Below, piece after piece: positions 1 to 64,000 of a DNA stretch of 64,000 nucleotides. Position 1 is the stretch's first letter. Each line of letters opens with the position of its first letter. The translations under genes and the position numbers were made by a program. Origin of the DNA: Ricinus communis (Eukaryota; Streptophyta; Magnoliopsida; Malpighiales; Euphorbiaceae); the NCBI RefSeq assembly GCF_019578655.1, contig NC_063264.1, positions 11,449,213 to 11,513,212 on the forward strand, in the 5' to 3' direction. Under the pieces are notes generated by a model. The model had not been told where the DNA came from and did not search any database. It saw only the letters and a list, made by a program, of their open reading frames with translations.

Positions 1-52
1 AAAATATAACCTTTTTTTGGTATTGTTTTCTCATATTCAGAAATATACCCCC
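1..52 (+). repeat. 39-bp satellite, left edge piece
   Basis: The first 52 bases carry the same motif as the large array to the right (TTTTCTCATATTCAGAAATA followed by an ACCCC run). They are separated from it by a 223-bp non-satellite insert. The array therefore probably continues beyond the left edge of the window. Confidence 0.8.
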
Positions 53-275
53 CAAGAAAGATGTAGTAGTAAATAAGGATTGGTGCAAAAAAGAGGACGG
101 CCCCTCTTCTTCTCATCATATTAGAGGAGCTTGGGCTCTAAAGCTGGCCTTACTCAACAAGCACCTTTATTACTAAGGTTGCTTCTTTCCACTCATTGAA
201 GATTCTATCTAAAAAAGAAGGTCAATGGGGGATTAACAAAGTGGCTCTCACTAACATCATCTACGAGAAGGTGGA
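53..275. other. Non-satellite insert inside the satellite
   Basis: This 223-bp stretch of mixed composition has no satellite motif, and satellite lies on both sides. I see no long open frame, terminal repeats or target duplication. It could be a captured gene or transposon fragment, or a diverged short element. I do not recognise it. Confidence 0.5.
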
Positions 276-3200
276 ATATCTCATATTCATACATATATCC
301 CTTTTACGGAGTTGTTTACTCATACTCACAAATTTACCCGACTAAGGGGGTTGTTTTCTTATATTGACAAATATACCCCTCTTACGGGGTTGTCGTCTCA
401 TATTAAAAAATATATCCCTTTTATGGGATTGTTCTCTAATATTCACAAATATACCACTCTGACCGGGTTATATTCTCATATTCATAAATATACCCCTTCT
501 ACCAAGTTGTTTTCTCATATTAAAAAAAATGTCCCCTTTATGTGGTTGTTTTATCAAATTCACAACTATACTCCTCTTACAAGGTTCTTTTCTCATATCC
601 ACAAACAGACCTCTTTTACAGGATTGTTTTTTCATATTCATAAATATAGCCGTCTTACGGGGTTGTATTGATTGACAAATCTATCTCTCTTATGGGGTTA
701 TTTTCTCATATTAAAAAATATGCCCCTTTTATGTGGTTGTTTTTTCATACTCACAAATATACCCCTCTTACGGGGTTGTTTTCTCATATTAAAAAATATA
801 ACCCTCTTACGAGCTTGATGCCTCATATTCATAAATATATCCCTTTAATGATGTTGTTAACTCATACTCGCAAATATACGGACTTACGAGGTTGTTTTCT
901 TCTATTAAAAAATATACCCCTTCTTACAGGATTGTTTTCTCATTTTAAAAAATGTACCTCTCTTATGGGATTGTTTTCCAATAGTCACAAGTATACCTTC
1001 TAACGGGGATTATTTTCTCATATTCACAAATATACCCTCTTACGGGCTTGTTTTCTCATATTAATATATTTATCCCTTTTATGGTGTTGTTTTCTCATAT
1101 TCATAAACATACCCCTCATGCGGGGTTGATATCTCATATTCATAAAAATATATCCCTTTTACGGAGTTGTTTACTCATACTCACAAATTTACCCGACTAA
1201 GGGGGTTGTTTTCTTATACTAACAAATATACCCCTCTTACAGGGTTCTCTTCTCATATTAAAAACTATACCCCTTTTATGGGTTTGTTCTCTGATATTCA
1301 AAAATATACCACTCTGATCGCGATATATTCTTATATTCATAAATATACCCCTCTTAACAGATTGTTTTCTCATATTAAAAGATATGCCCTCTTTATGTGG
1401 TTGTTTTCTCAAATTCACAACTATACTCCTCTTACGGGGTTCTTTTCTCGTATTCACAAATATACCCCTCTTATAGGATTATTTTCTCATATTCGTAAAT
1501 ATAGCTGTCTTATGGAGTTGTATTCTAATATTGAAAAATATACCCCTCTTACGGGGTTGTTTTCTCATATTAAAAAATATGCGTCTTTTATACGGTTGTT
1601 TTCTCATACTCACAAATATGCTCCTCTTACGGGCTTGATGCCTCATATTCATAAATATATCCCTTTGATAACGTTGTTTACTCATACTCGCAAATATATT
1701 GGACTTACGGAGTTGTTTTCTTCTATTAAAAAAGATACCCCTTTTACGGGATTGTTTTCTCATTTTAAAAAATGTATCTCTTATAGGGTTGTTTTCCAAT
1801 ACTGACAAATATACCCCTCCAACGGGGGTTGTTTTCTCATATTTGCAAATATACCTCTCTTATAGGGTTGTTTTCTCATATTAATAAATATATCTCTTTT
1901 ATGGTGTTGTTTTCTCATATTTAGAAATATACCCTTTATACGGGTTGATATCTCATATTCATAAATATATCCCTTTTACGGGGGTCTTTCATATTAAAAA
2001 ACATACTCCTCTCTCATATTCATAAATATATCCCTTTTACGGGGGTCTTTCATATTAAAAAACATACTCCTCTCTCATATTCATAAATATATCCCTTTGA
2101 TAACGTTGTTCACTCATACTCGTAAATATACTGGACTTACGGGGTTGTTTTCTTATATTGATAAATATACCACTCTTGCGAGGTTGTTTCTCTTATTAAA
2201 CAATATACCCCTTTTATGTCGTTGTCCTCTCAAACTTACAAATATACCACTTACACGGTTATTTTCTCATATTAATAAATATACCCCTATTACGGGGTTA
2301 TTTTCTAATATTGACAAATACACCCCTTTTATCTGGTTGTTCGATGATACTCATAAATAAACTCTTTTTACGGGGTCGTCTTTGAATATTGACAAATATA
2401 CCCCTCTTTTGGTGTTGTTCTATCATACTTACAAATATACTACTCTTATGAGTGTATTTCTAATATTGACAAATATACCTCTCTTACTAAGATGTTTTCT
2501 CATATTAAAAAATATAACCATATTCCGCTGTTCTTTCCTCATGCATACAAATATACCCCTCTTACGGAGTTGATTTCTCATATTTATAAAAAAAAAAACC
2601 TTTTTCCGGTCTTATTTCCTCATATTCATTAATATATCCCACTTATGGGATTATTTTCTTATATTGACAAATATATCCCTCTTACTAGGTTGTTTCCTAA
2701 TATTAAAAAATATACCCCCTTAATGTGGTTGTCTTCTCAAACTCACAACTATAGTCCTCTTACGGGGTTGTTTTCTCACATTCATAAATATTCTCCTCTT
2801 GCGGGGTTGTTTTCTCATATTCATAAATATACCCCTCTTACGAGGTTGTTTCCTTATATTGACAAATACACTTCTTTTACGGGGTTGTTCTATTATAGTC
2901 ATAAATATACCCCTCTAACGAGGTTGTTTTCTCATACTCACAAATATACCCCTCTTACGGGGTTGTTTTCTCATATTAAAAAATATATCTCTCTTAGAGT
3001 TGTTTTCTCATATTGAAAAATATACTCTTATTATTTGGTTATTTTCTTACATTCACAAGTATACCACACTTACGGGGTTGATTTCTCATATTTATAAATA
3101 TATCCCAATTATGATGTTGTTTCCTCATATTCATAAATATACCGCTCTGACAAGATTGTTTCCTCATATTCACAAATATATCCCTCTCACAGGGTTGTTC

Positions 3201-3524
3201 TCTAATTTTTAGAAATATACCCCTCTTATGGGATTGTTTTCTAATATTAGAAAATATACCCCTTTTACGCAGGTGTTTTATCATACTCACAAGTATACCC
3301 CTCTTACGGGATTGTTTTCTTATAATAAAAAATATACCCCTTTTGCGCCGTTATTTTCTTAAACTCATAAATACACACTCTTACGGGATTGTTTTCTCAT
3401 ATTCATAAGTGTACCACTCTTCTGGGGTTGATTTCTCATATTCATAAATATATCCCTATTACGGCATTGTCTTCTCATACTAAGAAATATACCGCACGTA
3501 TGGGGCTGTTTTTTTATATTGACA
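276..3524 (+). repeat. 39-bp satellite array, block A (plus orientation)
   Basis: Degenerate tandem repeat with a 39-bp period. Each unit has a TTTTCTCATATTCACAAATA half followed by an ACCCCTCTTACGGGGTTG half. Because 39 is 13 codons, the plus strand reads as repeated SHIHKYTPLTGLF. Unit subtypes can be told apart by their central triplets: TATTCACAAA, TATTAAAAAA, TACTCACAAA and TATTGACAAA. Subtypes recur in order, which indicates higher-order repeats. For example, the run beginning near 276 recurs near 1,131, an offset of about 855 bp or roughly 22 units. Open frames in this block are broken by stops and indels every 60-210 residues. They have no signal peptide or domain and are best read as by-products of the period. 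The block ends at an abrupt orientation switch at 3,524/3,525. Confidence 0.95.
1952..2073 (+). repeat. Perfect 61-bp tandem duplication within the satellite
   Basis: Two identical adjacent 61-bp copies (1,952-2,012 and 2,013-2,073). Each begins CTCATATTCATAAATATATC and spans about one and a half satellite units. Neighbouring units differ at many positions, so perfect identity implies a recent slippage or unequal-exchange event. Confidence 0.85.
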
Positions 3525-6500
3525 ACCCGATAAAAGGGGTATATTTTTTAATATGAGAAAACAACACTGTAAGAGGGGTATATTTGTGAGTATGAGAAAA
3601 CACCCGCGTAAAAGGGGTATATCTTTTAATATTAGAAAACAACATTGTAAGAGGGGTATATTTGTCAATATAAAAAAATAACTTCGTAAGTTGGGTATAT
3701 ATGTGATTATAAGTAAACAACACAGTAAAAGCGATATGTTTATATATATGAGAAATCAACCACGTAAGAGGGGTATATTTGTGAATATGAGAAAATAACC
3801 CTATAACTATGGTATATAATTTAATATGATAAAGGAACCCTGTAAGAGGGGTATATTTGTTAATATTAAAAAATAATCCCGTAAGAGGGGTATATTTTGA
3901 GTACGCTAGAATAACCTCGTAAAAGAGGTGCATATGTCAATATAAGTAAACAACCCCGTAATAGGGGTATATTTATGAATTTGAGAAAACAACCTTGTAA
4001 GATGGGCATATGTGAACATGAGGAAACACTATCGTAATTGGGGTATATATTTTCATATGAGAAAACAACCTCGTAAGAGGGGTATATTTTTGAATATGAG
4101 AAAACAACCCCGTAATAAGGGTAGATTTGTGAGTATGAGAAAACAACCCCGTAAGAGGGGTATATTTGAGAATATGAGAAAACAACCATGTAAGAGTGGT
4201 ATATTTGTGAGTACCATAAAACAACCCTAGAGAAAGAGTATATTCTTTAATATCATAAGACAACCCCGTGAGAGGGGCATATTTGTTAATATAAGAAAAT
4301 AACCTCGTAAGTTGGGTATATTTGTGAGGATGATTAGAAAAATACCGTAAAAGGGATACATTTACGAACATGAGAAATCAACCCCCTAAGAGGGTGTATT
4401 TGTGAATATGAGAAATTAGCCTAGTAACAGTAGTATATTTTTTAATATAATAAAACAACCCCGTAAGAGGGGTATATTTGTGAGGATAAGAAAACAACCC
4501 TGTGAGAGGAGTATATTTATGAGTATGAGAAAATAATCCCATAAAAGGGGTATATGAGTATGAAAAAATAACCCCATAAAACGGGTATATTTTTTAATAT
4601 GAGTAATGTCAATATAAGAAAAAAATCCCATAACTTGGGTATATTTGTCAGTATGAAGAAACAACATCGTAAAAGGGGTATATTTGTGAATATAAGAAAT
4701 CAATCCTATAAGAGTAGTATATTTGTCAATATAAGAAAATAACCCCATAAGTCGGGTATATTTGCTAGTATGAGTAAACAATGTCGTAAAAGCAATAATT
4801 TTATGAATATGAGAAGTCAAAGCATCCCCATAACGGCGGTATATCTTTTAATATGATAAAACAACCTCGTAAGAGGGGTGTATATGTGAGTGTGAGAATA
4901 GAATCCCGTAAGAAGGGAAAAATTATGAGTAGGAGAAAAGAATCCCATAATAGGGGTATATTTTTTGATATGAGAAAATAACATCGTAATGTACATTTGT
5001 CATTATTAGAAGACAGCCCCGTAAGTCGGGTATATTTGTTAGTATGAGCAAACAACACCGTAAAAGGGATATATTTATGAATATCAGAAATCAACCCCGT
5101 AAGAGGGGTATATTTATGAATATGAGAAAAGAACCTCGTAAGGGGGGGTATATTTGTGAGTATAAGAAAACAACCTCGTAAGAGAGGTATTAAACCAATC
5201 TTGTAATAGGGGTATATATGAGAGTATGAGAATATAACTCCATAGAAAGGTAAGATTATGAGTATGAAAACAGAACCCCAAACGATAGAGTTATATTTTT
5301 TAATTTGAGAAAACAACGCTTTAAGAGGGGTATATTTTTCATATTAGAAAATAATCCCGTATGTCGGGTATATTTGTGAGTGTGAGGAAACAACATCGTA
5401 AAAGGGGTATATTTATGAATATGAGAAATCAACCCAGTAAGAGTGGTATAATTTTCAATATAAGAAAACAACCCTACAAATTGGATATATTTGTAAGTAT
5501 GTGTAAACAATATGGTAAAAGGGATATATTTATGAATATGAAAAATCAACCCTGTAAGAGGGGTACATTTGTGAGTATGAGAAAATAACCTCATAATAAG
5601 GGTATATTTTTTAATATGAGAAACAACTTCGTAATTGGAGTACATGTATGAGTATGAGGAAAAAATGCCATAAAAGGGGGTATATCTATGATCATAAGAA
5701 ATCAACCTCGTGAGAGGGGTATATTTTTAAATATGAGAAAAATAACCCGGTAAGAGCGGTATATTTATGAGTATGAGAAAATAACCCCATAATAGGGATA
5801 TATTGTTTTAAGATGAGAAAGTAAACTCGTAAATGGAGTACATCTATGACTATGAGTTAACAACACCACAAAAGGGTATATTTATGAATATGAGAAACCA
5901 ACATCGTAAGAGGGGTGTATTTGTGAATATGAGAAAACAACCCGTAAGAGGAGAATATTTATGAGTATGAGAAAACACCCTCATGAAAGGAGTATATGTT
6001 TTAATATGAGAAAATAACCATGTAAGAGGGGTATATTTGCTAAAATTAGAAAACAACCCCGTGAGAGGGGTATATTTGTGAACATGAGAAACCAACATTG
6101 TAAGAGGGGTGTATTTGTGAATATGAGAAAATAACCCGTAAGAGGAAAATATTTGTGTGTATGAGAAAATACCCTCATAAAAGGAGTATATGTTTTAATA
6201 TGAGAAAATAACTACGTAAGAAGGGTATATTTGTTAAAATTAGAAAACAACCCTGTGAGAGGGGTATATTTATGAACATGAGAAAACAACCTCGTAAGAG
6301 GGGTATATTTGTGAGTATGTGAAAACAATCATGTAAAAGAAGTATATTTTGTAATATGAGAAAACAACCCTGTAAGAGGAGTAAATTTATGAATATGAGG
6401 AAACAACATCGTAAAAGGGGTATATTTATGAATATGAGAAATCAGTCTTGTAAGAGTGGTATATTTGTCAATATCAGAAAACAACCCCATAATAGGGGTA

Positions 6501-9500
6501 TATTTGTGAGTATGAGAAAACAACCCCACAATAGGGGTATATATTTTTAGTTTGAGAAAACAACCCCGTAATTGCAATATATTTGTGAGTATGAGAAAAC
6601 AACATCGTAAAGGGGTATATTTGTGAATATAAGAAATCAACCTCGTGAGAGGGGTATATATGTGAATATGAGAAAAACAACCCCGTAAAAGGGGTATATT
6701 TGTAAGTATGAGAAAACACCAGTGTAAAAAGAGTATTTTTTTTTAATATGAAAAAACAGCCCCATAAGAGGGGTATATTTGCAAAAATTAGAAAATAATC
6801 CCGTGAGAGTGGTATATTTTTAAATATGAGGAAACAACCCTGTAACTGGAGTATATTTGTAAGAATTAGAAAACAAACCCGTGAGAGTGGTATATTTTTA
6901 AATATGAGAAAACAACCCCGTAAGAGGGGTATATTTGTGAATATGAGGAAACAATATCGTAGAAAGGGTATATTTATGAACATGAGAAATCAACACTGCA
7001 AGGGGGATATATTTTTGTGAGTATGAGAAAACAACTGCGTGAATGGAGTATATTTGTGAGTATGAGTTAACAATGCCGTAAACAGGCTATATTTATGAAT
7101 ATGAGAAATCAACCTCCTAACAGGGATATATTTTTGAGTATGAGGAAACAACCCTATAATAGGAGTATATTTTTTTAATATGGTAAAAGAACCTCGTAAG
7201 AGGGGTATATTTGTGAATATGAGAAAATAACCCCATAAGAAGGTTATATTTGTGAGTATGAGAAAACAACTGCGTAATAGGGTTAAATTATTTAATATGA
7301 GAAAACAACCCCTTCATAGGGTATATTTGTTAATAGAATAAAACAACCTCATAAATAGAGTATATTTATGAGTATAAGAAAACAATGCCATAAAAGGGGT
7401 ATAATTATGAATATGAGAAATCAACCACGTGAGAGATGTATATTTGTGAATGTGAGCAAATAACCCCGTAAGAGGGTTATATTTGTGAATATAAGGAAAC
7501 AATATCGTAAAAGGGGTATATTTATGAATATGAGAAATCAACCTCGTAAGAGAGGTATATTTGTCAGTATAAGAAAACAACCTCGTAAGTCGGGTATATA
7601 TGTGAGTATGAGTAAAAAATATCGTAAAAGGGATATATATATGAATATGAGAAATCAACCCCATAAGAGGGCTATATTTGTGAATATGAGGAAACAACCC
7701 CATAATAGGGGTATATTTTTTAATATGAGAAAACAACTCTATCATTGGTGTATATTTGTGAGTATGAGAAAACAACCCCGTAAAAGAGGTATATTTATGA
7801 ATATGAGAAAAAAAATTTGTAAGAAGGTTATATTTGTGAGTATGAGAAAACACCCGCGTACAAGGGTTATATTATTTAATACGAGAAAACAACCCCTTTA
7901 GAGGGTTATATTTATTAATAGTAGAAAACAACCCCGTAAGTGAAGTATATTTGTGAGTATGAGGAAACAACATCGTAAAAGAGATATATTTATGAATATG
8001 AGAAATCAACCTCGTAATTATGGTATATTTGTGAATATGAGTAACCAACCATGTAAGAGGGGGTATATATATGAATATGAGACAAGAACCCCGTAAGACG
8101 GGTATATTTGTGAGTATGAGAAAACAACCCCGTAAGAGGGGTATATTTGTGAATATGAGAAACCAACCCAGTAAGAGGAGTATATATGTGAGTATGACAA
8201 TAAAACCCCGTAAGAAGTGCAAAATTGTGAGTATGAGAAAAGAACCCGATAATAGGGGCATATCTTTTTATATAAGAAAATAACATCATAAGAGGTGTAC
8301 ATTTGTCATTTTTATAAGGCAACCCTATAAGTTGGGTATATTTGTTAGTATGAGCAAACAACGCCGTAAAAGAATATTTATGAATATCAGAAATCAACCC
8401 CGTAAGAGGGAATATTTATGAATATGAGAAAACAACCTCATAAGAACGGTATATTTATGAGTTTGAGAAAACAACCTCATAAAAGGGGTATATTTTTTAA
8501 TATGAGAAAACAACCCCATTAGAGGGTAATAATTGTCAATATAAGAAAACAAACCCCATAGTCGGGTACATTGGTGAGTATGAGTAAACAATACCGTAAA
8601 AAGGGTATATTTATGAACATCAGAAATCGACCTCGTTAGAGGGGTATATTTATGAATATGAGAAAACAACCTCGTAAGAGGAGTATATTTGTAAAAATTT
8701 AAAAATAACCTTGTAAGAGAGGTATATTTGTGAATATGAGAAAACAACCGTGTAAAAGTGGTACATTTTTTAGTATGAGAAAATAAACACATAAGAGGGG
8801 TATATTTGTTAAAATTAGAAGACAACGACGTAAGAGGGGTATATTTGTGAATATGAGAAAACAACTCCATTGGAGGGATATATTTGTAAATATGAGGAAA
8901 CAACGTCGTAAAAGGGATATTTATATGAATATGAGAAATCAACCCCATAGGAGGGGTATATTTGTCAATATAAGAATTCAACCCCGTAAGGGGGGTATAT
9001 TTGTGAATATGAGAAAACAACCTTGTAAGTAGGATATATTTGTATGTATGAGAAAACAATCGCGTAACTGGGGTATATTTCCTAATATAAGAAAATAACC
9101 CAGTAAGAGGGGTCTATTTGTAAATATAAGAAAACAACCCCGTTAGAGGGGTATATTTGTGAATATGAGATTACAACCCCGTAAGAGGGTTATGTTTGTG
9201 AATATGAGAAAACAACCCCATAATAGGAGTATATTTCTTAATATGAGAAAACAACCCCGTAAGTCGGGTATATTTGTTAGTTTGAGTAAACAAGGCCTTA
9301 AAATGGAGATATTTATGAATATGAGGAATCAAACCCATAAGAGGGATATATTTATGACTATGATAAAACAATCCCGTAAGAGGGGTATATCTTTTAATAT
9401 AAGAAAACAAGCCGTAAGAAGGGTACATTTGACAATATTAAAGTACAACCCTATAAGAGGGGTGTCTCTATGAGTATGATAGAATAACCCCGTAAAAGGA

Positions 9501-10052
9501 GTATATTTGACAATACAAGAAAATAACCTCATGAGCGAAGTATAATTATGAATATAAGAAAGCAACTCCGTAAGAGGGGTATATTTGTGAATATGAGAAA
9601 CCAACCCCGTAAGAGGGGTATATATGTGAATATGAGAAAAGAACCCCGTAAGAATTGTATATTTGTAAGTATGAGAGAACAAACCCATAATAGGGTTCTA
9701 TTTTTTAATATGAGTAAATAATCTCGTAAGTGGGGTATATTTGTGAGTATAAGAAAACAACCCCATAATTAGGGTATATTTTTTAATATAAAAAAAAACC
9801 TCGTAAGAGGGTATAAAGTTAAATATCAGAAAAGAAAAGCGCATGAGGGCTACATTTGTCATTATTAGAAAACAACTTCATAAGTTGGGTATATAAATTA
9901 GTAAGAGTAAACAGTGTCGTTAAAAGGATATATTTATGAATATGAGAAATCAACCCTATAAGAGGGGTATATTTGTGAATATGAGAAAACAATCCTGTAA
10001 GAGGGGTATATTTATGAGTTTGAGAAATAACCCCATAAAAGGGGTATAATTT
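3525..10052 (-). repeat. 39-bp satellite array, block B part 1 (minus orientation)
   Basis: The same satellite as block A in reverse complement: units read GAGAAAACAACCCCGTAAGA then GGGGTATATTTGTGAATAT. The plus strand reads as repeated MRKQPRKRGIFVN, and the minus strand gives the SHIHKYTPLTGLF reading, with open runs up to about 220 residues (8,394-9,059). The ordered subtype string HKYIPFT-M/V-LF then THTNKYTRLTGLF then SYIDKYTPLTGLF recurs many times, for example near 5,050, 5,470, 7,600 and 8,560. This indicates a higher-order repeat shared with the plus blocks. The block is interrupted at 10,052 by a solo LTR with target duplication. Confidence 0.95.
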
Positions 10053-10917
10053 TGATGAGAACTCATGTAGCACATGAAATCCTACTCCAACAAGGAATCC
10101 TAATGATGTAAATCCTACTTGCTAAAGGAATCCTACTTTAACAAGGAGTCCTAATTTCATCGGGAATCCTAATCCAGCAAGGAGTCCTAATGACATTAGG
10201 AGTTCAAGCGATAAAAGGAATTCTATTTCCACTAGAAATCCTAATCCAACTAGAAGTCATAGTCAAATTCAAAGTCCAAGTGAGATTGGGCTTAATCAAA
10301 ACAATGGCCTCAAGATAGTCTTATCAACTTAATCCAACAAGATAAGCTCAAAATAAACAAGTCAAGCTATCTGGAGTCCAATACTCAAGAATGGACCGCA
10401 TCTCACAAGCTACTTAAGCCCAATAGTCATGTTTATTTAATGGGCTTAGGTTGGACGAATTATAGAAGTATTTGTTCATTTAAATAAGTCTTTTAATAGT
10501 TAGGACTCTTTTTTTAAGTTATCCTTTTAGTTTAGGAATTCTATTCCTAGTCTTATTGTTATTTGCTTCCTTATTATTGTAAAACTAGATTTTTCTAAGG
10601 CCTATATAAGCTAGTACGAATTTCCATGTAAAAAGAGTTATTAAATATTGATTGTTTTGGAGTTAATTCTCTTCTTTTTTTCTTATGAACTTGGTGAATT
10701 TATCAAGTGAAGACTTGGTATTTTACAACTTAGTTTAATCTAAACTTTTGTTTATATCAAATGAGTTTTAATTCTTTATAATTAAGGTTCTTAAGTACAA
10801 GTTATTTAAGGGTCTTGTTGGGAGTTTTAAATTTTTTTGCTTGAGTAGGTGAACGACCCTTGGTGAAGCCATCAACATTGAATATGGATTTGGCACAAGT
10901 TAGCCACATTCGTATCA
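10053..10917 (+). mobile_element. Solo LTR of a gypsy-type retrotransposon, with TSD
   Basis: An 865-bp segment runs from TGATGAGAACTC to ATTCGTATCA and is flanked by the perfect 5-bp direct repeat AATTT (10,048-10,052 and 10,918-10,922). Joining the flanks would give an ordinary satellite unit. No PBS, polypurine tract or coding region is present, so this is a solo LTR left by LTR-LTR recombination. The left third holds 22-24-bp subrepeats with the core AAGGARTCCTAAT. The same subrepeats occur in the LTRs of the element at 40,590-43,503, so the two belong to one family. A TATA-like CCTATATAAG lies near 10,599. Ends and duplication are seen directly. The gypsy assignment comes from the related element. 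Confidence 0.85.
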
Positions 10918-11601
10918 AATTTTTAATATGAGAAAATAACCCCATAAGAGGGGTATATTTATTAATTTAAAAAAATAACCCCATAAATCAGGTATATTTA
11001 TAAGTACGAGTAAACAACGCCATAAAAGGGATATATTTATAAATATGAAAAAACAACACCATAAGAGGTGTATATTTATGAATATGAAAGAACAAACTGG
11101 TAACAGGGGTATATTTTTTAATATGAGAAAACAACACCGTAAAACGGGTATATTTGTGAATATGAGAAAACAACCTCATAAGAGGGGGTATAATTATGAC
11201 TATGAGAAAACAACTCCATAATAGGGGTATATTTTTTTAATATGAGAAACTAACCCCGTAAAAGGGGTATATTTGTGAGTATGTGAAAACAACCCCATAA
11301 TAGGGGTATATTCTTTAATATAAGAAAACAACCCTGTAAGAGAGCTATATTTGTCAATATAAGAAAATAATTCTGTAAGTTGGGTATATTTGTGAGTATG
11401 AGTAAATAATGCCGGAAATATATTTATAAGTATGAGAAATTAACCCAGTAAGAGGAGTATATTTGTGAATATAAGAAAACAACCCCGTAATAGGGATATA
11501 TTTTATAATATGAGAAAACAACCACGTAAGAGGAGTATATTTGTCAAAATTCAAAAACAACCCTTTAATAGGGATATATTTGTGAGTATGAGAAAACAAC
11601 C
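10918..11601 (-). repeat. 39-bp satellite array, block B part 2 (minus)
   Basis: Continuation of the minus-oriented satellite after the solo LTR, with the same units (GAGAAAACAACC...GGGGTATATT). It ends where a truncated copia-like element begins near 11,602. Confidence 0.92.
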
Positions 11602-11666
11602 AAGAAAGATAGGCAACTCACAAGTATAGCCGTTGCGTGCTTATTCTTGTGGGCATCTATCCATTC

Positions 11667-11852
11667 TTATCTAGGAAGGATTCTTTCTTCACCATTCTTT
11701 ATTTCAGTGGGAGCTTTCCATTCCTTCACCATATAGTCCCACACTTCAATGCCATAAGAATCGAAGTAGATTTCCATACAAAATTTCCAACATGCATAGT
11801 CAAATCTGTCAAAGAACGGCTTAAGGTGTTGAGCTCCTTCATTGGTTGCCAT
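11667..11852 (-). pseudogene. N-terminal gag fragment, copia type
   Basis: A 61-codon frame begins with ATG just after the primer site. It reads MATNEGAQHL, then FFDRFDYACWKFCMEIYFDS, then VWDYMVKEW. The pattern of an aromatic-rich 'FD/N-Y-x-x-WK-x-x-MEIY' stretch followed by 'VWDxV' is typical of the N-terminal capsid segment of plant copia gag proteins (DUF4219/UBN2 type). Full gag proteins of this type are several hundred residues long, so this is a small 5' remnant. The frame ends in a stop and satellite follows within about 65 bp. It would be non-functional. Confidence 0.65.
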
Positions 11853-11883
11853 GATTTTTACACTCGTAATTAATCTTGATAAG

Positions 11884-11906
11884 AGTGAACTTGTTCTAAT
11901 ACCACT
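11884..11906 (-). other. Primer-binding site (degenerate Met-tRNA type)
   Basis: On the minus strand, AAGTGGTATTAGAACAAG directly follows the LTR end. It resembles TGGTATCAGAGC, the usual plant initiator-Met tRNA primer site, with C-to-T and G-to-A changes. Confidence 0.6.
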
Positions 11907-13063
11907 TGTTGTCCTTTGGAACTAAGAATGGGGGTTGAATTGGTCACTTCAAATTTCAAAAATTAATGATTTTAGGTAAAAGCACAAGAGGTTAAGGGTT
12001 AGCGAAGATGATACAAGGGTTTATAGTGGTTTAGGAACAAACTTCCCTACATCCACTCCTCAATATCACACTTGAGTATTTCACTATAATCACTAAGATT
12101 ACAAACCTTTGGATTTTACAATTTCACCCAATAACTTGGTGTTTTCAAGCCTCAGACTATCAATCTCTCACTAAGTCCCTTAACCCTTAAGTATAATTGG
12201 TTACTCAACAACCAATTCCTTATGTTTTCAATACCTAGGCTCATATAACAACCTTTTTGAGTTTTAGTTGAACAAAGAGTTTCAACTTAATACACTTTAT
12301 AAGAAAGAAATTAGTGTAGAAAGTTAAGAAATAAGTTTGCAAGAGTTTTGGTATATCTAAATCACATACTTAGTTGTAGAGTCTTTACGAGGGATATTTA
12401 TACACATATCAACCCCTTAGAAACGTTATAATAAGGCCAAATCTCTTTAATTGCAAGATTTTGATAACTTGGCAAAAGTTTCCTAAAGTCATGGAAAGCA
12501 TCCCTGCTGTCTCCAAGCGCGCTCACGCTTTCTAGAAAGAGACATTGGGCTCCAGCAGCTCTAGCCACATGCCACTGATAGGGTGGCAGAAATCTCATTG
12601 GTTACTGTCATCGCATTAATTATGAAAACTATCCTACTGCCACAACAGCGCCCTCGCGCTTGCCTTATTCGAGTCTAGAACCGCCCTCATGCTTCTTACC
12701 ACGCTATCATCTGCCAGTTTTTGTCTCCAGTCCTAAAGTGAGGTTCCCTCACTCTTTTGAAGCGCCCTCGTGCTTCTTGAAGCTTTGACATCTTGACTGC
12801 CAAGTGTCATGAGGCAATTGGCCTACTGTGAGGTGAACTTTTCAATGTCATGAAAACTTTTGTTCATGTGAAAAGCGCCCCCGCGCCTTGAAAACGACCT
12901 CGCGCTTTTGGGGTCTTTGTATAAGACTTGCTTTAAGGTTCAAGAATGTTTAGTCTAAGCTTGGTTCCTTTGCTGCTCTGTCACATAGACACTCAGTCAT
13001 GATGTTAGTGATAATGAATTTGGTCGTTAGGATCAAAATAGAGATCAATTGCCCCTTAGGTCA
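11907..13063 (-). repeat. LTR of the truncated copia-like element
   Basis: On the minus strand it ends ...CCAAAGGACAACA, adjacent to the primer site. It contains several copies of a GCGCCCTCGCGCTT-like motif (12,520-12,900). The outer end is set approximately at the return of satellite sequence near 13,064. The only long open frames inside it are spurious. Confidence 0.5.
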
Positions 13064-13358
13064 ATATGGTATATTTGTGAATATGAGAAAACAACCCCGT
13101 AAAAGGGGTGTATTTGTTATTATTAGAGAATAATCCCGTAAGAGGGGTATATTTGTGAATATGAAAAAAATCCCGTAAGAGGGGTATATTTATGAGTATC
13201 AGAACACAATCCCATAAAAGAAGTATATTTTTTAATATGATAAGACAACCCTGTAAGAGGGGTATATTTGTCAATATGAAAAAAAACCCCGTAAATCGGG
13301 TATATTTGTGAGGATGATTAAAAAACGCCGTAAAAGGGATATATTTATGAATATGATA
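13064..13358 (-). repeat. 39-bp satellite array, block B part 3 (minus)
   Basis: Minus-oriented satellite units between the copia fragment and the second orientation switch. At 13,358/13,359 the sequence changes from ATATATTTATGAATATGA directly to TATTGACAAATATACCCC. Confidence 0.92.
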
Positions 13359-16300
13359 TTGACAAATATACCCCATTTACGGAGTTATTTTCTCATATTA
13401 AAGAATATACAACTGTTATGGAGTGGTTTTCTCATACTCATAAAATACCCTTCCTACGGGGTTAGTTTTCTCATATTCATAAATATACCTCTCTTACACG
13501 GTGGTTTTCTCATATTCACAAATATAACTCTCTTACGGGGTTGTTTTCTTATATTGAATAAATATATCCACAAATATACCCCTTTTATCAGGTTGTTCTA
13601 TCATACCCACAAATATACCCCTTCTTACAAGGGTTATTTTCTCATATTAAAAAATATACCCATTTTAGGAGGGTGGTTTCTCATACTCACAAATATACCC
13701 GTCTTATGGGGTTGTTTTCTCATATTAAAAAACATACCCCTATTATGGGGTTGTTTTCTCATACTTACAAATATAGCCTACTTAGGAGGTTGTTTTCTTA
13801 TATTCACAAATGTACCCCTCTTACGGAGTTATTTTCTTATAGTCACAAATATACCCCTTTTACGGTGTTGTTTCCTCGTACTCACAAATATACTATAGTT
13901 TTAAGGTTGCTTTCTTCTATTAATAAATATACCCCTCTAAACGAGTTTTTTTCTCATATTATAAAATATGCCCCTTTTACGCGAATGTTTTCTCATACTC
14001 ACAAATGTACCCCTCTTATAGGATTGTTTTCTCATATTAATAAATATACCACTTTCCGGGATTGATTTCTGATATTCACAAATATATGCCTCTTATGAGG
14101 TTATTTTCTTTTATTCATAAATACACTCCTTTTATGAGGTTGTTGTATCATCCTCACAAATATACTCCTCTTACGGGGTTGTATTCTAATATTGTTAAAT
14201 ATACTCCTCTTACCTGGTTGTTTTCTCATATTAAAATATATACTCCTCTTAAGGGTTTATTTTCTCGTATTCACAAATATACCCATCTTACAGGGTTGTT
14301 TTCTCATATTCACAAATATACTGCTCTTATGGGGTAATTTTTTATTATATTGACAAATATACCCCTTTACGTGGTTGTTCTATCATACTCATAACAAATA
14401 TACCCCTATTATGGGCTTGTTCTCTAATATTGACAAATATACCCCTCTTACGGGATTATTCTTTCATATTAAAAAATATACCCCTGTGACGGGGTTGTTT
14501 TCTCATATTCACAAATATACCCCTCTTACAGGTTTGATTTCTCATATTCATAAATATATCCATTTTACGGTGTTGTTTAGTCATATTCACAATTTTATCC
14601 CTGTTATGGGGTTGTTTACTCATACTCACAAATATACCCGACTTACAAGGTTATTTTCTTATATTGACAAATATACCCCTCTTATAGGGTTCTTTTGTCA
14701 TATTAAAAAATATACCTCTTTTTATAGAGTTATTTTTTCAAACTCACAAATATACCTCTCTTACGTGTTTCTCTTCTCATATTCACAAATATACCCCACT
14801 TACAGGTTTGATTTCTCATTTTCACAAATATACTCCTCTTTCGGGATTATTTTCTCATCTTCACAAATATACTCCTCTTACGGGGTGCTTTTCTCATATT
14901 TATAAATATATCCCTACTATCGGATTATTCTCTCATGTTCACAAATACACCGCCCTTACGGGGCTTTTTCCTTATATTGATAAATATACCCCTTCTACGA
15001 GGTTGTTTTATCATAATCATAAATATACCCCTCTTACGGGGTTGTTTTCTAATATTGATAAATGTACCCCTCTTATGGGGTTGTTTTCACAGATGAAAAG
15101 ATATTCCCTTTTATACAAATATTACAAGGTTGTTTTGTCATATTCATAAATATACCCCTATTATAGGATTGTTTACTTATATTAACAAATATATCGCTCT
15201 TATGGGGTGTCTTTTCTTATATTGATAAATATACCCTTTTTATGGGATTGTTATATCATACTCACAACAAATATATCCCTCTTATGCAATTATTTTCTAA
15301 TATTGAAAAATATACCCATCTTATTAGATTGTTTTCTTATATTAAAAAATATACCACTTTTATGGGGTTGATTTCTCATACTCACAAATATACCCCTCTT
15401 ATGGGGTTGTTTTTTGACACTCATAAATATACCCCTCTTACTGGGTTGTTTTCTCATATCCATAAATATACCGCTGTTACGGGGTTGTTTTCTCATATTA
15501 AAAAAAATACCCCTCCTATGGGGTTGTTCTCGTATTTAAAAATATGCCCCTATTCTAGGTTGTTTTCTCATACTCACAAATCTACCCATCTTACGGGGTT
15601 GTTTTCTTATATTAAAAATATACCCCAATTGTAGGGTTGTTTTCTCATAGTCACAAATATACCCCTCTTACGAGATTGTGTTCTCATATTCACAAATATA
15701 CCTCTCTTATGGGGTTGTTTTCTCATTTCACAAATATACCCCTATTACGAGGTTGTTTTCTGAAATTCACAAATATGCCGCTCATATGTGGTGTTTTATC
15801 TCACATTGACAAATATACCCCTTTTACGTTGTTGTCCTATAATACTCACAACAAATATACCCTTTCTAAGTTGTTTTCTCATATTAAAGAATATACGCCT
15901 CTTAGGGTTGTTTTCTCATATTAAAAGAATTACCCTATTATGGGACTTTTTTCTCATACTCACAAATATACCTCTCTTACAGGGTTGTTTTTTCATATTA
16001 AAAAATATACTCCTATTATGAGGTTGTATTCTTATATTCACAAATATACCCCACTTACGGGGTTGATTTCTCATGTTCATAAATATATCCCATTTACGAT
16101 GTTTTTTCCTCATATTCATAAATGTACCGCTCTTACGATGATATTTCCTCATATTCACAAATATATCCCTCTTATGGGCTTTTTTACTAATTTTTATAAA
16201 TATATCCCTCTTACGGGGTTATTTTCTCATATTAAAAAATACGCTCTTTTTACGCGGTTGTTTTCTTAAACTCACAAATACCCACCTCTTACGTTATTTT

Positions 16301-18268
16301 CTCATATTCACAAATATACCCCTCTTACGGTGTTCATTTCTCATATTCATAAATATACCTCTATTACGGCGTTGTTTCCTCATACTATACCCTTCTTACG
16401 AGGTTATTTTGTCATATTAAAAGATATACCTCTTTTATGGGGTTAGTTTCCAAAGCTCACCAATATACCACTCTTACGGGGTTGTTTTCCTATATTTACA
16501 AATATACCCCTCATATGGGGTTACATTCTCATATTCACAAATATACCCATCTTACTAGGTTGTTGTCTTAAATTGACAAATACACCTTTGTTATGGGATT
16601 ATTTTCTCATATTAAAAAATATACCCCTTTATACGGTTGGTTTCTCATACTCACGAATAGAGCCCTCTTATGGGGTTGTTTTCTCAAATTCACAAATATA
16701 CTCCTTTTATAGGGTTTATTTCTCATATTAATAAATATATTCGTTTTATGACGTTGTTTACTAATACTCACAAATACACCCCTCTTATAGGGTTGTATTC
16801 TCGTATTAAAAAGTATACCCCTATCATGGGTCTATTTTCTCATACTAAAAAATATACCCCTTTTACGGGTTGTTTTCTCATATTTAGCAATATGCCCCTC
16901 TTATGGGTTGTTTTCTTATATTCACAAATATACCCCTCTTACACGGTTGTTTTCTCATATTCACAAATATACCACACTTACGGGTTTGATTTCTCATATT
17001 CATAAATATATTGTTTTTACGGCGTTGTGTACTCATACTCAAAAATAGAGCTGACTTACGGGGTTGTTTTCTTATATTGACAAATATACCCCTCTTACGG
17101 GGTTGATTTCTCATATACATAAATATATTCCTTTTACGATGTTGTTTACTCATACTAACAATTATACTAGACTCTTGGGGTTGTTTTCTAATACTGACAA
17201 ATATACCCTTTTATGGGGCTGTTTTCTCATATTAAAAAAATATCTCTATTATGCAGTTATTTTCTAATACTCGCAAATATACCCCTCTTATGGGGTTTTT
17301 TTCTCATATTAAAAAATATATCCCTATTATGGGGTTGTTTTCTTCATACTCACAAATATACCTCTCTTCCAGTGTTGTTTTCTCGTATTAAAAAATATTC
17401 CCTTTTTACGGAGTTGTTTTCTCATTTTCACATATACACCTCTATTACGGGGTTGTTTTCTCCTATTCATAAATATACCGCTCTTACGAGGTTTTTTTCT
17501 TATATGGACAAATATACTCTTTTTACGGGATTGTTCTATCACTCACAAATATATTTCTCTTATGAGGTTGTTTTCTAATATTGACAAATATATCCCTCTG
17601 ACGAGGTTGCTTTCTCAAATTGAAAAATATGCCCTTATTACGGGGTTGTTTCTTATATTTACAAATATACCGCTCTTAGAAGGTTGACTTCTCATAATCA
17701 CAAATATATCCCTTTTATGGTGTTGTTTACTCATACTCACAAACATACCTGACGTACGGGGTTGTTTTCTTATATTGAAGAATATAACCTTGTTACGAGT
17801 TTGTTTCCTTATATTAAAAAAGACCCCTGTTATGGGGTTGTTTCCTCAAACTCAAAAATATACTCTTCTTCCATGGTTGTATTCTCATAGTCACAAATGT
17901 AACCCTCATACGGTGTTGATTTCTCATATTCATAAATATATCGCTTTTACAGTGTTGTTTACTCATACTAACAAATGTACCCGACTTATTGTGTTATTTT
18001 CTAATATTGACAAATATACTCCTCTTACGGGCTTGTTTTCTCATATTAAAAAATATACCCCTCTTACGGGGTTGTTCTCTCATATTAAAAATTATACCGT
18101 AATTATGGGGTTGTTTTCTAATACTCACAAATATACCTCTCTTTTGAGGTTATTTTCTCATATTAAAAAATGTACCCCTATTATCAGGTTGTTTTCTCAT
18201 ACTCATAAATATACCCCTCTTACGGGGTTATTTTCTAATATCCACAAATATACCCTTAAAACGGGGTA
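13359..18268 (+). repeat. 39-bp satellite array, block C part 1 (plus)
   Basis: About 4.9 kb of plus-oriented satellite with the same unit subtypes as block A. The run HIHKYIPFT-x-LF, THT-x-KYTRLTGLF, SYIDKYTPLTGLF appears near 14,560, 17,100 and 17,930, matching the higher-order pattern in block B. A variant with an extra CAA triplet (CTCACAACAAATATA) recurs near 14,390, 15,260 and 15,850, and again after the next insertion. This marks a further sub-lineage of units. Confidence 0.95.
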
Positions 18269-18289
18269 TATTTAATTAAATTGGGATGA

Positions 18290-21047
18290 TGTAAAATTGA
18301 ATTTTAATGCTAGATACAAATAAAGGGTTTATTTATATGTATCTAATTAGTTTGATTTTTCAAGAAATTAATTAAGTGAATTCTATAGAGTATAAATTAT
18401 ATTTTTTTATATATATAGGTCACTCATATTTTCTCCCAATATGAATTAAATATTATATTTGAAAGTTATGAAAGAAAATAATATTCTTATAAAACAATTT
18501 ATTAAGGAAAATTAGCAATGGTGTTGGATTAAATTGGAAAATAGTCAACAAATTAGTTAGTTAAGTTAATTAAGTATTAGGATTAATTTGTCAATTAATT
18601 ATGAAATAAGGGCTAAAAGTATAATTGCATTAATATGGGATTTAAATGAGAATATCATGGTTGGTATTTTTGTAATTAAATATGTCGGTAAGGGCGTTTT
18701 AGTAATTTCTCCATTAAAAGCAAGGGTAATTAGGTAACTCTCTATTTTTAATATTGTAATTTGGCCAAAATTAAGTAGTTAGGGGCTTAATTGAAATGCT
18801 ACAGAAAAGTTGGAGGGTTAAACAAGAATTCTCTAGGAGAAATTGTTAGTAATTAGAAAGATGAGGGACTAAATGGTTATTCAGCAAAAATCAAAGGACC
18901 ATTTTGCGATAAGGAAAGAAATAAAGGAAGGAGAATCGGAGAAGAGGGAGAGGGAGGAGCTGCCGTCTGTGGCAAGTGGAGAACTAGGCCACTCAAGGCG
19001 CAGTGGCGATGGCTGGCGGAAGAGCAGACGCGAGCGAGTTCAGCAATAGCGGTGGTGGCAGTGACCGGTGAAGAAGAAAAAATAAGAGAGGCATCACTGT
19101 TTGACGTCGTGCATGGCATCTTCGACGGTAACGGTGGTCGAGTCGGGTGGCGATCAACTCGCTTGAGTGTGGGCTTCCTTTTAGGAGCAGCAGCGACACA
19201 AATGGCGGCCGGAGAAAGGCGTGTTCGGCGAAGGAGTTTTTGAGTATGCAGCCGGAATTTTAGGCTTCTTCTAGTGAGTTCCCACGAAGGATGGCCGATC
19301 AAAAGGCATATCTGAACTTCCCTCAGCTCAAGCTTTCCAATGGCACTAGTTTTGCAGTGATCGAACTCTGTTTAAAAATCGACAACCAAGATTGTCCGTG
19401 AATTTCTCCAAATGATCGGGGGTAAAATCAGAGGATTGTAAATTTCTCCAGAAAGCAACCCTGTAAAATCTGCACATTATCTCGAGTCCGTAGGCGTGCT
19501 CAGATCATCGATCAGACTCTAGTGGTTGGAGGCAAGTTGACCGATTGATCAAGCGTCTCGGTAACTCTCTAGCCCGTTGATTTTAGAGTTTGTTGATAAA
19601 AAGTTATTTGATTAATTATTGTGTTGAACAATAGAAAAATTATGTGAGGATTGATAATAGTATGTTAGGCCGTCAGCCAATAATCGTAATTTCTGATGTG
19701 TTGCAGAGTTAGGAAAAATAATATAATTTTGGTGGCCCGACTCCCGTTAATTAGTTTTTGAAAATTAGAAGTGTTTCTGGCAAGTCCTAGACCCATTTTA
19801 CGGGAGGGTAAACGTTCGTATTTTAGGGGAAGTTCTATCGAACTTTCGGTAGAATTTCTGAATCGAAATTCTTAGACAGCCAGTTTTAGGAGTCTAGACC
19901 TAAGGTTATTTATTAATGTTTTACTTTTTTTGATTGAATTATTCCCATGAATAGATAATCCATCATTTCAACTCGCTCCACTCGAGGTTTAGGAGTAGAG
20001 CAAGGAGGTCATCAGAACTGTGAGTTAAAGTCATATATCTGTTATACATATGTCTCGCAAAGATCTTAAATATTAATTCTGATTAATTGATGTATAGATT
20101 TGAATTATTCATTTATTTACTATTCATATTTAAATTTCTACATCATTGATATTATGTTTGCATGTTGACTTGGGATGAGATGGCAGTAGAACATGCCACC
20201 TGAAGGGTTGCATCAAGACCGCATGTGCACCGGTATGAATCTGAGACAGGTAGTAAAAGAATGATTTAGGACTTGCCCTGGTTGAGTTTAACTCTCTAGG
20301 CTGTACAGAGTATGTTTGTCTGAGTAAAGGTCCTTGGTCCAGTGTTGCTATCTAGGCGACGGCTTTATTGGAAATTGAGTGATCAGATTGGATTTAAGGA
20401 CCCTGGTCGAGCTCCGCTCTCTGGGTGCCAATCTTGTTAGAGTGAGAGAGCTTAAAGGCTAAGACTGTTAGTGTTGGGAATTAGGGTTCTGCTGGGGTAC
20501 TCGTTCCGTAGTATGAAAAGAAAATTATTTTATAGTAGCATGGCATGACACGTGTTTTTGCATGACTTAGTATTTTATTTTAATTAAACAAATATTTTAT
20601 TGAAGTGTTTGTATTTGTTTTTGGATATATGATTTTAACTCACTCTCGAGACTGACAGTCTCAAATTTAACTGATTTTCAAGTGTTTATAAGTTTTTCGC
20701 AGTTCTTTCCCTATAGCAGCCCGACTTCCTCCATCTTTGGGTTCTAATGTAACTGATTTTATTAGTATGTTTGACTTTTAAGATTCTATATTCTCCATAG
20801 TAGAAGTTTCAAAACTTATCATCTTGTAATTGCATATAAATTCAGGTTTTGCCTGATTATGCTGGCAGACCGAATTAAATATGTATTATCTGATGGTTAA
20901 AGGTTAGTTATGGAATAGTGCTAAAACAGAATATGGATTACATCTTGAGTGAGTTAGTGAAATGTCAAGCTTACTAAGAGATTTGGTGGCCTTAAGTCTA
21001 CCCATTCCATAATATCAGTCACGGGCCCACAAATCAGAATCGTGACA
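18290..21047 (+). mobile_element. Large solo LTR (about 2.8 kb), gypsy-like
   Basis: Non-satellite DNA inserted in block C. It begins TGTAAAATTG and ends GAATCGTGACA, so it has TG...CA ends. The layout resembles plant chromovirus LTRs: an AT-rich left part, a GC-rich block (18,940-19,240), and a right part with ACTCACTCTCGAGACTGACA near 20,638, similar in style to the LTRs of the elements at 26,549 and 44,560. No primer site, polypurine tract or retroviral domain is visible. The short frames in the GC-rich block look spurious. I could not find a target duplication, so the exact ends are uncertain by tens of bases. The segment 18,269-18,289 is unassigned. Confidence 0.55.
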
Positions 21048-22007
21048 TTTCATATCACAAATATAACGCTTTTATGGGGTGTTTTCTCTTATATTGACAA
21101 ATATACCCCTTTTATAGGGTTGTTCTATCATACTCACAACAAATATATCCCTCTTACGGGGTTGTTTTCGCATATTCATAATATACCCCTGTTATAGAGT
21201 TATTTTCTCATATTCACAAATATACCCCTCTTACGGGGTTGATTTCTCGTATTCATAAATATATCCCTTTTACATTATTGTTTACTCATACTCTCAAATA
21301 TACCTGACTTACTGGATTTTTTTCTTATATTGAGAAGTATACCCCTCTTACAGGGTTGTTTTCTCATATTAAAAAATATACCCCTTTTATGGCGTTGTTC
21401 TCTCAAACTCACAAATAAACTCCTATTACTAGAATGTTTTATCATATTAACAAATATACTGCTCCTATGTGGGTTTTTCTCCTATATTGACAAATATACC
21501 CCTATTACGGGGTTGTTCTATCATACTCACAACAAATATACCCCTCTTATGAGGTTCTTTTCTAATATTTATAAATATACCTGTCTTACATGATTGTTTT
21601 CTCATATTAAAAATATACCTCTGTTACAGGGTTGTTTTCTTCTATTCACAAATATACCCCTCTTATCGGGTTGATATCTCATATTCATAAATATATCACT
21701 TTTACGACATTGTTTATTTATACTCACAAATATACCCGACTTATGGGGATGTTTTATTATATTGAGAAGTATACCTTCTTACGAGGTTGTTTCCTCATAT
21801 TAAAAAATATACCTCTCTTGTGGTGTTGTTTTCTCATATTAAAAAATATACTCCTTTTATGACATTATTTTCTCAAACTCACAAATATACACCCATTACT
21901 GAGTTGTTTTCTAATATTCATAAATATATCGCTCTAATAGGGGGTTTTCTCTTATGTTGACAAATATACCCCTTTTACCGGATTGTTCAATCATACTCAC
22001 AATAAAT
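21048..22007 (+). repeat. 39-bp satellite array, block C part 2 (plus)
   Basis: Plus-oriented satellite resumes after the solo LTR, with the same CAACAAATATA unit variants (21,135, 21,530). It ends by merging into a 26S rRNA fragment near 22,008. The exact join is blurred because both sides share a TTCCCCTTTT-like stretch. Confidence 0.93.
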
Positions 22008-22621
22008 ATTCCCCTTTTCATCCTTCAAAGTTCTCATTTGAATATTTACTACTATCACTAAGATCTGCACTGATGGCCGCTCTGCCTGGGCTCGCGCCCT
22101 GGTTTTTGCAGCAACCGTCGCGCCCTCCTACTCATCGAGGCCTAGCTCTTGCCTCGACGACTGGGTATAGGTCGCGCGCTTAAGCGCCATCCATTTTTGG
22201 GGCTAGTTGATTCGGTAGGTCAGTTGTTACACACTCAACGGATTTCGACTTCCATGATCACTGTCTTGCTGTCTTAATCGACCAACACCCTTTGCGGGTT
22301 CTAGGTTACCGCGCAGTTGGGCATCATAACTTGGCTTCCAGTTCATCCTACATTGCCAGTTCTGCTTACCAAAAATGGCCCAGTTGGAGCACTTGATTCC
22401 GTGGCTCGGCTCAATGAAGCAGCCGTGCCGTCTTACCTATTTAAAGTTTGAGAATAGGTCGAGGGCATTGCACCCCCGATGCCTCTAATCATTGGCTTTA
22501 TCCGATAAAACTCATCCTAAGCTCCAGCTATCTTAAGGGAAACTTCAGAGGGAACCAGCTACTAGACGGTTCGATTAGTCTTTTGCCCCTATACCCAAGT
22601 CAGATAAACGATTTGCATGTA
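22008..22621 (-). pseudogene. 26S rRNA fragment (internal 5' third), decayed
   Basis: The reverse complement matches conserved plant 26S rRNA. Recognisable landmarks on the plus strand are TTCAAAGTTCTCATTTGAAT, GGGGCTAGTTGATTCGG, TTAATCGACCAACACCC, ATGGCCCAGTTGGAGCACTT and AGGGAACCAGCTACTAGACG. The fragment stops after ACGATTTGCATGT. Small deletions (for example after TTGTTACACACTC) and many C-to-T or G-to-A changes at sites that are CG in functional genes show that it is a non-functional, formerly methylated copy. Neither the 3' part of 26S nor the 5.8S/18S genes adjoin it. Confidence 0.92.
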
Positions 22622-23039
22622 ATCTCTAGCCTTAACATAAGCATATGTCCGTGCAAGATTTGCATCGTTGGCAAGATACGATCTTGTGTGCCCATGCGAG
22701 GCAGATCCAAGATTGTATGCCTCGGCTGAAGGGGATGTAGTCGCATGCGTCGGCATGCAGCTAGGTTGCCTATTGCTTGGTTTCGGGCATCCTATGATAA
22801 AGTATCACTCAAACTATGCGTTGACAACCTATTAGCATGCTCTTGCATGTTGGGCCCCAACAGCTTTGGTTGGATCTTCCATCCATGTAACAGTCTCGCC
22901 CTCTATGGCCATCATAGCCACATAAAATTTCATCAATTCTTATTCGAGCCCACGTCAATTTCGATTGGGACTATTATAGGCTACACAATACCTCGATGCC
23001 TCACCTACAATAAGAAAATAAAGCCCCCTCCGTGTCCTG
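22622..23039. other. Unassigned segment
   Basis: Mixed-composition DNA between the 26S fragment and a candidate LTR. Open frames here have no recognisable domain. There are several GCATG(C) motifs near 22,740-22,760. I see no function. Confidence 0.4.
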
Positions 23040-23535
23040 TGTCACAGCCCACAGATTTTCCCTTCTCGCACGCAGGTTCAAAGGCCCAAGAAGCCTCTAG
23101 AATTCGCTAGAAAGCAAGGGAGGATTCTAAAACATTCTAGAATCATCTGGAATCATCTAGAACATTCTAGAATAATCTAGAAGCTTGTAGAATATGTAGA
23201 TAAGTATGGAATTGTGTAGAATATTTTAGATACTTAATCTTAGCCATTAGATCAAATGTATCCTCATTGTCCATTGAGGAGGTGGAGGCCTATATATAGC
23301 TTAGAAATTTCATTTGTAATCATCAAGCAAATCAAGCATAATCAAGTAAAAAGAGTAAGAAAGCTTTCTTTACAAAAGCTCTCCAAGTTGTGTTTAGCTC
23401 TTTTTTATTCTTTTTGCCATCCTAGCTAGCATTTTGCCTAGCATTCGAAGAGTAAGGCTGACTAGCTTACTTTTTTACAAGAAGAAAGTAGCTAGTGCCG
23501 CACGGTTCGTTGGTAGAAAGACCAAGCCAGTAACA
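23040..23535 (+). mobile_element. Candidate solo LTR
   Basis: A segment of about 500 bp starts TGTCACAGCCC and ends GCCAGTAACA. It contains repeated short TTCTAGAA-type palindromic motifs (23,130-23,200), a TATA box followed by a leader-like stretch, and pyrimidine-rich DNA. The layout fits an LTR promoter. No matching partner LTR, primer site or target duplication was found, so this is tentative. Confidence 0.4.
23290..23299 (+). promoter_or_regulatory. TATA box in candidate LTR
   Basis: CTATATATAG lies in a GC-richer context (GGTGGAGGC just upstream), as expected for the promoter of a plant LTR. Confidence 0.45.
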
Positions 23536-24260
23536 CCCGGGACGGTGCGGGAGGGGCCTAGGGTGTTTGTGGGCCAATTTCGTGGATAGCGATGCCTATC
23601 TTGTAGCCCAAACATGCCCCCATGCCCAGCCTCCCCAGCCCCCCAAGGGGGTGAGGCATATTGCACCCGCCTAAAGAGGCTAAGAAGCATGTTGAAGTCT
23701 GTCAATAGGAGACATCACTATGTTCCACCCTCCCTTTAAAAAATTCATGTCAAAGAATTTTAATTTGATTTTTTGTACATATGTTAAGAATAATATAATA
23801 TACCACTAGAAAGATTTTTAAAAAAAAATTAAGCACATTTAGTATTTTTTTTATTTTTTAAATATTAAAAATTGAGAAATTCGTAAAAGATAGAATTTAC
23901 ATAAAAAAATCACCATTTTTTATGGAGGACCCTTAGAAAATATGTAAAAATTATTGGAGTTATCATTGGTACATTTTCTTTAAAAGTGCACGCTCAACTC
24001 GTGAGATATTGGCTTAAATGGCAACTTTGAATGTTGTGATCGGGCTACAATAGACAACCAAGTAGCAAACTTAGCATTCAATGATCCTCTTGATTTCATA
24101 AGAATTTTACAACCTTTTTAGGCTCCCTAGAATATATTGGGGCTGATAGATTATTAGGAAAAGGCTATGGAGGCATCAAATGTGGTGGTGGCGGAGTGCC
24201 ACAGCACGGGCTCGAAAACTAGCCAACAAGGTTCACTACAGCTAATTTCTTGCCAATAGA
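23536..24260. other. Unassigned, GC-rich then AT-rich
   Basis: The first 170 bp are GC-rich (CCCGGGACGGTGCGG and following) and may be internal or flanking sequence of the LTR before it. The rest is AT-rich with no gene or repeat that I recognise. Confidence 0.35.
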
Positions 24261-24960
24261 GGTTCACAGCCGAGGATTCTTACCTATACGAGCTGACACA
24301 TCCAGCGCATGATGGAGCTGTGAGGATGCGCTGCCAACGGGCCATCGCCTGGGAGGATTCTGGCTAACGCGTGCGCTAGACTGTGAGGGTTGCTGGCCAA
24401 TGGGCCATGCCTGTGAGGATGCTCGCCCAAGGGAGGTTTACCTTAGGAGGATTATGGCCAATGCGCACGCTAGGATGCCAGGGTTCCTGGCCAACGGGCT
24501 CATGCATGCGGAGTGGCTCACCAGCAGTTACTGGCAGGCGTGCGAGGATTCTTGCCAATGGGCCCGACGGGTGCGCTGGTTCGCCAGTGGTGGCTTACTA
24601 GCGTGCGAGGATTTTTGCCACTGAGCCCGATGGGCGCACTGGCTGGCGTGGGAGGATTCTTGCCAATGGGACCGATGGGCGTGCAACCTTAATAATGCGG
24701 GGCTGGTACTCGAGGATTCCTCGCCAACCGGATCGATTAGTGCGCTGCCTTAGTAATGGGGGGCTGGCACTTGAGGATTCTTCGCCAACTGGCTTGATAG
24801 GCGGGCCCGTGCATGCGAGGCTAGCACTCGAGGATTTTTTTGCCAACGGGGCCGTGCATGCGGGTTGGCTCTCTAATGGTGGCTGGCAGTTCCTCGCTAG
24901 CAGGCCCGATGGGTGCTGGCACGCAAGGATTCCTCGCCTACAAGCCCATCAGGAGTTTTG
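24261..24960 (-). repeat. GC-rich ~60-bp tandem repeats, probable rDNA spacer subrepeats
   Basis: Degenerate repeats share the core GAGGATTCTTGCCAACGGGC followed by CGATGGG-type sequence. Successive cores at about 24,550, 24,608, 24,650, 24,709, 24,770 and 24,829 are 42-61 bp apart. They lie on the side of the 26S 3' end (25,491) where the intergenic spacer would be, so I infer that they are IGS subrepeats. Open frames on both strands here are spurious. Confidence 0.6.
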
Positions 24961-25198
24961 GCAACACAGTACGAACGAAGGTAAGTTTCGAAGTGAAGTT
25001 GCTTGCTTAGGGACCTTTATGCCAAATATAGTCAAAATTATGCACTTTTTGGCTAGGAGCACACCCCTACGCCATTGCACGTGATTCTTAGCCCGAATGA
25101 ATTTTTAGACTGTGATGTGATTTGTTCCCTAGGTCCTATGCAAGGAGACTTGACCCCCGTGCTATATTGCGTTAAAAAATTACTTTAAGCATCCATAG

Positions 25199-25397
25199 TG
25201 TGGGGGACTTTCATGCAACACTGGCTAGAACTTAGATGTGTTCTCAACTCCACTGGGTTTGTAGAATTACTTAGGATTTTGGGACTTGGGACTTGGTCCC
25301 CGTGCTGCATATGTGGGGGACTTGCATGCAGCACTAGCTAGAACTTAGATGTGTTCTCAAGTCTGCTAAGTTTGTGGAATTACTTAGGATTTTGGGA
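25199..25397 (-). repeat. Two 86-bp direct copies in probable rDNA spacer
   Basis: TGTGGGGGACTTTCATGCAA... (25,199-25,284) and its near-copy (25,312-25,397) are offset by 113 bp, and both end in TACTTAGGATTTTGGGA. The similarity appears to extend upstream with an indel. They lie directly beyond the 26S 3' end, consistent with 3' spacer duplications. Confidence 0.75.
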
Positions 25398-25490
25398 GTT
25401 CGAGTTAGGGAATTTTTGGATCTTGGAGCGTGGAACCCGAGGTCCATTATTATAAGAATAAATTGATTTTGATTTTGCGTGTGGGAGCAA

Positions 25491-25986
25491 GGGAGGGACG
25501 AATAAGAGCGACAAAGGGCTGAATCTTAGTGGATCATGGCAGCAAGGCCACTCGGCCACTTACAATATCCCATCGCGTATTTAAATCGTCTGCAAAGGAT
25601 TCAGTCCATCGCCCGATGGAAATTGTAATTCAAGGCGGCTCGCGCAGCTCGTCCATCGTGAGGGCTTAGCCAACGACATATGCTTTTGGGGGCTGGAAGG
25701 CCCCTACTGCTGATCGGCAAACGAGTAGTGGATAACACATCGATTCTGGTCCGGATTCTGACTTAGAGCCGTTCAGTCATAATCCACCACACAGTAGCTT
25801 TGCGCCACTGGCTATTCAGCCAAGCGCGATGACCAATTATGCGAATCAACTGTTCCTCTCGTATTAGGTTGAATTAGCATTGCAACACAATCATCAGTAG
25901 GGTAAAATTAACCTATCTCATAACTATCTAAACCTACCTCATGTTCTCTATTGGTGGGTGAACAATCCAACAGTTGGTGAATTCTA

Positions 25987-26029
<43 letters not shown>

Positions 26030-26062
26030 AACATCGCTACGAACACTTGGCTACCACAAGCT

Positions 26063-26095
<33 letters not shown>

Positions 26096-26386
26096 AGTTT
26101 CAAATTCTAATGGTCTAAAGAATCGATAGGCCATGCTTTCGCGGTCCGTATTCATATTGGGAATTAGAATCAAACGAGCTTTTACCCTTTATTCCACACG
26201 AGATTTCTGTTCTCGTTAAGCTCATCTTTGGAACCTGCGTTATCTTTTAACACATGTGCCGCCCCAGCCAAACTCCCCACCTAAGAATGTCTTTCGCCTG
26301 GATCGACCGCCGAAGCGACCTTGGGTCCCAAAAGAGGGGCATAGCCCCACTTCTGATTCACGGAATAATTAAAATAACGTTAAAAG
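25491..26386 (-). pseudogene. 26S rRNA 3'-terminal fragment, decayed
   Basis: The reverse complement carries the last ~0.9 kb of plant 26S rRNA. Plus-strand landmarks are GCGACAAAGGGCTGAATCTT (mature 3' end region), TCTGACTTAGAGCCGTTCAG, CTAGTTATCCCTGTGGTAAC, GCCCCAGCCAAACTCCCCAC and the terminal ATAACGTTAAAAG. Scattered C-to-T and G-to-A changes and small indels mark it as a pseudogene. The sequence 3' of the rRNA (to the left) looks like spacer. The 5' side is cut at 26,386, where spacer-type repeats resume in place of the rest of 26S. Confidence 0.93.
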
Positions 26387-26548
26387 CAGTGGCTGGCTGG
26401 CGTGCGAGGATTCTCGCTAACAGGCCTGATGGGTGTGCTGCCTCAGTAATGGGGGGCTAGCATTCAAGGATTCCTTGCCAACTGGCCCAATGGGCGGGCT
26501 GGCTAGCACGCGATGTTACTTGCCAACCGGCTCATGCATGCGGGCTAG
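26387..26548 (-). repeat. Second block of ~60-bp spacer-type repeats
   Basis: Two to three units of the same repeat as 24,261-24,960 and in the same orientation. GTAATGGGGGGCTAG (26,446-26,460) matches GTAATGGGGGGCTGG near 24,746. The block sits between the cut 5' side of the 26S fragment and the truncated gypsy LTR, so the rDNA here is rearranged. Confidence 0.75.
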
Positions 26549-28291
26549 TTGTTACTTGAATGTTATTAATTTGTCATTAGGGTTCTTGATTACAAATTGG
26601 AAAAACTTCATTTGATGCTCTCATTGATTAATTAAAGGTCTGATTATCATGAATTAGTAGAGTATTGAATGATTGCATAAAGATTAAGCTTGATGTAAGT
26701 TTAAGTATGTTAAGATAGAAAACTGTCAAAATTCCAGCAACCTTGATGTTCTGTATTTTAGGCATAACATGGGTTATATAAGTCTAAATTAAGCTTAATT
26801 GGTGTCTATGGAAATTTTAAAGAGTCCTCTATAACTTTGTAGTTTTGTGATTTTGCTATTTTTGCCGTTTTGGTTGCTTAAATTGAGCAAACAGATTGCT
26901 GCTCGGGTACAACTAGCTGTATAACCCTTGCTCAGTAATTTGAAAATAATTAAATCTATAGAAGTCGGAATTGAGTAATTCTTCTTGGACATGAAACTAG
27001 ACACATAGACGGATATGTCTATTTAATATGAGATTTTTTTATTAAGCCAATTTTGCCCAGCAATAAATATACCTTGGTACTAAATTCTGTCTAGAAAACA
27101 GAGATGTTGGAGATTAGTTTTATGCAATTTATTTGATGTTAATTTAAGTTAAATTGGTATTTAACTAGGTGGAAAATGTTTCTATGATATTAAAACAATA
27201 ATTGAGAGTCTTAGAGGAAGAGTTAATAAGAATTAGAGAGGGAATGATCTTGTAATGCATTAGAACTAGCATTTACATGAATATTTGGAATATGCATGAA
27301 ATGTGAATTGATGAATGTGTTGACAGGTACTCAAAGGCCTGGAAAGGAAGTTGTGGAGAAAGGAGGTTCTTATATGCTAAAGGAATAAGTGTATTTTGAG
27401 TAAGTAAATAGTTAAGATTTGCTATGTCCATATATTTAATCAAATGTTCTACGAATGGTTGTGTTTGCTTAATATTGTGTTGTGTTTGAATGAATGAGAT
27501 GGAAATGGTTGGTGTTGAGTGGAACAATTATTATTGCTTGAATATGATATAAGTGAAATGATTGAATTGTGATGTTAAGTGCATATGTGCATGTGATTGG
27601 TGGATTCCCCTGTAAAAAAAATATATATCTATATATAAAGCCTTGGGAGGCTAAAGCCTAGAGAGGCTATAAAAGTGTATTATGTGAGGATGAGGCGGAG
27701 CAGCTTACGTGTGCGATAGGTGAGGATGAGTCGGAGCAGCACATTAAAGGGGATCCACAAGCCGTGAGAACTAACCATAATTGTTGAATTGTATTTCTTC
27801 TATGATGGTTGTACTGAATTGAGTAGAATGGTATGAATTTATACCTAAACTATGAATCATGGTAAGTTATGTGATTGGGTGGAAATTGTATTAAGTGTAT
27901 GTGATATAGATTATGTTGATTATTTATTTACTGAGCTGGAGGCTCACCCCTCTCCAAAATTTTTCTTTTCAGGTTTGTAAATAGTAGTGCATCCGTTGGT
28001 TGTATCCGAATTCTAGCTTTTAGCAACACAGTTGGGCCAGGAGTCTCCTCCGATGCATTTTGTATGCAGTTATGTGATGTATATAGAAGTGTGCCTTGTA
28101 AGGCATAAGAAGATGTTTTGAATACTTGTTAAATGATGTTTAAGTATAATCATATGTTTATATGTTAATAACCTTGTGCCTTGATTCTTAACAATCTGCA
28201 TATTGACCTATCTACATGTAGTATATAGTCTACGACGCTTGTATGTTTTCTGGCTAATGTCTATTGGTTAGCATGTAATGGGGGTGTTACA
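26549..28291 (+). repeat. 5' LTR of gypsy copy 1, left-truncated
   Basis: Collinear with 33,679-35,427 of the 3' LTR with few differences, and ends GGGGTGTTACA. The first ~556 bp present in the 3' LTR (33,123-33,678) are absent. The LTR starts directly after spacer-type repeat at GGGCTAG/TTGTTACTTG. Confidence 0.93.
27630..27640 (+). promoter_or_regulatory. TATA box in 5' LTR
   Basis: TATATATAAAG lies about 650 bp before the LTR end. The same element is at 34,760-34,770 in the 3' LTR and, inverted, at about 45,224-45,240 in copy 2. Conservation across three LTRs supports a promoter role. Confidence 0.5.
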
Positions 28292-28297
28292 TTTTAG

Positions 28298-28312
28298 TGG
28301 TATCAGAGCAGG
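28298..28312 (+). other. Primer-binding site, initiator Met tRNA
   Basis: TGGTATCAGAGCAGG begins 7 bases after the LTR end. TGGTATCAGAGC is the standard complement of the 3' end of plant initiator-Met tRNA used to prime reverse transcription. Confidence 0.92.
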
Positions 28313-28407
28313 GATTAGATTCATTGGGAGTAGATTCATGTTGCACATCATTAAGCATATGATATATGTTCTTTGAACTTGATCGAATATTTGCATTTCA
28401 TATATAG

Positions 28408-29489
28408 ATGGAGAGACAAGGAGAACACGCAACTGGCCCAGATAAGTCATTAGAGTCTGTGCATGGTCATGAAAATGCATCTGAACATGATCAACATGAT
28501 GAGCATGAGTTACATTCTGAAAATGCTGCACAATCGAATGTACAAAATGTTATGGAACAGTTTATGGATTTTCTGATGCAACAGTACCAACAACAAGCAC
28601 CGCCCTCGGACTCAACAACAAAAGGCACGTGATAGATAAGAATTATGAAAGAGTTAGGAAACAAGGTGCTAATTGTTTTCAAGGTACTACCCGATCCCTA
28701 CTTTGAGGTCAAGAATGGTTACGAAATACAGAAAGGGTGTTGGATAGATTTAATTGCACATCAGAACAAAGGCTTCTATATGCAGTGTCTTTAATAGAAA
28801 AAGGTGCACTTGATCGGAGGGAAACAGTTTTAAGAAGCAAAGATCGACCAATCACTTTGACTTGGAATGATTTCTTGAGAGAATTTGCTGAGAAGTATAC
28901 AGAAATTTATAGAGACAGAAAGAAGCTTGAATTTCTTCAGTTGAAACAGAATGATATGTTCAGAGTCTGAAGTTCAATTTGTGAGATTATGTAAGTATGC
29001 ACCGGAAGAAATAGCCATCAAGAACTGAAAGGAAGAAATTTGAGATGGGTTTGAGGCTTGACATTCGTGAGAAAATGGCAGTGAAACCTCATAATACAAT
29101 GCCTCAATTGAAGCTGCTTTGAGAGCTGAAGAAACATCATTTGAAAGGAATACTATGGAAGCTAAAAAGAAGAAGATCATTGGTGCTTATAGTAATCCTC
29201 CAAGACATATTAGTATTTCTTCGTTTAGAGGCTCTAATTCACAGTCGGAGTAGTTATCGTGGACGAGGGTTTGGTGGTCGGGCCTAGTAGATCCTCCACA
29301 GTACCTTATAGTAGAGGTGGATACAATTCATCCGGACTTGAGGGAGGACAAGTTTCACCAAGAGGGTTTGCTCCTGTTTGTCCCACGGCAAGGAGACATC
29401 TTGGAGAATGTTGAGGACCTAGACCGGTAGTATGTTTTACTTGTAGTAGGCCGGACATTATTCTAGAGATTGTCCTATGAGAAGAAATA
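28408..29489 (+). pseudogene. gag (capsid/nucleocapsid), broken
   Basis: Structural Gag of the retrotransposon. The likely start is the ATG at 28,408 (MERQGEHATG), a His/Gln-rich N-terminus that runs only 74 codons before a stop. The core resumes in another frame at about 28,737 with LDRFNCTSEQRLLYAVSLIE and ITLTWNDFLREFAEKY, the capsid pattern of plant chromovirus gag. It is broken again at about 28,968. Near 29,390-29,480 are remnants of a zinc-knuckle region: VCFTCSR survives, but the following spacing is shifted. At least three frame changes or stops separate the pieces. Copy 2 keeps the corresponding CX2CX4HX4C knuckle intact. Confidence 0.8.
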
Positions 29490-30020
29490 ATGTTTGGAGA
29501 ATCTTATACGGGTCGGAGTTGTGTTGGTGAAAATATTCCAGTTGGTTCGAGGCAGAGGAGAGGAAGAGGTGGCGGAGGAGGTTTAACTATTTCAGCAACA
29601 CCATCAGAACAAATTGGTCAACCACAAGCACAAGCTAGAGTATTTGCTACTACTAGAAATGAAGCATTTGTAGCACCTGAAATTGTTACTGGTATACTTT
29701 CTATTCATGATTCTGATGCACATGTTCTTATTGATCCTGGATCCACATGTTCATTCATATCATATGATTTTGCATCGCATGTTCATGCTAATATAGAGGC
29801 ATTAGGTTATGATATATATGTATCTATGCCTGCTGGGGGTATTATCACAGTAAATACGATAGTGAGATCATGTCTTGTAGTAGTAGATAGTGTCAAACTA
29901 CATGCAAATTTGGTTGTTATTAATCATAGAGAGTTTGATGTTATTTTGGGGATGGATTGGTTGTCAAGAAATCATGCTATTGTTGATTGTAAAACAAAGG
30001 AAGTGGCTATGGAAATATAA
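29490..30020 (+). pseudogene. Aspartic protease region of pol
   Basis: A 176-codon open stretch containing the retropepsin active site in VLIDPGSTCSFIS (Asp-Pro-Gly-Ser form) and the downstream [19 protein letters not shown] strand typical of gypsy proteases. It would process the polyprotein in the virus-like particle. The frame ends at a TAA at 30,018-30,020, where copy 2 has a CAA codon in the equivalent place. This is a C-to-T nonsense change inside the polyprotein and not a natural end. The ATG at 29,490 is not the true start; the region is part of gag-pol. Confidence 0.85.
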
Positions 30021-30178
30021 GGAGAAATGAAAATAGTAATGGTGGGTGAAAGGAAGACAATTCCTAATTTTTTGATTTCAGCAGTGACTGCGTGTCAATT
30101 AATTAAAATGGATGTGAAGCATATCTAATTAGTTTTATAGATACTACTAAGGTCAGTCCAGGGGTATTAGACATTTCA

Positions 30179-31357
30179 GTGGTCAGAGAATTTCCTAACA
30201 TATTCTTAGATGATTTGCCTGGTTTGCCACCAAATCGAGAGGTTGATTTTGAGATTGACATCATCCCTGGTACTGCACCTATTTCCATTGCACCATACAG
30301 AATGGCTCCATTGGAATTGAAAGAATTAAAGAAGCAATTAGAAGAGTTACTTGATAAAGGTTTCATCAGGCCAAGTACTTCACCTTGGGGAGCACTAGTT
30401 CTGTTTGTGAAGAAAAAGGATGGTAGTATGCGATTATGTATTGATTATAGGCAATTGAATAGGATTACAGTGAAGAATAAATATCCATTGCCGAGAGTTG
30501 ATGATTTGCTTGATCAGTTAAAAGGTGCAACTGTGTTCTCTAAAATTGATTTAAGATCAGGTTATTGGCAACTCCGGGTTGAAGAGAAATCTATTGCCAA
30601 GACAACATTCAGAACAAGGTATGGGCACTATGAATTTATTGTGATGCCATTTGGTTTAACAAATGCTCCTGCTGCTTTTATGTCACTGATGAACAAGACT
30701 TTCCAGCCATATTTTGATCACTTTGTTATTGTGTTCATTGATGATATTCTAATTTACTCTAGAAGCCCAGAAGAGCATGAACAACACTTAAGAATTGTTT
30801 TACAGATTTTGAGGGAAAAACAGTTGTATGCAAAATTCAACAAATGCGAGTTTTGGATGGAGGAAATTGCATTCTTAGGGCATATTATTGCTAAACATGG
30901 AGTGCAACCAGATTCATCAAAGATTAAAGCAATTATTGAATGGGAACCGCCTAGAAATGTTTCTGAAGTTCAAAGTTTTCTTGGGTTAGCTGGCTATTAT
31001 AGAAGATTTGTAAAAGATTTTTCAGTTATTGTTAAGCCTCTAACAGCTTTGTTAAAGAAGAATGTGCCATTCCAGTGGACGAAGTTATGTGATCAAAATT
31101 TTCAAGAGTTGAAGAAAAGGCTTACTACTACACCGATACTCGCATTGCCATCTGAAAATGGAGGTTATGTTGTATATACTGATGCTTCTAGGCAAGGAGT
31201 TGTATGTGTCTTAATGCAGCATGGGAAGGTTATAGCTTATGCTTCAATACAATTGCGACCTCATGAGCTGAATTATCCTACACATGATCTTGAATTAGCA
31301 GCTATTGTACATGCATTGAAGATATGGCGACATTATTTATACGGGGAGACATTTTAG
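30179..31357 (+). pseudogene. Reverse transcriptase and RNase H start
   Basis: A 392-codon open stretch. The N-terminal linker is followed by the RT palm and fingers: [50 protein letters not shown], and the catalytic FIDDILIYS (YxDD-box equivalent), then [13 protein letters not shown]. The 'thumb' [16 protein letters not shown] and the RNase H start YTDASRQG (first catalytic Asp) follow. It copies element RNA to DNA in the particle. The frame stops at TAG (31,356-31,358) inside RNase H, where copy 2 has CAG. All RT motifs themselves look intact. Confidence 0.92.
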
Positions 31358-31405
31358 ATATTTACTGATCATAAGAGTTTGAAATATATCCCTACGTAGA
31401 AAGAG

Positions 31406-32305
31406 TTGAATCTGAGACAACGAAGATGGATTGAGCTTCTGAAGGATTATGATTGCACTATTGATTATCATCCTGGAAAAGCAAATGTTGTTGCTGATGC
31501 TTTAAGTAGGAAGTCAGTGGAAAATTTTTCAAGTATGATTTGTTACAATGTAGAATATTTAGTTGCACTTAGAGCTATGGATGTGAAGTTTTATGTTTAT
31601 GACGATGATCTGTTAGCCATATTACAAGTAAAGCCTTTGATTGGAGATAAAATTAAAGATGCACAGTGTGAAGATTCTTATTTGCAAAGGATGAAGGGTA
31701 GAGTACAAGAAGGAAAGAATACACAATTTATGTTGAAAGATGATGGTGTGTTATTGAATAGAAATCGTGTATGTGTACCTGATGTAGGAAATTTGAGAAA
31801 GGAAATCATGCATGAAGCGCACTATGCACCTTATGCAATGCATCCTGGAAGTACCAAAATGTACAAAAATTTGAAGCCTTATTATTGGTGGCCGACAATG
31901 AAGAAAGATGTGGCAGAATTTGTGAGTAAGTGTTTGACATGTCAGCAAGTGAAAGGAGAGCACCAGGCACCTGCAGGTAAACTTCATTCTTTATCTATAC
32001 CTGTGTGGAAGTGGGATAAGATTTGTATGGATTTTGTTATGGGATTGCCGTGTACATTTAACAAGCATGATGCTATTTGGGTAATTGTTGATCGACTTAC
32101 TAAATGTGCTCATTTCTTACCTGTGAAGCAAACAGATTCACTTGATAAACTTGCTGAATTGTATATTTCTGAGATTGTTAGATTGCATGGTGTGCCTATA
32201 TCTATTGTATTAGATAGGGATCCCAGATTTACTTCTCGTTTCTGGGAGAGTTTGCAGAAAGCCTATGGTACTAAGCTTCATTTCAGTATAGCTTTTCATC
32301 CTTAA
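31406..32305 (+). pseudogene. RNase H end and integrase N-terminal/core
   Basis: A 299-codon open stretch after two nonsense codons (about 31,357 and 31,397). It begins with the RNase H C-terminus ([20 protein letters not shown], then [13 protein letters not shown]). The integrase zinc domain follows ([24 protein letters not shown]), then the core with the first two catalytic aspartates in [10 protein letters not shown] and [13 protein letters not shown]. It ends at a TAA just before the segment bearing the catalytic Glu. The equivalent codon in copy 2 is CAA. It would integrate the cDNA. As it stands it is inactive, because the core is split. Confidence 0.9.
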
Positions 32306-33127
32306 ACAGATGGCCAATTAGAAAGAACTATTCAGACATTAGAAGATATGATGAGGGCTTGCACACTTGAGTTCAAGGGTAACTGGGATGATTATATACC
32401 ACAGATGGAATTTGCGTATAACAACAGTTTTCATTCTAGTATCGGTATGGCTCCTTATGAAGCTTTGTATGGGAGGAAATGTAGAAGTCCAGTATGCTGG
32501 GATGTTGAAGGTTTAAGACAGCTTGAAGGTCCAGAATTGGTACAAGAAACAGTGGATAAAATAGAGATAGTTAAAAAGAATTTGAAAGTAGCACAGGATA
32601 GACAAAAGAGTTATGCTAATTTGCATCGAAGGGAAATGGAATATATTGTGGGTGATAAAGTTTTCTTGCGGGTGTCACCATGGAAAGGAATATTAAGGTT
32701 TGGTAAACAAGGGAAATTGAGTCCGAGGTATGTAGGACCTTATGAAATTATTGAAAGAGTTGGACCATTGGCTTATAGGTTAGCATTACCTACAGAGTTG
32801 TCTTCTATTCATGATGTTTTTCACGTTTCTATGTTGAGGCGATATAGATCATATCCTAGTCATATCATTCCAGAGCCAGAGATAGAAATCACAGAAAAGT
32901 TGACATATGTGGAAGAACCGATAGAAATTCTTGATCGAAGGGTTAAGAAATTGAGAAATAAAGACATTCCTATGGTCAAAATTAAGTGGAGTCATCATTC
33001 ACCAAGAGAAGCAACTTGGGAAGTAGAAGAGAATATGAGACAGAAGTATCCGCATCTATTCCATTGTAATGTTGGTGAGTTGTTAAAATTTCAGGGACGA
33101 AATTTCTTAAGGAAGGGAGAGTTGTAA
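32306..33127 (+). pseudogene. Integrase C-terminus with chromodomain-like tail
   Basis: Continues in frame after the TAA. ERTIQTLEDM carries the third catalytic residue (Glu), followed by the family pattern FAYNNSFHSSIGMAPYEALY and GRKCRSPVCW. The GPY/F-type module GKLSPRYVGPYEI and VFHVSMLRRY comes next, and then a C-terminal chromodomain-like segment (ILDRRVKKLRNKDIPMVKIK, then EATWEVEENMRQKYPHLF). Such tails can direct insertion into heterochromatin in chromoviruses. The reading frame runs through the polypurine tract into the first bases of the 3' LTR. Confidence 0.9.
33109..33122 (+). other. Polypurine tract
   Basis: AAGGAAGGGAGAGT lies directly before the TGTAACGCC start of the 3' LTR, where plus-strand DNA synthesis would be primed. 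The identical tract is found inverted in copy 2 (46,876-46,889). Confidence 0.85.
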
Positions 33128-35427
33128 CGCCTGCATTTTCTCATCATCCATGTTATGTGCATTTACATTTAATCATTTGACATATGATGGTATATCAATG
33201 ATATTTTTATTTTATGAGAACAGATATATATTAATTATAAGTAGAGAATAAGAAGCATGATATTAGATTATTAATTTAGATAAGTTGATTAAGTACTTGG
33301 GTTATGTGTATTAAGCCTTAAGACTTAATTGAACCAATAGTTGAAGATTGGATAAATAGATTGGACTTAAAAGATACAATTAAAAGTTAGTACCTATATA
33401 TGGTTAGTAAGAATTAATTTAGGGTGATAAAAATAGTTTAGTAGGTGGTGGCATTAAGAGAGGAATATTGGAAATTGGAACCATGAGCAAGCTCATTTTA
33501 CCTCTTCATTTCTCTAAAATTCGTACATGGCCAAAAACACAAAATTTGGAATAAGAGAGAGGAGTGGAATACCTAGAAAAACTTAAGATTAAGATAGAAT
33601 TTTGCCAACTATTGAAGGAGCCAAGCTAAAGCTAAAGGATTTAAGCATATTAGCAACCCAAAAGCTAAAATTGGTAAGTTGTTACTTGAGTGTTATTAAT
33701 TTGTCATTAGGGTTCTTGAACACAAATTGGAAAAACTTCATTTGATGCTCTCATTGATTAATTAAAGGTCTGATTATCATGAATTAGTAGAGTATTGAAT
33801 GATTGCATAAAGATTAAGCTTGATGTAAGTTTAAGTATGTTAAGATAGAAAACTGTCAAAATTCCAGCAACCTTGATGTTCTGTATTTTAGGCATAACAT
33901 GAGTTATATAAGTCCAAATTAAGCTTAATTGGTGTCTATGGAAATTTTAAAGAGTCCTCTATAACTTTGTAGTTTTGTGATTTTGCTATTTTTTCCCTTT
34001 TGGTTGCTTAAATTTAGCAAACAGATTGCTGCTCGGATACAACTAGCTGTATAACCCTTGCTCAGTAATTTGAAAATAATTAAATCTATAGAAGTCGGAA
34101 TTGAGTAATTCTTCTTGGAGATGAAACTAGACACATAGACGGATATGTCTATTTAATATGAGATTTTTGTATTAAGCCAATTTTGCCCAGAAATAAATAT
34201 ACCTTGGTACTAAATTCTGTCTAGAAAACAGAGATGTTGGAGATTAGTTTTATGCAATTTATTTGATGTGAATTTTAGTTAAATTGGTATTTAACTAGAT
34301 GGAAAATGTTTCTATGATATTAAAACAATAATTGAGAGTCTTAGAGGAAGAGTTAATATGAATTAGAGAGGGGATGATCTTGTAATGCATTAGAACTAGC
34401 ATTTACATGAATATTTGGAATATGCATGAAATGTGAATTGATGAATGTGTTGACAGGTACTCAAAGGCCTGGAGAGGAAGTTGTGAAGAAAGGAGGTTCT
34501 TATATGCTAAAGGAATAAGTGTATTTTGAGTAAGTAAATAGTTAATATTTGCTATATCCATATATTTAATCAAATGTTCTACGAATGGTTGTGTTTGCTT
34601 AATATTGTGTTGTGTTTGAATGAATGAGATGGAAATGGTTGGTGTTGAGTGGAACAATTGTTATTGCTTGAGTATGATATAAGTGAAATGATTGAATTGT
34701 GATGTTAAGTGCATATGTGCATGTGAATGGTGGATTCCCCTGTAAATAAATATATATATCTATATATAAAGCCTTGGGAGGCTAAAGCCTAGAGAGGCTA
34801 TAAAGGTGTATTATATGAGGATGAGGCGGAGCAGCTTACGTGTGCGATAGGTGAGGATGAGGTGGAGCAGCACATTAAAGGGGATCCACAAGCCGTGAGA
34901 ACTAACCATAATTGTTGAATTATATTTCTTCTATGATGGTTGTACTGAATTGAGTAGAATGGTATGAATTTATACCTAAACTATGAATCATGGTAAGTTA
35001 TGTGATTGGGTGGAAATTGTATTAAGTGTATGTGATATAGATTATGTTGATTATTTATTTACCGAAATGGAGGCTCACCCCTCTCCAAAATTTTTTTTTC
35101 AGGTTTGTAAATAGTAGTGCATCCGTTGGTTGTATCCAAGTCTAGCTTTTAGCAGCTCACAGTTGGGCCGGTTTGTGGAGTCTCCTCCGATGCATTTTGT
35201 ATGCGCTATGTGATGTATATAGAAGTGTGCCTTGTAAGGCATAAGAAGATGTTTTGAATACTTGTTAAATGATGTTTAAGTATAATCATATGTTTATATG
35301 TTAATAACCTTGTGTCTTGATTCTTAACAATCTGCATATTGACCTATCTACATGTAGTATATAGTCTACGACGCTTGTATGTTTTCTGGCTAATGTCTAT
35401 TGGTTAGCATGTAATGGGGGTGTTACA
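33123..35427 (+). repeat. 3' LTR of gypsy copy 1 (complete)
   Basis: 2,305 bp from TGTAACGCC to GGGTGTTACA, with short inverted ends TGTAAC/GTTACA. It contains a TATA box at 34,760-34,770 and a twice-repeated GATGAGG-x-GGAGCAGC motif (34,820-34,870). Few differences from the truncated 5' LTR suggest modest age. The right flank begins CTCCA. Confidence 0.93.
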
Positions 35428-36421
35428 CTCCAAATGACAGAAGGAACTGAATCGGTCAAGAGCGTGTTCTGGTTACCAACACGGGTCGTGTTCTTGAATG
35501 TAGTAAGGGCATGTCCTTGCTTGTGTTAGCCAACACGGGTCGTGCTTTGAGGCGTGTTACCCTCAAAAACCGTGTTGCTTCAAAGTTCTTAAGCTACACG
35601 ACCTGGAATTTCTACATGGGCTCAAACACAGGCCGAGTTGACTTCCCAAAAGTCAACCCAAGTGTCGAACGCCTCTGATTATGTCAGTTTTCGGCCGGAA
35701 TTGATCTAAAATTGCTCAACACTAATGATGGACCTATATAATCTCCTAGAATACAAAGGACACAAAACACGGGTGATCTTCGAATAAAAACACAATAAAC
35801 GCTAAGAAAATGCATAATAATAAGCAAGCAAACATGTGTAAAACTATTGATATGCTATTTATGTAGCTACAATCTAAGGCAGTGAACCTATCGATGCAGT
35901 CTAGTACTAATGGCGAGTATCAAGGTCGTCTTCTCGGGAAAGTGAAAACCTAGAGTTACTACTTTGTTCTCTGTTATATTAGCGTAAAATGAATGATGAA
36001 TAATTTCTAAATTTAATAATAACTACGAGCTGAGTTCTAAGTGAGATGCAGGAATGAATGGATAAATGAAACAACCAAGAGAAGAAAGCAAACCTAAAGG
36101 GAACCTAAACTAGTTGGCAATCAAACAAAAGATAACAGATTGATAAGTCTAATTGTGCTACCAGTGGATGAATCCTTAACTGAATTCGGTATCTCTCTCG
36201 AGATAACCGAATTCCTAAACTCAAGAACCTAAAGTTGGAATCTCTTCCTAACTATTGATCCTTAAATTAGCATTAAGCTTTAATCCGCCTCTATTAGGCT
36301 TTGTTAATTCTTCTTCCGGCTAGTTAATTATCCTTATCTCTAAGTGATTATTAACCAGTTCTTGCTATTCAAATTTTCAACTGCCAAATGAACTTCTCAA
36401 TCACACAAAGCAATCTAAATG
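35428..36421 (-). mobile_element. Athila/Tat-like LTR remnants, two LTR ends abutting
   Basis: Both parts resemble the LTR at 54,054-55,492 but in swapped order. 35,428-35,865 matches the right (5') portion of that LTR, with ACACGGGTCGTGTT motifs, AAGGACACAAAACACGGGTG and GCAAACATGTGTAAAACTAT. 35,866-36,421 matches its left portion (GCTACAATCTAAGGCAGTG, CTCTCTCGAGATAACCGAATTC). The arrangement fits an element whose internal region was deleted, leaving one LTR's inner end joined to the other's. Gypsy copy 1 cuts it on the left and the inverted-repeat complex on the right. Confidence 0.7.
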
Positions 36422-39400
36422 ACCGGTTAACAACTCTCGTAGTTCCAAATTTTTTGAGCCATCTTAACAAAAACAAAGGGAATTTGTATGGGCCTACCTA
36501 ATAACACTCTGAACCAAATTGCTTCATTATATACATTCCAAACATTAAAAATCTCACATTCCCAATCATATTACACTTGGATTAGTTGAAAACAACATGA
36601 TTCGTCCCTTACGCGAGTGGATTTACATCTCGTCCTAGATGATTATGCCTAGAGGAACAATGAATGACGGAGATCCTATTAGTCAAATTCCTGAATCAAA
36701 ATATTTGGGTGTGTCTCGATTCTCGAATTTAGTTTATTCATCTTTATTTATATATTCATATTTAGCTTTTAGTTTCATCCTCGTATTAAATGAAGGTTTT
36801 CCCACTATTAAAACTGTATGCAACCGAATACTTATGGCTAATAAGCATATTATTTTAGTTTTCTACCTTGCGGGTAATTTAGTTATGGGTTCTTTCAAGA
36901 ATTTGTGAACTTATCAACACGTGTGCTAGCGTGCATAGACTTATCGCTCATGTGCTTCATTTCTTTTGTGTTCCTTGCTTACCCTTGTATTTAAATCAAT
37001 TTGATTTGATTCTTATGCTTAGTCGTATAAAAGAGAACAAAGAACTTGTTTTCATTTCTTTGTGCCCCTTTTTCTAATATGATGGTTTGGTTTTATTTTT
37101 AGTGCATAAATAGGAGTGTTGAGTGAAAGCGTGTGGTAATAACAATCACAAGCACTGATCTATTAGACGAATGTCGTTCTCTATCATTTAGAGAATGATA
37201 TCAATACTTGATCAAAAGAATGGAAGGACGTGAGCGATAAGTCTATGCTCGCTAGTGCTAGTGTTGCTAAGTCCGCAAAGTTCTTGAAAGAACCCATTAC
37301 TTGATTTCTCGCAAGGTAGAAAATTGAAATATTATGCTCACTAACCTTAAATATTCGGTTGTATGCAGTTTTTGTAGTGCGAAAGTCCTCATTCCATAAG
37401 AAGAACTAGAAGCTAAATATGAATAAATAAATAAAGAAAGATGAATGAACTAAAGTCAAACCAAGAACTAGAGAGGACTTGATTGGTCAACAACTCTAAT
37501 AGTTCCAATTTTTAAGAGACGATTCGCGTAACAAAAATAAGGGACGATTCGCGTGGCCCTACCTAATAACAATCTAAACCAAATTACTTCATTATAAGCC
37601 TTCCAAACATCAAAATGCTCGTATTCCCATTTATAACTAACTGAAATTAACAACGGGAAAGGAGTTGACTTTGAGGAGCCAACTTAACAAAAATAAAAGG
37701 AAATTTGTATGGGCCTACCTAATAACACTCAGACCCAAATTGCTTCATTATATGGTCCCAAAAATCAAAATGCTCGCATTACTGCTTGTATTATGCTTGG
37801 ATTAATTGAAAACAACTTGACTTCTCCTTTACGCCTGTGCATTTACGTCTCGTCCTGCTTGATCATCAAACTAAGCCCTAATGCCACTAGTTAAGCTTGT
37901 CAAATACGTTGTCATGAGTTCTTATGTCAATCCTTGTGTCATTAGGAGTGCTTGTGCCTAGAGGACTAAAGAATGATAAAGATTCCAATGGTGCAAATTT
38001 TGAATTAGAATATTTAGGCATTGCCTTGATTCTCAGCGTTCTCTCATTCCTCCAAAAGATTCATCTATGATCATGCATAGATTGATATTAATACTCGATC
38101 AAATAAGTATCTTTCTTCACGTTTGTTCAAGCATTGGATAGGCGTCTATGATTGCTGCTTCCACGCGTTTTAACTCAAGGGTAGACAAAGAATACAAAAG
38201 AAACAAAATGAATGAATGAGAACATAGGTAGGATTTGGTATCTAATAAGAAAAGAAATTATCAGTTCTTTGTTCTCTTCCATGGCTAAGCATAACGATCA
38301 AATCAAATTGACTTAAACATAAGGGTAGACAAAGAACACAAAAGAAAGGAAGCACATAAGCAAAAGTCTATATTTGCTAAATCGAGTATTCATAAGTCCA
38401 CAAAGTTCTTGAAATAACCCATAATTTAATTCTTCGCAAGGTAAAAAAACTAAAATAACTAAAATAATATGCTCACTAGCCTTAAATATTCGGTTCCATG
38501 CGGTTTCATATTGCTAAAGCCCTCATTCCATAATAAGAAGAAACTAGAAGATAAATATGAATAAATAAATAAAGAAAGATGAATAAACTCAAGTCAAATC
38601 AAGAACTAGAGAGGAGTTGATGGGCCAACAACGCTCGTAGTCCTAAATCTTATGAGTCAGCTTAACGAAAAAAAGGAAAATTCACATGGGCCTACCTAAT
38701 AATACTTCAGACAAATTACTTCATTATATGCGTCCTAGACATAAAAAGTGCATGATTCTCACTTGGATTAATTGAAAACAACATGATTTCTCCATCATGA
38801 GCATGGATTTGCCTCTCGTCCTGCTTGATTATCAAGTTATGCTCCAATGCCACCAATGAAGCTTGTTAATTACATTTTCATGATTCTTTAATGAAAACAA
38901 GGGGAGATTTGCATAGGCATACCTAATGACACTCCAATCAAATTTACCATATTATATGTCTCCAAAATATCAAAATGTGCGCAATCCTAGTTGTTTTAAT
39001 CGAAAGCAACATGATTTCTCCCTAACGTGCATGGATTTGCATCTCGTGCTGCTTGATCCCCAAGTCATGACCCAATGCCATCAAGCTTGTTAATTGCATT
39101 CCCATGATTCGTTAACGAGAACAGGGAAAATTCGTGTTGGCGTACCTAATAACACTTCGGCCCAAATAACTTTATTATACGCTCGCCAAACATTAAAACA
39201 TACTAATTCCCGCTTGGATTAATCAAAAGTAATGTGATGGAGATTCTAATGGTGCAAATCCTGAGTTAGAATATTAGGGAACAACTAGAATCACGGCATG
39301 CCCCAATATTCTGATTCAGGATTTGCACCATTAAAATCTCATCATTCCTTGTCCCATTTCTAGTTCCTTTATGCATGAGGAGACTGACATATGGAATGGT

Positions 39401-40589
39401 GTAAGAAATCATGGGAATGCAATTGATAAGTTTTACTAATGGCATTGGGGTGTCATTTGATGATTAAGTAGGATGAGACACAAATCCACCTGCGTAAGGA
39501 AGAAACCATGTTGCTTTCAATTAATCCAAGCAATAATGGGCACGTATTAATGTTGGGGATAAAAATGATGAAGTAATTTTGGCCAGAGTATTATTAGCTA
39601 GGCCCACACAAATTTTTCCTTATTTTTGTTAAGCTGGCTTATAAAATTTTGGACTTCGAGAGTTGTTCACCAGTCAACTCCTCTCTAGTTCTTGAGTTTG
39701 ATTTTACTTTATTCATATTTATTTATATATTTATTCATATTTAGCTTGTAGTTTCTTCTTCTTATGGAATGAGGCGTTTTGCACTATGAAAAATGATGCA
39801 ACCAAAGATTTGAGGCTAGTGAGCATATTATTTCAGTCTTCTACCTTGCAAGAAATTAAGTTATGGGTTCTTTCAAGAACTTTATGAATTTATAAAGACT
39901 CGTGGTAGTGAATGTAGACTTATAGCTCACGTCCTTCCTTTGTTTTGTATTCTTTATCTACCCCTATGTTTAAATCAATTTGATTCGATCCTTTTGCTTA
40001 GCCATATGGAAGAGAACAAAGAACTTATAATTTCTTTTCTTATCGAATGTGAAATCCTACCTATGTTCGCATTTTGTTTTTGTACCATTCTTTCTAATAT
40101 TTATCTTTGATATTTTAATTTTTATTTGGGAGCATAAACACGAGCCTTGATTGAAAGCGCGTGGAAGTGGCAGATAGGCACCGATCCAATGCCTAGTCAA
40201 ATGTGAAGAAGAAGATTACTTGATCTAGTATTCATATAATCTCAAAATGATCGTGGATGAATCTTTTAAAGTGAAGAGGGAATGGGGAGAATCAAGGCAC
40301 GCCCCAATATTCCAAGTCTAGATTTACAACATTAGTATCTCTATCATTCCTTATTCCTCTAGGCACTAGGACTCATAATGATATAAGGATTCGCATAAGG
40401 AATCATGGGAATGAAATTGACAAGCTTGACCGATGGCATTGGGGTGTGACTTGATGATCAAGGAGGACGATACGTAAATCCTCAAGATTAAGGGAGAAAT
40501 CATGTTCCTTTCGATAATCCAAGAGGGAATGCATGAGTTTCGATATTTGGGACGCATATAATGAAGTAATTTGGGCCGGAGTGTTATTA
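36422..40589. repeat. Complex of long imperfect inverted repeats (foldback-like)
   Basis: A ~4.2-kb region built from a few modules in both orientations. The main symmetry centre is near 39,285, where GGTGCAAATCCTGAGTTAGA is followed within about 60 bp by its inverted form. The left arm (about 37,690-39,270) pairs with the right arm (39,290-40,589): for example GAACAAAGAACTTATAATTT near 40,013 against the inverted form near 38,260, and the GCGTGG...ATTGGATAGGCG region near 38,140 against 40,170. A smaller symmetry lies near 37,170 (module 36,725-37,150 inverted in 37,150-37,490). The module with GGGCCTACCTAATAACACT recurs at about 36,490, 37,555, 37,715, 38,690, 38,915 and 39,140. No coding domain was seen. 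The true right end resumes after the nested element at 43,504. Confidence 0.75.
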
Positions 40590-41306
40590 TGATATGGAAC
40601 CTCCATGAATAAGATTGAGAACCCCTTTAAAATTACGAACCCCTAACACATTAACATGAATACCCCAAGAACCAATTCACTTCAACCCCTAAGAAAGCTT
40701 AGAAAATAGAGTACTTAGAAAGATGATCAAGAATTTGAATTTAGAAAACTTGTTCCTAAATTTCAATTCCGAAAAATTCCACAAGAAGATGATTAATCTA
40801 CTTGAATGTTTCTTAAGCATGCATTCTACACAAGAAAACAAAGACAAAGCAAACAACTTTAAGGTTTAATAACCAATTATCATTTAAAATTCAACTTCAA
40901 CTTCAACTTCAACTTCAACTTTACATCAAAATTTGTACTAGCCTTATATAGGCATTTGAAAACACTAAATCTTAACTAATAAGGATTTACATCTCATATA
41001 GGATAAACTAAATTATATTAATGAGTGTTGAACGTAAATCCAATTCTTCAAGCAATGATGTGTCTTTAGCCCAAATGTCTTGGATATGCTCATTGACTTA
41101 TAATTTGAATCGAACTAGGACTCCTAGTTAAATTAGGATTCCTTTTGTTGCTTGAACTCCTAATATCATTAGGACTCCTTACAAGATTAGGATTCCTAGT
41201 TAAGTTAGGACTCCTTATTGTATTAGGATTCCTTGAGACAGTAGGGTTTGCATCATCAAGACTCCTTGTTGGAGTAGGATTTGTTATGCTAGTTTGGTTC
41301 GTATCA
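40590..41306 (-). repeat. 3' LTR of the deleted gypsy element
   Basis: 717 bp, shorter than its 890-bp partner because of an internal deletion of about 170 bp (near 41,010). It holds an expanded CAACTT hexamer run (about 40,890-40,921) where the partner has only about two copies. Subrepeats of 22-24 bp (TTAGGATTCCTT type) fill 41,090-41,290 and produce a spurious Asn-Pro-rich open frame. Confidence 0.88.
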
Positions 41307-41321
41307 TTCCCCCTTTTTTTG
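41307..41321 (-). other. Polypurine tract
   Basis: On the minus strand, AAAAAAAGGGGGAA directly precedes the TGATACGAACC start of the 3' LTR. Confidence 0.8.
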
Positions 41322-41579
41322 AAAGGATTCATCCTCGAATCTTGCCTACATATTATGAAAGAAGCAAACATATAATCTTGAAGAAGAATACTAACTCATT
41401 ATCAACCTACAAATCTTTCACAAAAGTTGTTAGAGGAACTTTAGAATAAATAATACTTTTAATGCCAATAAACTCAACATGTTCAATTGGCTCAATGGCA
41501 TCAAGCAAAACATCTTTATTCTTCACCAACTCAACTATTTTTTTCATCTTCAATAATGATCTAATGATGCTAAGTTTCG

Positions 41580-42200
41580 TCAAAGTTGCAAATAATTATC
41601 TTTTTCACCATATTCATTCATCATGCCTTTAGAATTGTCATTGACTTCAATAGAGCATTGTAACTCCTCTACGGCATCAATCTTTTTGTTTTCACTGTTC
41701 AAAACACTCTTTTTGTTTTCCCTCTCTGAATCATTCTTTTTTCTTTTCATCTCTTTCTTTACAGCCTTTACTCTCATTCTTTCCATTTTGCATTGGTCTT
41801 CATAAACTTCTTTTCCTAAAAGTGGTGCAAGTGTAGTCTTTCTTCCGTCCTTGGTGAATGAATACCTATTGAGGTACCCAGCATGCATCGCCCACCTATT
41901 AAATTGCCATGCTCTCCCAAGCAAAATATCACTAGCATGCATAAGTACTACATCGCACAACAACACATCATGATATTTACTAATAGAAAAGGAAATAATT
42001 ACTTGCTGGTTTACTTTAACCTCACCACAATCATTAAGCCATTGAAGCTTATATGGACGTGGGTGTGGTATGCCAAACAGCCCCAATCTACTAATCTAGA
42101 GAGTACTTACAACAATAGTGCACCTCCCACTATCAATAATCACATTACACGCCTTGCCTTGTACATGACATCTTATGTCAAACAAGTTGTCCCTTTGTTG
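41580..42200 (-). pseudogene. Retropepsin-like fragment of gypsy pol
   Basis: On the minus strand the segment starts near 42,200 with RCHVQGKACNVIIDSGRCT, carrying the Asp-Ser-Gly catalytic motif. A stop follows near 42,100. It resumes as HPRPYKLQWLNDCGEVKVNQ, then ISFSISKYHDVLLCDVVLM, ASDILLGRAWQFNR and GYLNRYSFTKDGRKTTLAPL, the usual strand pattern downstream of the protease in plant gypsy polyproteins. A lysine- and glutamate-rich tail ends at a stop near 41,580. RT, RNase H and integrase, which should follow, are absent. Most of gag is also missing between the primer site and this segment. It cannot be functional. Confidence 0.8.
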
Positions 42201-42596
42201 CTCACGATAATCTTTTTAATAATACATCTCTCACACACAACTCATGGGTTTAATACTCAAAATAAATTAGAATTAAAATGACATGACAAGTAGAAGAAAA
42301 AATTAGACTTAATGAACAAGATTAAGCCTAAACCCAATAAAATATATAAGAATAAAGATGTAATGAAGAATTGCTCGCCTAATGAACGAGTAAGAAAAAA
42401 GGACAGAATTAAATCATTAAAACAAATATTTTTTAAAACTTTTTTATGATAACTAACAAAGATCGAATCTGATTTGATAGAAAACATATTCAAAATAAAA
42501 GACAAACAAAGAACAATAATAAGAATAAGAAAAAGAAACATAAAAAATTAGAATTGACTAATGAAAATATGAAAGGATAATACCTGCTCTAGAGCT

Positions 42597-42610
42597 AATG
42601 CTCTAATACA
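42597..42610 (-). other. Primer-binding site (degenerate Met-tRNA type)
   Basis: Minus-strand TGTATTAGAGCATT lies 3 bases after the 5' LTR end. It differs from TGGTATCAGAGC by a G-to-T change and a C-to-T change. Confidence 0.75.
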
Positions 42611-42613
42611 AAA

Positions 42614-43503
42614 TGATATGAAACCTCAATGAATAAGCTTGAGAACCCCTTATAAATTGTGAACCCCCAACACATTAACATGACCCGAGAACCAATTCAG
42701 TTCAACTAATAAGAAATGTTAGAGAACAGATTACTTAGAAAGATTATCAAGAATTAGAATTTAGAAAACTTGTTCCTAAATTCCAATTTCGAAACACTCC
42801 ATAAGAAGATGATCAATCTACTTGAATATTTCTTAAGCATCCATTTTACACAAGAACACAAAGACAAAGCAAATAGCTTTAAGGTTTAATAACCAATTAT
42901 CATTCAAAATTCAACTTCAACTTAGTAGCCTTATAGGCCTTTGAAAACCCTAAATCTTAACTAATAATGATTTACATCTTATCCAGGATAAAGATAACCT
43001 GCCTAATTGAAAAGAGATAAGTAAAATAAAGTCTAGGTTAAAATACATTTGTGGCTGCCCAAAATAAGCCATAAAATCCTAATTTACATAAGTCATGTAG
43101 ATGGGAATCATAACATAAGCTAAGTTAGGTCCAAAGTCATCATATCCTGCAACTAAGCTTCTTTGGTCTTTTTAAGCCCAATTAGATTCATCAAGCCCAA
43201 TAAACTAAATTAGATTAATGAGCCTTGAACTTAAATCCAACTCTTCAACCCTTAATGTGTCTTTAGCCCAAATGTTTTGCATAAGCTCATTGACTTATAA
43301 TTTGAATCGAGCTAGGAGTCCTAGATAAATTAGGATTCTTTTTGTTGCTTAAACTCCTAATATCATCAAGAATCCTTGTAGGATTAGGATTCCTAGTGGA
43401 GTGAGGACACCTAACTGGATTAGGATTTTCTGAGCTAGTAGGATTTGCATTATCAAGACTCCTTATTGGAGTAGGATTCATTGTGCTACTTTGGTTCGTA
43501 TCA
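42614..43503 (-). repeat. 5' LTR of the deleted gypsy element
   Basis: 890 bp, ends TGATACGAACC and TTTCATATCA on the minus strand, collinear with 40,590-41,306 apart from the deletion in that copy. It carries the same 22-24-bp subrepeats (about 43,300-43,470). Confidence 0.9.
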
Positions 43504-44559
43504 TATTATGTAGGCATTATTAATATCCTTTTGGCCGAAACTACTCCTTATTTAACTTCTTATGTATTTCGGCCCTTGAGTGTTTTATTACTTCAAAACT
43601 CTATTTCTTTGGGCCTTTCTCATTACTTGTTTAGTTTGGGCCTTTAGTTAAGTTTATTAGATTAATTCTAAGTGTGGGCGCCCCTTCCAATTAGCACCAA
43701 ATTCATTAGTTTGTTTTAACCTAAGTATTCATTATAAATACTTAAGGGTTATTGTCCTGTAAAAATTTAAATTTGATTATAGTTTGATGCTTGAAAGTGT
43801 TTTCTTTCTAAGTTATTGCGAGGACATATTGTTTTGAACATTGCAATTTAATTGATTGTTCATTGATAGCTAAGGGTTCCTTTAATAAATTATAGTGAGT
43901 TTTTAGTTGTGTATCCTTATCTTGTTGTTGCTAGATCCTAAAAAAGGATTGATATTTGTTCTATTCAATAGATGATATAGGGTCATATTAGTTTTGGTTT
44001 TAGACCTTAGGCTCAAGTTTAAGATTGTAGTTATTTAGTTAGTTCTTTTATTTTCGAAAATTATTTTTAAAAAGTGAAAAAAAAAATTTGTGTAAAAAGA
44101 TAGTGTTCAATTGTGTAGAGCTCCATTTAAGTGCAAAAGTTCAAGCTTGGAAGTGAAGGAGTCAAAATTTGGAAGCTCCTAATCAAGGGATTGCAAAATT
44201 TAGCAAGTGTCCTAATCAAAGAACATGAAAAATATCTCCCTGATATATCCTTGATTTGGCGAAAATCCTCTCCTAAATAGGGGGGAGTTTATTTGGAAAC
44301 AAGGGAAAAACAAGACAGAAAGTTTATTAGTTAAAAAGATCCTTGCAAAAAAGGAAGCTTTACATTTAGGAATCAAACTTTTTGTTTTCCCAAGGTGTAC
44401 CGAATTATATAAGCTAGTTAGGGAATTATTTCTTTCATTCCTAACTTAGGAAAAGGAATATTTCTAATTGCTTCTCACCTATTTTCTTATGGCCGAAATT
44501 TCCTACCTAACTTCTATCCAAAACTGAAACATACACACACACACAATCTTAGCCCCCTA
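43504..44559 (+). other. Unassigned LTR-like DNA
   Basis: The first few bases (TATTATGTAGGC) continue the inverted-repeat complex cut by the nested element. The rest resembles an LTR: GGCCGAAAC repeats, a TATA-like CATTATAAATAC near 43,730, then a leader-like region. No pair, primer site or coding domain was found. A short AC microsatellite lies at about 44,530-44,545. The region is cut on the right by gypsy copy 2. Confidence 0.35.
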
Positions 44560-46875
44560 TGTCACACCCCCATTACATGCTAACCAATAGCCATTAGCCA
44601 GGAAGCATACAAGCGTCGTAGTATATATACTACATGTAGATAGGTCAGTATGTAGGTTGTTAAGAATCAAGACACAAGGTTATTAACATATAAACATATG
44701 ATTATACTTAAACATCATTTAACAAGTATTTAAAACATCTTCTTATGCCTTATAAGGCATACTTCCATATATATCACATAACTGCATACAAAATGCATCA
44801 GGAGGAGACTCACAAAACGGCCCAACTACGAGTAATCGCTAAAAGCTAGACTTCGCATACAACCAACGGATGCACTACTATTTACAAACTTGAAAAGAAA
44901 AATTTTGGAGAGGGGTGAGCCTCCAGCTCAGTAAATAAATAATCAACATAATCTATATCACATACACTTAATACAATTTCCACCCAATCACATAACTTTC
45001 CATGATTCATAGTTTAGGCATAAATTCATACCATTCTACTCAATTCATTACAACCATCATAGAAAAAAAATACAATTCAACAATTATTGTTAGTTCTCAC
45101 GGCTTGTGGATCCCCTTTAATGTGCTGCTCCGCCTCATCCTCACCTATCGCACACGTAAGCTGCTCCGCCTCATCCTCACATTATACACTTTTATAGCCT
45201 CTCTAGGCTTTAGCCTCCCAAGGCTTTATATATATATATATATTTTTTTTTCACAGGGGAATCCACCATTCACATGCACATATGCACTTAACATCACAAT
45301 TCAATCATTTCACTTATATCATATTCAAGCAATAACAATTGTTCCACTCAACACCAATCATTTCCATCTCATTCATTCAAACATAACACAATATTAAGCA
45401 AACACAACCATTCGCGGAATATTTGATTAAATATATAAAAATAGAAAATATTAACTATTTACTTACTCAAAATACATTTATTCCTTTAGCATATAAGAAC
45501 CTCCTTTCTCCAAAACTTCCTTTCCAGGCCTTTGAGTACTTGTCAACACATTCATCAATTCACATTTCATGCATATTCCAAATATTGATGTAAATGCTAG
45601 TTCTAATGCATTACAAGATCATCCCCTCTCTAATTCATATTAACTCTTCCTCTAAGACTCTCAATTATTGTTTTAATATCATAGAAACATTTTCTATCTA
45701 GTTAAATACCAATTTAACTTAAATTAACATCAAATAAATTGCATAAAACTAATCTCCAACATCTCTGTTTTCTAGACAGAATTTAGTACCAAGGTATATT
45801 TATTGCTGGGCAAAATTGGCTTAATACAAAAATCTCATATTAAATAGACGTATCCGTCTATACGTCTAGTTTCATCTTCAGAAAGAATTACTCAATTCCG
45901 ACTTCTATAGATTTAATTATCTTCAAATTACTGAGCAAGGGTCATACGGCTAGTTGTACCCGAGCAGAAATCTGTTTGCTCAATTTAAGCAACCAAAACG
46001 GCAAAAATAGCGAAATCACAAAACTACAAAGTTATAGAGGACTCTTCAAAATTTCCATAGACACCAATTAAGCTTAATTTGGACTCATATAGCCCATGTT
46101 ATGCCTAAAATACAGAACATCAAGGTTGCTGGAATTTTGACAGTTTTCTATCTTGACATACTTAAACTTAAATCAAGCTTAATCTCTATGCAATCATTCA
46201 ATACTCTACTAATTTATGATAATCAGACCTTTAATTAATCAATGAGAGCATCAAATGAAGTTTTTCCAATTTGTAATCAAGAACCCTAATGACAAATTAA
46301 TAACACTCAAGTAACAACTTACCAATTTCAGCTTTTGGGTTGCTAATATGCTTAAATCCTTTAGCTTTAGCTTGACTCCTTCAATAGTTGGCAAAATCCT
46401 ATCTTAATCTTAAGTTTTTCTAGGTATTCCACTCCTCTCTCTTATTCCAAATTTTGTGTTTTTTGGCCATGTACGAATTTTAGAGAAATGAAGAGGTAAA
46501 ATGAGCTTGCTTATGGTTCCAATTTCCAAGATTCATCTCTCAATGCCACCACCTACTTAAACTAGTTTTATCATCCTAAATTAATTCTTACTAACCATAT
46601 ATAGGTACTAACTTTTAATTGTATCTTTTAAGTCCAATCTATTTACCCAACCTTCAACTATTGGTTCAATTAAGTCTTAAGGCTTAATACACATAACCCA
46701 AGTACTTAATCAACTTATCTAAATTAATAATCTAATATCATGCTTCTTATTCTCTACTTATAATTAATATATATCTGTTCTCATAAAATAAAAATATTAT
46801 TGATATACCATCATATGCCCAATGATTAAATGTAAATGCACATAACATGGATGATGAGAAAATGCAGGCGTTACA
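44560..46875 (-). repeat. 3' LTR of gypsy copy 2
   Basis: 2,316 bp; on the minus strand it begins TGTAACGCC and ends GGGGTGTGACA (copy 1 ends GGGGTGTTACA). It is collinear with 33,123-35,427. An extended TA/T run at about 45,224-45,250 contains the TATA box region. Confidence 0.93.
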
Positions 46876-46889
46876 ACTCTCCCTTCCTT
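46876..46889 (-). other. Polypurine tract
   Basis: Minus-strand AAGGAAGGGAGAGT abuts the LTR, identical to copy 1. Confidence 0.85.
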
Positions 46890-47446
46890 AAGAAATTTCG
46901 TCCCCGAAATATTAACAACTCACCAACATTACAATGGAATAGATGCGGATACTTCTGTCTCATATGCTCTTCTACTTCCTAAGTTGCTTCTCTTGGTGAA
47001 TGATGACTCCACTTAATTTTGACCATAGGAATGTCTTTATTTCTCAATTTCTTAACCCTTCGATCAAGAATTTCAATCGGTTCTTCCACATATGTCAACT
47101 TTTCTGTGATTTCTATCTCTGGCTCTGGAATGATATGACGAGGATCTGATCTATATCGTCTCAACATAGAAACGTGAAAAACATCATGAATAGAAGACAA
47201 CTCTGTAGGTAATGCTAACCTATAAGCCAATGGTCCAACTCTTTCAATAATTTCATAAGGTCCTACATACCTCGGACTCAATTTCCCTTGTTTACCAAAC
47301 CTTAATATTCCTTTCCATGGTGACACCTGCAAGAAAACTTTATCACCCACAATATATTCCATTTCCCTTCGATGCAAATCAGCATAACTCTTTTGTCTGT
47401 CCTGTGCTACTTTCAAATTCTTTTTAACTATCTCTATTTTATCCAC
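46890..47446 (-). pseudogene. Integrase C-terminus with chromodomain-like tail
   Basis: Minus-strand frame containing DKVFLQVSPWKGILRFGKQG, LSPRYVGPYEIIERVGPLAY, VFHVSMLRRY and ILDRRVKKLRNKDIPMVKIK, then SHHSPREAT. The frame ends at 46,979 with TAG where copy 1 has TGG (EATWEVEEN), a G-to-A nonsense change, so the end of the chromodomain lies beyond the stop, in 46,890-46,978. On the upstream side the frame is lost near 47,446. Confidence 0.88.
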
Positions 47447-48107
47447 TCGCTTGTACCAATTCGGGCCTTCAAGTCATCTTAAACCTTCAACATCCCAAAG
47501 ACACCGGACTTTTACATTTCCTCCCATACAAAGAATCATAAGGAGCCATACCGATACTAGAATGAAAACTGTTGTTATACGCAAATTCCATCTGTGGTAT
47601 GTAATCATCCCAGTTACCCTTGAACTCAAGTGTGCAAGCCCTCATCATATCTTATAATGTCTGAATAGTTCTTTCTGATTGCCCATCTGTTTGAGGATGA
47701 AAAGCTGTACTGAAATGAAGCTTAGTACCATATGCTTTCTGCAAACTCTCCCAGAAATGAGAAGTAAATCTGGGATCCCTATCTGATACAATAGATATTG
47801 GCACACCATGCAATCTAACATTCTCAGAAATATACAATTCAGCAAGTTTATCAAGTGAATCTGTTTGCTTCACAGGTAAGAAATGGGCACATTTAGTAAG
47901 TCGATCAACAATTACCCAAATAGCATCATGCTTGTTAAATGTACGCGGCAATCCCATAACAAAATCCATAGTAATCTTATCCCACTTCCACACAGGTATA
48001 GATAAAGAATGAAGTTTACCTGCAGGTGCCTGGTGCTCTCCTTTCACCTGCTGACATGTCAAACACTTACAAATTCTGCCACATCCTTCTTCATTGTGGG
48101 CCACCAA
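47447..48107 (-). pseudogene. Integrase core, broken
   Basis: Minus-strand frame from about 48,107 to 47,652 with [20 protein letters not shown], then [10 protein letters not shown] (first catalytic Asp), [13 protein letters not shown] (second Asp) and SERTIQTL (catalytic Glu). The core triad is therefore intact in this copy, unlike copy 1. A TAA follows directly after IQTL where copy 1 has GAA (Glu). The remaining ~200 bp to 47,447 are frame-disturbed. Upstream, a 4-bp deletion relative to copy 1 near 48,060 shifts the zinc domain (GCAGAATTTGT/AAGTGTTTG) out of frame with the core. Confidence 0.88.
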
Positions 48108-49135
48108 TAATAAGGCTTCAAATTTTTGTACATTTTGGTACTTCCATGATGCATTGCATAAGGTGCATAGTGCGCTTCATGCATGATTTCCTTTCTCAAA
48201 TCCCCTACATCAGGTACACATACACGATTTCTATTCAATAACACACCATCATCTTTCAACACAAATTGTGTATTCTTTCCTTCTTGTACTCTACCCTTCA
48301 TCCTTTGCAAATAAGAATCTTCACACTGTGTGTCTTTAATTTTATCTCCAATCAAAGGCTTTACTTGTAATGTGGCTAACAGATCATCGTCATAAACATA
48401 AAACTTCACATCCATAGCTCTAAGTGCAACTAAATATTCCACATTGTAACAAATCATACTTGAAAAATTTTCCACTGACTTCCTACTTAAAGCATCAACA
48501 ACAACATTTGCTTTTCCAGGACGATAATCAATAGTGCAATCATAATCCTTCAGAAGCTCAATCCATCTTCGTTGTCTCAGATTCAACTCTTTTTGCGTAG
48601 GGATATATTTCAAACTCTTATGATCAGTAAATATCTGAAATGTCTCCCTGTATAAATAATGTCGCCATATCTTCAATGCATGTACAATAGCTGCTAATTC
48701 AAGATCATGCGTAGGATAATTCAGCTCATGAGGTCGTAATTGTCTTGAAGCATAAGCTATAACCTTCCCATGCTGCATTAAGACACATCCAAGTCCTTGC
48801 CTAGAAGCATCGGTGATATACAACATAACCTCCATTTCGGATGGCAATGCGAGTATCGGTGTAGTAGTAAGCCTTTTCTTCAACTCTTGAAAATTTTGAT
48901 CACATAACTCCGTCCACTGGAATGGCACATTCTTCTTTAACAAAGCTGTTAGAGGCTTAGCAATAACTGAAAAATCTTTTACAAATCTTCTATAATAGCC
49001 AGCTAACCCAAGGAAACTTCGAACTTCAGAAACATTTCTAGGCAGTTCCCATTCAATAATTGCTTTAATCTTTGATGAATCTGGTTGCACTCCATGTTTA
49101 GAAATAATATGCCCTAAGAATGCAATTTCCTCCAT
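48059..49135 (-). pseudogene. RT C-terminus, RNase H, integrase zinc domain
   Basis: A 358-codon minus-strand stretch running from [17 protein letters not shown] through [16 protein letters not shown], RNase H ([20 protein letters not shown], then [20 protein letters not shown] and [13 protein letters not shown]) to the integrase zinc-binding segment ([12 protein letters not shown]...). RNase H is uninterrupted here, whereas copy 1 has two stops. Its true upstream neighbour is the RT core. The ATG is only the first Met after a TAG at 49,136-49,138, where copy 1 has TGG. Confidence 0.9.
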
Positions 49136-50182
49136 CTAAAACTCGCATTTGTTGAATTTTGCATACAACTGTTTTTCCCTTAAAATCTGTAAAACAATTC
49201 TCAAGTGTTGTTCATGCTCTTCTGGGCTTCTAGAGTAAATGAGAATATCATCAATGAACACAATAACAAAGTGATCTAAATATGGCTGGAAAGTCTTGTT
49301 CATCAGTGACATAAAAGCAGCAGGAGCATTTGTTAAACCAAATGGCATCACAATAAATTCATAGTGCCCATACCTTGTTCTGAATGCTGTATTGGCAATA
49401 GATTTCTCTTCAACCCGGAGTTGCCAATAACTTGATCTTAAATCAATTTTAGAGAACACAGTTGCACCTTTTAACTGATCAAGCAAATCATCAATTCTCG
49501 GCAATGGATATTTATTCTTCACTGTAATCCTATTCAATTGCCTATAATCAATACATAATCGCATACTACCATCCTTTTTCTTCACAAACAGAACTGGTGC
49601 TCCCCAAGGTGAAGTACTTGGCCTGATGAAACCTTTATCAAGTAACTCTTCTAATTGCTTCTTTAATTCTTTCAATTCTAATGGAGCCATTCTGTATGGT
49701 GCAATGGAAATAGGTGCAGTACCAGGGATGATGTCAATCTCAAAATCAACCTCTCGATTTGGTGGCAAACCAGGCAAATCATCTAAGAATATGTTAGGAA
49801 ATTCTCTGACCACTGAAATGTCTAATACCCCTGGACTGACCTTAGTAGTATCTATAAAACTAATTAGATATGCTTCACATCCATTTTTAATTAACTGACA
49901 CGCAGTCACTGCTGAAATCAAACAATTAGGAATTGTCTTCCTTTCACCCACCATTACTATTTTCATTTCTCCTTGTATTTCCATAGCCACTTCCTTCGTT
50001 TTACAATCAACAATAGCATGATTTCTTGACAACCAATCCATCCCCAAAATAACATCAAACTCTCTAAGATTAATAACAACCAAATCTGCATGTAGTTTGA
50101 CACTATCTACTACTACAGGACATGATCTCACTATCGATGACCGTGATAATACCCCCAATGGGCATAGATACATATATATCAT
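49136..50182 (-). pseudogene. Protease C-terminus and reverse transcriptase core
   Basis: A 348-codon minus-strand stretch with [19 protein letters not shown] (end of protease), the linker, [50 protein letters not shown] and the catalytic FIDDILIYS. It ends at a TAG in CEF*MEE, a G-to-A change relative to copy 1. The N-terminal part (first ~15 residues) is out of frame with the protease active site because of a frameshift near 50,140. Confidence 0.92.
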
Positions 50183-50806
50183 AACCTAATGCCTCTATAT
50201 TAGCATGAACATGCGATGCAAAATCATGTGATATGAATGAACATGTGGATCCAGGATCAATAAGAACATGTGCATCAGAATCATGAATAGAAAGTATTCC
50301 AATAACAATTTCAAAAGGCAAATGCTTCATTTCTAGTAGTAGCAAATAATCTAGCTTGTGCTTCATGGTTGACCAATTTGTTCCGATGGTGTTGCTGAAA
50401 TAGTTAAACCCCTCCGCCACCTCTTCCTCCCGCTCCGCCTTTGAACCAACCGGAATATTTTCACCAACACTACTCTGACCCACTGTATAAGATTCTCCAG
50501 CATTATTTCTTCTCATAGGACAATCTCTAGAATAATGTCCTGGCCTACTACAAGTAAAACATACTACTAGTCTAAGTCCCCAACATTCTCCAGTATGTCT
50601 CCTATTGCACGTAGGACAAACAGGAGCAAACCCTCTACTGGCTGAAACTTGTCCTCCCTCAAGTCTGGATGAATTGTATCCACCTCTACTATAAGGTACT
50701 GTGGAGGATCTACGAGACTGACCACCAAACCCTCGTCCACGATAACTACTCCGCTGTGAATTAGAGCCTCTGAACAAAGAAATACTAATATGTCTTGGAG
50801 GATTAC
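50103..50806 (-). pseudogene. gag C-terminus (zinc knuckle) and protease active site
   Basis: Minus-strand frame with an Arg/Ser/Gly-rich nucleocapsid (SSYRGRGFGGQSRRSS), then the CX2CX4HX4C knuckle CFTCSRPGHYSRDC, then the protease active site VLIDPGSTCSFIS. Zinc knuckles bind the element's RNA for packaging. The first few residues (about 50,807-50,813) come from the adjoining foreign sequence. The capsid half of gag is absent, cut by the junction at 50,806. Confidence 0.9.
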
Positions 50807-50818
50807 CCCACACTTAAG
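50807..50818 (-). other. Polypurine-like tract at the junction
   Basis: Minus-strand TTAAGTGTGGGG, preceded by TTGCTTGAGGACAAGCAATA, is the usual 3' internal signature before an Athila/Tat 3' LTR. The expected LTR is absent; gypsy copy 2 gag follows directly. Confidence 0.7.
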
Positions 50819-51410
50819 CTATTGCTTGTCCTCAAGCAATTAACAACTCACCTCATAAAACTACAGTTAGCAATTCCTTTCAGTTTATGCCCCTAGTCCA
50901 CAACAGAGAGTATTCAACGCATCTCAAAGGTTACTCAATCATAAATCAAATTACAAATCATTAACAAAGAATGGAAATAATATTAATGCATGAGTAACTT
51001 AAATGACAACTCAACACCAACATCATGAACCAATGCCTCACAGGGATCACTGAAGTCGCTCAAAGTGTATATTAGGTAAATAACAAATCCCTCAAAGCAA
51101 ATGCACAAGACCCGCTCACCATAAGCTTGCTCATAAATCATATCTTCGCTACTTTGAATAAGTAAATACCAAAATCAAAGGGTCTTTACCAAGGTTGAAA
51201 TGGGGCTAAGGTAAAGGTACGGAGATTTGGATAGAAGTGTGAAAGTGCTGGAATTCGTGCGATAAACAATAGTATATGCTCGAAGGATTAAATGCCTAAG
51301 ATCACAAAAAGAATCATTCATTAAAATCCCTACTTCATAGAATAACGCTCGCAAATGCTCTAAATCCAATAAAAAGATAAATAATTAAAGAGATTTGTTG
51401 ATTAAATATT

Positions 51411-51449
51411 CTTTTTTTTTCTTCTTCTTCTTTTCTTTTTCTCTTTTTT
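51411..51449 (+). repeat. Pyrimidine-rich tract
   Basis: A T/C run including CTTCTTCTTCTTTTC and several T homopolymers, inside the non-coding 3' part of the Athila/Tat-like element. The related element at the right edge has a similar T-rich run near 63,410. Confidence 0.8.
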
Positions 51450-52299
51450 TTAATAATAATGAACTAGCGACTTTATTAATAATCACCGCATACAACCTCG
51501 AATAAACATAAAGAATAACAAATACAAATTGGATCAAAGGGAGCATTTAAAATATCAAAAAGATTTAGTGAATTTACCAACATAGCAACTAGCATTTTAA
51601 TCCCACATATAGTCGAACATATCACAGAAAGAAATTCCAGCATAAGGGTAAAGGAAAGATAAATGTAAAGAATGGTATAATTGAAGTGTATAGGTGTAGA
51701 TTATGAAGAAAAGGTTAAGGCTCAAAAATTGGCTAACTAATGGAAACATAAGGTGGTAGGCTTTTGGTCAAATGTGGGAAATCCTAAATCGCCCAAATCA
51801 TCTCATGGTATTGACAATATTCATGTAACTTCAACATGCATTACAAAGCAAGTTCTAGCAGCAAAGTTAAGTACAATGCACACTCAAACAAGAAATATAA
51901 AGAGCATAAGCATAATGAATGCTCAACTGGCTCAAAATCTCACTTTCAAGTGTGGTATCAGGTGCAGTTGGTTCGAAACATCATTAATTGAATCATTATT
52001 TAAGAAACACATGCATATGATATTATCAACGTTCTAAGTTAAAATTCGACAATTCGAAAAACAATTAAATAACACCGGTTTAACCCGTATAGGTTGATGT
52101 GTAAAACACCATAAATTGTTTTCCAAGGACAATGAACAACAAAGAAAAGTAACTACAATTCTATAAATCAAGTCATCAATCAGCTCAAAATTAGCATACT
52201 CAAGTGCATAAAAACACAATGTCCTAACATCTCCTAAAAATACAGAACACCTAGCCATAGCAATTAAAAATCCATATGAGAGATTAGGGATTACCCATA

Positions 52300-52316
52300 A
52301 GCACCCCACACTTAAA
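52300..52316 (-). other. Second polypurine-like motif inside the element
   Basis: Minus-strand CTTTAAGTGTGGGGTGC, preceded by CACTGAGGACGGTGTG, has the form of a 3' polypurine signature but lies about 1.5 kb upstream of the terminal one. It may be an internal tract or a relic of an earlier recombination. Confidence 0.5.
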
Positions 52317-52686
52317 GAACACACCGTCCTCAGTGTAAAATGTTATGGATACCCCGCATGGAATGCTCAACTAAGAGAACAAAAGCAATACAATCCAAGT
52401 GCATGACATGTATGAAAAATAAAGTAAATAAATACAGGAAAAATAAAAAGATCTAAGGGATCGCCTGATCATCCATCGAGGGCCGATGTTGTGGAAATTC
52501 GGTGCCTCCTCGATAGAATCCGAAAATAATAAAATAAAGAAATAAAATCAAAACTGAAAATATGAAAACTAAAACTAATAAAATGTTTCCAAAACAAAAA
52601 GGTTAAAAAAAATTAGAAATTAAAGATAAAAATTGGGGTGCCTCCCAAAAGCGCTTCTTTTGATGTGATGAGTCTTCTTACCGGAC

Positions 52687-53086
52687 TCATGGTGAAAGGC
52701 AAATGGGCGTGATTGACGACCATCCATCCTTCTTCCAAGCAAATGGCTTCAAGTATCCCAGGTTAGAGGGATAATCGTCAATGTCCTCTTCCCAACTATC
52801 AAGCAAGTCGCCAAGATGATGGGCAAGACTCGCTCCTCGATATAATTGCATGTAGTCATGATGCTCTAGGGGCTCTTCCAATTTGAAAGTCAAGTTTCAC
52901 CAATTGGAAGGATTGACGGTTGGGCAATTTCTTCAGAACGTCAATGGTTTCCTCTAGTCCTTGTCTTGGTTCACTTGCTAGAAGAAACTCGAGCTCCTCC
53001 AAGACTTCTTCATTGGATAACTCATGCTCATCTTCCATCATCGAACGGACTTGTGGAAAATCCACCAAAAATTCCTCTAATCGCAA
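52687..53086 (-). pseudogene. Gag-region remnants of the Athila/Tat-like element
   Basis: Two short overlapping minus-strand frames. One (53,086-52,856) is acidic: LEEFLVDFPQVRSMMEDEHE, then ELEFLLASEPRQGLEETIDV. The other (52,893-52,687) holds YPSNLGYLKPFAWKKDG. This kind of acidic segment follows the gag linker in non-autonomous plant gypsy elements. They are probably one frame split by a shift near 52,870. No catalytic motif is present. I am confident it is element-derived, less so of the exact domain. Confidence 0.5.
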
Positions 53087-53428
53087 CTCAAAGCATCATC
53101 AATCGTACATTCCAGTTGGTAGTCTTTCGGAGGATTATGTTTGCCTCTTCCTTTTCTAGTTCCATCTCCATGTTCAAGAAATCGTCCTGCACATAAGCAT
53201 CATCGTCAAACATAATAGATAAACCAGAAAAATTCTCACCGAACGCAAAGTGATGGCGCTCAAATGTTCCTCGGATTCAGAGCGTTTGATAGAGTTCTCG
53301 ATTGCTCTTGACTAGTAACTTGAAGATTAAGCCTACTTGATGCTCTATGTTATTAATCGAGGCTTGTTGATCTTCAAGTATCCTCTCTGTTTGTTGGAAT
53401 CTATCATCAAGACTTGTAATGAACCTCA

Positions 53429-53865
53429 TCATCGGCTCTCCGACACTAACTCTTCATCTTGAGTTGAAGGTGGAAGAGTAGGTCGCTTGATGTGGTTGCC
53501 GAGATTCCGGTGGTTCGGGCCATCTAAGCTCCATCCATAGGGTGAATGAGTACTCCACTCTTGATTATAGGTGCTTCCATACGAGTCACTTGGCCAATTG
53601 CCCGTATAATTCAATTCGCTCACGCTATAAGAATAAGGAGTAAAATCGGTGCACAATGGACAATCATTACTCAAATGTAAACCACAACAAAATTCATAAA
53701 AGACTTGAGATGAAAGGATAGGAGAAGAGAGTTGATCGGTAGCCCTGCAAAACGATTCCATTCAAGCATCTAAAGATGCACGGGCATCCCAATTTTTAGC
53801 ACTCTCTTGGTTCCTATTCTCATTTTCCAATGCGTCATACAAAGATTTTGAGTTTAGCATTGAAC
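53429..53865 (-). pseudogene. Gag zinc-finger/linker remnant
   Basis: Just inside the primer site. The minus strand reads MLNSKSLYDALENENRNQES (from about 53,860), a stop near 53,763, then MESFCRATDQ. Further on, FCCGLHLSNDCPLC resembles a degraded 'C-x2-C-G-x-H-x4-C' knuckle, followed by LNYTGNWPSDSYGSTYNQEW and HSPYGW. This matches in style the 'NYVGN...NPYSNTYNPGWRNHPNFSW' linker known from Athila/Tat gag proteins. The capsid part that should precede it is missing. It supports the family assignment but cannot be functional. Confidence 0.6.
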
Positions 53866-54028
53866 CTCCTTATCATTCACTATCTTAATCATAAACTTAA
53901 GCTAAATAAATATGTACAAATAAAATAAAATAAATAAACAAATAAAAATAAAAATCATAAAATAATAAGAAAGAAAAAGAAAATGGCTAAATTAACAAAT
54001 AGCAAATTTCACTCTAGTTTTCAAACAA

Positions 54029-54047
54029 TTCCCCGGCAACGGCGCCA
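54029..54047 (-). other. Primer-binding site, Asp-tRNA type
   Basis: Minus-strand TGGCGCCGTTGCCGGGGAA lies 6 bases after the 5' LTR end. This is the primer site used by Athila/Tat-lineage elements of plants. Confidence 0.85.
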
Positions 54048-54053
54048 AAAACT

Positions 54054-55492
54054 TGATGGGTGCTAATCGTGTTAGCTACAATCTAAGGCAGTGTACCTAT
54101 CGATGCAGTCTAGCACTAATGGCGAGTATCAAGGTCGTATTCCTCGGGAAAGCGAAAGCCCAGAGTTACTTCTTTGTTCTTTGTTATATTAACCTAAAAT
54201 GGATGATGAATAAATTCTAAACTAACTATTAACTACGAGCTAAGTTCTAAGGGAGATGCAGGAGTAATTGATAAGTGAAATAATTAAGACAAGAAGACAA
54301 ACCCAAAGGGAATCTAAACTAGTTGGCAATCAAAACAAAAGATAAAGGATCGGTGAGTCTAATTATGCTACCCGTGATCTAATTTGAATTCGGTTTCTCT
54401 CTCGGGATAACCGAATTCCTAAACCTAATAACCTAAAGTTGGAATCTCTTCCTAACGATTGATTCTTAAATTAGCATTACGCTTTAAGCCGCCTCTATTA
54501 AGCTTTGTTAATTCTTAATCCGGCTAGTTAATTATCCTTATCTCTAAGCGATTATTAACCAGTTCTTATTATTCAAAGTTCCAATTGCCAAACGGATTTC
54601 TCAATCTCATAAAGCAATCTAAACATCACAATTCACAACGTCTCATGAATAATGCATAATCTTATTAACACTGAAAACAAGAAGAATACAAAACCAACTC
54701 AAACAATCCAACAATATAATATCAAACCAACAGAGCAAAGAAATCCCAATGGATTTAATCAATTTAGCTAAACATATTCATGTTTAAAACAATCTAGAAA
54801 ATCAATTACAATGAAAGAATAATGAAAATAAAACATGTACACCCTTTTATCTCGAATTGGATGAACAGCTCCAAATCTGGACCTACACTTTGATTAATCT
54901 CCCAAACTGCCTCTTGAATTGCTCCACTACTATTTTGCACTCGGAATCTTACGATTCGGATTCTACCACCGCAACTCTCTCTCGCATTGAGTAAACCAAG
55001 AACCAGCCCACTAGGCTCAATGTCACTCTTTTCTTTCCCCCTCTTTTAAGAAAAACTCATTTTTTCTTATATATTTAACTCAGCACGGCCGTGTTCAAGG
55101 CCGTGCTGAAACTGTGGATCTCACCAAGTAGGGTTTCACCACGGCCGTGTTTCTCCCCGTGTTGGCCACCACGGGCCGTGCTGAAGGCCGTGGTGGATAC
55201 GGAAACCGTGCCCAAAGTGCCAATTTCAAGAATCAAAGCCAATGGTTGAGCACGGCCAGAGTCCAGGCCGTGCTCAATGTATGCATTGCGGTCTCTTGTC
55301 CAATCTTGATGAATTCTCGTCCGTTTCCGCACGTATTGATCTATAATTGCTTAAACAACGATGATGGTCCTATAAATGTTCCTGAAATGCAAAAGAACAC
55401 AAAACACAGGTGATCTGGGAATAAAAGCACAATAATTGCTAAGAACATACGCAATAATATGCAAGCAAATATGTGTAAAACTATGCTTATCA
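54054..55492 (-). repeat. 5' LTR of the Athila/Tat-like element
   Basis: 1,439 bp; on the minus strand it begins TGATAAGCATAG and ends AGCACCCATCA, next to the primer site. A GC-rich block (55,080-55,290) contains many GCACGGCCGTG-type palindromes. Other parts are shared with 35,428-36,421 and, more distantly, 61,284-62,785. The right flank is CAAAC. The matching duplication cannot be checked because the other end is missing. Confidence 0.82.
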
Positions 55493-57934
55493 CAAACATA
55501 TGCTGAAATTAGCTACTCTTATCCCGAGCGGAGTCACCACTATAGGTAGCGATTATTGGCACGTACCCAAGTGTTTTTAGCGACTACGACACTATAAAGC
55601 TTTTCAACCTAATCGGAAACATGCTAACTAATCACTGAGACTAGCATGGAGATGGGAGTCACCACTCAAGTAATCATCATCAGGACACTTTTACTAATGA
55701 GCGACATTTCTCAAATTCCATAAAGAAGCTTACGCGACAGATTTAGAGATGGATTTGGAAACTAACTTTCTTATTTGTGTATATCAGTCTTTAATTTTAT
55801 GTTTAACAAATTATTCCCTATAAATGTCCTCATCATCCATATGTGCTGTATCTCATTGTGGAGGGTGCAGAACTTGGCATATTGACCTCGTGTTATATTT
55901 TTGCATAGGTTTTAAAAATTACCTCAATCCCCCGAGAATCCTATTTTATTAAGTTAGAAAAGATCAAGCCAAGCTATTTGCAAGCAATTCATACACATAT
56001 AAGCCAAAACAACACATATAATTCACCTAAGTCTAGCCCATTTTTATTCAACCCAGCCCATATTGGAGTTGTTAGCCTAATTTACTAATTAATTATGTAT
56101 AAGGCCCACCTAATCTAGCGTAATTACCTATTATGCTTTTGATATCCAGCCTTTAGACCTAATCCACTACTTATCATGATAGGCCTATTTAATCCTAATT
56201 CTAATTAAGTCCAAGTCCTAACTAAAACATGCAAAAGCCTACTAAGTCTACTTAGAATTTAAGGTTTTAGGTATAGTTAATGTTGATTAGCCTATTGGAC
56301 TACAATATTCATGTTGGATCTAGTTTTTAGACCTAAGTCTATGTGGCCCATTTTAATTGATCAATCATATAACACATATTTAATTAACCAAGCAATAAGT
56401 AGGAATAAACAAAAGAAAAGCAAAAAGTAAAACTTAATTATTACAACCTGGCCTACAACTACTATTGCAAAAGGAAAAGACCTAAAAGCTATACAGAATG
56501 TTAGAATACTTAAAAATATTGGAGGCCAGGGTTGAACAATCAATCGACTCTATATGTAGAGTCAATCGGCTCAACATAGAGCTAATTGGCTGTACACTAA
56601 GCCGATCGGCTCTAAGGTTCTAGGCTACTTTTTGTTGATTCTTCAGTACATTTTTGTATCGCTAGAGCCTAATGTCACATGCATAAACTATAAAATTAAT
56701 TAGAATATAAAATAAAATGAATTAAATAGCCAAGTAAAAGCAATAGGAATTAATTGAATGATCAAGAAACCCTAAAACTGATAAAAACCCTAAAATTGAA
56801 AGTACATTAAATAAACATATGGAAAATATCATATTAAACATATTTAATTACATAATCATAATCAAAACAAGATCTAAACATTAATCCTATGATATGTTCC
56901 TAATTAGAGCTAAAACTATAATTGGCAAAATATCATATTTCAAAACCCCTGAGTTCTTATTATTAGATTCAAAACCCAATAATCATGCATATTCATAAAA
57001 ACCTTAATCTAATCATACTAATCATTCATCATAATCCTAATCATATTTCCAAAAGCGAATAACAAAAGAAATAAAAGAAGTGAACAAAGGAACCAATTTC
57101 TAGGATGATGATGGATGCATGATTGAAGGAACCTTCAAGTTGTACCATAATTGGTAGATCTACGAGTCTCAGTTGATGAGGATGCATTTGAGTCAAAGAA
57201 TGGACAAGAATCCAATGCTAGATCTGGTGTAGAGAATTCTTCTGTCAATTTAGAAACAGGTTTTCAAAAATGATTCTTTCTTCAGTGGCTTGTTTCTAGA
57301 AACCATTTTTTCTTAGTATCTTGAATTTTGAATTGTTAAATAAGAATGACAGTCTTTTTCTCTCTTTTCTCTCTAGATTTCCTTTATGTGTTCTCTTTCT
57401 TAGTGCTTTTCAAGTGTCGATATCAGTTGTTGCCAAATCTCAGTTCTTAATTGTCAACCCTAACCCTAATTCCCATTTTTATTTATAGAGGTAGGATTTC
57501 AAGGAAAACCCTAAGGGTGACGGTAGATTTTAATATATTATCGATAAATATCCAATTTTATTTTTAAAATTTAAATAATTATCAATAAAGATGATGATTA
57601 TCGTCAAAAAATCTTCTAGAATCTATATCTGGACATAAAATCTTCGAGCAAAACGACATCGAAGTGCAAAAATCCAATCGGCACTATGTAGAGGAAGTTA
57701 AAACTTTTGCAATTAGGTCCCTGAATATTTGAAAACTGCCCTTTTGACCTTCAAACTTTATTTTTCTTGACAATTGAGTCCAGATTGATTTTGGAAAGGT
57801 AATCCCAGCTGGATTAACCTTAACCCTAGCCTCAGATTCACCTGTCCTTCATCTTTTGAGATCTGAGAAGGTAATAACTTTCATCATTGGATTTTCCATA
57901 TTTTCCTCAATATCTATAGGCTTTCTTTCTCTTT
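55493..57934. other. Unassigned AT-rich DNA, probably old retroelement
   Basis: No gene seen. The left end has GCGGAGTCACCACTATAGG (55,540) and GATGGGAGTCACCACTC (55,652), a phrase that recurs in plant Tat/Ogre-like LTR regions. 56,540-56,620 has repeated CAATCGGCT/CGATCGGCT motifs. Short open frames lack domains. I infer degraded LTR or untranslated element sequence. Confidence 0.35.
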
Positions 57935-58553
57935 TTTCTTCTTAGACTTACTCTTAGCAGCCTTAGAATGTTCTACCATTAGAACTACTCCATTTTTCTT
58001 ATTTATGGTGCCCTCCACAGTCTTTAACATATTAATAAGTTTGGGTATCATAGTAAATTACAAATAACTAGAGATTGCAAAATTAAGTCTTTACTTAATT
58101 CATGGTCCATCATAAAACCAAGATACCATAGATGTTCCATATATCCAAGCACCTATAGTCTTTGTGCATTCATAGATGCGCATTAATCCATCTTGCATTC
58201 AAATAATTCCTTTGAGGTCTCATACCTTTTAGTCCTTAACTGCTCTTCAAAAATTTTCTTCAAATATAAGATGATAGTTTGAGCATCCATATTTTCATGT
58301 TGTTTTTGTAGTTCGGAAGTCATACTTCCTTACACCATACAAATAACTTGGTCATTATCTTCTTCATGCTTTTTGTACTCTTGGACCACCTCCACAGGTG
58401 CATCTTCGGGAGGGAGATGCAACAAAGGTGTGTCTAACACATAAAGCTGCTTTTCTTGTTTGGGAAGAATTCTCACATTATGATGCCAATAAGAAAGTTT
58501 GGCTTGGTAAGCTTGGTGTCAAGGATACTATACAAAGATAGATTGCCACTCAT
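57935..58553 (-). pseudogene. copia gag remnant
   Basis: On the minus strand, from ATG at 58,551-58,553: MSGNLSLYSILDTKLTKPNF, then after a one-base frame change HNVRILPKQEKQLYVLDTPL, then LHLPPEDAPVEVVQEYKKHE, a stop, MTSELQKQHENMDAQTIILN-like sequence, QLRTKRYETSKELFECKMD, and near 57,990 MLKTVEGTINKKNGVVLMVE followed by a Lys/Ser-rich run. The order matches plant copia gag (UBN2 type), in which the capsid recruits element RNA. Frame changes and stops make it non-functional. The zinc knuckle and pol are not found further along, so the element is truncated. Confidence 0.8.
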
Positions 58554-60200
58554 CATTTTTTATGACCTTCTAATCTGAAGATAAGTGAATATAAGTTCAT
58601 TTATTCAAGTAACTAGTAAAGGTCTTGCAACTAGTTACTTAACTCCCACTATTTCTCGATACAAATCAATAGCCCTCACTATTAATTTAGGATACCAATA
58701 ATTTAGTTGTCCTAGTGAGCTAGAATCCCATCTATTTTAATACGAGCTTGAGTTTTCTCAACAGACCATATTAAAATAAATTAAGTAGATAGCTATTTGT
58801 CAATTGTACCTCTATAAAACTTCTAGATCAATTAGGTGAAAATAACGTTTGTCTAAACATATATTATGAGTTCTAAACATCATATATGTTTCACTTAATT
58901 CATGCCTCTATCTTCATATAATCAAGCCTTAGCGCATCTAAGTAAGACCTATCTATTAAAATAGATAACATACCAAGGTAATAACCAACCTTGAGTTTGC
59001 TCAACAAATAGACCTATGAACAAGGCTCTCATTACTATTTTAATTATGGAAGGCAACTTAATCATTTTCTTAACATGTGACTTAATATTGAATAAGAGAT
59101 TTTTAAAAAGTGGTGATTAAGGTCTCATGCTTTGGCATGAATATACAAATATCAAATGTAAGGGTTTCATGCTTTGGCATGATCATGCATATATCATACA
59201 TCCCATATACAACATAAGCCAAGTATATCAAACTACTATAGATGATTATGGAGTTTCTAAACTAGTTATCTCGAGCCATTGAAGACAACTAGATAGTCAA
59301 AACCTAGATATTGCCATCATGATCTTCAAGTCTTGAAGCAATATTCCCTTCATCTCCATTTGGTGCCATATCTCCATCCAGATTATCGAATACCATTCTA
59401 TCTAACTAATCTAAAACTATATATAACATTTACATAAGATTTAGAGAAACCTTGAGTTGCATTAAAGGGTAATTAGATGAGAAAAGATTTTTACAACCTA
59501 GAGAAATTTAGAAAAAGGAAAGGAAAGCAGTTTTTATTTCAAAAATACCAAATCAAAAAATTCAACCATTCAACACAATCACATTAGTCTTTATAGTCTA
59601 TAACTATCCATCATGCCAAATATAATCATATTATAAAAAGCATATAAAAGAATCAAGATAGGATAATTCAAGTTATTTGATCATTGCATGCAATTAGGAC
59701 TAAATAGAGTATGGAAAATTAAAATAATTAAATCACATTCAAAAATTGAAATTCTCCATATATTAGAGTGTAATTTTCGACCAAAACAAAAAAAATTTAG
59801 ACATAAAGTCAATCTTTTTCTAAACAAACTTTACTAATCTTAGTCATACTAGGAAACCAAGATTTAATCTTAGTTGAAGAAAGTTATAGATAATTAAAAT
59901 TAATAACATCAGATTTAATTGATAACTAATTCCCTTTGAACGATTCTTAAGTTTAATTTTATGTCCTTTTAGGGCATAAAGTCAAACATTAAGACATATA
60001 GTATGTATTAATTGCAACAAAAACCTAATCATACTAGGCCATTAAGACATAAGTCCTATGTTCACAAAAATTAATAAGAAACTTTATTTAATTAAATCAA
60101 ACTTAAAAAAATAAAATTCCCTTTTAATTCCTTAAATTTTATGCCATGTCCAAATTGAGTCCTGTGCCTTACTAGGGTAGCTCGGGTTTCGTTTCTCTAG
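58554..60200. other. Unassigned AT-rich DNA upstream of the copia gag
   Basis: This could contain the 5' leader and LTR of the copia element, which would lie on this side, but I cannot set its ends or find a primer site. CATGCTTTGGCATG, a 14-bp imperfect palindrome, occurs twice about 40 bp apart (near 59,128 and 59,169). No gene was seen. Confidence 0.35.
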
Positions 60201-60339
60201 TTTAGAGGGGTGTAGAGGTGTGTGTCTTGCCGTGGTCATTGGGTGGCTGGTGGTGTGGTTGTGCTTTTATTAGCCAGTTGTTGCATTTAGTATCTAAAGT
60301 TAGGCAAGTTAAAAGTTTTCTTGTCTCTCTTCCTTCATA

Positions 60340-61283
60340 ATGAAGGAGAACGTTACTTAAGACAAGGATGATTACATCGAGGAAATCATTCAGAGAAATC
60401 CAAATCTGAAGTGTTCTCAGTACACTCTTTAGTTACAACAAGACATTGATATGGACTTGTTTGAGAAGCTATTGATAGGGAAGGTACTCACTTTCAAGAA
60501 CTTGAATGTTAATATAGTCAAATCTGTGATATCCAATTTTAGAAACTACCAGGAGAAGTTTTGGTCCATAAGCATAAGTAAAACATACATTTTTAGAAAG
60601 AGTTGGATAACAAATGGGTGTTAAATAGACCTCCTTGGTTGGTGCTCATAGAGTGGCCAACAGATACTCCTATTGATTGGGTGGCTTTTCGAAGTGTCCA
60701 TTTTGGGTAGAATCTCATAATTTAGCTCCATGTGGAATCAATGGGGGCAATGCTCATGCTATCAGTAAACTTTTAAGGGATTTTATGACAATGGATTATC
60801 TAAGTCCTAGATTAGGGTATGAGTGTGTTCTGAGGATAAGAGTGGCGTTGAATATAGAGGAGCCTCTACGATTAGGTTTCTTCAATGATAAAAGCAAGCA
60901 TAAGAAGGGGTTCTAAGATTCTGAACAAATACCCTTCAGTTATGAATGATTACCTGAGTTCTGTTTTATGTGTGGAAGAATAAGTCACATATTAAAGATG
61001 TGCCCATTCTAAGATGATGAGAATATGCAAAAGCTTTTAGAGTTTGGTAACTTAAAGTATAATGCATCTATGAGGAGTATGATGATGGTAGTTCCTATTG
61101 GGATCCTAGACACCGTCGGGTTATAGCTATAGAGGCTGAATTAAAGGAAGATAAAAGTAAAGAGGAAAGGGCAAAAGTAAAACAGCCTGAGGATGATGTA
61201 ATGAAGGAGGCTAATTTGTGAGAGGGCAGGGGATCATAGGAGTTGGCACTCCACGTGCTGTCTAGAGAAGGTTGGTTAGGTGG
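60340..61283 (+). pseudogene. LINE ORF1 (DUF4283 plus zinc knuckle), broken and truncated
   Basis: The first ATG at 60,344 is followed within 15 codons by a stop. Then MDLFEKLLIGKVLTFKNLNV and NFRNYQEKFWSISIS, then NRPPWLVLIEWPTDTPIDW, FWVESHNLAPCGINGGNAHA and LGYECVLRIRVALNIEEPLR, the DUF4283-type pattern of plant L1-like ORF1 proteins. Next comes the CCHC knuckle CFMCGRISHILKMC (about 60,962-61,003). Such proteins bind LINE RNA for target-primed reverse transcription. Several stops and shifts split the frame. A lysine/glutamate-rich tail continues to about 61,215, and the element is cut at 61,284 by an LTR. The endonuclease/RT ORF2 is not in the window. Upstream DNA from about 60,200 may be its 5' leader. 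Confidence 0.8.
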
Positions 61284-62785
61284 TGATGCGTGCTAAACAC
61301 GACTAGCAATCTATAGGCAAGTGCACGTATAGAATATAATCTAGCTATGGCAAGTATCAATATCATATCCCACGGGAACTGAGAAACTATTACTACTACG
61401 TTATTCCTATTATCTAACCGATAAAAAAGGTAGTGAAACTTATTAACTAAAGATAATCCAGAATGCAATTGAAAGTTGAATTTTTAACAAAGAAAATAAG
61501 AGTTGAAGAAAGACAATAAAATGAGTTAACCCAATTAGGGATCACTTTAGCTAGTTGGCTTATAAACAACAAATTATGAATTGATTGATTAAGAATTGTG
61601 ATATTTGGATAATATCTTAAATGAATTGGTCTCTCTCTCGAGTTAACCAATCCCTAATCCTAAAGATGGAAAGCTGGAATCTCTTCTTAATAATTAATTT
61701 TAGAATAGCATTAATCTCTAAATTACCACTAATAAGAGTGTCTAATTCTTATTCCAATAAGCTATTACACCTATCTCTAGGATGCAAATCACCTAATCAC
61801 ACAAGCAGTTATCCAAACTCAATTGAATTCCTTAATTGCAAAGGAGTTCTCAAATTGATTCAACGTTGAAGGAGAAACAATAAATTTATTATACTTAAAT
61901 GATAACTAAGATCTTAAATCAATAATCCAATCATTTAAGCACAAAGCAAGCCTAACATGGCTAAAGATTGCCCCCAAATGGGTTTGCTAGAATTAGTTAC
62001 ACATGTTCATGATTAAACTAAAACAAGAATTGAATACAAAGTAGACAAGAATTGAAAAGAACATGAACACCCTTTTCTTAGATGGTGAGATGCTATCTTC
62101 TCTTGAATAACTTTGTATCAACACTCTACAGCTCAGATCTCTTTCTTCTTTCCCTTGAATCTTTGACCCAATCCTCAATGAGCAGCTATCTTGATGATGT
62201 TAAAGTGGAATTCGTCTCTGTTTTCCTCTTCTTGATCATTGGAAGTTAGCTCTAGGGTCTATCTTGGATACTTTAGAGTTCTACACTTTTTTCTCTCTGT
62301 GCGGCTCTCCTTTCTTCTTTCCTTCTCTTTTCTTTTAATTTAGTTTTCAAGACTCAACATGGCCTGGATTTGGGCTGTGCTAACGTGTCGAGCCAAAAGT
62401 GTAATTTCGCCCTTCTTCAACATGACTTGGATTCTTCCCGTACTCTTCAGCACGGGCATGCTCCTAGGCTGTTTTAGTCTCTGAAACCGTGTTGCAGATT
62501 GCTTCTTTTCACCCTAGGTAAGGCATTTCAACACGCCTGCTAACACTGATAGTGTTCCTCAGCACGGGCGTGTGGCTAGGGCGTGTTGAATAGTCTAACA
62601 CGCCCGATTTGTTAGTTTATTCCCGATTCTGATCCGATTTCTTTCTAACTTGGATGATGTGCCTAGAAAAACACCTGAGACATAAAGGGAACTAAAATAA
62701 GGTGATTCTAATACAAAAACACATAAATTGCTCTAAAAATAACTCAAGATCAAGCATGCAAACATATGTAAAATTAAGGATATCA
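61284..62785 (-). repeat. 3' LTR of the second Athila/Tat-like element
   Basis: About 1.5 kb; on the minus strand it begins TGATATCC (or TGATTTGATATCC, ending at 62,790) and ends TTAGCACGCATCA. A block with AACACGCC and CAGCACGGGCGTGTGG motifs lies at 62,360-62,610. The left flank is LINE sequence (GTTGGTTAGGTGG). Confidence 0.78.
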
Positions 62786-62790
62786 AATCA

Positions 62791-62803
62791 CCCCACACTT
62801 AAG
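62791..62803 (-). other. Polypurine tract
   Basis: Minus-strand GCTTAAGTGTGGGG directly before the LTR, preceded by TTGCTTGAGGACAAGC, the same signature as at 50,807. Confidence 0.72.
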
Positions 62804-63262
62804 CTTTTGCTTGTCCTCAAGCAATCAATAGTTTAGATCATAGTAATGCAATCAACCCTCCTTAAAATTCATGCATTGGACTATAATTAAGCAAAATTCA
62901 ATCTATCCGAAATTGAAACTCAACCAAAAACTAAACTAGGAATCTAAACAAGAGTAATTATCATGTTAGTGTATGAAGAAAATAAATACTACATTCAACA
63001 TCAAATATTCAAGAAACTATATGCCTCATAAGGAATCACTCTATGCACTCAGTGTTTAAAAGGTAGTCATCAATCCCTCAACGCAATTATATTCAACCTA
63101 CATACCTGCTCATAAATCCCATTTCCGCTACTGCAAGCAACGAAATATTATAATCAAAGGGTCTTCACAAGGGTTGTAATGGGGCTTAGTCTTAGGTATG
63201 AAGATTTGAAAGTGAAGTGTAAATAATTTCTTGACTTTTGCAATGCCTTATCCATAATATCA

Positions 63263-63318
63263 GCTCAAAAAGGACTAAATGCCAAACAAAGCTCAAAAAG
63301 GACTAAATGCCAAACAAA
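63263..63318 (-). repeat. Perfect 28-bp tandem duplication
   Basis: GCTCAAAAAGGACTAAATGC... is repeated exactly (63,263-63,290 and 63,291-63,318) inside the internal non-coding region. It is a small recent slippage product. Confidence 0.85.
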
Positions 63319-64000
63319 GATAATTAAATTCACTATAGTTTCCAAGTCTCTAAAACAAGATGCTCAAAAGGTGAAAAATGAATGAATACTAAATAAAGAA
63401 CTGTTTGTTTTTTTTTCCTTTTTTCTTTGAAGGAGAGAAAATAATAAATTTTATTTTCGATATAAGGGAGGATCTAAACCATATTTTTGAGAGACTTAGT
63501 GAATTCAAATTATAAATAAAACATGCATTTTATCCAACAACTCAATGAACACATTGCAAAAATTCCAGATATGGGGTAGGGATCAACAAATGAAAGGCTT
63601 AACAAAGAGTGATGATAAAGTAAAATGGTAAAAGATGAAGAAAGTGGATAAGCTCAAACTTGGCTAACCAATGGAAAATATCTCCAGGATGGCTTTTGGC
63701 TGCAACAGTAAATCCTAAGTGCCCTTATCATTTTATAACATTTGATTATTCATATGACCTCAACAAGCCTTACCAAGCAAGTTCTAAAAATAAGAAGAAT
63801 ACAATGCACACTCAAACAAGAAGGAAGGAGCATTTATGATGAATGCTCAATTAGGTTCAAAAACTCACAATTTAAATATGTACATTTGCATAAGGTGTCC
63901 AAATACCATAAATCAGATCATCATTTAATCAATTCATACACAAAACACAACAACTAATCAAATTCAAATTACCAACTTAAAGAATGGTTAAGTAACATTA

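What the first reader, a model, noticed from the sequence alone, without database searches (positions are those of the whole stretch)
1..22007. Very short-period (39-bp) satellite array open on both strands
Over 17 kb of satellite with a 13-codon period reads as SHIHKYTPLTGLF on one strand and MRKQPRKRGIFVN on the other. Satellites with so short a period, so much unit diversity and this length are uncommon in plants, where monomers are often nucleosome-sized. It could be a lineage-specific centromeric, pericentromeric or subtelomeric family.
Basis: partly seen in the sequence, partly recalled or inferred. Interest (0 to 1): 0.75.

Follow-up and report, generated by a model that had tools for sequence, protein, structure and literature searches.

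The report
Castor bean's 39-base heterochromatin satellite
This is an abundant satellite DNA of the castor bean plant, a non-coding 39-base unit repeated in long arrays with reversed stretches; such a repeat is already in print for castor, and what is added here is how the arrays seem to grow, by copying blocks of many units rather than single units.

Summary
Window 2-22016 carries 16,680 bp (433 monomers, 419 complete) of a 39-bp satellite, consensus TTTCTCATATTCACAAATATACCCCTCTTACGGGGTTGT, 81-86% identity per block, changing orientation twice and split by four interruptions. Shuffled DNA gives nothing. The genome is wild castor, Ricinus communis WT05. The family is extrapolated to 7-8 Mb (about 2.5%) of the assembly, clustered on at least C1, C2, C3, C4 and C9; the densest zone seen is about 1.1 Mb near the middle of C2. 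C5-C8 and C10 were not properly surveyed.

It is not new. A 2013 survey reports 39-nt motifs as 69.57% of castor tandem repeats, and a 2016 cytogenetics paper (seen only as a citation) covers castor's major repeats; I recall its name rcsat39. Most likely it is ordinary constitutive heterochromatin DNA.

Coding is not supported (no constraint; 39 is a multiple of 3), nor is selection on the two palindromes (no clear covariation). One informative result: neighbouring monomers are less alike than shuffled ones, while similarity returns at lags of many monomers, so arrays seem to be copied in blocks of about 0.1-2 kb. Subtypes differ between chromosomal places. Whether any array binds CENH3 cannot be told here.

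The parts
2..51 (+). satellite piece, 39-bp unit
   Evidence: 84% identity; joins the array that continues left of the window (L036:8425-10000)
52..278 (.). non-satellite interruption (227 bp)
   Evidence: no convincing target-site duplication seen
279..3525 (+). satellite block, about 83 monomers, 81% identity
3522..3525 (.). inversion joint (+ to -), 4-bp overlap of the two readings
3522..10055 (-). satellite block (two abutting segments 3522-4606 and 4608-10055), about 168 monomers by TRF, 83% identity
10053..10917 (.). probable solo LTR (TG...CA) with 5-bp target-site duplication AATTT at 10048-10052 and 10918-10922, inserted in the satellite; dispersed family
   Evidence: ends and duplication read by eye; near full-length copy at 83% in L043
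10920..11601 (-). satellite block, 84% identity
11602..13067 (.). non-satellite interruption; its last 0.5 kb is 69% like a stretch of L040
13068..13356 (-). satellite block, 86% identity
13356..13356 (.). inversion joint (- to +)
13356..18267 (+). satellite block, about 126 monomers, 83% identity
18268..21049 (.). inserted dispersed element; pieces of a relative (70-82%) lie between satellite blocks in L036:5641-8408, and pieces at 67-72% outside satellite in L033
   Evidence: its exact ends and a target-site duplication were not established
21050..22016 (+). last satellite block, 82% identity; right end of the array
   Evidence: none beyond in the window

Best explanation
The feature is part of the major 39-bp satellite of Ricinus communis, non-coding DNA most likely packaged as constitutive heterochromatin in clustered, often mid-chromosome arrays. 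Shown: sequence, period, inversions, insertions, rough abundance, clustering and neighbour dissimilarity with long-lag similarity. Inferred: arrays grow by duplicating blocks of several to tens of monomers (unequal exchange or circle-mediated reinsertion), then age by point mutation (highest at the CG site, as expected of methylated DNA), inversion and retrotransposon insertion. Any role is structural, through chromatin, not through an encoded product.
For: Species: an L032 ORF is 97% identical to an R. communis protein; among the 120 listed hits the best other named organism is Populus at 59%, an unnamed cluster has 69%. matK is closest to Acalyphoideae. C1 of 36,693,184 bp and 315.5 Mb match WT05, 36.69 Mb and 316.11 Mb. 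Abundance: 19,858 places with at most 3 of 38 mismatches, 0 for the reversed control; at 80 places per 31,508 bp of satellite in window+L035+L036 this is about 7.8 Mb; 932 exact 36-bp places at 4 per 31,508 bp give about 7.3 Mb. Clusters: 63 of the 81 C2 places among the first 100 of 174 lie in 17.99-19.08 Mb, as do 17 of all 33 D-type places; 3 of 5 samples of 0.8 kb there are satellite. Neighbours less alike than in shuffled order: lag-1 z -4.3 window, -4.6 C9, -6.6 C2/C4/C71, -6.2 g/h loci, while similarity returns at long lags within single loci, e.g. lag 46 mean 0.863 in L009 and lag 35 mean 0.856 in L004. Transitions 0.255 at the CG site, 0.194 CHG, 0.144 CHH, 0.043 at A/T.
Against: No chromatin, methylation, FISH or CENH3 data could be examined. 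The CG contrast rests on two columns (CHG on one) and is mixed with subtype differences. Arrays are also scattered outside the main clusters. Long-lag lengths are irregular and the window itself shows only weak ones (best z 2.6). In the g/h loci lag 3 is also raised (z 4.7), so short blocks occur too. The 20 loci were picked by an exact match. C5-C8 and C10 were not properly surveyed.
Confidence: 0.77

Rival explanations
1. It is the functional centromeric satellite: the densest array on each chromosome carries CENH3 nucleosomes.
For: A dense zone of about 1.1 Mb near the middle of C2 with many orientation changes; clusters at 15.15-15.33, 17.03-17.21 and 17.86-18.21 Mb of the 36.7-Mb C1 and at 11.41-11.47 and 12.89-12.93 Mb of the 28.2-Mb C9. 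Subtypes differ between places.
Against: Several separated clusters per chromosome, also within 1.1-1.5 Mb of chromosome ends on C2 and C4; the window's array shows little recent homogenisation. No other candidate repeat was looked for genome-wide. No CENH3 data.
Confidence: 0.15
2. The repeat is a minisatellite carried inside a transposable element and spread by it.
For: Many dispersed arrays; inverted blocks as in long terminal inverted repeats. By eye, the same 11 bases CCAAGAAAGAT stand at two array edges, 52-62 and 11600-11610.
Against: The one insertion with readable ends (10053-10917) went INTO the satellite, its target-site duplication lying in satellite sequence. The four interruptions do not match each other at E 1e-10, beyond themselves and other dispersed copies. 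A Mb-scale zone on C2. Array edges elsewhere in the genome were not compared.
Confidence: 0.06
3. The two palindromes in each unit (ATATT-CACA-AATAT and ACCCC-TCTTAC-GGGGT) are kept as hairpins or cruciforms.
For: Both stems are perfect in the consensus. At pair 10-15 complementary double changes are 9 against 3.0 expected.
Against: Over 1,994 complete monomers the ten stem pairs rank 113 to 734 of 741 column pairs in mutual information; complementary double changes at the other nine pairs are near expectation, e.g. 42 against 38.0, 47 against 57.9.
Confidence: 0.03
4. The open frames encode a repeat protein.
For: The SHIHKYTPLTGLF frame has fewer stops than column-independent expectation (125 against 156; stop-making changes 0.56 of expected).
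Against: Synonymous changes are at 0.90 and non-synonymous at 1.04 of expectation in that frame, so no purifying selection; any 39-mer without a stop stays open because 39 is 13 codons; strand flips and indels break it.
Confidence: 0.01

Closest known systems
Castor bean 39-nt tandem repeats (PMC3887541; and the major castor repeats of Alexandrov and Karlov 2016, recalled name rcsat39)
   Same: Same species, same period, dominating the tandem-repeat fraction in that survey; I recall that the 2016 abstract assigns rcsat39 to heterochromatin by FISH.
   Different: The monomer sequence was not seen in either, so letter-for-letter identity was not tested. Block-wise copying, subtype differences between places and inversion joints were not in the passages read.
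VicTR-B of Vicia (38 bp; PMC2543021, passages)
   Same: Nearly equal period; in its VG-V subfamily monomers are 78% alike and 186-bp higher-order units 89%.
   Different: Different lineage; a regular 186-bp unit in that subfamily, whereas the castor lags seen are irregular, about 3 to 60 monomers. Sequences were not compared.
SiCEN1 of sesame (153 bp; PMC13398907, passages)
   Same: A satellite zone used to mark centromeres.
   Different: Another species and period; considered only while the first protein search pointed to Sesamum.

Membership tests
Castor major 39-bp satellite | Host is Ricinus communis | tested here: met
   97% ORF match; assembly statistics of WT05
Castor major 39-bp satellite | 39-nt period, dominant among tandem repeats | tested here: met
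   Period. Abundance. Dominance is from PMC3887541, not measured here
Castor major 39-bp satellite | Monomer identical to the published rcsat39 | not testable with these tools
   The 2016 paper is not held; no held paper contains the name
Castor major 39-bp satellite | Heterochromatic location by FISH | not testable with these tools
   Recalled only
Centromeric (CENH3) satellite | One dominant array per chromosome at the primary constriction | tested here: inconclusive
   Dense zone on C2, several clusters on C1 and C4; C5-C8 and C10 not surveyed
Centromeric (CENH3) satellite | CENH3 enrichment | not testable with these tools
   no ChIP data
Subtelomeric satellite | Arrays next to chromosome ends | tested here: not met
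   For the window's array, at 11.4 of 28.2 Mb on C9, and for the main clusters seen; some arrays lie 1.1-1.5 Mb from ends of C2 and C4

The most novel reading that the evidence does not exclude
Castor's centromeres are built on a 39-bp satellite whose real unit of turnover is a drifting, irregular block of tens of monomers; neighbouring monomers stay unlike each other because copying acts on multi-monomer blocks, and each chromosome keeps its own block set. Surveys that drop periods under 50 bp (as PMC4053949 did) would have missed it.
Probability: 0.15. Interest if true: 0.5.

Novelty: already known. Interest (0 to 1): 0.27.

Why it matters
The family itself is known. Its arrays are useful because the units are short and diverse enough to read the history of copying directly: here homogenisation seems to skip the single monomer. 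If CENH3 sits on the C2 array, castor would be a case of a functional centromere on a sub-nucleosomal unit.

Tried and rejected
Hairpin selection: not supported. Coding: rejected. Element-borne minisatellite: not supported in this window. Sesame as host: suggested by the first protein search (79-81% to Sesamum), dropped after matK and the 97% Ricinus match. One regular higher-order unit was looked for and not found: lag 11 has z 3.4 in C2/C4/C71, 1.6 on C9 and -2.2 in the g/h loci; lag 3 has z 4.7 only in the g/h loci. Two decompositions without a score cap ran across the insertions and were replaced. Searches counted some monomers twice, because L008, L009 and L010 overlap by about 1 kb each; one search repeats 53, 59 and 110 without the overlaps (2,149 monomers, 1,994 complete, 1,646 gap-free; L005 dropped in all of them as it overlaps L004). 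The conclusions stand, but the lag-46 peak of the pooled C2/C4/C71 group was due to the overlap and is withdrawn; the lag-46 value of L009 alone is not affected. The DNA similarity search of the genome returned nothing; the tool says it skips very common words. Papers: PMC3887541 (passages, one section), PMC13398907 (passages, outline), PMC4053949 (one passage), PMC11300327, PMC9510866, PMC9824742, PMC9183113, PMC2543021 (passages), PMC8056531 (no occurrence of satellite, tandem repeat, centromere, 39-bp); others only as search listings.

Full report
Observation. Tandem Repeats Finder reports period 39 over most of 280-22002, and a circular profile decomposition places 16,680 bp of satellite in the window, in eight segments (seven blocks, two segments abutting at 4606/4608) between 2 and 22016, with 81-86% identity to TTTCTCATATTCACAAATATACCCCTCTTACGGGGTTGT. 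Of 433 monomers 419 are complete; 417 of these 419 are distinct, and the mean difference over 5,000 sampled pairs is 27%. Three dinucleotide shuffles and the remaining 42 kb of the window give no segment. The orientation changes at about 3522 and 13356. The array is interrupted at 52-278, 10053-10917, 11602-13067 and 18268-21049.

Host. The first protein search, with a reverse transcriptase ORF, pointed to Sesamum at 79-81%. A full-length plastid-type matK in the assembly is nearest to Acalyphoideae of the Euphorbiaceae, 93% to a cluster represented by Chrozophora. An ORF from C9:9.5 Mb is 97% identical to an R. communis protein; among the 120 listed of 1,725 hits the best other named organism is Populus at 59%, and an unnamed cluster has 69%. 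The assembly has 315.5 Mb in 140 contigs and a C1 of 36,693,184 bp; the wild castor WT05 paper gives 316.11 Mb and a largest chromosome of 36.69 Mb (PMC9510866 passages; it counts 146 scaffolds). I take the genome to be WT05.

Genome-wide. A 38-bp consensus with up to 3 mismatches has 19,858 places (9,659 forward, 10,199 reverse; reversed control 0). In window, L035 and L036 together 80 such places occur over 31,508 bp of satellite, which extrapolates to about 7.8 Mb or 2.5%; the 932 exact 36-bp places, at 4 per 31,508 bp, give about 7.3 Mb. The densities of L001-L020, chosen because they hold an exact match and partly overlapping, range from 179 to 961 bp per place, so the estimate is rough. 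Lists of places are capped. All listed 36-bp places lie on C1: 15.15-15.33, 17.03-17.21 and 17.86-18.21 Mb, with scattered ones to 28.25 Mb. A 35-bp form has 174 exact places; of the first 100, which are listed, 13 are on C1, 81 on C2 (63 in 17.99-19.08 Mb), 3 on C3 and 3 on C4. Two longer subtype patterns gave complete lists: 33 places (C1 1, C2 20, C4 10, C9 2) and 6 places (C2 3, C4 1, C9 2). No listed place is on C5-C8 or C10, but no general pattern was listed that far, so absence is not shown. In 0.8-kb samples 3 of 5 at C2:18.15-18.95 Mb and 1 of 7 around the window (C9:11.410) are satellite. Of 20 ten-kb stretches on C9, the 17 away from the window and L037 immediately right of it have none; L035 and L036 immediately left of it do.

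How it evolves. Monomers fall into subtypes by columns 5, 9, 11 and 13 with a non-random order: over all sampled loci E-D-G-A-D and C-E-D-G-A each occur 10 times, loci at C4:3.05-3.45 and 17.05 Mb are rich in D and E, and those at C1:15.15-15.17 and C4:9.33 Mb consist mostly of the g and h types. Adjacent monomers are less alike than in shuffled order in every group tested (lag-1 z -4.3 window, -4.6 C9, -6.6 C2/C4/C71, -6.2 g/h; blocks of 30 or more monomers, end monomers left out, overlapping loci trimmed). Similarity returns at long lags in some loci: L004 lag 35 mean 0.856, L002 lag 33 0.857, L009 lag 46 0.863, L008 lag 43 0.832. Monomer-by-monomer unequal exchange predicts the opposite, so the copied unit is more likely a block of several to tens of monomers; lag 3 is raised in the g/h loci (z 4.7) and lag 11 in the C2/C4/C71 loci (z 3.4), so block length is not fixed. 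The window's own array shows this only weakly (best z 2.6) and is probably old. Transitions are commonest at the CG site (0.255; CHG 0.194; CHH 0.144; A/T 0.043), consistent with methylated DNA, on two columns only.

What it is not. Over 1,994 complete monomers the ten stem pairs of the two consensus palindromes rank 113 to 734 of 741 column pairs in mutual information; only pair 10-15 shows an excess of complementary double changes, 9 against 3.0. In the SHIHKYTPLTGLF frame non-synonymous changes are at 1.04 and synonymous at 0.90 of expectation; stops are somewhat fewer than expected (125 against 156), which I report as the only trace in favour of coding.

Prior work. PMC3887541 (passages and one section) gives R. 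communis the highest tandem-repeat density of 31 species, 55,454 bp/Mbp, and 69.57% 39-nt motifs. Alexandrov and Karlov 2016 (Mol Genet Genomics 291:775-787) was seen only as a reference; that it names rcsat39 and places it in heterochromatin is recalled. No paper of the library holds that name. Melters et al. excluded periods under 50 bp (one passage). VicTR-B, 38 bp with a 186-bp higher-order unit in one subfamily, shows that the kind has precedents (passages).

Verdict. A real, abundant, already reported castor satellite. Most likely role: bulk constitutive heterochromatin. A centromeric role for the densest arrays is possible and untested.

Noticed in passing
window 22068-22554 (-) and 25704-26358 (-): Two fragments of large-subunit rRNA (427.9 and 228.5 bits), the first right beside the end of the satellite, the second near GC-rich repeats at about 24.1-26.5 kb (by eye) that may be spacer-derived.
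   Followed up: partly
window 26547-35427: Ty3-type LTR retrotransposon: direct repeats about 7.13 kb apart at 98-100% identity, with protease, RT, RNase H, integrase and chromodomain matches between them.
   Followed up: partly
window 46979-50813 (-): A second, split Ty3-type pol region.
   Followed up: no
window 41003-43499: Diverged direct repeats, in part related to the solo LTR at 10053-10917.
   Followed up: no
window 52-62 and 11600-11610: The same 11 bases CCAAGAAAGAT stand at two satellite edges whose satellite runs in opposite orientation (by eye); chance or a shared junction is open.
   Followed up: no
L021 (G000:C7:186912-187904) and 51 further matches: Many matK-like pieces across the assembly, one full-length without stops: probably plastid DNA insertions.
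   Followed up: no
L038 (G000:C9:12000001-12010000): 500 N, an assembly gap or withheld stretch, between the two C9 satellite clusters.
   Followed up: no
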